IMG/VR virus record: IMGVR_UViG_3300023198_001063
Span: 1 to 41,266 of that record
Direction: 5' to 3' (one strand)
DNA length: 41,266 bases
DNA from: a virus
The first letter of the stretch is position 1. Each line of letters opens with the position of its first letter. Below the pieces are notes generated by a model. It was not told the origin of the DNA. It was given only the letters and a program-made list of their open reading frames with translations, and did no database searches. Position numbers and translations under genes: made by a program. Shown piece by piece: positions 1-41,266 of the stretch.

Positions 1-1
1 A

Positions 2-3000
2 GAAACTATTCAAAAACTTTCAGACGAACTTGCTAAAAACCCTAATGCTTTTAAATCTATAAAAGCTTCTTATGAAAACTATGTAAGAAATATGGGTATT
101 CAAGAAGATATGGATGAAGCAATAGATGCTAATGATATATTTTCTTTTAAAAATTTAGAGCATGACCAGTTCTTTTCTTATGTAAGGAGTAGAGCTAAAG
201 CAGACATGTTAGACATGGTTGTAGCAGACTTGAAAGCTATGACTGAGATGGATTTAGAAACTTTCAATAATGAGTTTAGAGTAGAGGGTGTTACAGACTT
301 TACAGAGGAGACTAAGAAAGATATGATTCATAAAGCTTTTAGACAAGTTAAAAGAATAGAAGAGCATTCAAACACAGTAGATACTCTTTTAGATAGTTCT
401 AAAATTAATAGTAGAGCTGGAGAAGCGGTTAAAGAAACCTTAATACACGCTGCTTCTACTATGGTTAATACTGAACTTAGAGAAAAAGAACTAATAGAGA
501 AGTTATCAGAAATTACTAATTTAAATGAAGCGGAAGTAATAGAAATTTCTAACAGAGCTAAACATTCTAAATATTCTAAGCCTTTACTTGCACTATTAAA
601 GAAAGGAAGAACTCAAGAACTTACTAAAGAAGAAACTAAAGAACGTAATAAATTAGGTAATAGACTAGGTTTAAAAGTAGCGCAATTAAATGAACTTTCT
701 TCTAGTGAAAAAGCATTAGACTATAACGCTTTAAAAGACCTTGAAGGTACACTTAAAGTAGAAGCTACAAAAGAAGGTGCTAAAGTAGGTGTAGACCAAG
801 AAGCTTTTATGGAAGAAGCTGGGATTATGTTAAACCAATGGAAAATAAATAATCCTACTCAAGCTACTCTTAAAGAAAAAGAAGCCTTAGATTTATTATT
901 AGATATTGCTAAACTTAAAAACAGAAGAGAAGAGTTTATTGATTTATATAATTTATTGGTTACGCCTAAAGGAGCAGCGGCTTTTGAAAAAGCAGATACT
1001 GCAGCTAAGAAAGTTCTACGTGATAAACTTGCTAAAGAAGCTAAAAATGAAATGGATGAAATTTTAGCAAACGCTGAAACTGAAGCAGAATTAGAAGCTG
1101 CAAGAGAAAAAGCTGAACAAACATCTCCAGAAGCAGTAGACGCAGTAAACAAAAAGATTGACGATAAAGCAAACACAACTAGAAGAAATGTACCCGCTTA
1201 TGATAAAAATAATATCATAGAGTCTTTAAAAAGTAGGTACGAAGATAACCCTGAATTATTTGAAAAAGAAAAAGAAGAGTTGTCTTCTTTATTAGAAACT
1301 CATTTTCAAGCAAGAGTACTTCCTAGAAATAAAAAAAATAAAGTTATTCCTGTGAATACTTTTATTTCTCAGATATATGAACAAAGTATTTCTTCAGCTA
1401 GTGACCAAATAATGCCTATTATAGAAGAATATTATGCGAATGTAGAAGCAGAAATATTAGAAGAAATAGAGTCAGAAGAAACTCCTTCAGAAGAAATAGA
1501 AATAGTAGATGATAAAGAAGGTAGTTTTTCTTTAGTTCTTGGTACACAGTATAAAGACACTGAATATAGTAACCCTTTAAAAAGTACTGGTTATCAATAT
1601 AAAAGAGATAAAAAGGGTAACTTTACAATGGAGGAAGAAGAAAATCCTTTTAATATAGATTGGGACCATGTAAATACTGAAAATTTACAAAAAGGAGATA
1701 CTATTGAGTTAGAGGTAGACACTGAAATGCTAAATTCTCCTTATATGCAACGTGTTATAAAAGAAGGAAGATTAAATGAAGCCTTACCTGTTTCTTTAGT
1801 ACACTATGATAAAGAAGGAAACAGACATGTAGTAGGAGCACTTGCTGCTTATAAGACTTCTAGAACGGCTCAAGGTACTAAGGAGGCTAATGAGTCATTA
1901 AAGACTATTAGAGAGACTATACTTAAAGATTTAGGTAATAAAACAGGTGTAGTTAAAACTGAGTTTTCTACTACAGTTAGATACAAAGAAACTGGAAGAG
2001 TTCATATAGATAAAAATATTAATTCTTTTAAAGAAGCACACGCAGTTTCTGAAACATTAAAAGAAGGTGAGCCTTTATTATTTGGTATAGGAAGAAAAAG
2101 AGTAGACTCTATAGTAATTGAAGTGCCTAATAGTGCAGTAACTGTAGAAGCCGTTAAAGGAGCTGTTGCAGGGGCGGTATATGCAATTAAAAAGAATGCT
2201 TCAGGTTCTTATATTCCTGTTAGAGTAATGACTAGAAAAGTCAATGAAGAAGAATTAGATGAAGTTGGTGATTTACTAGAAGAATTTAATGCTGTTGAAG
2301 CAGGAGACAACCAACTAGATGAACAAATAGCAATTAAAGAAAAAATAAATAAAATAGTATTTGCTGATATAGTGCCTGCTAAAGGTAAGGACGGAATGTT
2401 CTTGGTTAAAACTTTTATTAATGGTAAAAAAGGATATACAAAAGCTCTTGATATTGACGGTCTTTTAGATTTCTTAGAAGATAAAAGAGCACAAGTAAGT
2501 ATTAAAGAAATAAATACAGAAGACTATAATGAATCTATTGATGGAGACAAAGTAAAAACTTCCTTATCTGTTGGTACAACAATGCATTCAGTTCCTTTTG
2601 TAATGAATGCTATAGAAGGTAAAGATACTCCTAAGCGTAGGGCTAAAAATTCAAACACAACTAAAAAACAAAGTGATGCTAGTGCTGCTTTTGGACAAAT
2701 AGAGGGAGAACTTGACCCTGAAGAACTTAAAAGTTTAGCTGCTAAAGAACATGCTGAAGAGTGGGCTGACGGCACTAAAGATAAATATAGCAATAAAACT
2801 AGTCCTGCAGATAAAGCACCTATTAGAAGAGGAACTAAAGGTAAAAAAACTAAAAAAAGTAAAAAACTAGGTAAACCTACAATAAGACATAAAATAGCTG
2901 TAAAAGACGGTAAGTATAAAAAATGGGATAAGGCTAAAGCAACAGCCTGGATGAAAAAGAATTTACCTAATGTTCCTATGCATGTAGTAGAGGATATTAG

Positions 3001-6000
3001 TAATATTGCTGATTCAGGAGGAAAAGAGGCTTGGGGTGTATTTAAAAATGCAGCTACGTATATAGCTAATAATGCAGGACAAGGTACAGCTTATCATGAA
3101 GCTTTTCATGCAGTATTCCATTTATATCTTAATGAAAAGCAAAGAGAAGCTCTTTTAGTAGAAGCACAAGCTCAATATGGACTACAAACAGAAGTAGAAC
3201 TAGAAGAGGCTTTAGCTGATGATTTTGCAGAATATGTACTTTCTAACACGCCAAAAAAAGGATTAATAGCAGGAATTAAAAGGTTATTTAAAAATTTAGG
3301 TAGATTTATTAAACAAATAACAGGCAAAAATTCTTCAGGTATTAATGATTTATTTAAAGCAATTAATGAAGGTTATTACGGTAGAAATTCTTTAGGAAAA
3401 CTTCGTAAATCAATTCCAACTTTTAGCCCTGTAACAAGATGGAAAATCCCTGGTATGTCTCCTGTTGAAAAGAGAGACAGAATAGATATGCTTAATACTT
3501 TTGTATTAGATGCTATTGAAGACTATGCAAAGGCTAATCCTACTATGACAGATGTTGAGATTATTAAAGCAGTTTCTTTGCATGAATTATACTTAGGAAA
3601 AGATGAAGACAGTGCTTATAGTCAACTAGAAAGTTTATTAGAAGAGGTAGAACAGGATATTGCTGCTTTCCCTGATAACGCTGAATATAAATATCAAGAA
3701 GACCAACTAACTTTAGCACTAAACAACTTAGCAGTAGGAGAAGAAGTAGATGGTACTTTAATAGGAGGACCTCTTTTAAAAGAGGCTGTTAATTCTTTGC
3801 GTAAATATGGTATAAAAGCAACTCTTAAACACAGTATAGAAGAAGGAGAAGTACAAGAAGGAGAAGGTTCAGAGGTAGATGAAGATATAACAGAGTCTTT
3901 TGAGGCTTGGCAAGTAGGTAGAGCAAGTCTTTCTACTAAAGATACTACCACTTATAAAGTAAAGAATTTTTTAGCTAAATTAGATGCTGTTACTTTAAAT
4001 GAAAAAGGTGAATCAGTAGAAGAACTTGATACTCTTGGGTATCCAAAACGTATAGCATTTGATGAAGCTTTTAACACTTTAAAAAATAAACTAAAAGAAC
4101 ACACCACTATAGAAGAGATGGTAGAGACTTTAGAGAGCATGGTTAAAGCTAAGCCTTATGCAAGAAAAGTTATAGATTTAATAAGAACAGATAAAGAATT
4201 TAAAGCAGCATTCTTTTCTACTATGGCTACACAACAAGTAGAATATCTTTTATTACAAAAAGAAGATTATAGTGGGAAAGGCGGTTACGTAACTAGACAT
4301 AATTTTATAGATTCTAATAGACGTAATCCTCATATAACTTTAATATCTGAATGGAATAGTTTATTTATACTAAATAATCGTAATAATAAAAATCAATTAA
4401 GTGTTGCTGCTAAACATAATGTTACAAGTGCTCAGAAATCTATAGAAGGAGCTTTAAGAAAAATAAAGAATGAAGGAGAAGTGAGTAATAATCATGCTCG
4501 TACTATCGCTTCTAAATTATTTAAAGTAGGTATAGCAGTTACTCCTGTTGAGATTAAGTCCATGTTTGCAGAGAAGAAAGAAGATGGTATTGTTATAAAT
4601 GCTGAAGATGTCTTTGCTAGTTATTTTACAGGAGAAAATGGTATTTTAAATACTGTATTTCCAAGTATATTAAAAGGCAATAATCCTTTTTCTATTAGTA
4701 CTCAAAATGAAACAAAAGCTTTAAAACCTTTTGTACAAGCGGCTATTGATAATAGAGATACTTTAAGTGAACAGGCTCTTATTAATGTAGAGGGTAAACA
4801 AGTATTTGCTACTGTAGCACCTAATCATATTTCTAGTTTAGTTTATAAACTTAAAGGTAAAAATTATAAAAATGTAATTGATTTTTACAAACAAGATAAA
4901 TTTTATAAAAGACACTTATGGTTAAAAGAACTTTCTAAATCTAAAGAGAATAGAAACTTATTTCAAAGAAAAGTTCTTGATGGGTATAAAGAAAAAGGTG
5001 CAGATACAGGAGTGAGATATAGTAAAATGTCTGACTTTGAAAGAAAAGCTGCAGAACTTAATCTTTGGTCTAACGAGGGTAACAGTGAATGGGGTTATTA
5101 TGTATCTCCTATTTTAGCAGATGCTCCTCAAATGAATTTAATTTCTTTTAAAAAGTATACAATCGAAGAGTCTCTTGAACATTTATATCAAGTAGCACTT
5201 CAAGAGTCTGAAAGAATAAAGAAAGTTAAAGAAGAGCAAAGAACTTTGCCTGATAATAAACTTATTTTAAACTATCATTACTCTGGAGAAAATAAAACAG
5301 GAAAGCCAGGAATATCTGCACAACAAAAAGCAGATGCTAAAGGACTACAATTTCATTATTTTGAAGGGCTTGAAAATATAGCTATTAGCAATAAAGAAAA
5401 AGTTAAAGAAGTTATTGCTAAAAATATGGCTAAAGAAATAGAAGCTACTACTAAGCAATTAAAAGACTTACGTATACTTTCAGAAACAAAAGGAGCTACT
5501 TATTTTGAATCAGGTGTTTCTTCTTATTTTGGATATAATAATCCTGCTAAGTTTGTAGAAGCTTATACTTATAATAGTACTTTAGCTAATATACAAATGT
5601 TACAATTATTTTCAGGGGATTCTGCATTTTATGCAAATGATGAAGATTTATCTAAAAGACATAAACAAATAACTAATCCTGGTAATATTTTAGATGTTTC
5701 TGAAATGGATTCTGCGACTTATAAAACTATATATTTTCAAGATGAAATAGCTAAATCTAAATTCTATGATGAGTATAAAAAAATACTTAAAAACTCTATT
5801 CACTCAAAAGCTATATTAGCTCAATATGAAGATGTAAACGCTACTGATGCACAAGCTTATATTTCTTTAAAAAGATATAGAAGTATACGCAGAGGAATGG
5901 GTACATGGGGAACTAAAGAAGATGCAGCATATGCAGATTTAGAAGCAGGGGTAGCTACTGAAGAACAACTACAATTAGTTGCACAGCCTATTAAACCTTT

Positions 6001-9000
6001 TATGTACGGCAAAACTTTAAATAATAGTACTATAGTACCTGTACAAAATAAAAACTCTGAATTTTTACTGTTACCTCAAATGGTTAAAGGTAATAAGAAA
6101 CTAGAGACTGTTTTAGAGATGTTTGAACAAGGTATAAGCTCTGTTCAGTTTGAATCTGCTGTTAAGGTGGGGGCACATAATATAATGCCTTTAGAAAGTG
6201 TATTTAAAGAGGGTGTTGATATTAAAAAACTAGTTGATAAAAACTTTGTTGAATTAAATAATGAAGACTATAGAATACAGTTAGCAGTTCCTGAGCATCA
6301 CGTAGATACTACTATTACAGTAGGTACTCAAATAAGAAGATTAATTTTAGCAAATTTAGCTAAAAAAGATTATGAGTATAATATACAAGGAAAGAAAGTA
6401 AAGTCTCAAGATGTTGCTAAGTTATTTAATGAATTAGTAAGTGCTAATGTTATTGAAGAATATGATGAATTAGCAGAGTTATTTAAACCTGGAAACAGAG
6501 AAAAATTAGCTTCTTTACTTGAGGATGAAATACTTGAAAGAGGTCTAGGGCAAAAATATCTTGATGCTATTGAATTAAATACAAAAGGAGAATTTGAATT
6601 TCCTTTATATTTTCCTTTATCTGCAAAAAGAAATGAGGCTTTAATGACTAGTTTATTTAAGAATAGAGTAACTAAGCAAAAAATTAAAGGCGGTTCTTTT
6701 GTACAATTATCTGATTTTGGTTTTTCTGAAGAACTTAATGTAGTGTTTGGAGAAAGAACAGATAGGGATGGAAAGAAACAAGAGTATATTAAAGAAATGG
6801 AAGCTATTCTGCCTTGGTGGTCTAAAAAATATTTTCCAACACTTGAAGACGGTCAAGTAGATATTAGTAAAATACCTGAAGAACTTAGAGAACTTATTGG
6901 TTTCCGTATCCCAACAGAGGATAAATATTCTATGCCTATTATTAGAGTAGTAGGATTTTCACCTAAAGAAGCAGGCGGTGTTGCTATGTTACCTGCTGAT
7001 ATTACTAAAAGAGCAGGTACAGATTTTGATATTGATAAACTTTATATAATGATGCCTGAATTTAAGGTAGATTTAAAGTTTGATGCTTTGTCTAAGTACT
7101 TACAGCAAGAGTTTCCTACTTTAACTAAAAAACAACTATCTCTTATATTAGAGACTTCTGAAGTTAATTTAGAAGGTACTGATGTGGCTATTAAACAAGC
7201 AATAGAAGATGTTTATACTTCTTTTCAAGAAATAGAATATATAGTTCCTACTAAAAAAGATAAAAAAGCTAGAAATAATTATATGCTTGAGATTATGAAG
7301 GGTATACTACAAGACCCTATTCACTCTGAAGAGATTATAACTCCAGGTAATTATATCCAGCTTAAAGACCTTAAAAAAGAGTTAAATATTCTTTCAGGAA
7401 AAGCATCTTCTAAAATTAAAATGCACATGCCTTCTAGTCAATTAGAATTATTTTCTAGAAACATGAATGGTCAAGAACTTATTGGTATTTTTGCTAATCA
7501 TAATGTTAGTCATGCTATGTTACAACATAGTGATGTAAGCTTTTCTGTTCCTATGATGTTAGGAGGTATGACTAGTAAGAGTTTAAATCGTAAAGAGACT
7601 TTAAATAGTACTAAAAATGATAGAACTTTAATATCAAATACATTAGCACAGTTTTTAGCAGCGTCTGTTGATAACGCTAAAGACCCTGTACTTACTGATT
7701 TAAATATTAATACTTTTACTGCTGATGTGGCAGCTGCTCTAATAAGAACAGGGTTTGATTTAAGAACTATAGCATTATTTTTAAATCAACCTATTATTCG
7801 TAAATTATCTGCAGAATTTTTAAATACTGGGGGAAAAGAATATATGTTTGATGGTATAGCAGAAGATTTAGCTGATGAACTTAAACAATATGGGGCTGAA
7901 GATAGATTTACTGATAAAGGTCATCTTATTTATATAAACATGCAAGAAGATAGGTTTATAGGTAAAGGCTTAGAGTACCAAGGTCTTACAGAAATGCTTG
8001 AGGCAGGAGAGAATGCAGATGCTAATAGCCAATTAGCGGTACTTAGACTATTTGAATCACACAGAAGTAATGCTAAATCTTTACAAAATTTAGTAGCTGC
8101 TACTAGAGCTGATTCTAAAGGATTTGGACCTACTATAGCAAGTGCTGAAGTATTTAGAGATAAGTATGATGAAGCTATTTTGGATAAAAAATTACAAGGA
8201 GTCCAAGATTTATTTAATTCTGAAACTTATACTATGTTAAGTGCTTTTACAGAAGAAGGTATTCTTAAACCTATGGAAAAAATGAAAGAATATTTCCCAT
8301 GGTTAAATATACCTTTTAAAGCTATTAAAAAAGAGTTTAAAGAAAATAAAGGTTTTGACCTTACTGAAAAAGAAATAGAGTTTATTAATTACTCTTTACT
8401 TTCTTATATAGGTTCAGGGTATGAATTTTTTCAATCAAGCCAAGAGGAAATGGAAAATATGTTATATTCTTTTCCAGCAGAGGTTATGAAAGAAATTAAT
8501 AATGACCCTTATTTAAAAAATGAAAATATATTTACTAAAAACCTTGATGTAGTAACAGAAGAAGCAGATATAAGTGAAGAAGATATACTTGCTAATATAA
8601 GTAACAATGTTCCATTACCTGTTTCTTTAAGTAGATTAGAGTTTAATAATACTTCTAAACTTTCTCCAGAACAAAAAGAAGAGATAGAAGAACATTTTGA
8701 AGAACTATTAGAAAATCCTAAGTATAAAGAGTTTGCTGAAAAACTAATTAAATATTCTTTTTTAAATAGCGGATTTGTATTTACTCCTAGTAGTTTTAAT
8801 CATTTAGTTCCTATTTCTTTTTTTAGTAATTTAACAGACTCTAAAGGTCTTAAATTTCAAGATTTTCTTAAACAAGAAATAGATGGTAGAAAAAATGATA
8901 TAGAGGCTTACAATGATTTTAAATTATCTTTTTTACGTAACAACTATGATAGATATAACTTTGTATATACTTTAAAAGATGATATAGATTATACAGACCG

Positions 9001-9751
9001 TAAACATCTTAAAAGAGATTCTAACGGTACTCCTGTATCTTTAAGGGTAGACAGTAAAAATGAAGATTTTAAACTTAGTAATATATATAAAAAAAATAAA
9101 AAAGGTAAAATAATATTTAAAAAAGTAATTAAAATAAAAGACGGAGCTAATCAGTCTCTTATGTTACTTAATACTTTTACAAGTACTCCTACAGTTGCTT
9201 ATTACTATCCTATGGCTAAAGCAGGTAAAAGAGGATATTTAAATGAAACTATCAAGCTTGATTTAAAAACTAGAAAAGTATTTACTGAGGCGGCTAAAAA
9301 TTATGCTAAAAATGAACTTAAAGTATTGTCTTATAATGAATTTTTAAATACTTTAGAAGAGGATGTAAACATATCAGAAGAAGAATTTGAATACTTTAAA
9401 AAACATACAGATGAATATACTTCTCATTTGAGAAAAACTGTTGTAAAAGAAAATGTAATAGAATTTAACTTTGAAGGAGAAGTTATTCCTTGGCGTTCTG
9501 GTAGTGTTGAAAGTCTAAAAAACGTGTTAAAATCTTTAGGTCTTGAAGATTCCATCCATATGCAAGGCATAGAAGAAACAGAAAATAATTTATCTGCAGA
9601 AGGAAGAGAAAGATTAAACAAAATAAAAAAGAAAAACACTAAGAAAGCTAGAGAAAAAGTTGCACCTTCACAAAAAAAGATGACAACTGAGAAAGTTAAA
9701 GAAGTGTTAACCTCTAATCCTAAAGAAATAGAATTAGTAGATAACGGTTAA
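2..9751 (+). CDS. Giant virion RNA polymerase / metallopeptidase cargo protein (5' end outside window)
   Basis: The reading frame is already open at base 2 and reads through the ATG at 92 without a break, so the true start lies upstream and at least 3249 residues are present. Numbered from that ATG, the N-terminal ~350 residues look helical. An acidic linker lies near 440-480 and a Lys-rich linker near 905-935. A zincin motif HEAFH is at 1002-1006, with an ALADDFAEY segment about 35 residues later that could give the third zinc ligand. The RNA-polymerase-like core lies around 1900-2600: a KPFMYGK segment near 1969, FRIPT near 2272, and DFDID at 2311-2315, which fits the DxDxD metal-binding loop of the beta'-type double-psi barrel. 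An AASVDNAKDP segment follows near 2526. This matches the virion RNAP of crAss-like phages, which is ejected to transcribe early genes. The metallopeptidase may process cargo or host proteins (inference). The gene ends at an in-frame TAA beyond which the frame stays open. Confidence 0.8.
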   Translation, partial: ETIQKLSDELAKNPNAFKSIKASYENYVRNMGIQEDMDEAIDANDIFSFKNLEHDQFFSYVRSRAKADMLDMVVADLKAMTEMDLETFNNEFRVEGVTDFTEETKKDMIHKAFRQVKRIEEHSNTVDTLLDSSKINSRAGEAVKETLIHAASTMVNTELREKELIEKLSEITNLNEAEVIEISNRAKHSKYSKPLLALLKKGRTQELTKEETKERNKLGNRLGLKVAQLNELSSSEKALDYNALKDLEGTLKVEATKEGAKVGVDQEAFMEEAGIMLNQWKINNPTQATLKEKEALDLLLDIAKLKNRREEFIDLYNLLVTPKGAAAFEKADTAAKKVLRDKLAKEAKNEMDEILANAETEAELEAAREKAEQTSPEAVDAVNKKIDDKANTTRRNVPAYDKNNIIESLKSRYEDNPELFEKEKEELSSLLETHFQARVLPRNKKNKVIPVNTFISQIYEQSISSASDQIMPIIEEYYANVEAEILEEIESEETPSEEIEIVDDKEGSFSLVLGTQYKDTEYSNPLKSTGYQYKRDKKGNFTMEEEENPFNIDWDHVNTENLQKGDTIELEVDTEMLNSPYMQRVIKEGRLNEALPVSLVHYDKEGNRHVVGALAAYKTSRTAQGTKEANESLKTIRETILKDLGNKTGVVKTEFSTTVRYKETGRVHIDKNINSFKEAHAVSETLKEGEPLLFGIGRKRVDSIVIEVPNSAVTVEAVKGAVAGAVYAIKKNASGSYIPVRVMTRKVNEEELDEVGDLLEEFNAVEAGDNQLDEQIAIKEKINKIVFADIVPAKGKDGMFLVKTFINGKKGYTKALDIDGLLDFLEDKRAQVSIKEINTEDYNESIDGDKVKTSLSVGTTMHSVPFVMNAIEGKDTPKRRAKNSNTTKKQSDASAAFGQIEGELDPEELKSLAAKEHAEEWADGTKDKYSNKTSPADKAPIRRGTKGKKTKKSKKLGKPTIRHKIAVKDGKYKKWDKAKATAWMKKNLPNVPMHVVEDISNIADSGGKEAWGVFKNAATYIANNAGQGTAYHEAFHAVFHLYLNEKQREALLVEAQAQYGLQTEVELEEALADDFAEYVLSNTPKKGLIAGIKRLFKNLGRFIKQITGKNSSGINDLFKAINEGYYGRNSLGKLRKSIPTFSPVTRWKIPGMSPVEKRDRIDMLNTFVLDAIEDYAKANPTMTDVEIIKAVSLHELYLGKDEDSAYSQLESLLEEVEQDIAAFPDNAEYKYQEDQLTLALNNLAVGEEVDGTLIGGPLLKEAVNSLRKYGIKATLKHSIEEGEVQEGEGSEVDEDITESFEAWQVGRASLSTKDTTTYKVKNFLAKLDAVTLNEKGESVEELDTLGYPKRIAFDEAFNTLKNKLKEHTTIEEMVETLESMVKAKPYARKVIDLIRTDKEFKAAFFSTMATQQVEYLLLQKEDYSGKGGYVTRHNFIDSNRRNPHITLISEWNSLFILNNRNNKNQLSVAAKHNVTSAQKSIEGALRKIKNEGEVSNNHARTIASKLFKVGIAVTPVEIKSMFAEKKEDGIVINAEDVFASYFTGENGILNTVFPSILKGNNPFSISTQNETKALKPFVQAAIDNRDTLSEQALINVEGKQVFATVAPNHISSLVYKLKGKNYKNVIDFYKQDKFYKRHLWLKELSKSKENRNLFQRKVLDGYKEKGADTGVRYSKMSDFERKAAELNLWSNEGNSEWGYYVSPILADAPQMNLISFKKYTIEESLEHLYQVALQESERIKKVKEEQRTLPDNKLILNYHYSGENKTGKPGISAQQKADAKGLQFHYFEGLENIAISNKEKVKEVIAKNMAKEIEATTKQLKDLRILSETKGATYFESGVSSYFGYNNPAKFVEAYTYNSTLANIQMLQLFSGDSAFYANDEDLSKRHKQITNPGNILDVSEMDSATYKTIYFQDEIAKSKFYDEYKKILKNSIHSKAILAQYEDVNATDAQAYISLKRYRSIRRGMGTWGTKEDAAYADLEAGVATEEQLQLVAQPIKPFMYGKTLNNSTIVPVQNKNSEFLLLPQMVKGNKKLETVLEMFEQGISSVQFESAVKVGAHNIMPLESVFKEGVDIKKLVDKNFVELNNEDYRIQLAVPEHHVDTTITVGTQIRRLILANLAKKDYEYNIQGKKVKSQDVAKLFNELVSANVIEEYDELAELFKPGNREKLASLLEDEILERGLGQKYLDAIELNTKGEFEFPLYFPLSAKRNEALMTSLFKNRVTKQKIKGGSFVQLSDFGFSEELNVVFGERTDRDGKKQEYIKEMEAILPWWSKKYFPTLEDGQVDISKIPEELRELIGFRIPTEDKYSMPIIRVVGFSPKEAGGVAMLPADITKRAGTDFDIDKLYIMMPEFKVDLKFDALSKYLQQEFPTLTKKQLSLILETSEVNLEGTDVAIKQAIEDVYTSFQEIEYIVPTKKDKKARNNYMLEIMKGILQDPIHSEEIITPGNYIQLKDLKKELNILSGKASSKIKMHMPSSQLELFSRNMNGQELIGIFANHNVSHAMLQHSDVSFSVPMMLGGMTSKSLNRKETLNSTKNDRTLISNTLAQFLAASVDNAKDPVLTDLNINTFTADVAAALIRTGFDLRTIALFLNQPIIRKLSAEFLNTGGKEYMFDGIAEDLADELKQYGAEDRFTDKGHLIYINMQEDRFIGKGLEYQGLTEMLEAGENADANSQLAVLRLFESHRSNAKSLQNLVAATRADSKGFGPTIASAEVFRDKYDEAILDKKLQGVQDLFNSETYTMLSAFTEEGILKPMEKMKEYFPWLNIPFKAIKKEFKENKGFDLTEKEIEFINYSLLSYIGSGYEFFQSSQEEMENMLYSFPAEVMKEINNDPYLKNENIFTKNLDVVTEEADISEEDILANISNNVPLPVSLSRLEFNNTSKLSPEQKEEIEEHFEELLENPKYKEFAEKLIKYSFLNSGFVFTPSSFNHLVPISFFSNLTDSKGLKFQDFLKQEIDGRKNDIEAYNDFKLSFLRNNYDRYNFVYTLKDDIDYTDRKHLKRDSNGTPVSLRVDSKNEDFKLSNIYKKNKKGKIIFKKVIKIKDGANQSLMLLNTFTSTPTVAYYYPMAKAGKRGYLNETIKLDLKTRKVFTEAAKNYAKNELKVLSYNEFLNTLEEDVNISEEEFEYFKKHTDEYTSHLRKTVVKENVIEFNFEGEVIPWRSGSVESLKNVLKSLGLEDSIHMQGIEETENNLSAEGRERLNKIKKKNTKKAREKVAPSQKKMTTEKVKEVLTSNPKEIELVDNG

Positions 9752-10018
9752 GATAGATATTACGAAGATAAAGATGGAAATAGATATATAGGATTATCCT
9801 CAATAGTTAATCCTTCTGATTTTAAAGACGAAGAAGGGTTATATACAGGAGCTATACCTATTGGTAATAAGTCGGATAAAATTTTAAGAAACTTTTTTGC
9901 AGGAAAAGATTTAGAATACACAAAAGGCATAGCAAAAAACTTAACTGAAGATGCTTTTAATCAATTAGTAGAAACTGCAGAAGAATATAAAAATCAGTGG
10001 AAAGATGAAAATGGAAGT
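9749..10018 (+). other. In-frame TAA followed by an open, start-less coding extension
   Basis: The TAA at 9749-9751 closes the giant gene, yet the same frame continues for 89 codons without ATG, GTG or another stop until a TTG at 10019. The encoded peptide looks genuine: it begins DRYYEDKDGNRYIGLSS, the usual opening beta-strands of phage RecB-like PD-(D/E)XK nucleases, and leads straight into the nuclease motifs downstream. The nuclease domain therefore appears to start immediately after the stop. Either the TAA is read through, or one base change (for example CAA to TAA) has split a fusion protein, or translation starts at an unrecognised codon, or the base is a sequencing error. Confidence 0.7.
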
Positions 10019-12169
10019 TTGGACCATATAGAGTTTTTAACAGAAGGTCTTTTTATAAGCAGTAATATAAAAGCTTCTCAGAAAGACATAGATAAAGCCA
10101 TAACTTCACCCAAAGATAGAAAACTTTCTTATGGTATTGCAACTGAAATGGACATGGTTGTTCTAAACCACAAAACAGGTGAAAAACATTTAGTAGATTT
10201 TAAAACTGTAAGAGTAGACCCTAATAATAAATATAAGCAAACACCTGAAGGTAAATTAGGTAAATCTTGGGATGGCAAACCTTCAAAAGCAGATGGATAT
10301 AGTAAACAACAAAATGCAAGTGCTATATTAACAAATCTTAATGAAGAGATTGAATTTGATACAATTAGTTTACTTCCTATACAAGTGTGGTATCCTGAGA
10401 AAGGTCAAAGTACAGATATTGCAAAAGTATCTACAGAATCACTTGCTTTAAGTAAAGAAGATATAGAGGATGTTTTTCCAAAGGAATATGCAGACCAATT
10501 AAAATCTTCAGCACCACAAACTAGTGAGGTTGAAAGAAGAGAAGAAGGGGAGTACATAATATATGAAGATAAAAATAATAAATCTTCTATATCATTTATA
10601 AAAAATACTCTAAAAGATGGTACATATTTACAGGTTAATAGTGTAGATGTACCGTCTGAATTACAGGGTAAAGGAATAGGTATGTCTTTATATACAAATG
10701 TTTTAAATAATTTACCTACAGGGGTTTTAGGTATAGTATCAGGCACTATAATAAACCCTGCAATTAAAAAAATATATAAAAACTTAGAAAAAGATTTTAA
10801 TGTTAAAAAGATAAAAAATACTTATATAGTAACTTTAAATCAACCAGCACAACAATCTAGTGAGGTTACTATAAATAATAAAAAATGGACTAAAAATTCT
10901 CCAAAAGAAAATCCTAATACTGCTTATGTATTTACAGAGAACATAAACTCAATAGGAGATACTAGAGTTGGAGGAGGCTCTGCTGTAATTAGAAATAATC
11001 CTAATGCCGTTGGTATAGTAACTAAAAAGTATTATACATATAAAGAAAATAGGAATGCTAATAATAAAGAGCAATGGAATGCTGACTTTCAAGATACAGA
11101 TGCTGATTTTGAATTATTTAAGAAAGTTAACTTAGAACAATTTGCTAAATTAGATAAATTTGATTCTAAAATATTTCCAGATTCTTTTGCTAATTCTTTG
11201 GCTGCTGTACCTAATAGATTTGCGTTATGGCTTCAGAATGAATTACAAACTAGATATGGTTTAGTTACTGAAGTAAACAGTAAAGGAACGGGTCTAATAT
11301 CTAAATCTGTACAACCAGCACAACAAACTACTGAGGTTGAAACAGGTGTTGTAGACTTTAAACCAGAAGATATTACAGTAAGTAATAAATTAGAAACTTT
11401 TGAAGTATTTATAGGAGGAAATCAAGAAAATGGTACGGTTGGTATTAAAGGATATAAAATAGACATTAAAAATCAACCTAATGTTAATTTAATAGCTACA
11501 AAATATCATTCTGATGCAGAAGGTACTCAGATGACAAACGGTTGGCAAGTACTTGAGCTAAAGGGAGGATTAAGACTCCCGATGACTGGAGCACCTGGAG
11601 GTGCGGTATTAAGTAAAAAAGATATTAGTCTAGAGTTACCTATTACTTTAAATAATGTACAAGATACAGGTAGTAATAAAAAAATATTAGAGGAAATAGG
11701 GTTTGATTTTAATGTGTCAAGTAGTGTTATTAAAAATGTTACTTATGCACCTAAAGGAAAAAAGAAACAATTATATACTATATCAGGAAACAAAATATTT
11801 AACTCTAAAAAAATAGAGGTATTTAAAACAGACAGTGTTGATAGAAATAAAATATTTGCTAACCTAGCGATTAAAGAAGGAAGAGCTAAAAAAGTTACTT
11901 TTAAAGGTACTGACTATATAGTAAACAATAAAGAGCAAATTATATCAACTGTAACTGGCAAAATAATGAACTGGGGACCAGAAAACGGAAATAGAAGAGC
12001 TATTTTAAGTCTTTACAATAGAAGTGAAGAACAAGTGGCTACTCCTAAACCTTCTACAAGTGATGCCTCCGCTGCTTTTGGTATACCTACAGAAGAGTTA
12101 GACGTAGATGAACTTAAGAAGTGGAAAAACATAAATAATGACTCTAACAATCCTTTTGAGGAATGTTAA
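10019..12169 (+). CDS. Multidomain cargo protein: PD-(D/E)XK nuclease, GNAT-like domain and unknown modules
   Basis: The first usable start is TTG at 10019, but the domain really begins at 9752, giving 805 residues instead of 716. Numbering from the TTG, a RecB-like PD-(D/E)XK nuclease covers the first ~160 residues: Glu in LTEGLF, Asp in ATEMDMVV, DFKT at 60-63, and a YSKQQNAS segment that fits motif QxxxY. A GNAT acetyltransferase-like module follows at about 180-270, with the acetyl-CoA loop QGKGIG near 216. A third module near 285-420 contains the segment AVIRNNPNAVGIVTKK, and a fourth follows near 440-560; I do not recognise either. The modules are joined by near-identical linkers ending in SEV or TEV. 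This architecture fits the polyvalent proteins of phages and conjugative elements, which enter the host with the DNA and disarm defences (family knowledge). The substrates are unknown. The C-terminus carries SDASAAFG, also present in the giant protein. Confidence 0.7.
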   Translation: MDHIEFLTEGLFISSNIKASQKDIDKAITSPKDRKLSYGIATEMDMVVLNHKTGEKHLVDFKTVRVDPNNKYKQTPEGKLGKSWDGKPSKADGYSKQQNASAILTNLNEEIEFDTISLLPIQVWYPEKGQSTDIAKVSTESLALSKEDIEDVFPKEYADQLKSSAPQTSEVERREEGEYIIYEDKNNKSSISFIKNTLKDGTYLQVNSVDVPSELQGKGIGMSLYTNVLNNLPTGVLGIVSGTIINPAIKKIYKNLEKDFNVKKIKNTYIVTLNQPAQQSSEVTINNKKWTKNSPKENPNTAYVFTENINSIGDTRVGGGSAVIRNNPNAVGIVTKKYYTYKENRNANNKEQWNADFQDTDADFELFKKVNLEQFAKLDKFDSKIFPDSFANSLAAVPNRFALWLQNELQTRYGLVTEVNSKGTGLISKSVQPAQQTTEVETGVVDFKPEDITVSNKLETFEVFIGGNQENGTVGIKGYKIDIKNQPNVNLIATKYHSDAEGTQMTNGWQVLELKGGLRLPMTGAPGGAVLSKKDISLELPITLNNVQDTGSNKKILEEIGFDFNVSSSVIKNVTYAPKGKKKQLYTISGNKIFNSKKIEVFKTDSVDRNKIFANLAIKEGRAKKVTFKGTDYIVNNKEQIISTVTGKIMNWGPENGNRRAILSLYNRSEEQVATPKPSTSDASAAFGIPTEELDVDELKKWKNINNDSNNPFEEC
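10511..11339 (+). repeat. Three copies of an interdomain linker repeat
   Basis: Short near-identical segments lie at 10511-10532, 10841-10866 and 11312-11339. They encode APQTSEV, QPAQQSSEV and QPAQQTTEV, between the nuclease, GNAT-like and later modules of the same ORF. The DNA is nearly identical as well as the peptide: the two longer copies share the 15-base run caaccagcacaacaa. This suggests recent duplication or exchange of modules at the linkers, and not only selection on the protein. Confidence 0.75.
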
Positions 12170-12180
12170 AATAAAAGAAT

Positions 12181-15100
12181 ATGGCAAAGAATTGTGCATT
12201 TAATAACACAGAATCAGCTACTAAAGCGTGGTTCAGAACTAACGGTCTAATAGACAGTACTCTTAGTATTAAAAACTTACCTAAGTTTAGACAAGCTAAT
12301 AGAAAGTTTAGTGTAAAAGCTAAAAAAGACTATAATGTAGACGGACAACTTTTCTTTGAAGAAGAGGGAGGTAAAAAAGCTATTCCTAATAGCGAGATGT
12401 TTAGACAAATAGATTATGCTAAAGACTATTTTGAGAATGGTGATGGTATCTATAAACAGAAAAGAAAAGTTAAAGAAGGAGTAGATGAAATTTTTGCCAG
12501 TACTCCTGAACTAGCTTCTATAGGAACAAAAGAACAATATTCTGATTATTTAGCTACTATATTTCCTGATAGCAAAGCTAAAGATATACTTACTGTCGCA
12601 ACTCAAGTAGTTGTAGATACGGTAGAAGGTGTTAAAAAATTAATTAGACAAAAGAAAGATTATAGAGGAGGATATATTAGAGTATACAAAGACTTTGAAG
12701 GTTATGGCCAAACAGGTAAATATGAATCTAAAGATAAAAAAGCTGTAATTAATGTAGAAAGAAAAAACGTACATAAAAAGGATTCGTTTGATGAAAATAT
12801 AGCAAAAGAAGTATTAACTAAATATGGAATACCTTTAGAGGCTGTACTTGATGTAGGGCTTATTAATGAAGCAAGAAATGAATTAAAAAAAGCTTTAAAA
12901 AGTCCTAGCAAAAGGGTAAGAGAGTCTCATACTCAATTTAGAGAGGTTTTAAATAATCATAAAAAAAGAGCTTTTAAAAAGCACCCGTCTCTTAATTCTA
13001 CAAATATAAATGCCATTTTAAATGATATAAATGCAGGTATGGCAGAAGCAGGGACTGACATCTCAAGAGAAGATTATTATAAAGTAAGAAAAGAAGAAGA
13101 TATAGTATTTTTAGGTACTGAAAAAGATATAGAAGGATTTAAAAATTATACTAGTGTATATAAGCAGAAAAAACCTAATAAAAATAAGCAAGAAATTGAC
13201 ATAGAGTTAGAGGCTAAACTTAAAACTTTTTTATCAAGTCATGGTATTTCTGTAGAGTTTGTAGAAACACTTAAAGAAAGAGGTTATGATGCAGTAGCTA
13301 TTGCTGATATTGCTAATAGGCTTATATTAGTATCTAAAAAAGAAGCTGATTTTAGTACTTTACCAGAGGAGGCTGCTCATATTGCGATAGAGTTATTAGG
13401 AAGTAATAATCCAATGGTTAAACGCCTATTAGATATTATAGAAGAGACTCCTATTTATACAGAGACTTATAATGAATATAAAGACGATGCAGACTATCAA
13501 TTAAAAAATAAAAAGGGTGAATTAGTTGGTCCTAATATACTTAAAATAAAAAAAGAAGCTATTGGTAAAGCTATTTCTAAGCAACTTACAGGCACTGAAA
13601 CTAATGATAGGATAAAAGGTGTTATAGGTAGGATTTGGAACCGTATAAAGAGTTTATTTAAGAAAATAGATAGAAATGAATTTGTAACAGAAGTAAATCA
13701 GATTACAGGCTCTATAGCAAAAGATATAATAAGTAATAAACTAGCAGGAGATACAGCTAATTTAGTTAATGCTGGAATATACAAACAGAAAACAAATAAA
13801 AAGAAAGATGAAGCTATAGAAAAAGCTGAAAAATCTTTAGAAGTACTTAAAACACGTTTAAAAAAGCTGCAAAGAAAATTTACCCCAGAAGGAGACGTTT
13901 CTTTAATAAAAGATACTATTAAAGATGTGAAGTTTGCTATTATGAATAAACAAGCTGTTGCAGGTATAGGTTATTATGTTGATACTGCTGCTATTGAAGC
14001 TAGTAGTCTTATGGGAATTATTAATGCATATAGAACTAATAATGATTTAGAGGTTTTAAGTTCTTCTGTTTTACGTGATATAAATGATTTTATTGTTACC
14101 CATGAAAATACTTTATCTGACTTATTAGGTTTCTTTGCTGATGATGTTAATATTCAAAAGACCGAAGAAGGAAGAGCAGTATATGAAGCAGCTGAAGAGG
14201 TATATACTACTATTGCTAAAATTAAATTATTTTATAACAGAACTAAAGCTAAAACAGCAGCAGCAATTATAGAAAAAAATACTAAGTCTGGAAATAATGT
14301 AGCTGAAGAGCTGTTAAAAATGACTGATAAAGACACTTCTCCAATAAGAAGGCACTTATTAAGTATGGGGCACGCTTCTGAAGAAATTTTAAATATAGTT
14401 TATGATATGTTTAAAAAAGCTAAAAACGCTGTTGAAAGAAAAGTATTAAGCAAAGGTAAGGAGCTTTCTAATATTCATGTAGAACTGGAGCAAACAGGCT
14501 TTAAAGATTTTGGTAAGTTCTATGAAAAATATACTACAGGAAAAAAGAAAGGTAAAAAAACAGGTAACGTAGTTTCTAAATATAACAATGGTGAGTTTTA
14601 TGGAGAAATGGAAAAAACTAAAAAAGCTATTACAAAAGCATTAGGTGCTGAAAACTATAACGAAATAGATAGACAGTATTTATCTGATAAAGATAGCTTC
14701 ATATATTCTGAACATTGGAAGGATTTTTATAGAGAAAATTATAATATGGAAACTAAGTCTCCTTCTAATAAGTACCTAAATCCTGTATTTAACACGATTA
14801 CAGGTAAACAAAAAGAGTATTACAACAAACTATTAGAAATAAAAGAAGAAGCTACTGGTATGTTACCTAAAGGGCATCAACGTAGTAAGTTCTTTATGCC
14901 TCAGATAAGAAAAGATTTACTTGACAGATTAAAGTCTAAGGAACAAGGAATATTTTCTAATATAAAAGAATTAGTAAAAGAAACAGGTCTAAGACAAGAA
15001 GACGATACTGAATATGGGGACAGCGAACTGACTAAAGCAGTTCCTATTCATTATAATAGAAAGTTAGATGATATGACTAACTTGACTGATGATATTACTA

Positions 15101-16668
15101 GTATGTATGTAGCTTATTACAACATGGCAGCAAATTTTGAGTCTAAAATAGACTTAGCAGATGACATGTTAATAGTAAAAGAAGTATTAGGGGAAAGAAA
15201 GTATAAAAAAGGAGAAGTTCAAAAAGAAGGTATAGAAACTAATACTTATCAAATGATGGATGTATTTTTAGATACTCATTTATATGGTAAAAAGAAAGTT
15301 GCTGAATCTCCTATGTCCTGGAGAGGTAAAGAAATTATAATTAAAGGCAAACCTTTGTATTTAAGTAAAATACTAGACTCTTTTAACTCTTATGTTAGAC
15401 GTAATAACCTTGCTTTTAATCCTTTTACTCATACAGCAAATGCTGTAATGGGTACTGCTTATAACAATATAGAAGCTGTATCAGGTAAATATTTTTCTTC
15501 TAAAGATAAATTATGGGCAGATAAAGAGATATGGAAGAATTTACCAGCTATTGTGTCTCAAATAGGTTCTAAAAAGAAAACTAATAAAGTTGCACTTTTA
15601 TTTGAATATAATAATATCAGTAAAAGTACTACAGATGTATTTAAAAATATGAATACTAAAAATGCTTTTGGTAGAGCATTATTTGATTCAGGAGTTTACA
15701 GCACTTATGAAGTAGTAGATTATAAAATAAAAGGAAAAGTAATGCTTTCTATGTATCATAGTTATAAATTTATAGACGGCCAATTTATGACTAAAAAACA
15801 ATTAACAAATAAATTACAAAATAAAGAGGCTGTTGAAGCTAAATGGGAGTCAACTAGTACTACTTTATATGATGCTTATGAAGCTGTAAATGGTGTAGTA
15901 AAAATTAAAGATAAATATAAATCTGCAATTAATATAGAATTAGAAGATACTATTAAAAATACTACTAATCAAATAAATGACCAAATAGATGGTAAAATAT
16001 CAGACCTTGATAGAAGTGCTTTTCAACGTAATGTATGGGGGAGGTTAATCCTTACTCACAGGGGGTGGCTATTATCAGGTGCTGAAGCTAGGTATAAAGA
16101 TAAAGGATATAATTACTCTACAGGACAGATGGAAGAAGGATATCATAAGACTTTCTTTAACAAAGTTATTAAGGGTCTTATTGCTAATAAAGGTAACTTT
16201 ACAGCAATGGCTATGAGTAATCTAGAAGATTATGAAAAAGAAAATGTTAGAAAAGCTTGGGCAGATATTATATTTATTGCCGCTTCTTTTATGCTAGCTA
16301 ATTTATTGAATAATCTAGCAGATGATGAAGATAAAAAAGATGAATGGGGATACCAATTTGCTGCTTATATGGGAACAAGGGTAGAGTTAGAAGCAGGAGC
16401 TTTTGTTAACCCTCGTGAGGTATTAAGTATTTTAGAATCACCTGCTGCAGGTATTAACCAAGTAGAAAGTATTATGGATGGTTTAGGTATGATGTTTTCT
16501 TATGATGATGAAGGTACATGGGGTCCAAATGTAGAAGTAAGTAGAGGTACTTATAAAGGGTATACTAAACTTGAAAAATTACTAATTAAAAGGTCAATGG
16601 CTAAAAACTTTTTTGAATTAGGAGACCCAAGAAGTAAAAATACATACTTAAAACAAAAAATATTGTAG
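12181..16668 (+). CDS. 1495-aa putative ejection/cargo protein
   Basis: The ATG at 12181 lies 11 nt after the previous stop, behind an A-rich leader, and the gene ends with TAG at 16666. No single enzyme is recognisable. The N-terminal ~540 residues contain three [GS][IV]YKQK segments (residues 89, 325 and 532) that look like linkers between modules. In the second module, PEEAAH (395-400) followed by IAIELLG resembles a zincin helix whose first His is replaced by Glu, so it may be inactive. The middle of the protein is strongly helical and Lys/Glu-rich. Near the C-terminus, RLILTHRGWLL (about 1287-1297) and a hydrophobic stretch at about 1361-1378 (IIFIAASFMLANLL) could insert in a membrane. 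Its position after the virion RNAP and the nuclease ORF suggests it is packaged and ejected with them, perhaps helping form the DNA-translocation channel (inference). It is the last gene of the plus-strand block. Confidence 0.65.
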   Translation: MAKNCAFNNTESATKAWFRTNGLIDSTLSIKNLPKFRQANRKFSVKAKKDYNVDGQLFFEEEGGKKAIPNSEMFRQIDYAKDYFENGDGIYKQKRKVKEGVDEIFASTPELASIGTKEQYSDYLATIFPDSKAKDILTVATQVVVDTVEGVKKLIRQKKDYRGGYIRVYKDFEGYGQTGKYESKDKKAVINVERKNVHKKDSFDENIAKEVLTKYGIPLEAVLDVGLINEARNELKKALKSPSKRVRESHTQFREVLNNHKKRAFKKHPSLNSTNINAILNDINAGMAEAGTDISREDYYKVRKEEDIVFLGTEKDIEGFKNYTSVYKQKKPNKNKQEIDIELEAKLKTFLSSHGISVEFVETLKERGYDAVAIADIANRLILVSKKEADFSTLPEEAAHIAIELLGSNNPMVKRLLDIIEETPIYTETYNEYKDDADYQLKNKKGELVGPNILKIKKEAIGKAISKQLTGTETNDRIKGVIGRIWNRIKSLFKKIDRNEFVTEVNQITGSIAKDIISNKLAGDTANLVNAGIYKQKTNKKKDEAIEKAEKSLEVLKTRLKKLQRKFTPEGDVSLIKDTIKDVKFAIMNKQAVAGIGYYVDTAAIEASSLMGIINAYRTNNDLEVLSSSVLRDINDFIVTHENTLSDLLGFFADDVNIQKTEEGRAVYEAAEEVYTTIAKIKLFYNRTKAKTAAAIIEKNTKSGNNVAEELLKMTDKDTSPIRRHLLSMGHASEEILNIVYDMFKKAKNAVERKVLSKGKELSNIHVELEQTGFKDFGKFYEKYTTGKKKGKKTGNVVSKYNNGEFYGEMEKTKKAITKALGAENYNEIDRQYLSDKDSFIYSEHWKDFYRENYNMETKSPSNKYLNPVFNTITGKQKEYYNKLLEIKEEATGMLPKGHQRSKFFMPQIRKDLLDRLKSKEQGIFSNIKELVKETGLRQEDDTEYGDSELTKAVPIHYNRKLDDMTNLTDDITSMYVAYYNMAANFESKIDLADDMLIVKEVLGERKYKKGEVQKEGIETNTYQMMDVFLDTHLYGKKKVAESPMSWRGKEIIIKGKPLYLSKILDSFNSYVRRNNLAFNPFTHTANAVMGTAYNNIEAVSGKYFSSKDKLWADKEIWKNLPAIVSQIGSKKKTNKVALLFEYNNISKSTTDVFKNMNTKNAFGRALFDSGVYSTYEVVDYKIKGKVMLSMYHSYKFIDGQFMTKKQLTNKLQNKEAVEAKWESTSTTLYDAYEAVNGVVKIKDKYKSAINIELEDTIKNTTNQINDQIDGKISDLDRSAFQRNVWGRLILTHRGWLLSGAEARYKDKGYNYSTGQMEEGYHKTFFNKVIKGLIANKGNFTAMAMSNLEDYEKENVRKAWADIIFIAASFMLANLLNNLADDEDKKDEWGYQFAAYMGTRVELEAGAFVNPREVLSILESPAAGINQVESIMDGLGMMFSYDDEGTWGPNVEVSRGTYKGYTKLEKLLIKRSMAKNFFELGDPRSKNTYLKQKIL

Positions 16669-16713
16669 ACTCATAAGGTGTAAAAAAAACATAAAGTAAA
16701 AACAAAGAAAAAC

Positions 16714-16742
16714 AGAGCCCCAATTAAGGGGCTTTTGTTTTA
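16714..16742 (+). terminator. Intrinsic terminator between convergent gene blocks
   Basis: AGCCCC (16716-16721), loop aattaa, GGGGCT (16728-16733), then tttgtttt. It lies 47 nt after the stop of the plus-strand cargo block. The opposite strand reads aaagccccttaattggggct followed by ctgttttt, so the hairpin probably also terminates the minus-strand block, whose last gene stops at 16747. Confidence 0.85.
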
Positions 16743-16746
16743 TTCT

Positions 16747-17328
16747 TTAGTAAATGTCCTGACTATATACTCTTTTTGTTTCAGTATTAGTGAAAAAATC
16801 ATAATGATTGTCTATATCAATTGCAGTTTTAAAACTTTTTAATGACTTATTTCTTAATGCAAGTTTATATTTTAAAGTATATCCAAAAGCGTGCCCTACT
16901 CCTGAATAACGGCCTATAATACCATTAGTGTTATAAGCTTTTATAAACCTTTTAATAGGGTCTTTTTCTATTAAATCGTATAATAAAGTATTAAAAAATA
17001 AATCTAAATTTATATTATTTTTTTCCCAAAGCATTCTTACCATACAACAAATAGCTAAGTCTTTAGCTCTATTTCCTGTAGTTTCAAAACTAACAATGTC
17101 ACGTCCGCCCCATTTAATAGGATGTATTTCATTAATAAATTCTATATAGTCTTCTGCATATGTTTCAGTAGGTTCACACAGTATGTCAAATATTTTTATT
17201 ATTTGATAGTCTTGAGGACTGTCAGGAATTTCTGCAAAACAAGCTACTTCATGTTCGTATACTATCACTTCCCCCTTACTGTTTAATACCTCAAAATCAC
17301 AACAGTTATCTTCGTAATCTTCTCTCAT
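16747..17328 (-). CDS. Hypothetical protein, 193 aa
   Basis: I do not recognise the family. The protein starts MREDYEDNCCDFEV and is soluble-looking, with no signal peptide or membrane segment. Visible features are a CC pair at residues 9-10, an ICCMVRMLW segment in the middle, and a basic C-terminal third containing GRYSGVGHAFGYTLKYK. It is the last gene of the minus-strand block, 4 nt downstream of the previous stop, and ends close to the shared terminator. Low-GC codon use matches its neighbours. Confidence 0.6.
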   Translation of the reverse strand: MREDYEDNCCDFEVLNSKGEVIVYEHEVACFAEIPDSPQDYQIIKIFDILCEPTETYAEDYIEFINEIHPIKWGGRDIVSFETTGNRAKDLAICCMVRMLWEKNNINLDLFFNTLLYDLIEKDPIKRFIKAYNTNGIIGRYSGVGHAFGYTLKYKLALRNKSLKSFKTAIDIDNHYDFFTNTETKRVYSQDIY

Positions 17329-17332
17329 TTTT

Positions 17333-17785
17333 TTATAATTCTAATGTATAAATTCTTTGTGTATAACTTCCATCTTCAGCATGTCTGTAATTACTAAATT
17401 CTAAAATACACTTAAAACCTAATTCCTTAATAACATTTTCAAAACAACCATTATAAAAATCTTTTCCTACAGTACATTGTATAACTCCTATTCCACTATA
17501 TTCCTCTATATTTCTATCTTTTATATCATTAATTACACTACCGACAAAGTCTTTTATATTTATTTCATCTGCAGTTATTTCATTTTCTTCTACTTGAAAG
17601 GGGCGATTTAAGTTACCTATGCTCCAACCATGCATAATTACTAAGCCACACCCTGTAAAAGAATCACTTACATTTAAAGAGTATACAGTACTTTCTGTTG
17701 AATAACTAAAAGTATCATTTATATGCCAACATTTATACCCTACTGCGTAAGAGTCTTCATCTATGTTTTCAATTGTTAATTCCAT
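17333..17785 (-). CDS. Hypothetical protein, 150 aa
   Basis: The family is not recognised with certainty. The ATG lies inside the end of the upstream gene, a 17-nt overlap that suggests translational coupling. The C-terminal third reads GIGVIQCTVGKDF, then VIKELGF and YTQRIYTLEL. This beta-alpha-beta-like pattern with a LGF turn is seen in some GNAT-related folds, but the acetyl-CoA loop is not evident, so I do not assign a function. Confidence 0.6.
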   Translation of the reverse strand: MELTIENIDEDSYAVGYKCWHINDTFSYSTESTVYSLNVSDSFTGCGLVIMHGWSIGNLNRPFQVEENEITADEINIKDFVGSVINDIKDRNIEEYSGIGVIQCTVGKDFYNGCFENVIKELGFKCILEFSNYRHAEDGSYTQRIYTLEL

Positions 17786-18224
17786 TATTATTAATTATTT
17801 GTTTGATATAAGCGTTTATAGCTTGTTGTTTAGTTGTATAATAAGTTCTATCAGGATTTTCATCGTGCATTTCTTCACTTTCTTCATCCCAACAAGACCA
17901 TATAATTTGTCCAACCTCTATAACCCAATAATCGTCACCTTCATTAAAAGGGTATTTATTATTTAAAGCTACCATAATAGCTGCATTTGCTAGTACGTGT
18001 TTAAGGTGATTTAAGCCTGTCTCAGGGTCTAATTCTTCCCCTTGCTTCCATGCCATTAAATGACGTAATAAAGCTGCCTCATATCTATCTATAGACACAT
18101 TTTTCCAGTCTCCAGGCGAATACTTTTCAGCCCCATAAGTCATTACTTCTCCTAAGCCTATTATTGATTCAGGAGGTATTAAGTCTAATCTTGGTTTATT
18201 TTTATCATATTTAAGTCCTTTCAT
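17769..18224 (-). CDS. dATP/dGTP diphosphohydrolase N-terminal domain protein (DUF5664-like, MazG-related)
   Basis: The opening KYDKNKPRLDLIPPESI, the VMTYGAEKYSPGDWKNV segment, the ALLRHLMAWKQGEELDPETGLNHLKH block and LANAAIM follow the conserved pattern of the phage family named dATP/dGTP diphosphohydrolase N-terminal (DUF5664). That family is related to MazG-type all-alpha NTP pyrophosphatases, in which acidic residues bind Mg2+. The expected role is hydrolysis of a (d)NTP to the monophosphate plus pyrophosphate to adjust the nucleotide pool; specificity cannot be read from sequence. The last ~60 residues, after YPFNEGDDYW, look like a lineage-specific extension. It ends in TGA, overlapping the next gene's ATG. 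The nearby ribonucleotide reductase fits a nucleotide-metabolism cluster. Confidence 0.75.
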   Translation of the reverse strand: MKGLKYDKNKPRLDLIPPESIIGLGEVMTYGAEKYSPGDWKNVSIDRYEAALLRHLMAWKQGEELDPETGLNHLKHVLANAAIMVALNNKYPFNEGDDYWVIEVGQIIWSCWDEESEEMHDENPDRTYYTTKQQAINAYIKQIINNNGINN

Positions 18225-18233
18225 ATTTCATAC

Positions 18234-18506
18234 TTATTTTTTTCTATTTATTCCATTATCCCAATCAGGCTCAGAACCTTTTTCCATAAATATCTCTATA
18301 GTAGGTTCAGATGAATTCTGTTTTAATGTCATTTGGATTGATGTATCATCTAAAATTTCATAATCACCATCAAAGTCTTTTATAAAATCAAATAAATCAT
18401 TAGAAGACTCTAATTCTTTAGACTTAATTCTCTCTATTACTTCTTTTTCTTTTTCAGAAGGTATCTTTACTCTTTCCCAAGTTGTTATTTTAAAATCTAT
18501 ATACAT
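18234..18506 (-). CDS. Small hypothetical protein, 90 aa
   Basis: The start MYIDFKITTWERVKIP is followed by a Glu/Lys-rich helical segment and an acidic patch (DLFDFIKDFDGDYE). It lacks Cys, signal peptide and membrane segments. It lies 2 nt after the preceding stop and 9 nt before the next start, so it is certainly part of the operon. The function is unknown. Confidence 0.55.
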   Translation of the reverse strand: MYIDFKITTWERVKIPSEKEKEVIERIKSKELESSNDLFDFIKDFDGDYEILDDTSIQMTLKQNSSEPTIEIFMEKGSEPDWDNGINRKK

Positions 18507-18508
18507 AT

Positions 18509-18928
18509 TTATTTATTTTTAGCATTCTGCATTTCTTTTATATAATCCTCATCATAGCTTTCAATGCCTTCTGCAAATCTTAAACGAGTCTCTGCATCTT
18601 CTAGTGGTAAGAGATTAATTCTCGCCCATTCATACCTTTGTTCAGTGTTGTACTGATTAATAAATTCTATTACTGCTTTGTATGTTGCTTTTATATCTGC
18701 ACTTACAAGTAATATTGATAAATTTCCAATGTTATATTCTTCCCATAACTCTGTCTGATTCATCTTCTTTACTACAGACATTAACCAGTCCCAAGATTTA
18801 TCATACCTAGCATCACTAGTTTTATTTTGAAGTTTATACATAGGTTTTCCAATAGCTTCTGTTAACATAGAATTTTCTTTTAATCCCATAAATTCTGCTA
18901 TTAGTTTATTACCTTCTTCTTTTTGCAT
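18509..18928 (-). CDS. Conserved phage hypothetical protein, 139 aa
   Basis: The protein has an N-terminal NKLIAEFMGLKENS helix, a KSWDWLMSVVKKM segment and an AVIEFINQYN segment. This combination is familiar from uncharacterised small proteins of phages and prophages of Bacteroidota; the role is unknown. The start codon is 16 nt downstream of a GC-rich hairpin that follows the upstream gene, so expression may be set at that hairpin. Confidence 0.6.
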   Translation of the reverse strand: MQKEEGNKLIAEFMGLKENSMLTEAIGKPMYKLQNKTSDARYDKSWDWLMSVVKKMNQTELWEEYNIGNLSILLVSADIKATYKAVIEFINQYNTEQRYEWARINLLPLEDAETRLRFAEGIESYDEDYIKEMQNAKNK

Positions 18929-18935
18929 AATTATA

Positions 18936-18966
18936 TTTAAAATAGGGGGTTTTTACACCCCCTTTA
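18936..18966 (-). terminator. Terminator-like hairpin in front of a start codon
   Basis: The minus strand reads GGGGGT, loop gtaaaa, ACCCCC, then tattttaaat. The 6-bp GC-rich stem lies 13 nt after one stop codon and 16 nt before the next ATG (18928). It looks like an intrinsic terminator, but there is no room for a new promoter between hairpin and gene, so partial termination, attenuation or an RNA-processing boundary is likely. Confidence 0.65.
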
Positions 18967-18975
18967 TTATTACTA

Positions 18976-19278
18976 TTATTCTGTGCCTTCTATTTCATCT
19001 TTATAGGCTTTTTTAGTACTCGCTACTTGTCCATCGGTAGGCATATTTTGTGACATTTGTAATTTTAACAGAAATAACTGTTGTGCATTTCTTGATGCAT
19101 TTTCAAAATATTCCCACATATCATAAAACATAGCCTTATGATGTTCGTCTGTTAATTCAGACTCTTTAAGAACTACTTCTTCTGTAGTTTCTGATTTATC
19201 ATCATATATAGCAAATCTATACTCTTTCTCCACTTCTGTAGTTTCTACTACTTCTTCTTTCTTCTCTTTTGTTGCCAT
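18976..19278 (-). CDS. Small acidic hypothetical protein, 100 aa
   Basis: The N-terminus is a Lys/Glu/Thr-rich low-complexity stretch (MATKEKKEEVVETTEVEKE). A short globular part follows, including HKAMFYDMWEYFENA and AQQLFLLKLQMSQNMP. No known family is recognised. It lies 13 nt after the ribonucleotide reductase stop and is followed by a hairpin that may reduce read-through to the next genes. Confidence 0.55.
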   Translation of the reverse strand: MATKEKKEEVVETTEVEKEYRFAIYDDKSETTEEVVLKESELTDEHHKAMFYDMWEYFENASRNAQQLFLLKLQMSQNMPTDGQVASTKKAYKDEIEGTE

Positions 19279-19291
19279 TATTATTTATTAT

Positions 19292-21145
19292 TTATAGAAT
19301 TTCACAAGAACCTCCTGCACATGCAAGATTTTCCATTCTATTTGTGTTATCTACTTCTTCTTTAATTGTAGATAAATCTACATTTTTTACTAATTTTAAT
19401 TTTTCTTCATATACTTCTTTAGTACATTCAGTAAATGGTGCGTCTTTATATACCCCACCATCAAAAGGTAATACAGAAAGTCCGTTAAAAGAATCTTTGT
19501 GTTCCCACATCCATTTTTTAACTCCTTCCCATTCTTCATCTTTTATATTAATAGTTGCAGAAACATTATTAGTATTATCTCCACTTATATGACCTGTTTT
19601 TACCCATTCAGTATTAAACTTCTCTATTCTGTCTAAAAACTGCAATGCAGTCTCTTCATCTCTTAGTATAGAGCCTTCAGGAGCTTTAATAGGAAATCCT
19701 ATAACTGCTGAGGTAGGGTCTTGGTCCATAACTTTTATCAAATTTGGGTGAGTGCTTGTAAAGTAATTATACACGTCATCTCCAACCATGCATTGTACAT
19801 TTCTAATATAATATTTAGAATGCCAAGCGTGTATACCAGAACTTGTTCCTAATATAGTACTTGTAGTCCCACTAGGTTTAATAGTACTTACTCTTGCACT
19901 TGGGTTTATACCTATTATATCCGCTATTTCAATATTAACTGTAACAGCTTTTTCAACAGCTTCTTCTAAATTTAATTTTAAAGTTGCTCCAGAACATATG
20001 CCTGTCATTCCCACCCCTGTTAGAGCTTCTTTTTCAGTAGTTCTTTTCCATACAGGTCTTAGGTAATGAAAATCAGTAAAACCTGCTTGTAAAGTACCAA
20101 AGAAAGCAGCTGCTTCTGCTCTATTATTTAAATCAAGTTGGTCTCTAACATTAGAACCATTAATTTCAGTTAAATTACAAAACTGAAAAGGTCTTAGAGC
20201 TATTTCACAACAAGGATTAGTACCCCATTCTTTATCATTAGTAAAATAAATACCAGGCTCTCCTGTTTTATTTTCTTCTACCATTGAAAATATTTTATCA
20301 AAGAATTTTTTTGTTACTCTATGCCTAAGAACTACTGCTGAATTATTAGCCCTACTTCTTTGTGGGTTTAAATTCCAATATTCTCCTTTTTTACAAGTAA
20401 GCATATTATTATCTCCCGCAGAGAAAAGTGCAATAAGTGCGGCTCTACGTATACCTCCTGCTAATACTGCATTAGCTATAAAACAAATTATATCATGCAC
20501 TTCTAAAGTTGTTAAATACTCCCCATTCTCCTTTCTATCTAATATAGTAGTTATATTAAATAAACAAGTTTTTAAAGGTTCTGGTCCAGGGGCTTTACCT
20601 CCCGCTGTTAACAATCTTTCTCCTTTTGGCCTAATAGCTGAAAAATCAAATCTAGGAGCAGTTTCTCTTTTACCAAAATAAGATTTCATTAAATGTTTTA
20701 CTGCATCTGCCCAACCTTCAATAGAATCAGCTATTATATATTTTTGTGAAGAGGTGGGTTTCTTTATTTCAGGTAATTTAGTTACATGATGTTTTTGAAC
20801 ACTGTATCCTACTCCTGTTCCTCCTAATAATAAAAACATAACCTCTGAAAAGGCTCTATAATCATCTATTGGTAAATAAGAACAATTATAAATTCTTGAT
20901 TCATTTTTTGAGATTGCTTTTCCTGCAAATTGCAAAGCTCTCATAGAAGGTAATATTTTCTTTTCATATATAAATGATGAGTAACTATCAATATCTCCTA
21001 TAAGTTTAGGATAATTATCTTTCATCATTTGTACGTATCTATCTACATTCTCTTCATAACTTTCTCTTCTTTTTTCTTCTGCTATATATCTAGCATATTT
21101 ATTAAAATGTACTACGCCACTTAAGGCTTTTGCTCCACTATCCAT
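19292..21145 (-). CDS. nrdJ: Adenosylcobalamin-dependent ribonucleoside-triphosphate reductase (class II)
   Basis: Reduces ribonucleotides to deoxyribonucleotides using adenosylcobalamin. The catalytic core is clear: an N-terminal redox Cys in RIYNCSYLP; NPCCEIALRPFQFCNLTE, which carries the thiyl-radical Cys, the Glu two residues later, and the partner Cys 11 residues on, the spacing of C408/E410/C419 in Lactobacillus leichmannii RTPR; the STIKPSGTTSTILGTSSGIH substrate loop; and the C-terminal redox tail CAGGSCEIL. At 617 residues it is shorter than the ~740-aa Lactobacillus enzyme, so part of an allosteric or insertion region is probably missing. The start ATG overlaps the upstream stop as ATGGATAG. 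Class II needs no oxygen or second subunit but depends on host B12. Confidence 0.92.
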   Translation of the reverse strand: MDSGAKALSGVVHFNKYARYIAEEKRRESYEENVDRYVQMMKDNYPKLIGDIDSYSSFIYEKKILPSMRALQFAGKAISKNESRIYNCSYLPIDDYRAFSEVMFLLLGGTGVGYSVQKHHVTKLPEIKKPTSSQKYIIADSIEGWADAVKHLMKSYFGKRETAPRFDFSAIRPKGERLLTAGGKAPGPEPLKTCLFNITTILDRKENGEYLTTLEVHDIICFIANAVLAGGIRRAALIALFSAGDNNMLTCKKGEYWNLNPQRSRANNSAVVLRHRVTKKFFDKIFSMVEENKTGEPGIYFTNDKEWGTNPCCEIALRPFQFCNLTEINGSNVRDQLDLNNRAEAAAFFGTLQAGFTDFHYLRPVWKRTTEKEALTGVGMTGICSGATLKLNLEEAVEKAVTVNIEIADIIGINPSARVSTIKPSGTTSTILGTSSGIHAWHSKYYIRNVQCMVGDDVYNYFTSTHPNLIKVMDQDPTSAVIGFPIKAPEGSILRDEETALQFLDRIEKFNTEWVKTGHISGDNTNNVSATINIKDEEWEGVKKWMWEHKDSFNGLSVLPFDGGVYKDAPFTECTKEVYEEKLKLVKNVDLSTIKEEVDNTNRMENLACAGGSCEIL

Positions 21146-21695
21146 TCTTCTCTTTTTTTTTAAATATTTTCATCTCTTCATTATATACTTCTTCATATTT
21201 ATTAGGCATATTACCTATCTCTTGCTTTCTGTCAATTTTTTGACCTATAAGTTTTTCCATTTCCACATATTTATCCTCTGCTCTATAAAGTACTTTACCC
21301 ACCTCACTTCTCATTCCTAAATTATGAAATGATAATACATGTCTTTTGTATTTATCTGTAAACTGTGAGTATTTTCCTTTTTTAAATTTAAAATAATTTT
21401 CTTTACTATATTTAGGTAAATTAAATACATACATAGTGTGTATATCATCACACTTATAATGATAATGATATAATTCATTGTTTTGTAATGCATTTTCATA
21501 AGATTCTACCCATTCATTTTCTTTATCTAATTCATATAAAGCAAAAATCTTATCTTTTAAATCAGGTTTACTATTATCTCCTATAAAGCATTGCTTTAAA
21601 AATTTAAATTCCTCCTGCATTTCTCCTAACATAGGAAGTATATATGTGAATGACCTATTCTTATCTCTCTCTATATCAAACTTCTCTTTAGTCAT
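21138..21695 (-). CDS. Hypothetical protein, 185 aa
   Basis: The family is not recognised. It is charged and rich in Lys, Glu and Tyr, with a KYSKENYFKFKKGKYSQFTD basic-aromatic patch in the middle and a long C-terminal helix ending KKKEKNG. It ends with TAG overlapping the ATG of the ribonucleotide reductase gene, implying translational coupling and possibly a linked role. This overlap also shows that TAG works as a stop in this genome. Confidence 0.6.
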   Translation of the reverse strand: MTKEKFDIERDKNRSFTYILPMLGEMQEEFKFLKQCFIGDNSKPDLKDKIFALYELDKENEWVESYENALQNNELYHYHYKCDDIHTMYVFNLPKYSKENYFKFKKGKYSQFTDKYKRHVLSFHNLGMRSEVGKVLYRAEDKYVEMEKLIGQKIDRKQEIGNMPNKYEEVYNEEMKIFKKKEKNG

Positions 21696-21701
21696 TTTTT
21701 A

Positions 21702-22667
21702 TTATAATTGTATAATAGCCCCTTTTTCTTGGTATTCTACAGGTAAGTTCCAATTATTACTTTCTGTATGCCATATCCATCTATCAACTAAATCATCAAT
21801 TTCTTTTTTTCCTGTATCTATCCATTTTTTATTAAACTTATAAACAGCACAGTCATTAGGTGTGATTGTTTCTATTGCTATTATTATGTGTTGTACTTCT
21901 ATTTCATCTATATTATATTTTTCTTTTGTAAAATGTTTTATAGCTTCTTCATAGTATGCTTGTTGTCTATAATAACCATAAGATATATAAGAAGCCATAA
22001 AACCTCTAAATATATAATTCTTTAAAACATTATCAGTTTCTCCTATTTTTAAAGGCAGTCTAAATACATTTTTAGAACTTGTTTTAATGTCTATATTATA
22101 GGCAATTTTATTATCTACGTCTACAACTAATCTATCTATTTTTCCTTTTCTTTTAATTTTATCTTCCCAAAAGATTTCTACTTCAGAGAATGAATTTTCT
22201 TTCTCTTGTAGTAATTTAAATGCTTCAGGATTATTTGTAACTGCATTTACACATTTATCAACAGTATATTTAGTAGCTTTATCTAAATAAATAGCATCAG
22301 GATTACTTTGACGTTCTTCTATATATGGTACACCTTCTTTAATAAATTTTATTTTTACAGTGTCTTTTTTCATTTTATACCCTGATAATTCATACGCATC
22401 TTCAAACTTAGAGTCAAAACCTTCTAAATTAGATTGTAAAAATTTATCACAAAGTACTCCCATTAAACCACTAGGTTTGTCTATATTAGAGACAATAAAT
22501 AATTCAGGCTCTAATAACGCCATATGAACCATAGTTCCTAATTCCATAGAAGGAGTGCTTTCTCCTGCGGATTCCATTTTATGTTTATAATATGCGGGAG
22601 ACTTTGAAAGCCATCCTAACATACTATTAGAAATGTAGTCTACTCTCTTGAAATACTCTTCCATCAT
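21702..22667 (-). CDS. RecE/exonuclease VIII-like PD-(D/E)XK exonuclease
   Basis: A 321-aa nuclease of the PDDEXK_12/DUF3799 type found in phage recombination modules. YISNSMLGWLSKSPAYYKH opens the domain, GTMVHMALLEPE gives the GxxxH helix, GKIDRLVVDVDNKIAYNIDIKTS supplies the Asp and the D-x-K catalytic strand, and YYRQQAYYEEA supplies the Gln/Tyr motif. It probably resects double-stranded ends to create 3' single strands for annealing or replication-dependent recombination. Partners in the same operon are the SSB and the Sak4-like ATPase. The start overlaps the upstream gene by 41 nt; an alternative start is the next Met. Confidence 0.82.
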   Translation of the reverse strand: MMEEYFKRVDYISNSMLGWLSKSPAYYKHKMESAGESTPSMELGTMVHMALLEPELFIVSNIDKPSGLMGVLCDKFLQSNLEGFDSKFEDAYELSGYKMKKDTVKIKFIKEGVPYIEERQSNPDAIYLDKATKYTVDKCVNAVTNNPEAFKLLQEKENSFSEVEIFWEDKIKRKGKIDRLVVDVDNKIAYNIDIKTSSKNVFRLPLKIGETDNVLKNYIFRGFMASYISYGYYRQQAYYEEAIKHFTKEKYNIDEIEVQHIIIAIETITPNDCAVYKFNKKWIDTGKKEIDDLVDRWIWHTESNNWNLPVEYQEKGAIIQL

Positions 22668-22935
22668 CTAAATATTGTGTATACATTTCCATAAATTCAG
22701 AGTATAAATTAACTCTAGATGTATAGGTATACTGTTTATTATTTTTCACTTCTTTGACAACTACATGGTCTTCCATGTGCTCTTCATATAGTAGGTTGTC
22801 ATCTACTAAATCTTCTAGCATTATTCTTACAGAGTTATGCTTGTTTTCCTCCAGTGCTTTCATTAATTTAGCATAAACAGGCATAAATCTACAGATTTTA
22901 AAGACCTTTCTTTTAAAATCATTTGTATATTTCAT
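22627..22935 (-). CDS. Hypothetical protein, 102 aa
   Basis: Basic N-terminus (MKYTNDFKRKVFKICRFMP), an acidic middle (MLEDLVDDNLLYEEHMEDH) and a C-terminal helix. It is not a recognised family. It lies 1 nt from the preceding gene and overlaps the RecE-like exonuclease start by 41 nt, so it is probably co-translated with it. A structural or accessory role in recombination is possible but unsupported. Confidence 0.55.
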   Translation of the reverse strand: MKYTNDFKRKVFKICRFMPVYAKLMKALEENKHNSVRIMLEDLVDDNLLYEEHMEDHVVVKEVKNNKQYTYTSRVNLYSEFMEMYTQYLDDGRVFQESRLHF

Positions 22936-23361
22936 TTATATTTTTATCCCTTTTAATTTATCTATATATAGTGGGTCTATGGCATATCTTTTACAATCTC
23001 CTTTACTCCCTTTATATATACATTCTAAAAAAGCATAATAATCACCTCCACGATACCATTTTTCTTGCCATTGTTTATAGTATATGATTCCTTCTTTCCA
23101 GTCATCAAATCTTTTATATGCTTTTTTATACCAAAACCCAAATATATTATTACTATCAAGAGAACAGTTATTACATTTTAACCACCCTGTTTCTAGTATA
23201 ATTTGTTTCATTACTATATCTGGATATTTTATTTCTTGTTTTATTAATTCTTTCTTTATAGTATTTATATTATATTCTTGAGAATATGCTGTACCTATTA
23301 AGGCTACTATAAGCATAAATACTAAAACTATTTCAAACCAATATTCCTTTATTTTTTTCAT
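22936..23361 (-). CDS. Glucosaminidase-type peptidoglycan hydrolase with N-terminal signal/anchor
   Basis: Residues 1-28 form a Sec-type signal or membrane anchor (EYWFEIVLVFMLIVALIGTAYSQ). The remainder is a compact FlgJ/GH73-like glucosaminidase domain: IVMKQIILETGWLKC carries the expected catalytic Glu, SNNIFGFWYKK matches the conserved N-x-x-G-F/K turn, and the segment around YKRFDDWKEGIIYYKQW is typical. It would cleave the glycan strand beta-1,4 to N-acetylglucosamine, for lysis or local wall remodelling. The protein is minimal at 141 aa. Its position inside the replication/recombination operon is unusual for a lysis gene. The start overlaps the upstream nuclease gene by 29 nt. Confidence 0.78.
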   Translation of the reverse strand: MKKIKEYWFEIVLVFMLIVALIGTAYSQEYNINTIKKELIKQEIKYPDIVMKQIILETGWLKCNNCSLDSNNIFGFWYKKAYKRFDDWKEGIIYYKQWQEKWYRGGDYYAFLECIYKGSKGDCKRYAIDPLYIDKLKGIKI

Positions 23362-23824
23362 TTTTTTTAGTCTTGATTAACTCTACAGTTTCTCTAACTT
23401 GTTTTTGAGTACTCGGTAAATATAATGTATATCCTTGTATCTCTATTAAAGACTTAAACATTTTCCATTTTAAGGGGAAAACATCATTAGCGTATCCTTT
23501 AACTTCTATCACCCATTTATCCTCTGTATTTACAAAATCGGGTGTATAAGTAATTGCTCTTATATTATTTGATACTTCTCTAAAAGCTTTAATTCCTTTT
23601 ACTTTATGTGGTTCATAAATTTTACCATTAAAAACCTTTTTATCAAGTAAATTATATTTATGTACTTCATAATCAGAATCTATTCCTTCTTCACTAAGTC
23701 TTCTATAAGTATAAGCTTCTAACTTAGACCTAAATTTAATACCATCAACCGTTAAAGCAGTTGCATTTTTTATTTTCTGTTTAGGGTTAGGAGCTATTAT
23801 ATTATTTTTCTTTTTCCACTTCAC
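23333..23824 (-). CDS. DUF1064-type PD-(D/E)XK endonuclease
   Basis: A 163-aa phage nuclease. GIKFRSKLEAYTYRRLSEEG supplies the early Glu, YTPDFVNTEDKWVIEVKGY supplies Asp and the E-V-K catalytic strand, and FPLKWKMFKSL is the usual following helix. DUF1064 proteins are thought to act on branched or damaged DNA, and a Holliday-junction resolvase or packaging-associated role has been proposed for relatives; the exact substrate is not readable. It sits with primase, RecE-like nuclease, SSB and Sak4-like ATPase. Start and stop both overlap neighbours by about 20-30 nt. Confidence 0.78.
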   Translation of the reverse strand: MKWKKKNNIIAPNPKQKIKNATALTVDGIKFRSKLEAYTYRRLSEEGIDSDYEVHKYNLLDKKVFNGKIYEPHKVKGIKAFREVSNNIRAITYTPDFVNTEDKWVIEVKGYANDVFPLKWKMFKSLIEIQGYTLYLPSTQKQVRETVELIKTKKNEKNKGILV

Positions 23825-23966
23825 CGTCTAAATATTTTTTTACTTCTTCTAAGTCACGTATATGCTCTTGATATACTTCTAATACTTCTCTTTGCCTTGC
23901 TGTTGGATTTGTAAAATTTACAAAACCATAGTCTAAGTGCTTTACTCTTATTACATTTTTACTCAT
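23802..23966 (-). CDS. Small hypothetical protein, 54 aa
   Basis: I chose the Met of MSKNVIRVKHLDYG at 23966 because it follows the primase stop by 10 nt and has an A-rich leader; an upstream Met at 23987 would overlap the primase end. The sequence contains FVNFTNPTARQREVLEVY and a charged C-terminus. It is unrecognised, and overlaps the DUF1064 nuclease start by 23 nt. Confidence 0.55.
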   Translation of the reverse strand: MSKNVIRVKHLDYGFVNFTNPTARQREVLEVYQEHIRDLEEVKKYLDGEVEKEK

Positions 23967-23976
23967 CTTTTTATTA

Positions 23977-24969
23977 TTATAGAACACTATCTATTAAGAT
24001 TTTTGTTCTTTCTTTTTTATATTTTTTGTAAAAATCTGTTATATCTTTTTCAGGATATTCTTCAGGTATATGAGTATAATGTATATCATATTTAGCAGCA
24101 TATTTAGCAGCACTTGTTATACCTGGACTATCGTTATCAAAGAAAATAATAACTTCTTTAAAACGCTTTTTAAGTTCTTCTACTTTGTCTTCAGGTATAA
24201 ATCCCATTTCTGACCCTGGTGCACACGCTGCATACCCATAAGTATAAAATAACATAGCATCTTTAAGAGATGATGTTATTATACATAAATCACCTGTTTT
24301 AGGTAATTGATGCCAACCTTGCACTATATCTTTACCAGCATTTGTAATCCATTTAAAATTGCTATCTGGTTGAAGTATTTTATACTTATAGTTTCCATAA
24401 CAATATGCAAATGCTGTATTATTTTTATTAATTTTTATATATTTTCTATTACCGTCTTTAGTTAAGAAATATCCTTCAAGTGCTTTTACTAAAAAGATAT
24501 CTAATATAGGTTTATATATACCTTGTTCTGCGTAGTATACTAAATGCTTATTTTTATAAGGCATAGATACTATTTTTAATTCTGTTTCTGAGAATTCTAA
24601 TTTCTCAATCTCTTCTCTATTATGTATGATAGGAGATTCTTTTATTTTATACATAGGAGATGTTCCTAAGTCTAATCTAAAATCACTATTTATTTTTTTT
24701 AATGCGTCACCATAGCTAATAACATATTTAGCCATTACATATCCAATAGGACTAAAGGTGTGTTCTTCAAAACTAAAGTCTTTATACAACCAATTACCTT
24801 TATTTTGTCTTATTCTAACTCCTGGATGCTTATCTACTCTTAATTCACTGCAAAAACTTACATCAAGTTTTTTAAAATTAGTTACATAATATTTAAATAT
24901 ATCAAAGCCTGTGATTTTAATGAATATATTTTCAGCATTAAGTTCTTTAAATTCACTAGTACTTATCAT
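23977..24969 (-). CDS. DnaG-like primase (Toprim domain)
   Basis: Synthesises RNA primers for replication. The Toprim region is clear: DLCIITSSLKDAMLFYTYGY holds the conserved acidic/Ser start, APGSEMGFIPE follows, and VIIFFDNDSPGITSA supplies the D-x-D metal-binding motif. The N-terminal part (FCSELRVDKHPGVRIRQNKG, then NWLYKDFSF) resembles the CHC2 primase zinc-binding domain in layout but lacks the full Cys/His set, so it is probably zinc-free, as in several phage primases. Length is 330 aa with no helicase fusion; the separate DnaB-like helicase is encoded upstream. The ATG lies 17 nt after a terminator-like hairpin that follows ssb. Confidence 0.82.
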   Translation of the reverse strand: MISTSEFKELNAENIFIKITGFDIFKYYVTNFKKLDVSFCSELRVDKHPGVRIRQNKGNWLYKDFSFEEHTFSPIGYVMAKYVISYGDALKKINSDFRLDLGTSPMYKIKESPIIHNREEIEKLEFSETELKIVSMPYKNKHLVYYAEQGIYKPILDIFLVKALEGYFLTKDGNRKYIKINKNNTAFAYCYGNYKYKILQPDSNFKWITNAGKDIVQGWHQLPKTGDLCIITSSLKDAMLFYTYGYAACAPGSEMGFIPEDKVEELKKRFKEVIIFFDNDSPGITSAAKYAAKYDIHYTHIPEEYPEKDITDFYKKYKKERTKILIDSVL

Positions 24970-24978
24970 AATTTTTAA

Positions 24979-25012
24979 GTAAAAAAGGCTGAGGTATTAT
25001 CCCCAGCCTTGT
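24979..25012 (-). terminator. Terminator-like hairpin between ssb and primase genes
   Basis: The minus strand reads aaGGCTGGGG, loop ataata, CCTCAGCC, then tttttt. It is an 8-bp stem with one mismatch followed by a perfect T-run, a strong intrinsic terminator by appearance. It starts 13 nt after the ssb stop, and the primase ATG is 17 nt beyond its base, so some polymerase must pass it for primase to be made from the same transcript. Confidence 0.8.
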
Positions 25013-25021
25013 TATTATATA

Positions 25022-25591
25022 TTAAAAGGGTAAATCGTTCACTTCTGTAGTCGGAGCATTTGCCATATCATCCATATCATGTTTTGGCAATTTAACCATA
25101 TCATATTCATTATTAACATCGTATGTTAACTTAGAATTTTCTGCAGGCACTGTTAACCCTTCTACAAAACTTCTGAAAGGTACTTCAGCTTTCCACCAAT
25201 TACCTTTATTACCAGCAATTTCTTTACCGATAAATTTCATTCTAAAGAATTTATTACCTATAATAGGCATAACTGCTTTAGCGTACTCTGTATAATCAGG
25301 GGCTTTAATACCGTCTAATTGTTCACGTACTCCTAATGCTGTTGCAAAAGATACTAACTTTTGTAATGCATATTTTTTACCCGCTTCAGAAAACCATAAC
25401 GTAGTTTCTGCTGTTCGTGGGTCATTGTCTAACTCCTTTACAGGGTGAGAATTAAATATTAATTTAATCCCTTCTGTCCCTTTTTGAGAAGTTGTATACT
25501 CCATTGAAGCAATTTTACACTCACTAATACCAGGTTCAATATATTTTGATACCCTTCCTTTTTCTTCTTCTGTTCCTTCTGTTGTAATCAT
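25022..25591 (-). CDS. ssb: Single-stranded DNA-binding protein
   Basis: A 189-aa protein with a beta-rich body and a disordered C-terminus ending EVNDLPF, preceded by an acidic DMDDMANAP stretch. This is the classic SSB tail (D-D-x-I/L-P-F) that docks replication and repair partners. The body (SECKIASMEYTTSQKGTEGI, KFFRMKFIGKE and NKGNWWKAEVPF) resembles phage SSBs/DUF669-like OB proteins more than E. coli SSB. It is directly downstream of the Sak4-like ATPase; Sak4 annealing proteins are known to depend on a cognate SSB. A strong hairpin follows. Confidence 0.8.
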   Translation of the reverse strand: MITTEGTEEEKGRVSKYIEPGISECKIASMEYTTSQKGTEGIKLIFNSHPVKELDNDPRTAETTLWFSEAGKKYALQKLVSFATALGVREQLDGIKAPDYTEYAKAVMPIIGNKFFRMKFIGKEIAGNKGNWWKAEVPFRSFVEGLTVPAENSKLTYDVNNEYDMVKLPKHDMDDMANAPTTEVNDLPF

Positions 25592-25618
25592 ATTCTTCTA
25601 TCTAATTTTTATTTTTTA

Positions 25619-26323
25619 TTAATCTACGTAAATTTTCTTCCAATCAAATTCAAAATTCTGTCCTTTGAGATGTTCACATCTACTTCCACAGATTAATTCT
25701 TCTTTTGCTTGGAAATTAATCATTAATTTTTCTTCTTCTCTATACAGATACCCTATAGCATCTGCATTCGCACTAACCATATTTCTTATTTGACCAGTTA
25801 ATGCTAAATCTTTGGCAGAAACCTCTTTCCCGCCTTTATTAATCATCTTATCTTTAAGATGTGCTACAAATATTACATGCTCTGCTAAAGTTTTTGTATA
25901 TTCTAACATTGCTTGAAAAGCTAGTCTTAAATGTAAATATCCTGCACCATTAGGTAACTCCAATACCGATTTTCCTGCAAAATTTTTACCCATATTACTA
26001 GATTTATATTTAGCTGTAGCTGCCGATTCCGCCCAATGTTCTAATTGGGATATAGTATCTATTGCTATATACTTATACGGCTTTCCTTTTTCTTTTATTT
26101 TCTCACCTAGTGCATAAAGTTCTTTAATAGTATTGACTTTGTATTTAACAGCGTCAACAAACTCACTTCCATTTTCTAAATCTATAAGTAGACATTCATC
26201 TAATTCTGATATAAGTGTTGTTTTTCCCATTTTTGGTTGGGAATACATCACAAATGTTCGTGGGTTTCTATTTTTAACTTTAATCTTTTTACTAGGCAGA
26301 ACTATTTCTAATTCTTCACTCAA
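25619..26323 (-). CDS. Sak4-like RecA-fold ATPase
   Basis: A 234-aa P-loop protein of the AAA_24/Sak4 type. Walker A is YSQPKMGKTTLISEL, Walker B is KYIAIDTISQLEHW, and HVIFVAHLKDK is the sensor strand. The short length, absence of a DnaB-type N-terminal domain and direct pairing with ssb fit a single-strand annealing or strand-exchange factor that works with the RecE-like nuclease. Near the C-terminus, CGSRCEHLKG might bind metal. A helicase-loading role cannot be excluded. Confidence 0.8.
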   Translation of the reverse strand: MSEELEIVLPSKKIKVKNRNPRTFVMYSQPKMGKTTLISELDECLLIDLENGSEFVDAVKYKVNTIKELYALGEKIKEKGKPYKYIAIDTISQLEHWAESAATAKYKSSNMGKNFAGKSVLELPNGAGYLHLRLAFQAMLEYTKTLAEHVIFVAHLKDKMINKGGKEVSAKDLALTGQIRNMVSANADAIGYLYREEEKLMINFQAKEELICGSRCEHLKGQNFEFDWKKIYVD

Positions 26324-26336
26324 TTTTTCTTTTTTT

Positions 26337-27410
26337 TTATTTTAATAATCCTCCTACACTTCTTACATTCTCATAATAAGCATCACTCATTTCATCAGCT
26401 TTAGGCAATTCATGAAACATACCTATTTCTCCAATAAAACCATATCCATATCTTACATCATCAACTCCATAAGAGTTTTTTAACGCACTAATAGACCTAA
26501 ACCTATTATAACCTTTGTTATTAACAAATCTATCTATTTCATAATCCATATGGTCATATACCTTATATTTATAAGGATTAAATAACGCCAATGCAACATC
26601 ACAATCTTCATATAGATTACCAGAATCTTTAAAGTCGTCAGGGTCAGGAGTAATCTCCTTATTCCTTGCTCTTTGTGAGTCTGATAAACTCCTATTAAAT
26701 TGTGAAACTACTATAGGTGAAAATTTATAAAGGTCTCTAGCTATTCCAAAATATTCAGACATTTTGTCTATAGTTTCTTTTTTACTAAATCCTCTTTCTT
26801 TTTTCACTTTACCTATATGGTCTAAAACTACTAAAGTAATTTTCTTGTCATTATTAGCTTTATAAGTTCTATCAAACTCATTAATAATTAATTTACCATT
26901 ATCTTTAGCTGTTTGCTCTAATTGCTTAAAAACTCCTGTAGGGTTTTCAGCACCGTCTATTATTTTAACCACATCTGACATTTCGTCAAAATAGTCTAAT
27001 GTTTCTACTATTTTTTCATATATCTCTTGTGATACGTGGTTTTTTTTAACTCCCCATCCAAAAATAGTAGGTACATCCATTAGTATGCCATAATCTTGAA
27101 ATAATTTCATACATAACCATTTCCCTATTTTATAAGCACGAGGCCTCTCCATTGACCTATAGATTATCTCTAAGTCAATATCGGTTTCTCCTTTTTCTTT
27201 TTGTTCTTTAAACCATTTATAAGCTTGTAAAACATATGTATAATCAGTAAAACTAGTTTTCCCTGAGCCCGCACTTCCACCTAATAAGGTATACATGCCC
27301 TGATTTATATTTATATGCTCACCTAATTTTTTATGAGCTATAGGAATGCAAGTTACGTCTCCATTGATACCTCTATCAATTTCTTTCTTTACCTCATCTG
27401 AATAACTCAT
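26337..27410 (-). CDS. DnaB-like replicative helicase (SF4)
   Basis: A 357-aa RecA-fold hexameric helicase without the DnaB N-terminal primase-binding domain. GVNGD-like and IPIAHKKLGEHININQGMY lead into Walker A GGSAGSGKTSF; KKITLVVLDHIGKVKKERGF is Walker B; SPIVVSQFNRSLSD is the SQxNR motif; DFKDSGNLYEDCDVALAL is motif H4. It unwinds DNA ahead of the family A polymerase. Its start overlaps the stop of the preceding replication-associated gene by one base (TAATG type), so the two are coupled. Confidence 0.85.
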   Translation of the reverse strand: MSYSDEVKKEIDRGINGDVTCIPIAHKKLGEHININQGMYTLLGGSAGSGKTSFTDYTYVLQAYKWFKEQKEKGETDIDLEIIYRSMERPRAYKIGKWLCMKLFQDYGILMDVPTIFGWGVKKNHVSQEIYEKIVETLDYFDEMSDVVKIIDGAENPTGVFKQLEQTAKDNGKLIINEFDRTYKANNDKKITLVVLDHIGKVKKERGFSKKETIDKMSEYFGIARDLYKFSPIVVSQFNRSLSDSQRARNKEITPDPDDFKDSGNLYEDCDVALALFNPYKYKVYDHMDYEIDRFVNNKGYNRFRSISALKNSYGVDDVRYGYGFIGEIGMFHELPKADEMSDAYYENVRSVGGLLK

Positions 27411-28015
27411 TATAAATTAATTATATTTCTTTTTTCATCTTTTAAAGTGCCTTCTTTAAGTTGTTCACAATAACTTGCTAATGTACTCATATCATTTTTC
27501 CAAATGAATCTATCTGCCATTGCTATATAAGCATAGTTATCTTTTTTCTTTTGTTCTAAATAGCATTTAGTTGCTTTTATTATTAACTCTTTATTATCAA
27601 ATTCAGGATAATTGTATAAAAATTTAGCCATATTATTTATACAACCTTTTTTATCTCCTTTAAAAGGATATCCATTAGGATTCATACCTTTAGGAAATAA
27701 ATCTCTATATTCTTTAATCCAGTCATTAATTCCTTTTTTATATGAATTTATAGTAGGTCTAACAAAAAAGGCACTAGAAGCGTCTTCTTTAAGTTTTATA
27801 TCTTCATATTTAATAAATTTATTAATAGGCTTAGCACATCTTATAAGTTTATCTTCTATTAAATTTACAAGTGTAATTCTATAATACTCCTCTTTTATTA
27901 ATTCATCAAAAAAATCTTTTTTCTCTTTTTGTAATACAGTTAACATTAATATTTCATCAGGTCTTTGTTTTTTTAGTATTAAGCTCTTTTCTGTCATCTT
28001 CACTACTATTTCCAT
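27410..28015 (-). CDS. Probable replication accessory protein upstream of the helicase
   Basis: About 201 aa and mostly helical and charged, with no motif that I can assign. The C-terminal part (AYIAMADRFIWKNDMSTLASYCEQL) recalls small proteins encoded next to DnaB-like helicases in related phages, so a loader or initiator role is plausible but inferred only from the one-base overlap with the helicase gene. The start is uncertain. I use the ATG at 28015, behind an A-run; a GTG lies at 28021 and another ATG at 27997. Confidence 0.55.
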   Translation of the reverse strand: MEIVVKMTEKSLILKKQRPDEILMLTVLQKEKKDFFDELIKEEYYRITLVNLIEDKLIRCAKPINKFIKYEDIKLKEDASSAFFVRPTINSYKKGINDWIKEYRDLFPKGMNPNGYPFKGDKKGCINNMAKFLYNYPEFDNKELIIKATKCYLEQKKKDNYAYIAMADRFIWKNDMSTLASYCEQLKEGTLKDEKRNIINL

Positions 28016-28133
28016 CTTCACTTTTTTTTATCGTATCACCTGCTTCACATTCACATATTTCCATAGTTCTACCATTAAAATATACGCCTGTATCAAAACA
28101 GTTTACGCATGTTTCTTCTATTTGTTCTCCCAT
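27957..28133 (-). CDS. Small zinc-ribbon-like protein, 58 aa
   Basis: Starting at the ATG of MGEQIEETC, the protein has CVNCFDTGVYFNGRTMEICEC. The C-x2-C and C-x-C pairs 18 residues apart fit a minimal zinc ribbon or DnaJ-type knuckle. The C-terminus is a Lys/Asp/Ser tail. The ATG shares its A with the upstream stop (TAATG). The function is unknown; such phage mini zinc-fingers may bind nucleic acid or protein. Confidence 0.6.
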   Translation of the reverse strand: MGEQIEETCVNCFDTGVYFNGRTMEICECEAGDTIKKSEDGNSSEDDRKELNTKKTKT

Positions 28134-28465
28134 TATTCTAAACAATGTTTATACATATTTCTAATCTCTTCTTCTTCTGGGGACATATCATACTTTCTAG
28201 CTTCTTTTACTTGCTCTTCTGTGCATTCACATTCAAATTCATATTGAATTAAAGTTGCAACAGATTTATTATTTTCAAATTTAAAAGCAGGATGAAGTTC
28301 TTTGAGTATTTCTATAGCCCAAGGTATATTGTCTGTATTAATCTTAGTAAATTGTTTAAAAGCATCAAAACCAGGGTGAGCATTTCTACTCTCCCTAGCA
28401 TTAATTTCTTTTCTTGTTTCTACTTCTTTAATTGCAAACTTCTTCTTTTTGTATTTTGAAAACAT
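28133..28465 (-). CDS. Hypothetical protein, 110 aa
   Basis: A basic N-terminus (MFSKYKKKKFAIKEVETRKE) precedes an acidic C-terminal half with CECTEEQVKEARKYDMSPEEEE. The family is not recognised. It lies 1 nt after the class II amidotransferase gene and joins the zinc-ribbon gene through a TAATG overlap. It marks the downstream edge of the amide-metabolism island. Confidence 0.55.
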   Translation of the reverse strand: MFSKYKKKKFAIKEVETRKEINARESRNAHPGFDAFKQFTKINTDNIPWAIEILKELHPAFKFENNKSVATLIQYEFECECTEEQVKEARKYDMSPEEEEIRNMYKHCLE

Positions 28466-28466
28466 A

Positions 28467-29129
28467 TTATATTATTTTATGTTCTGATATTTTTTCTAGT
28501 TGATACCCATTATATGGCTGTATATGATAATAATTAGAGTATATTAAGGACTCTTTTTTTCTCATATTCCAAGAACCAAAAGTATCCATATCTAGATTTA
28601 CATCTGGATGTATTATACAAAGTTTATTACTCCCCATTAATCTATACATTTGATAATAAGAAGCATATTCTATACTTCTCATAGACTCTAATACACCTTC
28701 TTCACTTAAATAGTCTTTAATATAATGTATAGTATCTGAATACTCAGACTTAGCATCTACATAATAATCAAAAGTTCCATTATGAGATACTATTGCTTTA
28801 TCTGTAATAACTGCTTCATCTACTAAAATCTCTTTAAAATTATCAGAAACTACATAAGGATGACAATTTTCTACATTGGTTTCACCTGCTGTTGCATACC
28901 TCATATGAACCATAAGCTCGTCTCCTTTTTGTATTTTCATTTTTTCTATTACATCTAAAGCTATTTCATAATATTTATAACCTTTAGAAAGAATTATATT
29001 TGAACTACCTTCTTTTTTTACAGCAAAACCAGTTCCATGACAATTATGTAAAGACGCAGTTTTAGCTGCATCTTTTAATTCTGCAAAGTCTAATTTTACT
29101 CCTGCTCTTTTAGCAATTATTATACACAT
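28467..29129 (-). CDS. Class II glutamine amidotransferase (Ntn hydrolase)
   Basis: The protein begins MCIIIAKRAG, so removal of Met exposes Cys as the N-terminal nucleophile. Supporting motifs are HNCHGTGFAV, ELMVHMRYATAG followed by NCHPYVVSDN (glutamine-binding Arg/His region) and IVSHNGTFDYY (oxyanion-hole Asn-Gly). Such domains hydrolyse glutamine and pass ammonia to a partner synthetase. At 220 aa there is no synthetase domain, so the partner should be another protein. The best candidate is the amidoligase just upstream, whose end overlaps this start by 10 nt. Confidence 0.85.
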   Translation of the reverse strand: MCIIIAKRAGVKLDFAELKDAAKTASLHNCHGTGFAVKKEGSSNIILSKGYKYYEIALDVIEKMKIQKGDELMVHMRYATAGETNVENCHPYVVSDNFKEILVDEAVITDKAIVSHNGTFDYYVDAKSEYSDTIHYIKDYLSEEGVLESMRSIEYASYYQMYRLMGSNKLCIIHPDVNLDMDTFGSWNMRKKESLIYSNYYHIQPYNGYQLEKISEHKII

Positions 29130-30568
29130 ATTATTTCTTTTTTAGTTTTAAGTAATACTTGTCTATCACTAGATTCCAATAAATCAGGTTCATTATTAAA
29201 TAATTTTTGCCTCATATCAATATAAGTTAATAAAGGTTTTACATTTCTCTTATAAGTAGCTTGTATAATTTCCTCTAAAGTAATTATTTTTTTAGATAAT
29301 ATATCAATTTCATGATTTTCTACATAATTTACAAAGGCCATACATATAAGAGTAAAGTTTTTAATCTTAGTATAATTTAATGTACCAGAATGAAATCTGA
29401 ACTCTATAGTATCTGCATTTTTATTATAACCATGTTTAGGATGCGGAGTATTTCTAACATTAAAATTACAAGGAATTAAATTTACCCATTTATATCTAAA
29501 ATTATCTTCATCGTCTATATCGTTATATTTACCACAATATCTACCATAATGATGATTATTTTTTTTGTTATAAGTAGCAGTTGGTTTTTTACCGTAAGTC
29601 ATTGCTTTAAATAATTCTTCATAAGCAATTTCTACTCCATAACTAGCTCCATATTTCTTAATAATATCTTCTAAACCAAGTTTTATTACATCGCCACAAT
29701 AAGAATTACCTCTTCTAGTTTTAGCAACTATAGAAAACATAGATTCTTCTATTTTCTCACTTAATATATGTGCATAGACAGAAAAAGCTTTATTAAAATT
29801 AGCTCCTCCTATATGTACATGCATACCACAAGTTTTATCTACTTTATTTTGTCTATTAAGAACAGTAGTAGTACGATATAACTGATTAAAACCAGAATCT
29901 CCTTTAAGTATTCCTGTAACATATTCAGAACCTTCTACAGAACCATCCCTTAAAGAAGATAAATTAAGTTTATTAATAAAATAATCTTGAAGATTTACAC
30001 AGCCCTTAGAGGTTTCTAATTCTACCCCAAAAGAATATTTAAGCCCTTCTGATGCTACATAAGTTCTAGAAGTTACTCCTAATTCATTTTTAGTTTTTAA
30101 CTCGCTTCTAAGAGACTCGCCTTTTCTTTTAGCTTCTCTTTCAAGATATAAAGAATTAATTTGCATCCCTATATTATTTTTACGTTTTTTATTTTTAAAA
30201 TCGTAAGCTCTCTCTTTATTACTTTTTAACAAATACCAATGCCCTCGATTACTTAAGTTAAAAAGGCTAATAATTTCTTTATCAATAAAATAAAGTCTTG
30301 CTCCAAATTCTGTTTCGCTTATATGAGGTACAAAATTTTGCCAATCAAAATTCTTCAAATAAATACTTAAAAATAAATTATTATTAAGAGTACTAAGCAC
30401 ATTTTCGTATATCTTATAAACATCAGTAAAATATTTTGTAATAAACTTACCTTTTTGTTTATAGATAATACCATTAACCTTTGATATATGATAAACATTA
30501 CCATCTTCAGCAATAACATTCTTGTTTTTATCTATATTAAGTATTTTTTCTATTATCTCTTTTTCCAT
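29120..30568 (-). CDS. Amidoligase of the COOH-NH2 ligase superfamily (Amidoligase_2 type)
   Basis: A 482-aa protein whose second half has the amidoligase signature: KYSFGVELETS at about 178-187, SSLRDGSVEGSEYVTGIL near 204-220, KTCGMHVHIGGANF near 245-258, and IEFRFHSGTLNY late in the domain. These glutamine-synthetase-fold enzymes form an amide between a carboxylate and an amine using ATP. The first ~165 residues are a separate Lys/Asn-rich domain with no known match, possibly recognising the substrate. Neighbours on both sides are class II amidotransferases, which could feed ammonia. Iyer and colleagues (2009) predicted such phage ligases to modify peptides or make novel metabolites; I know of no experimental substrate. 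Confidence 0.82.
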   Translation of the reverse strand: MEKEIIEKILNIDKNKNVIAEDGNVYHISKVNGIIYKQKGKFITKYFTDVYKIYENVLSTLNNNLFLSIYLKNFDWQNFVPHISETEFGARLYFIDKEIISLFNLSNRGHWYLLKSNKERAYDFKNKKRKNNIGMQINSLYLEREAKRKGESLRSELKTKNELGVTSRTYVASEGLKYSFGVELETSKGCVNLQDYFINKLNLSSLRDGSVEGSEYVTGILKGDSGFNQLYRTTTVLNRQNKVDKTCGMHVHIGGANFNKAFSVYAHILSEKIEESMFSIVAKTRRGNSYCGDVIKLGLEDIIKKYGASYGVEIAYEELFKAMTYGKKPTATYNKKNNHHYGRYCGKYNDIDDEDNFRYKWVNLIPCNFNVRNTPHPKHGYNKNADTIEFRFHSGTLNYTKIKNFTLICMAFVNYVENHEIDILSKKIITLEEIIQATYKRNVKPLLTYIDMRQKLFNNEPDLLESSDRQVLLKTKKEIICV

Positions 30569-30569
30569 A

Positions 30570-31826
30570 TTACTTTTCTTCTATTTCAGTTAATGAACCT
30601 ATAAATTTACTTACATTAATCATAGCGTTGTCTAGACCTTCTATATCTTTTTCTGTAACTCCTTTATCTTCAAGAGCTATACTTAACTCAACTCTAGCTT
30701 CATCTAATTTATAATATAATTCAGCCATATAATCCATAACATCTTCTAATGCTATTGTATTTTCTTCTGAATCTGTAGTTGTAGATGAATCATAATACCT
30801 ATAATCACTTACTAGTACTTCTTCAAAACCTCCATCACTCATATATCGTACATGTACAGTTATTTCTCTTTCAGGGTCATATACCACTTCTTCTGATATA
30901 CATTTTTTATCCCCCATATATGAATCAACAGTTACTATTACAGTACCATCAGTAAAAGTAGTAGTAGTTTTACCATGTGCTGAAAATATAGTTTTAGTTT
31001 CTCTACAAACTAATTTAATACTTTCAGGCAATCTTTTTATTTCGTTCTTAATAGGACTAGTTCTAGATATAGTTAATGTGTCTGTTATTTTGCCGTCTGT
31101 AATACTATATAATTTATCTTCTTCAAAAGATTTTATATCATCACAGCCAATAGCTTTTAAAGAAGCCTCAATAGATGAAATATACCTACCTATTTTGTTG
31201 CCTTTTTTAATAATACCAGAAAACAAAGGTCTGTACTCATCATGGTACGCAAATAAAGAGCCTTTTTTCTTAAGTTCAGTATTAGTCCATAATAAAGCTG
31301 CTGCTCCTTCATAGTGGTTAAGCACTTTAAAGTTTTCATTTTTATCAATAGAAGCTGGAAATATTTTACTATCTATATCAATAGTTTTTTCATCCATTTC
31401 ATACTCTCTTAATAAACCTTTAGTATTAGTTAAAGTTCCATTATGTGCTCCTACCCATTTTCCAAAAAGAAAAGGATGAGCATTAGCTGCAAAAGTACGT
31501 CCAGTACCACTAGTTGCTGCTCTTGTATGTCCTATAAATAAATTAGAAGGAGTTTCTAAATTTACTGGTAATAAATTTAAAGACACTTTTCCACTTTTTT
31601 TATGTATTCTATTTTCAGGATTAATATTTACTACATGATTATAATAACCACAAGAATCTTCTCCTCTTGCTTGATTATACATAAATAATACAGCAAGTTT
31701 ATCTTTATCTGCAACATATTCTCCTGAAAAACCTAATAAACCACACCCTAAAACTGTAGAACGCTTATTTGTTATTAATGTTTTAATAAATTGCACTAAT
31801 AATAGTGCTATAATAAAATTTATCAT
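30570..31826 (-). CDS. Class II glutamine amidotransferase-like protein with N-terminal extension
   Basis: A 418-aa protein containing GCGLLGFSGEYV, then ARGEDSCGYY, LFIGHTRAATSG, NAHPFLFGKWVGAHNGTL and EGAAALLW. This matches the GlmS/asparagine-synthetase-type glutaminase domain. Unlike its neighbour, the nucleophile Cys is not residue 2: the only ATG start gives 27 extra residues with a hydrophobic stretch (INFIIALLLVQFI) before TVLGC. Activity would need propeptide removal, as in PurF-type precursors, or a non-standard start. The C-terminal half is beta-rich followed by an acidic helix and lacks a synthetase domain. The start region also contains a perfect hairpin. It lies 1 nt from the amidoligase gene. 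Confidence 0.78.
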   Translation of the reverse strand: MINFIIALLLVQFIKTLITNKRSTVLGCGLLGFSGEYVADKDKLAVLFMYNQARGEDSCGYYNHVVNINPENRIHKKSGKVSLNLLPVNLETPSNLFIGHTRAATSGTGRTFAANAHPFLFGKWVGAHNGTLTNTKGLLREYEMDEKTIDIDSKIFPASIDKNENFKVLNHYEGAAALLWTNTELKKKGSLFAYHDEYRPLFSGIIKKGNKIGRYISSIEASLKAIGCDDIKSFEEDKLYSITDGKITDTLTISRTSPIKNEIKRLPESIKLVCRETKTIFSAHGKTTTTFTDGTVIVTVDSYMGDKKCISEEVVYDPEREITVHVRYMSDGGFEEVLVSDYRYYDSSTTTDSEENTIALEDVMDYMAELYYKLDEARVELSIALEDKGVTEKDIEGLDNAMINVSKFIGSLTEIEEK

Positions 31827-31848
31827 TTGTTTGTTTTATTTTTAATAA

Positions 31849-32208
31849 TTACCAATTACCTGTTTCTATTATAGGTAATTCATCTGATTTTTTGTTAAAT
31901 ATATAAATACTTGCTTTACCGAATTCCGTATCTATTTCCTTTTTAAGATAAAAAGAGTGTTGAGGAGCTTCTTTATGATAACCCTCTAAACTTTCTATTT
32001 CTCTATCTTCTTTTTCTGTTACTTCGTATATCTCTAAATGAATAGCTGTATCACCATTTTCAACTACTCCTGGAAAGCCTCCTAAACTATACATAGTATA
32101 TCTAGGCCCTGTTATAGTTGTACCTACATACTTAGCTCTTCCTAAAAACATATCATGGTTACTATAACCTTTTTTTAAACTGCCATATACAGCGCATAAT
32201 TTTTTCAT
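31849..32208 (-). CDS. Gamma-glutamylcyclotransferase-like protein (GGCT/AIG2 fold)
   Basis: A 119-aa protein with the family's opening motif AVYGSLKKGYSNH, the FPGVV turn, and IESLEGYHKEAP as the usual E-G-Y segment with an acidic residue in the active cavity. GGCT-like enzymes release gamma-glutamyl groups from amines or peptides as 5-oxoproline. In this cluster it would trim or recycle gamma-glutamyl amides made by the ligases (inference). It lies 4 nt after the preceding gene and 22 nt before the extended amidotransferase. Confidence 0.82.
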   Translation of the reverse strand: MKKLCAVYGSLKKGYSNHDMFLGRAKYVGTTITGPRYTMYSLGGFPGVVENGDTAIHLEIYEVTEKEDREIESLEGYHKEAPQHSFYLKKEIDTEFGKASIYIFNKKSDELPIIETGNW

Positions 32209-32212
32209 AATA

Positions 32213-32632
32213 TTATTTTTTATTTAGTTCTTCTTTTATAGCACAATAAATATTAAAACCTTTTGCCCATGTATTTTTTATACTCTCCTCAGAACGTCTC
32301 TCAGGAGTTCTTATAACTTTATATGTCCAATGGTCTGTACCATTATTTTCATATACTATTTTACCTAGAGTAGGACAATATAATGATTTTATTTCCTCAT
32401 TATCTAACATATCTAATAAACTATAAATAACTAAGTCTTTTTTATACTTATACTTTATAATATACTTCATAATATAAGTTAAAGTAACTCCTGTATAAAA
32501 AGGAATAGAATAACCATTTATATCTTTTCTAGTATCATTGTTATCTAATATAGGTAATTTCCAACTATCAGAAGTATTTTTACAAAAATAATTATTAAGT
32601 AATTTTTGTATTTTTTTTATTTTAGTTTCCAT
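32213..32632 (-). CDS. Hypothetical protein within the amidoligase island, 139 aa
   Basis: The family is not recognised. It is a basic, Tyr/Lys-rich protein with IMKYIIKYKYKKDLVIYSLL in the middle and RTPERRSEESIKNTWAKGF near the end. Its ATG overlaps the ATP-grasp gene by 11 nt, so it is translated together with it. It could be an accessory or substrate-binding subunit of the ligase. Confidence 0.55.
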   Translation of the reverse strand: METKIKKIQKLLNNYFCKNTSDSWKLPILDNNDTRKDINGYSIPFYTGVTLTYIMKYIIKYKYKKDLVIYSLLDMLDNEEIKSLYCPTLGKIVYENNGTDHWTYKVIRTPERRSEESIKNTWAKGFNIYCAIKEELNKK

Positions 32633-33425
32633 ATTTATTTTCTAACATTAAAGGTAAATACTTAATATATGCTTCCATAGTTCCTTCACCAAAAGAAGGT
32701 GCACTATTAATTTCTATTATAATAAATTTAGGATTATTTCTTTCTTCGCCTTCTTCATCAGTAGCACTTTGTACTTTGACATCACAAGCTCCAAAATCAA
32801 GCCCTACAGCTTTCATTGCTTTTACACATTCTTGAACAATGTCCTCCCAATTACAAGGTTTATCAAACTTTTCATTTGTCTCTATATACCATACAGAGTT
32901 AGAATCATTTCTAAACCACCTTTCACTAGGAGGAGTATCACTCTTTAACATCTTTCTACAAGTATAGAAACAGCCGTTAGCATTAACATGTAAACGATAT
33001 TCACGAGAAAAGTTATAAAACCGTTCATAGATATAACCATCAAAATTATTATTTCTTATAAATTCATTTAGTTGGTTTTGATTATCTATTTTAACCATAC
33101 CTTGACCTCTAGACCCATATTTTTTCTTAGCTATAATAGGAAAAGGAATTTCTTCTTCTTCTAATAAAGTTTGCACATTGCTCCACCAAAAAGCTGTCTT
33201 AACATTCTTAGCAGTAAAACAGTCTTTCATAAGTTTCTTATTAGAACTATTACTAATAGCTTCAGGAGAATTAAGAAACTTATCACTTTTATTCCATATA
33301 GTTTTACTACCAAATCTTACACAAGCTAGTAAATGGGCTGGTACAAATATTTTACCCCTTATTCCATTATGAGAAGGATGCCTAGAAAATATTCTCAGAC
33401 TCCTCTTTAACCACTTTTTTTTCAT
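32622..33425 (-). CDS. ATP-grasp ligase
   Basis: A 267-aa protein with recognisable ATP-grasp segments: FPIIAKKKYGSRGQGMVKI (Lys plus Gly-rich lid), DGYIYERFYNFSREYRLHV (the E-R-F and central strand), LDFGACDVKVQS (Asp), and KFIIIEINSAPSF (the E-x-N Mg2+ ligands). ATP-grasp enzymes activate a carboxylate as acyl-phosphate and join it to an amine, as in RimK and glutathione synthetase. The N-terminal domain is basic. It overlaps both neighbours (44 nt upstream, 11 nt downstream). It is the third ATP-dependent amide-forming enzyme in the island. Confidence 0.85.
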   Translation of the reverse strand: MKKKWLKRSLRIFSRHPSHNGIRGKIFVPAHLLACVRFGSKTIWNKSDKFLNSPEAISNSSNKKLMKDCFTAKNVKTAFWWSNVQTLLEEEEIPFPIIAKKKYGSRGQGMVKIDNQNQLNEFIRNNNFDGYIYERFYNFSREYRLHVNANGCFYTCRKMLKSDTPPSERWFRNDSNSVWYIETNEKFDKPCNWEDIVQECVKAMKAVGLDFGACDVKVQSATDEEGEERNNPKFIIIEINSAPSFGEGTMEAYIKYLPLMLENKYGN

Positions 33426-34230
33426 CTGTTGTTTTTAATTTAATAATTTTACACTGTTTTTTATTAACGTACATTATACCGTTATCTATTACCAAGCCTA
33501 AAATTGTTTTAGATGCTAATTTTACTACTTCTTTAACTATGTAATTTTTACCTATAATAAGTTGCCTGCCCTTTTTAAACTTTACTTCACTTCCTATTCC
33601 TATTTTTTTAGGTTTATTAGCTTCTTTTAAAAGGATAGCCATTTCCATTGGAATAAATAAATTTTTATCAAAGTTCTTTATATTTGCATAAGCACCATTA
33701 TCAAAAGATTTAGAAACTGTAACAAAGGCTTTATCTTCTAATTGCATATAAAGTTTATGTAAACTTCTTGCAAGCACAGAAACTCTACCAATATAGTAAT
33801 AATCTCCGTCTATATATCTTTGAATAGTTTCTAAAGCAGGTAAAGTTATTCTATCGTTAGTATATAATCTTTGAGAAGTTACTGAATAATTTGAAGTTAA
33901 TATATCAATAACTTTATCATCTTGTCCTCCTCCATTATAAGAAATAACAATACTATTTCCTACTTGTTCTTTAACAGTCCAATTACTAGCTTCATATGAT
34001 ATCTTGTCTCCTTTACGAAATATTCTTTTTATATTAATATTTTTTTCTTTAAAATGATGTTTAAAAAATTTTATAGGTGTTCCATCCTCTTTACTATGTT
34101 CTTCAAAACCAAAAACATTATTACCTATTAAACTAATAGTATATTGATTTCCTTTTACTAGTATGTCTCCTTCATAATTATAAAGGCTTGTACAAATTAT
34201 TTTTTGACCTATTATAAAATTATATGCCAT
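33382..34230 (-). CDS. Protein with three SH3-like barrel repeats in the amidoligase island
   Basis: I start at the ATG of MAYNFIIGQK, which has an A-rich leader after the preceding stop (282 aa); the frame is open for another 11 codons upstream. Three similar beta-segments are visible: FIIGQKIICTSLYNYEGDI near the N-terminus, IFRKGDKISYEASNWTVKE near 95, and IGIGSEVKFKKGRQLIIGKN near 225, each with a G-D/E-x-I/V turn typical of small SH3-like barrels. It is basic overall. No enzyme motif is seen; it may bind peptide, cell wall or nucleic acid. Confidence 0.55.
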   Translation of the reverse strand: MAYNFIIGQKIICTSLYNYEGDILVKGNQYTISLIGNNVFGFEEHSKEDGTPIKFFKHHFKEKNINIKRIFRKGDKISYEASNWTVKEQVGNSIVISYNGGGQDDKVIDILTSNYSVTSQRLYTNDRITLPALETIQRYIDGDYYYIGRVSVLARSLHKLYMQLEDKAFVTVSKSFDNGAYANIKNFDKNLFIPMEMAILLKEANKPKKIGIGSEVKFKKGRQLIIGKNYIVKEVVKLASKTILGLVIDNGIMYVNKKQCKIIKLKTTDEKKVVKEESENIF

Positions 34231-34255
34231 ATTATTATATTTTTTTAAATTTAAC

Positions 34256-35077
34256 TTAATCAATTTCTATAAGTTTAGTTATTTTTGTAGGTACTTTAAT
34301 ATAAGGAATTTTAAATTTAATAATTAATTTATTAGCTAACTCTTCGTTATATTCATTAATACATTTTTGAATATCTTTAGCATCTTTTTCACTTATTTTT
34401 ACTTTATCATTAACTTTATTTATAGCTAATTGAGTATTATTAAATGCCCATGTAATAAGTTCTTCAGAAGTAATCCAAAAATTAGATAAAGTTCTATATT
34501 CACATCCATACTTTTTAATTCTAAAAGCACCTGCTTTGCCATACAATTTTCTTCTGTCCCTGTCTTCATCCATAAGGATGCTAGGAACACCTAAAAATAA
34601 GTCCATCATTTTAATGAGTTTCTCTGTTATAGGAATTCTAGGTGTTTCATAACCTATATGTATATGACCAGCACTGACTCTTAAGTTAGTACTTGCAAAA
34701 GGAGCTTCATTGGGTTTTCTTGCCCATACATCTAAATCAGGTTCACAGCCAAATTCTTTAGCTTGTATAGATTGTAAATACTTATTATCAAAAGTAGTTG
34801 ATGCTACTATATAAGGCTCAAGATTATTAGGAATATTTTTTTCTATATAATTTATACATGTATTAATATCTCTAACAAAACTCTCAGCATCTACTACAGG
34901 ATTAAATCCAAATTCTACTGCCACATTATCTTCTTGTACAGTATGTCCTAATTTACTAATAGGTTTTGGGTTTCTTTTAGTACCTCCTATTAATCCTTCA
35001 GAAGAAACACTTTCTCCTGTTATCTTGTCTTTTAAAAAGAATTCTGGGTCTGCCCCAATTGTTACATTTTTTATCAT
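34256..35077 (-). CDS. Phage-type COOH-NH2 ligase (type 2)
   Basis: A 273-aa protein with the hallmark of the phage COOH-NH2 ligase family: TIGADPEFFLKDKITGESV, SSEGLIGGTKRNPKPI, LGHTVQEDNVAVEFGFNP, then AGHIHIGYE and GCEYRTLSNFW. The acidic, His and Arg residues in these motifs are the ATP/Mg2+ and substrate ligands of the glutamine-synthetase-like fold. The enzyme is predicted to form amide bonds, with unknown acceptor. It is distinct from the other amidoligase in the window, so the phage carries two ligase subfamilies. It lies 2 nt downstream of the class I amidotransferase. Confidence 0.85.
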   Translation of the reverse strand: MIKNVTIGADPEFFLKDKITGESVSSEGLIGGTKRNPKPISKLGHTVQEDNVAVEFGFNPVVDAESFVRDINTCINYIEKNIPNNLEPYIVASTTFDNKYLQSIQAKEFGCEPDLDVWARKPNEAPFASTNLRVSAGHIHIGYETPRIPITEKLIKMMDLFLGVPSILMDEDRDRRKLYGKAGAFRIKKYGCEYRTLSNFWITSEELITWAFNNTQLAINKVNDKVKISEKDAKDIQKCINEYNEELANKLIIKFKIPYIKVPTKITKLIEID

Positions 35078-35079
35078 AA

Positions 35080-35820
35080 CTAAACTGTTTCTTTTATTTT
35101 TGTAAAATCTGTTATAAAAAATTGTTCTAATACTTCTTTAATTTTTTTAACTCCATCATGTGTCTTGTCTAAATATTCAGGATGCCCTTGTATAGCTATT
35201 GCATCAATTTTTGTATATACAACTACCTCTGGTTCTACAAAAGTTTTAGGTATTTCTATAGGTTCATCGTCCCCATTTAAATATACATCACTTTGTTTAG
35301 CTAAAGAATATGCACACATAATATAATCTTCTTCAGGTAAATTAAACGGATATTGCATTTGATGATGAGTACTTGTTATGTCACTATCATCATCTGATTT
35401 CCATTTAATTTCGTGAGTACCTCCTATACCATGTCCTGTACAATGTTGTATTAATTTACCTCCTGCCATTACACAAGTTAGTTGACTTCCTCTACAAATA
35501 CCTATAATTTTTTTATTTAAAGCAATAGCTTGTTCATAAATTGCTATTTCTTCTTTATCTCTACCAGGATTAATTGAAGTATATTTACCTACAGCTTCCC
35601 CATAATAAGAAGGGTCAACATCCGCACCTCCTGTAAACATAATTAAATCAGCGTCTTCAACATTATTAACGTGATTCATTTCAGAAAGCCAATTTGCATA
35701 ATTTATATCTCCTCCTACTACATAAATATTTTTATTTTGTAAAGGAAAATAATTATTATATAAATTCATATTTTTTTGTTTATACTTTTTATTTTTATTT
35801 CTTTTTGATTTTCTACTCAT
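35080..35820 (-). CDS. Class I glutamine amidotransferase-fold hydrolase (peptidase C26 type)
   Basis: I start at MSRKSKRNKNK (35820), 10 nt after the polymerase stop; a longer frame would overlap the polymerase gene. After a very basic tail of about 20 residues come DLIMFTGGADVDPSYYGE, KKIIGICRGSQLTCVMAGG (nucleophile Cys in the elbow) and AIAIQGHPEYLD (His-Glu of the triad). This matches gamma-glutamyl-gamma-aminobutyrate hydrolase/peptidase C26, which cleaves gamma-glutamyl amides, more than a synthetase-bound glutaminase. With the GGCT-like protein it gives the island two predicted gamma-glutamyl-cleaving activities. Confidence 0.85.
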   Translation of the reverse strand: MSRKSKRNKNKKYKQKNMNLYNNYFPLQNKNIYVVGGDINYANWLSEMNHVNNVEDADLIMFTGGADVDPSYYGEAVGKYTSINPGRDKEEIAIYEQAIALNKKIIGICRGSQLTCVMAGGKLIQHCTGHGIGGTHEIKWKSDDDSDITSTHHQMQYPFNLPEEDYIMCAYSLAKQSDVYLNGDDEPIEIPKTFVEPEVVVYTKIDAIAIQGHPEYLDKTHDGVKKIKEVLEQFFITDFTKIKETV

Positions 35821-35830
35821 ATTATTATTA

Positions 35831-37795
35831 TTAATGTGCCCAAAATTCAGAAACAACTGCTTCTGCAACCATTGGAATTGTTTTACAAAATACTTTTCCT
35901 GCGTCTTCCATACATTTTGTTAATAACTTTGAAGCTATTTCTATATATTCTTCACTTGTTTCTATTACTATTTCATCATGTACAAGATTTACTATCCATA
36001 CTTTATCATATAACTTTTTTTCTTGCAATTCTTTTTTTAACATAATAGCTGCAAGTTTAGTCATAGACCCACTTGTTCCTTGTATAGGAGCATTTCTTGA
36101 TAATCTAGATATTTTTCCTTTTAATTTATAATAGTCACTCCAAGGGAAATCCTTTTTAATAGCAGGATTTATATTAGACCTATCTAATTTTTTCTGAAGA
36201 GCTTTATGTTCTTCAAAGTCTTTAGTAAATAATTTCCTTTTTGTTATAGAATCTATTAAAATATAACCATTTTTCATAGTTTCTTTTAATTTTCTATCAA
36301 AATAGTCTTTTTTACCTGGAAAAGCTTCTTCTAAAGCGTCAATAAATACTTGTGCATCTTTTTCAGACTTGACTTGCAAATCATCTTTAACAGTAAATGC
36401 AGAGCCACCATAATCTAATTTAAGATTAAGCACTTTTCCTATTTGTCTTCTAGGGTCTCCTTTAGTTATTTTAACAGCTTTACCTTCTATTACAGAAAAT
36501 AATCTACTACTTACCATAGAATGAGTATCGCCATCTCCATTTAAATAAAATTCTACTAAAGCAGGGTCTTTACATACGTCAGCAGTTACACGAGGCTCTT
36601 GTTGGCTATAATCAGCTATAATAAGAGTATTAGCCCCTGCTCCTCTAAAACACTCTCTAAAAGGTTGAGAACCTGTTTCATCTTCCCTTGCAGGTATATT
36701 CTGTAAATTAGGATGATTACTACTTATTCTTCCTGTAGAAACTATTTGCCAAAAACTTGAATGTACTCTTCCTGTAACAGGATTAATATGTTCTAAAAAT
36801 TCTAAACCATAAGTACTTACTTCTTTAGCTGTTGCTTTATAATTAAAATATAATTTTAAAAAAGGAAATTTACTTTTATATTTTCCTATAGCTTTCTCTT
36901 CACAAGTGTCTTTATCTTTCCCTGTTCTTCTATCTCTTATAACAGTATTTATCCCTAAATATTTAAGAAAAGGTATTACTTGTTTAGGAGAATCCCAATT
37001 TATATTACATTTAAATCCTTCAGAAAATAAATCATATTGTGAATTAATAAATTCAGTAATATTATTATCTAATATATAAGAATCTAAACTTTTTCTAGCT
37101 TTTTTTAAATTATCTTTATTATTAACTTCTAATTTAGACCACATAGTTTTATCTAAATAAAAACCATTATATTCTATATCAGCTAATACACTAACAAATT
37201 TATTTTCAAGCCTTAAACAAGGTTCTAAATCATATTTTTCAATCTCTTTAAGCTGTTTTTCTCTAATATCTAATAAATATTCTACATCTTTTGCTCCATA
37301 TACAATTTGTTTATGTGTAAAAGGCTGTCCTTTCATTCCTACAAACTGATTACGAATACTTTTATCTAATTCTATATTTAAATATTTATTAGTAATAAAA
37401 CCTAAATTAACTTCATTATTATCAGGCCCTGCAGTAAGTATCATTTCTGCTAATTGAGTATCCCATATATTAACTAGCATTATATTATGCATTCTAAAGA
37501 ACTTATAATCAAAAGATGCATTCTGCAATACTTTAATAATATTAGGATTTTCTAATATTTCTTTTAAAGGGCTTATATCTGTTGTTCTAACATCTATTAC
37601 AAATTGAGTGTCTTTATCTCCTATTTGTAACATAATCATTACATTTTTATGATTAAATAAGCCACTAGTTTCAGTATCTAAGCCTAATATTTTTTTATCT
37701 TTACAATATTCAACTACTTCCCCAATTTTTGAATAAACTATTTGGTCCAAAAAGTTCTTTTCCTTGTCCAAAGCAACGGGCTCTTTCGTTTTCAT
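35831..37795 (-). CDS. Family A DNA polymerase with 3'-5' exonuclease
   Basis: A 654-aa replicative polymerase. The DEDDy proofreading domain is intact: KILGLDTETSGLF near 40, LQNASFDYKFF, and YGAKDVEYL. The polymerase domain has motif A IADYSQQEPRV near 392, motif B RRQIGKVLNLKLDYGGSAF, and motif C VNLVHDEIVIE near 606. There is no 5'-3' exonuclease domain. I use the Met of MKTKEPVAL at 37795. Even so, the gene overlaps the end of the LytTR-like gene by 86 nt, far more than other overlaps here. Its product should act with the DnaB-like helicase, primase and SSB downstream in the operon. Confidence 0.92.
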   Translation of the reverse strand: MKTKEPVALDKEKNFLDQIVYSKIGEVVEYCKDKKILGLDTETSGLFNHKNVMIMLQIGDKDTQFVIDVRTTDISPLKEILENPNIIKVLQNASFDYKFFRMHNIMLVNIWDTQLAEMILTAGPDNNEVNLGFITNKYLNIELDKSIRNQFVGMKGQPFTHKQIVYGAKDVEYLLDIREKQLKEIEKYDLEPCLRLENKFVSVLADIEYNGFYLDKTMWSKLEVNNKDNLKKARKSLDSYILDNNITEFINSQYDLFSEGFKCNINWDSPKQVIPFLKYLGINTVIRDRRTGKDKDTCEEKAIGKYKSKFPFLKLYFNYKATAKEVSTYGLEFLEHINPVTGRVHSSFWQIVSTGRISSNHPNLQNIPAREDETGSQPFRECFRGAGANTLIIADYSQQEPRVTADVCKDPALVEFYLNGDGDTHSMVSSRLFSVIEGKAVKITKGDPRRQIGKVLNLKLDYGGSAFTVKDDLQVKSEKDAQVFIDALEEAFPGKKDYFDRKLKETMKNGYILIDSITKRKLFTKDFEEHKALQKKLDRSNINPAIKKDFPWSDYYKLKGKISRLSRNAPIQGTSGSMTKLAAIMLKKELQEKKLYDKVWIVNLVHDEIVIETSEEYIEIASKLLTKCMEDAGKVFCKTIPMVAEAVVSEFWAH

Positions 37796-38213
37796 AGTCA
37801 GACTCTTCTGCCCTGTCACATATTTTATCATATTTTTCTTTTATAAGAATTATTAACTTTTGATAATTATATAAATTTTTTTTTATTTTATCATCTATAG
37901 GCATAAGATGGTCTCCTATTTGTATGTATTTAGTATTAATAGTGTCTACATATCTCATATTAATTAATACATTTTGACCTATTAATAACAAATCATCTTT
38001 AATTTCTATATCCTCAATAATTTCAGTAATAGTTATATTTTTTATTTTATAATAATAATTCCAAAAATCTCTAACAATAACTCCATTGCCATTTGATTGT
38101 ATAAATACTATATCTTTTATATCAGAATTATTTTTATCAAAAACATTTTCTAATTCTTCTTTATAACATATATAAGGAACACATTCTTCGTATAAATCTC
38201 TTTTTTTTTCCAT
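37710..38213 (-). CDS. LytTR-like DNA-binding regulator
   Basis: A 167-aa protein whose residues ~33-125 follow the LytTR domain: DIVFIQSNGNGVIVRDF (first strands, I-x-x-I-x-S pattern), ITEIIEDIEIKDDLLLIGQ (helix and strand), NVLINMRYVDTINTKYIQIG (the sequence-reading I/V-N-x-x-x-I segment) and LMPIDDKIKKNLYN (final helix). There is no receiver domain, so it would be a one-domain phage regulator. It may control this operon, of which it is the first gene after a hairpin. The Arg/Gly-rich last ~25 residues lie in the 86-nt overlap with the polymerase gene and look less like a folded domain. Confidence 0.6.
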   Translation of the reverse strand: MEKKRDLYEECVPYICYKEELENVFDKNNSDIKDIVFIQSNGNGVIVRDFWNYYYKIKNITITEIIEDIEIKDDLLLIGQNVLINMRYVDTINTKYIQIGDHLMPIDDKIKKNLYNYQKLIILIKEKYDKICDRAEESDYENERARCFGQGKELFGPNSLFKNWGSS

Positions 38214-38223
38214 TTTTTTTATA

Positions 38224-38256
38224 TAAAAAGGGGATGTAAGTTAATACACCCCCTAT
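38224..38256 (-). terminator. Terminator-like hairpin in front of the LytTR-like gene
   Basis: The minus strand reads GGGGGTGTA, loop ttaact, TACATCCCC, then tttttatat. The 9-bp stem includes one G-T pair and ends 16 nt before the ATG at 38213. It follows the upstream gene's stop by 40 nt and bounds the regulator-polymerase-amidoligase-helicase-ssb unit on its 5' side. Confidence 0.8.
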
Positions 38257-38293
38257 AACTAACAATTATACTTAACTTTCAAACAAACAAAAA

Positions 38294-38614
38294 TTATTTT
38301 CTTAACTCTTTAAATTTGAAAGATTTTTCCAATACTCTAACAGTTCTTGCTAAAGCTTCTTCGTCTTTTATATTCTTTGAGTTAACTACTATTAATTCCA
38401 AAGTTTCCTTTGTAATTGCCTTAATTTTGGCTAAGCAGTGTGGACTGTTTTTAAAAAATCCACATTTTTCTAATTGTTTGTCTTTATAAGTTCCTATATT
38501 ATAACTTGCATTAATAAACGCACTGTTTGATATTTCTGTATCCATAAGTGATTTAATAGTAACTACTACCTCTTCTTTTATGTAATCAGTAACTTCTTTA
38601 TAATTATCCATCAC
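38294..38614 (-). CDS. Hypothetical protein, 106 aa
   Basis: The protein looks helical, with MDNYKEVTDYIKEEVVVTIK at the N-terminus, KCGFFKNSPHCLAKI in the middle and a Lys/Glu C-terminus. It is not a recognised family. It overlaps the upstream small basic gene by 11 nt and is followed by the hairpin preceding the LytTR-like gene. Confidence 0.5.
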   Translation of the reverse strand: MMDNYKEVTDYIKEEVVVTIKSLMDTEISNSAFINASYNIGTYKDKQLEKCGFFKNSPHCLAKIKAITKETLELIVVNSKNIKDEEALARTVRVLEKSFKFKELRK

Positions 38615-38813
38615 AATGAGTTTTAACTAATGTAGTCATTTTTTTAACCTTATATAACTTTTTAGCTTGTTTAAGTGCTTCTATTTCTTTATGAGATTTT
38701 TTAACTTTATTTAAAGGTATAATTAATTTATGCCTAAGACCTGCTCTAATTAAATAAGCGTCATCTCCTAATTTTCTTTTTTTGTTTCTATTAAATATAA
38801 ATTTTTTTCTCAT
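38604..38813 (-). CDS. Small basic hypothetical protein, 69 aa
   Basis: Very Lys/Arg-rich: MRKKFIFNRNKKRKLGDD, then GLRHKLIIPLNKVKKSHKE and KKLYKVKKMTTLVK. The charge suggests nucleic-acid or ribosome binding, but no fold is recognised. Its stop overlaps the next start by 11 nt. Confidence 0.5.
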   Translation of the reverse strand: MRKKFIFNRNKKRKLGDDAYLIRAGLRHKLIIPLNKVKKSHKEIEALKQAKKLYKVKKMTTLVKTHCDG

Positions 38814-38829
38814 AATTATTAGTTTAGTG

Positions 38830-39165
38830 TTACATTAATTTTGCTATTCTTTTTTTTTCCATTCTCCATTCCATAGTATGTACTAAAGAATTCCATTTTT
38901 GACATTGTTCCATATGTAAAGATACATTATTGAAAGCAGACCTATATGAATTACCTTCTGTCATTATCTTACCATTAGTCATATATCCAATTACTCTTCT
39001 ATTTTGTAAAAAATGTAAAGATTCTTTTGGGTCTGTTACTATAACATAATCCCCTATTTCTATTTTCTTTACTCTTTTCCAATTATTTTTAACAATAAAT
39101 TTGGTAACTTTTGCTTTAAATGAAATATATTTACTTTTGTCATTTATTACTATTTTCATCATCAT
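38830..39165 (-). CDS. Hypothetical protein, 111 aa
   Basis: The sequence KVTKFIVKNNWKRVKKIEIGDYVIVTDP suggests a small beta-barrel, and the C-terminal half is helical with Trp and Arg. The family is not recognised. Three consecutive Met codons make the start uncertain by two residues. The frame overlaps the upstream gene by 26 nt. Confidence 0.5.
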   Translation of the reverse strand: MMMKIVINDKSKYISFKAKVTKFIVKNNWKRVKKIEIGDYVIVTDPKESLHFLQNRRVIGYMTNGKIMTEGNSYRSAFNNVSLHMEQCQKWNSLVHTMEWRMEKKRIAKLM

Positions 39166-39409
39166 TTTTTATAGTAGTCATACTAGCTTTAGCTTTAAAA
39201 GCTATCACTGTTTCTAAAGCAATTAAATATCCTCCTTTTACAGTTCCAGTATTATGTAAGTCAAGTAATTCTTGGTCACTTAATTTACTATACTCTTCCT
39301 GTTTATCAAAATAAGCATTTCTTCTTTTAAGATTATCTTTTTTAGTTAATCTTATTGCTTTCCCTGATATTTTTTTTCCATTTTTTCTTTTATTTTTGCT
39401 TTTTGCCAT
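39140..39409 (-). CDS. Small hypothetical protein with basic N-terminus, 89 aa
   Basis: MAKSKNKRKNGKKISGKAIR is followed by LTKKDNLKRRNAYFD, a highly basic region, and then the helical segment LSDQELLDLHNTGTVKGGYLIALET. No known family is recognised; an RNA- or DNA-binding early protein is possible. It abuts the upstream gene (39410) with no gap. Confidence 0.5.
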   Translation of the reverse strand: MAKSKNKRKNGKKISGKAIRLTKKDNLKRRNAYFDKQEEYSKLSDQELLDLHNTGTVKGGYLIALETVIAFKAKASMTTIKNDDENSNK

Positions 39410-39619
39410 TTATTCAAATTTTAAATCTTCTAATGCATACATATTTCTTTTTTTACTTATTACAATAATATCTAAACAACACATACCTAAAGGTTCTAAT
39501 GTAGTTCCTTGATAGCTATATATTGTTGAAATATGTCTAATTTCAATTAATTCTTTACCGCCATACTTACTATAATAATATACTTTATCTCCTTTTTTAG
39601 CTGTTAGTATATCCTTCAT
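39410..39619 (-). CDS. Small hypothetical protein, 69 aa
   Basis: A beta-rich mini-protein: MKDILTAKKGDKVYYYSKYG, then IEIRHISTIYSY and MCCLDIIVISKK. The GDKVYY turn is reminiscent of small SH3/KOW-like barrels, but this is a weak resemblance. It overlaps the upstream gene by 23 nt. Confidence 0.5.
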   Translation of the reverse strand: MKDILTAKKGDKVYYYSKYGGKELIEIRHISTIYSYQGTTLEPLGMCCLDIIVISKKRNMYALEDLKFE

Positions 39620-39806
39620 GCCATAAATTAATATAACCTATATTAGTACGTAAACCATGTTTTTTATTAGGTATAAACTCTATAGATTTACTATACAGTT
39701 CTCTTACAGGTTCTGTATGTGCTATTGCTGTATCTTCTGTTAATAAAGTATTAAATTCTTTTTTCATATCAGCTTTTGCTGATTCTTCTGCTGTTAAGTT
39801 TTTCAT
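39597..39806 (-). CDS. Small hypothetical protein, 69 aa
   Basis: Starts MKNLTAEESAKADMKKEF and continues with a helix and a short C-terminal part (NKKHGLRTNIGYINLWHEG). No family is recognised. It is the first gene after the hairpin at 39844-39864, with 37 nt between hairpin and ATG. Confidence 0.5.
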   Translation of the reverse strand: MKNLTAEESAKADMKKEFNTLLTEDTAIAHTEPVRELYSKSIEFIPNKKHGLRTNIGYINLWHEGYTNS

Positions 39807-39835
39807 AATTGTTTGTTTATTATTTATTTATAGTA

Positions 39836-39868
39836 TAAAAATAGGGGAGCCACCACAACTCCCCATAT
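39836..39868 (-). terminator. Terminator-like hairpin in the early gene cluster
   Basis: The minus strand reads GGGGAG, loop ttgtggtgg, CTCCCC, then tatttttata. A 6-bp GC-rich stem followed by a T-rich run, 34 nt after the stop of the 51-aa gene. Confidence 0.75.
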
Positions 39869-39898
39869 TTTAACTATTTAACTAACTACTATTGTTTA

Positions 39899-40054
39899 CT
39901 AACAACTAGTATTTTTAATTCCTTTTCTTTTTGATAACATTATGCCATACTCTTTAGTTGATATATAATGTGATGGGGCATAATGTGCTAATGCTTTTTG
40001 TCTATGTCTAGGTTTTATATTTGCACCTAAATAAAATATTTTTCTTTTTGTCAT
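39899..40054 (-). CDS. Small basic protein, 51 aa
   Basis: An intact frame fills a gap that would otherwise be empty: it begins MTKRKIFYLGANIKPRHRQK, continues ALAHYAPSHYISTKEYGIM and ends with TAG. Codon use matches the neighbours, it begins 43 nt after the lipoprotein gene's stop, and it is followed by a terminator-like hairpin at the expected distance. The function is unknown; it is rich in Lys, Arg, His and Tyr. Confidence 0.55.
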   Translation of the reverse strand: MTKRKIFYLGANIKPRHRQKALAHYAPSHYISTKEYGIMLSKRKGIKNTSC

Positions 40055-40075
40055 ACTAGTTAGTTTAATTAGTTA

Positions 40076-40093
40076 ATCTCTATAAAAAGAGAT
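40076..40093 (-). other. Weak AT-rich inverted repeat
   Basis: ATCTCT and AGAGAT arms (40076-40081 and 40088-40093) separated by 6 nt lie between the lipoprotein and 51-aa genes. No T-run follows on the minus strand, so I do not call it a terminator. Confidence 0.3.
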
Positions 40094-40097
40094 ATAT

Positions 40098-40289
40098 TTA
40101 GTTATATTTAATAGTACCATAAGGTACTTTTTTACACGTAATATGTGTATTAGAATCAACATCATATGCTTTAATAGCAGGTGATTGTTCCATATCATCA
40201 AAATAATGATAACCAGGACTATCAGGATGTTTAGTGCATGATGATAAACTACCTAGTAGCACCATCATAATTAATAATATATTTTTCAT
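40098..40289 (-). CDS. Small lipoprotein, 63 aa
   Basis: Starting at MKNILLIMMVLLGSLSSC (ATG at 40289), the protein has a Lys, a hydrophobic core and a lipobox LSSC with Cys at residue 18, so it should be lipidated by Lgt and cleaved by LspA. The mature part is about 46 residues, hydrophilic, with a second Cys (ITCKK). Small phage lipoproteins often act in superinfection exclusion or lysis control; which applies here cannot be told. The frame continues upstream over the end of the membrane protein gene, but the lipobox fixes the start. Confidence 0.7.
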   Translation of the reverse strand: MKNILLIMMVLLGSLSSCTKHPDSPGYHYFDDMEQSPAIKAYDVDSNTHITCKKVPYGTIKYN

Positions 40290-40290
40290 T

Positions 40291-40713
40291 TTATTTATTG
40301 TTTTTAATAAAATCTTTTCCCCATTCATATGCTTCTTGTGGGGTATCAAAACCACTTTTACATGATTCTGTTATCCATGATTGTTTACCTTTTCTAAGTA
40401 CGCCTACTATCCATTGTTCGTTTTCTATTCTTGCTAATGGACTTATTTGTAACCACCAACCATTAGGTAATTCATTCATTAGTTTTATTTTATTTTTATC
40501 TGTTATATAATAAAAATATGTTATTAAAACTATAATGAAAGGTAAAATACTAAATAATATTATTCCTACCCAAAATAAAGTTGTATTTAAAATATCTTTA
40601 GTTGCTATTGCAAACGCTAACATAAAAATTGATAATAATGTAACTGCTAATATAGTTACAAAATTAATAGGCGTTCTTACTATAAATTCTTTAAAATTTT
40701 TATATTTATTCAT
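40291..40713 (-). CDS. Membrane protein with two transmembrane helices, 140 aa
   Basis: Two hydrophobic helices, FVTILAVTLLSIFMLAFAIA and LFWVGIILFSILPFIIVLIT, are followed by a ~70-residue soluble domain with WWLQISPLARIENEQWIVGV and ESCKSGFDTPQEAYEWGKDF. The family is not recognised. The pairing with the lipoprotein gene 1 nt downstream suggests a joint envelope role, such as exclusion of other phages (inference). Confidence 0.6.
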   Translation of the reverse strand: MNKYKNFKEFIVRTPINFVTILAVTLLSIFMLAFAIATKDILNTTLFWVGIILFSILPFIIVLITYFYYITDKNKIKLMNELPNGWWLQISPLARIENEQWIVGVLRKGKQSWITESCKSGFDTPQEAYEWGKDFIKNNK

Positions 40714-40723
40714 ATTTTTTAAT

Positions 40724-40987
40724 TTAAGTTAAGGCTATTATTGATTTTATTGGTATGTAAATATTTTCTTTCAACAATATAAATTCCTTTCCTACCATCC
40801 AAATAGTTGTATAAATTTTCATCTGGCCATTGTCTGTTGCGAACACTATTTCATACTTATCTTGGTAATTGTTTCCGTTTTTACAAGCTCTTTTTAATTT
40901 TTTGGTTAAATCTTTAGGCTTAATAACTTCACAAAATGTAACTTCTGTTAAATCCCTTATTGGTATTGTTGGTATATATTTACTCAT
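40724..40987 (-). CDS. Hypothetical protein, 87 aa
   Basis: Starts MSKYIPTIPIRDLTEVTFCE, is beta-rich in the second half (YEIVFATDNGQMKIYTTIW) and ends IPIKSIIALT. The family is not recognised. It is the first full-sized gene of the minus-strand block in this window. Its start context (acaaag, short gap, ATGAGTAAA) is shared with two mini-ORFs further upstream. Confidence 0.55.
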   Translation of the reverse strand: MSKYIPTIPIRDLTEVTFCEVIKPKDLTKKLKRACKNGNNYQDKYEIVFATDNGQMKIYTTIWMVGKEFILLKENIYIPIKSIIALT

Positions 40988-41010
40988 GGTCTTTGTATTA
41001 GTTTAATAAA

Positions 41011-41068
41011 TACTATAGTAGCTATTTCTGTAACTATGGACTATCTTTTGTTACTGTAGTAGCTATTT
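41011..41068. repeat. Pair of 17-bp direct repeats
   Basis: TACTATAGTAGCTATTT (41011-41027) and TACTGTAGTAGCTATTT (41052-41068) differ at one base and are 41 bp apart start to start, about four helical turns. They lie in the non-coding leader before the first large minus-strand gene, so they may be regulator or initiator binding sites. Confidence 0.6.
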
Positions 41069-41123
41069 AGTAAACAAATCTGTTTACTTTTGTAAAGTTT
41101 TGTAAACTCATCTGTTTACTCAT
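41067..41123 (-). CDS. Possible mini-ORF, 18 aa
   Basis: ATG at 41123, peptide MSKQMSLQNFTKVNRFVY, TAA. The start context acaaagATGAGTAAA matches that of the 87-aa gene downstream. It contains the inverted repeats listed separately, so the open frame may be accidental. Confidence 0.25.
   Translation of the reverse strand: MSKQMSLQNFTKVNRFVY
41070..41119. promoter_or_regulatory. Two 18-bp interrupted palindromes, operator-like
   Basis: GTAAACaaatctGTTTAC (41070-41087) and GTAAACtcatctGTTTAC (41102-41119) have identical 6-bp arms and 6-nt spacers, and are 32 bp apart, close to three helical turns. A GTAAAG half-site lies between them. This is the expected layout for a dimeric regulator bound on one face of DNA, or for an origin-binding protein. 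Confidence 0.55.
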
Positions 41124-41266
41124 CTTTGTTTTGGTAACTGGCTTTAAATGTGTAAAAACCTAACTCTATCTTCTTAAAGTGTTCATGGTTGACATTGCCT
41201 TATTTAAAAGGTATACTTATCTGTCCGTACTCCATTAGTCAGGTTTTTACTCATCTTCTTTGTTTT
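41124..41266 (-). other. Leader region with further mini-ORFs up to the window edge
   Basis: There is no full-length gene. Minus-strand mini-ORFs are ATG at 41254 (MSKNLTNGVRTDKYTF, stop at 41204) and ATG at 41195 (MSTMNTLRR, stop at 41166). The first again has a caaag-like leader and begins ATGAGTAAA. They could be leader peptides, decayed copies of a gene start, or chance. I see no clear promoter. Confidence 0.3.

Follow-up and report, generated by a model that had tools for sequence, protein, structure and literature searches.

A phage amidoligase cassette in the replication operon of a crAss-like phage, with extra glutamine amidotransferases and a hydrophobic leader

The enzymes predicted between the DNA polymerase and helicase genes of the window analysed here (the whole 41,266-nucleotide stretch of IMG/VR record IMGVR_UViG_3300023198_001063) identify this island as a crAss-like variant of the known phage amidoligase cassette of the phiEco32/LUZ24/RIO-1 type. 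Cassettes of this kind were known already; the novelty lies in the variant, with its extra amidotransferases, and in a hydrophobic leader on the main class II amidotransferase (GAT2a) that may tie the enzyme to the membrane.

Nine co-directional, tightly packed ORFs (- strand, intergenic spacing of -44 to +22 bases) lie between a family A DNA polymerase (PolA, 35831..37831, - strand, PF00476 8e-63) and a DnaB-like helicase (26337..27410, - strand, phrog_19 1e-7, phrog_15558 2e-25), in an operon that extends past the island on both sides. Seven encode recognisable enzymes. Three of these are ATP-dependent ligases (COOH-NH2 ligase, ATP-grasp, Amidoligase_2), three are glutamine amidotransferases, one of class I and two of class II, and the seventh is a gamma-glutamyl cyclotransferase. 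The other two ORFs encode proteins of no assigned family. The gene identities and places given in a first-pass annotation of this DNA were borne out by Pfam/PHROG matches, all the genes it named being present on the - strand; its heading of seven genes suits the recognisable enzymes, but the ORFs number nine. That the phage is crAss-like (Crassvirales) is supported by its 3219-aa protein, which matches the phi14:2 RNA polymerase (6VR4, E 1e-58). The primase, helicase and polymerase have homologues in phi14:2 or cr108_1. The island had no megablast match among phage records.

The active sites of the island enzymes are intact at the sequence level, as scored over 33 to 166 relatives per enzyme family; the absence of ligase active sites, which had been set beforehand as a refutation of the island, was not what we found. 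The class I glutamine amidotransferase of the Peptidase C26 family (35080..35820, - strand, PF07722 2e-18, phrog_7218 2e-37) has an ATG at 35820 and a possible start at 35868, and its triad C125-H229-E231 (numbering from 35868) is 95-97% conserved in 145 relatives. Next comes a phiEco32-like COOH-NH2 ligase of the glutamate-cysteine-ligase type fold family (34256..35077, - strand, PF14395 3e-14, phrog_3815 3e-75), for which a sequence search of the PDB returned no match; D10, E12, E55, H138, E193 and R195 are conserved at 99-100%, and H140 at 88%. The RimK-like ATP-grasp ligase (32622..33425, - strand, phrog_2599 4e-35) is 50% identical to g038 of phi14:2, and its E142, K158 and E238 are 100% conserved among relatives. 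The Amidoligase_2 ligase (29120..30568, - strand, PF12224 2e-11, phrog_2443 3e-18), which has an N-terminal extension of about 165 aa, shows 100% conservation of E183, E185, H250, H252, E389 and R391 in about 155 relatives. The gamma-glutamyl cyclotransferase (GGCT) of the GGACT/AIG2 family (31849..32208, - strand, PF06094 3e-17, phrog_2520 7e-23) keeps Y8 in 98% and E75 in 88% of relatives. The last gene (28467..29129, - strand), which starts with Met-Cys, had been called a second class II amidotransferase (GAT2b), and this assignment holds: its profile match (PF13230 1e-4) is weak, narrowly missing the cut-off, but across 33 relatives the catalytic positions show 93-100% conservation, with C2, R77, N117 and D132 at 100%.

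The two remaining ORFs gave no Pfam or PHROG match. The product of 33382..34263 (- strand), described earlier as a triple SH3-like protein, plausibly contains several SH3/KOW/Tudor-like barrels, judging from a medium-confidence model (pLDDT 69) and Foldseek KOW/Tudor matches at low TM-scores, but a number of three is unproven; its clear homologues were restricted to two close contigs. The 139-aa protein (32213..32632, - strand) has homologues that also sit away from the cassette in crAss-like genomes, and is therefore probably not part of the cassette proper.

The neighbourhood of these genes is conserved across relatives, a check that the first-pass annotation had proposed; a lack of co-conservation, its other stated ground for refutation, was thus not observed. 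Among 50 viral loci found via the ATP-grasp gene, GAT2a and the Amidoligase_2 ligase were present in 50 and the COOH-NH2 ligase in 49, with the core genes all on one strand; GAT2b was present in 18. Of the 29 loci obtained by anchoring on the primase instead, 19 carried all four core genes, one carried three and nine carried none. This near all-or-none presence indicates that the cassette is inherited as a unit, and hence that there is a single product worth finding. The commonest accessory genes at the relatives' loci encode replication-type or unknown proteins and offer no hint of the substrate; the ATP-grasp profile search of genome contigs matched a single MAG contig only, so that no cellular operon could point to the substrate either. 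All listed hosts of the isolates with a COOH-NH2 ligase match are diderm bacteria. Phage descent and sampling may account for this host range.

GAT2a (30570..31826, - strand, PF13522 GATase_6 7e-8, phrog_4736 2e-21) consists of a leader (residues 1-27), an Ntn glutaminase domain running from C28 to about residue 260, and a beta-rich and helical C-terminal region; the long GAT2a proteins examined for extra fused Pfam domains had none that was convincing. The predicted model (pLDDT mostly >90 across residues 31-250; Foldseek match to PurF/GlmS, 3e-12) and the alignment agree on a PurF/GlmS glutaminase fold with the Cys, Arg, Asn-Gly and Asp all present, and C28, N129, G130 and D152 are 100% conserved in relatives. 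The leader (31746..31826, - strand, MINFIIALLLVQFIKTLITNKRSTVLG, aligned with those of L002, L003, L004 and phi14:2), overlooked in the earlier annotation, is a hydrophobic segment of about 25 residues that ends immediately before Cys28, a residue that can become N-terminal only if the leader is removed. Since this conserved leader sits directly before the catalytic cysteine, it suggests that GAT2a is made as a membrane-tethered precursor. Basic residues lie C-terminal to the hydrophobic stretch and, by the positive-inside rule, would leave the enzyme domain in the cytosol. Such a leader was found in 42 of 139 non-redundant GAT2a homologues (about 30%) and in none of the other cassette or replication proteins examined.

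Three other explanations of the leader were rejected. A mis-called start does not fit an ATG placed a median of 10 bases past the upstream stop, nor leader codons that are conserved under selection resembling that on the enzyme domain. A lipoprotein signal is ruled out, the cysteine being the catalytic Ntn residue (aligned with the Met-Cys starts of homologues) and separated from the hydrophobic stretch by the basic residues. Nor, for the most part, do the leaderless homologues encode the leader as a separate small ORF, a hydrophobic upstream ORF being present in just 5 of 96. The low frequency of the leader, together with its gain or loss at least 13 times (state changes on the tree), implies that a membrane location is not needed for the pathway. 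A more elaborate proposal, which we regard as doubtful, has the cassette enzymes assembled at the membrane, where they would remodel envelope precursors linked to lipid; GAT2a would then be an inactive, membrane-anchored precursor cut, perhaps by itself, just before the catalytic cysteine. We know of no other membrane-tethered, self-activating class II amidotransferase; PurF of B. subtilis reportedly has a short propeptide ahead of its catalytic Cys.

The reading that we prefer, tentatively and at somewhat less than an even chance, is that an envelope precursor close to the membrane, lipid II for instance, undergoes amidation or gamma-glutamyl editing. By family membership, the amidotransferases of both classes would free ammonia from glutamine; the three ligases (one ATP-grasp, two of the glutamate-cysteine-ligase type) would activate carboxylates with ATP to form amide or gamma-glutamyl bonds; and the cyclotransferase, perhaps with the class I enzyme, would remove or reset gamma-glutamyl groups. 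GAT2a would be held at the membrane by its leader until cut before Cys28, and the product would be a modified envelope precursor formed on the inner side of the host membrane; in lipid II, for example, D-Glu and diaminopimelate of the stem peptide carry free carboxylates. Such a precursor, produced early in infection, would alter the wall of the infected cell, with a block on superinfection as a hypothetical benefit. Consistent with this reading are the family matches of all seven enzymes, their conserved residues and co-conservation, the leader unique to GAT2a, the diderm hosts, and the published name of the cassette, a 'putative peptidoglycan modification module', itself only a hypothesis (PMC5498523, PMC11945000, PMC10580990). 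Against it stand the restriction of the leader to about 30% of homologues, GAT2a of LUZ24 and phiEco32 being leaderless, and a literature search in which no demonstrated substrate or product of the cassette turned up, in agreement with the earlier statement that no proven substrate was known. The fixed place of the cassette amid replication genes would be explained by early expression, but this placement is not specific to an envelope function. The 'make-and-trim pathway' proposed earlier stands as a real unit of amide-forming and gamma-glutamyl-cleaving enzymes, but its gamma-glutamyl or isopeptide product was overstated, having been drawn from family names.

The ATP-grasp ligase belongs to a PHROG (2599) that bears the name ribosomal protein S6 glutaminyl transferase, and this argues for the tagging of proteins: the RimK-like enzyme and the two amidoligases would attach amino acids or amides to the carboxylates of some protein of the host or the phage, for example one belonging to the ribosome, RNA polymerase or the replication machinery, and the cyclotransferase and class I enzyme would take off gamma-glutamyl groups added in error. 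The position of the cassette among replication genes in unrelated phages, and the absence of a visible small precursor peptide gene from an island whose genes abut or overlap, also fit. We nevertheless consider protein tagging unlikely: no candidate target protein is conserved alongside the cassette, the island's two proteins of no assigned family being absent from most relatives, and small gamma-glutamyl amines are the usual substrates of the cyclotransferase family.

The substrates of GGCT and Peptidase C26 enzymes include gamma-glutamyl small molecules, which favours a soluble product, a peptide or amine in gamma-glutamyl or amidated form, that would serve the phage, for example in anti-defence, redox or nitrogen balance. 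When ligases of this type share an operon, they often work successively in the assembly of peptide metabolites (PMC4431377), and a glutaredoxin gene lies close to the RIO-1 cassette. However, the accessory-gene clusters, which are mostly unidentified, included nothing recognisable as a transporter, a carrier protein or a resistance gene, and we rate a small-molecule product as rather improbable.

Modification of DNA, in which an amide- or amino-acid-linked base would be built into the phage genome, is disfavoured and very improbable, because the DNA of LUZ24-like phages is cut by common restriction enzymes: 11 of 16 enzymes cut that of the cassette-bearing phage U17 (PMC11945000), and EcoRI, HindIII, Sau3A and AluI cut that of three others (PMC3634792). 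The first-pass annotation had doubted a DNA-base substrate, and these digests support that doubt, but phiEco32-like phages resist restriction-modification systems although no pathway for this is known in them (PMC11990801), and in several groups of unrelated phages the cassette adjoins genes for primase, helicase or polymerase. As had been noted, no base hydroxylase or DNA kinase is present among the window proteins scanned, nor a thymidylate-synthase-like hydroxymethylase; the window is only part of the genome. Glutamine and nitrogen salvage, in which the genes would chiefly recycle amide nitrogen of the host into nucleotides and make no product of their own, fits an operon where a cyclotransferase and three glutaminase-type domains accompany replication genes, and recycling has been raised as a possible benefit during infection (PMC5498523), but three different ATP-dependent ligases kept or lost together indicate a specific product, making salvage equally hard to credit. 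A RiPP/graspetide cluster was rejected, the abutting or overlapping genes leaving no room for a precursor peptide gene in the island; no precursor cluster was recognised among accessory ORFs of at least 50 aa at the relatives' loci.

The cassette was already named in the literature, a point missed in the earlier annotation, which had rightly linked the genes to Iyer and colleagues (2009). It is recorded in phiEco32, LUZ24, PaP3, PA11, RIO-1 and PSA-HP1 (Iyer 2009 and Hardies 2013, as far as these are cited in PMC5498523, PMC11945000 and PMC10580990), and occurs in phages that are unrelated to one another, namely crAss-like phages, podoviruses of the LUZ24-like, phiEco32-like and RIO-1-like groups, and a cyanophage. 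Its product has been guessed at since 2009, none having been demonstrated in the publications found, and the question can be tested now that culturable carriers exist (phi14:2, LUZ24, and phiEco32-like phages of the BASEL collection).

The phiEco32, LUZ24 and RIO-1 cassettes share with the island the same five core enzyme types, co-directional and adjoining replication genes (primase/helicase in phiEco32 and LUZ24): COOH-NH2 ligase, Amidoligase_2-type ligase, class II amidotransferase, ATP-grasp and GGCT. Four of these five share a PHROG in the window, LUZ24 and phiEco32 (phrog_3815, phrog_2599, phrog_4736, phrog_2520); the Amidoligase_2 protein belongs to PHROG 2443 instead of 7631 and 7469, and is therefore of a different subfamily. 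The island further differs in gene order, in the leader of its main class II amidotransferase, in its second class II amidotransferase and in its class I amidotransferase, the last being found in phage O4 too. The same core set is already annotated in public records for Cellulophaga phage phi14:2 (g037-g041), where the leader is present but the class I and second class II amidotransferases are absent from the stretch read, and for crAssphage cr108_1 (gp28-gp34, Steigviridae), where the leader is missing and no GGCT homologue was found within the stretch read.

Among cellular systems, LtsA/AsnB represents peptidoglycan amidation of the same general kind as that preferred here. MurT/GatD, in which ammonia from an amidotransferase is used by an ATP-dependent enzyme for the amidation of peptidoglycan precursors (PMC3267633), is a possible working analogue, but the ligase folds are unrelated, of the Mur-ligase type there and of the glutamate-cysteine-ligase and ATP-grasp types in the island, which is no member of that system. 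GAT2a has the predicted fold and the catalytic residues of the PurF/GlmS glutaminase domain; it differs from these enzymes in the absence of the synthase domain and in its hydrophobic, membrane-anchor-like leader, a concrete pointer to the place where the chemistry of the cassette may occur.

The nine genes at 28467-35820 lie on the (-) strand, downstream in transcription order of the family A DNA polymerase (35831-37831, -) and upstream of the DnaB-like helicase (26337-27410, -). They encode, in order of transcription: a Peptidase_C26/class I amidotransferase, a COOH-NH2 ligase, an unknown protein, an ATP-grasp ligase, an unknown 139-aa protein, GGCT, the extended class II amidotransferase GAT2a (30570..31826), an Amidoligase_2 protein and a second class II amidotransferase, GAT2b (28467..29129). 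Adjacent genes either overlap or leave a gap of no more than 22 bases. The gene list of the first-pass annotation, which had described an amide-bond metabolism island, was borne out by gene calls and family matches. The 41,266-base virus record belongs, by sequence, to a crAss-like phage, because the gene at 92-9751 (+) encodes a 3219-aa protein with a match to the RNA polymerase of the Cellulophaga phage phi14:2 (6VR4, E 1e-58), and homologues of the primase, helicase and polymerase are present in phi14:2 or crAssphage cr108_1. This crAss-type giant RNA polymerase gene is transcribed away from the replication operon. Two other genes were observed on the (-) strand: 22936-23361, within the replication operon, encoding a PF01832 glucosaminidase (peptidoglycan hydrolase) with a hydrophobic signal-like N-terminal stretch, kept in close relatives and likely the endolysin; and 17769-18224, encoding a dATP/dGTP pyrophosphohydrolase-like protein (PF18909, phrog_801), whose gene lies close to the cassette in many relatives as well. 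Enzymes of the latter type are known in unusual-nucleotide pathways.

The cassette enzymes are intact, judging from catalytic positions scored per family in an alignment of all relatives found; the window proteins carry the expected residue at every position scored. Conservation was 100% in Amidoligase_2 (E183, E185, H250, H252, E389, R391), ATP-grasp (E142, K158, E238), GAT2a (C28, N129, G130, D152) and GAT2b (C2, R77, N117, D132); 99-100% in the COOH-NH2 ligase (D10, E12, E55, H138, E193, R195; 88% at H140); 95-97% in the class I triad; and 88% at E75 of GGCT. The AlphaFold model of GAT2a shows a confident glutaminase domain matching PurF and GlmS, but GAT2a lacks their synthase domain. In the related record L004 (6936-7358), the GGCT homologue may be inactive, because its YGS motif is gone and so is its catalytic Glu (YGSL to FCEL, LEGY to LKGW).

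The cassette is strongly co-inherited. Among 50 IMG/VR loci anchored on the ATP-grasp profile (at least 6 kb of flank each side), GAT2a and Amidoligase_2 were present in 50, the COOH-NH2 ligase in 49, the class I amidotransferase in 43, GGCT in 42 and GAT2b in 18, with all genes sharing one strand at each locus. Anchoring on the primase, independently of cassette presence, gave 29 loci with enough flank: all four core genes (ATP-grasp, GAT2a, both amidoligases) in 19, three in one (maybe cut by the locus end) and none in nine, counting separate contigs, some close kin, and with any cassette beyond about 10 kb escaping detection. Such an all-or-none distribution would be expected of a single pathway. 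Of 68 loci scored, 33 have the GGCT gene immediately beside the primase.

The new feature of this cassette is a hydrophobic leader on GAT2a, whose N-terminus reads MINFIIALLLVQFIKTLITNKRSTVLG-CGLLGF. In class II amidotransferases the catalytic Cys has to be N-terminal, and GAT2a of LUZ24, of cr108_1 and of the Leptolyngbya phage starts Met-Cys; in the window, the related records L002, L003 and L004, and phi14:2, the Cys is preceded by a hydrophobic leader 25 to 30 residues long. A lipoprotein signal was rejected, the Cys being the catalytic one. The leader is present in 42 and absent in 97 of 139 non-redundant homologues, and it hardly occurs outside crAss-like cassettes. On a quick FastTree tree its distribution requires 25 changes of state, of which well-supported branches force 13 or more; the precise figure is approximate. 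No N-terminal hydrophobic stretch was found in the other cassette or replication proteins examined. On sequence evidence the leader is genuinely translated, because its ATG follows the upstream stop by a median of 10 bases and its dN/dS (about 0.4-0.6, window versus two closest relatives; short and noisy) resembles that of the enzyme domain (0.4-0.6). The hydrophobic stretch is followed by basic residues; by the positive-inside rule, the enzyme domain is predicted to be cytosolic. Should it prove to be a membrane-tethered, self-activating precursor, this form would be of greater interest.

From family membership, the amidotransferases would hydrolyse glutamine, the three ligases would join ammonia or an amino acid to carboxylates at the expense of ATP, and GGCT, possibly also the class I enzyme, would strip gamma-glutamyl groups. 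A location at the inner face of the membrane, the site of lipid-linked wall precursors, is suggested by the leader, and we tentatively propose an envelope precursor as substrate. All isolate hosts listed are diderms, and the amidotransferase-ligase pair MurT/GatD, which amidates peptidoglycan, is an established precedent (PMC3267633). The same reactions could instead tag proteins, which seems unlikely, or yield a small-molecule product, for which the chances are slimmer still. DNA modification would fit the constant neighbourhood of replication genes, and also the cassette-bearing phiEco32-like phages, which strongly resist restriction-modification but have no known DNA modification (PMC11990801); however, DNA of the LUZ24-like, cassette-bearing U17 was cut by 11 of 16 enzymes (PMC11945000) and that of three LUZ24-like phages by EcoRI, HindIII, Sau3A and AluI (PMC3634792), digests compatible with sparse or lineage-specific modification, and we consider it very improbable. 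Plain nitrogen salvage by these genes is hardly to be expected.

Cassettes of the same kind lie near primase/helicase genes in phiEco32 (phi32_77 to 86), LUZ24 (gp16-22), RIO-1 and O4. RIO1-like podoviruses were described, with reference to Iyer and Hardies, as having a seven-gene 'peptidoglycan modification cassette', conserved in phiEco32, 7-11, PA11, tf, MR299-2, LUZ24, PaP3 and CW02 (PMC5498523); it was named a 'putative peptidoglycan modification module' in PMC11945000, and the superinfection idea was repeated in PMC10580990. These three papers give hypotheses, and none reports a product. In the cyanophage Lbo-JY46 of Leptolyngbya the core cassette (8811-17304) is complete, comes with three class I amidotransferase-like genes and adjoins nicotinate phosphoribosyltransferase and PRPP synthetase genes. 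In LUZ24 and phiEco32 the COOH-NH2 ligase, GAT2, ATP-grasp and GGCT share PHROGs with the window proteins, whereas the Amidoligase_2 proteins fall in others; in phi14:2 and cr108_1 the cassette genes had been annotated singly. On sequence grounds, the cassette is real and of a known kind; the crAss-like variant seen in this phage has extra amidotransferases and a putative membrane leader on GAT2a, its main amidotransferase.
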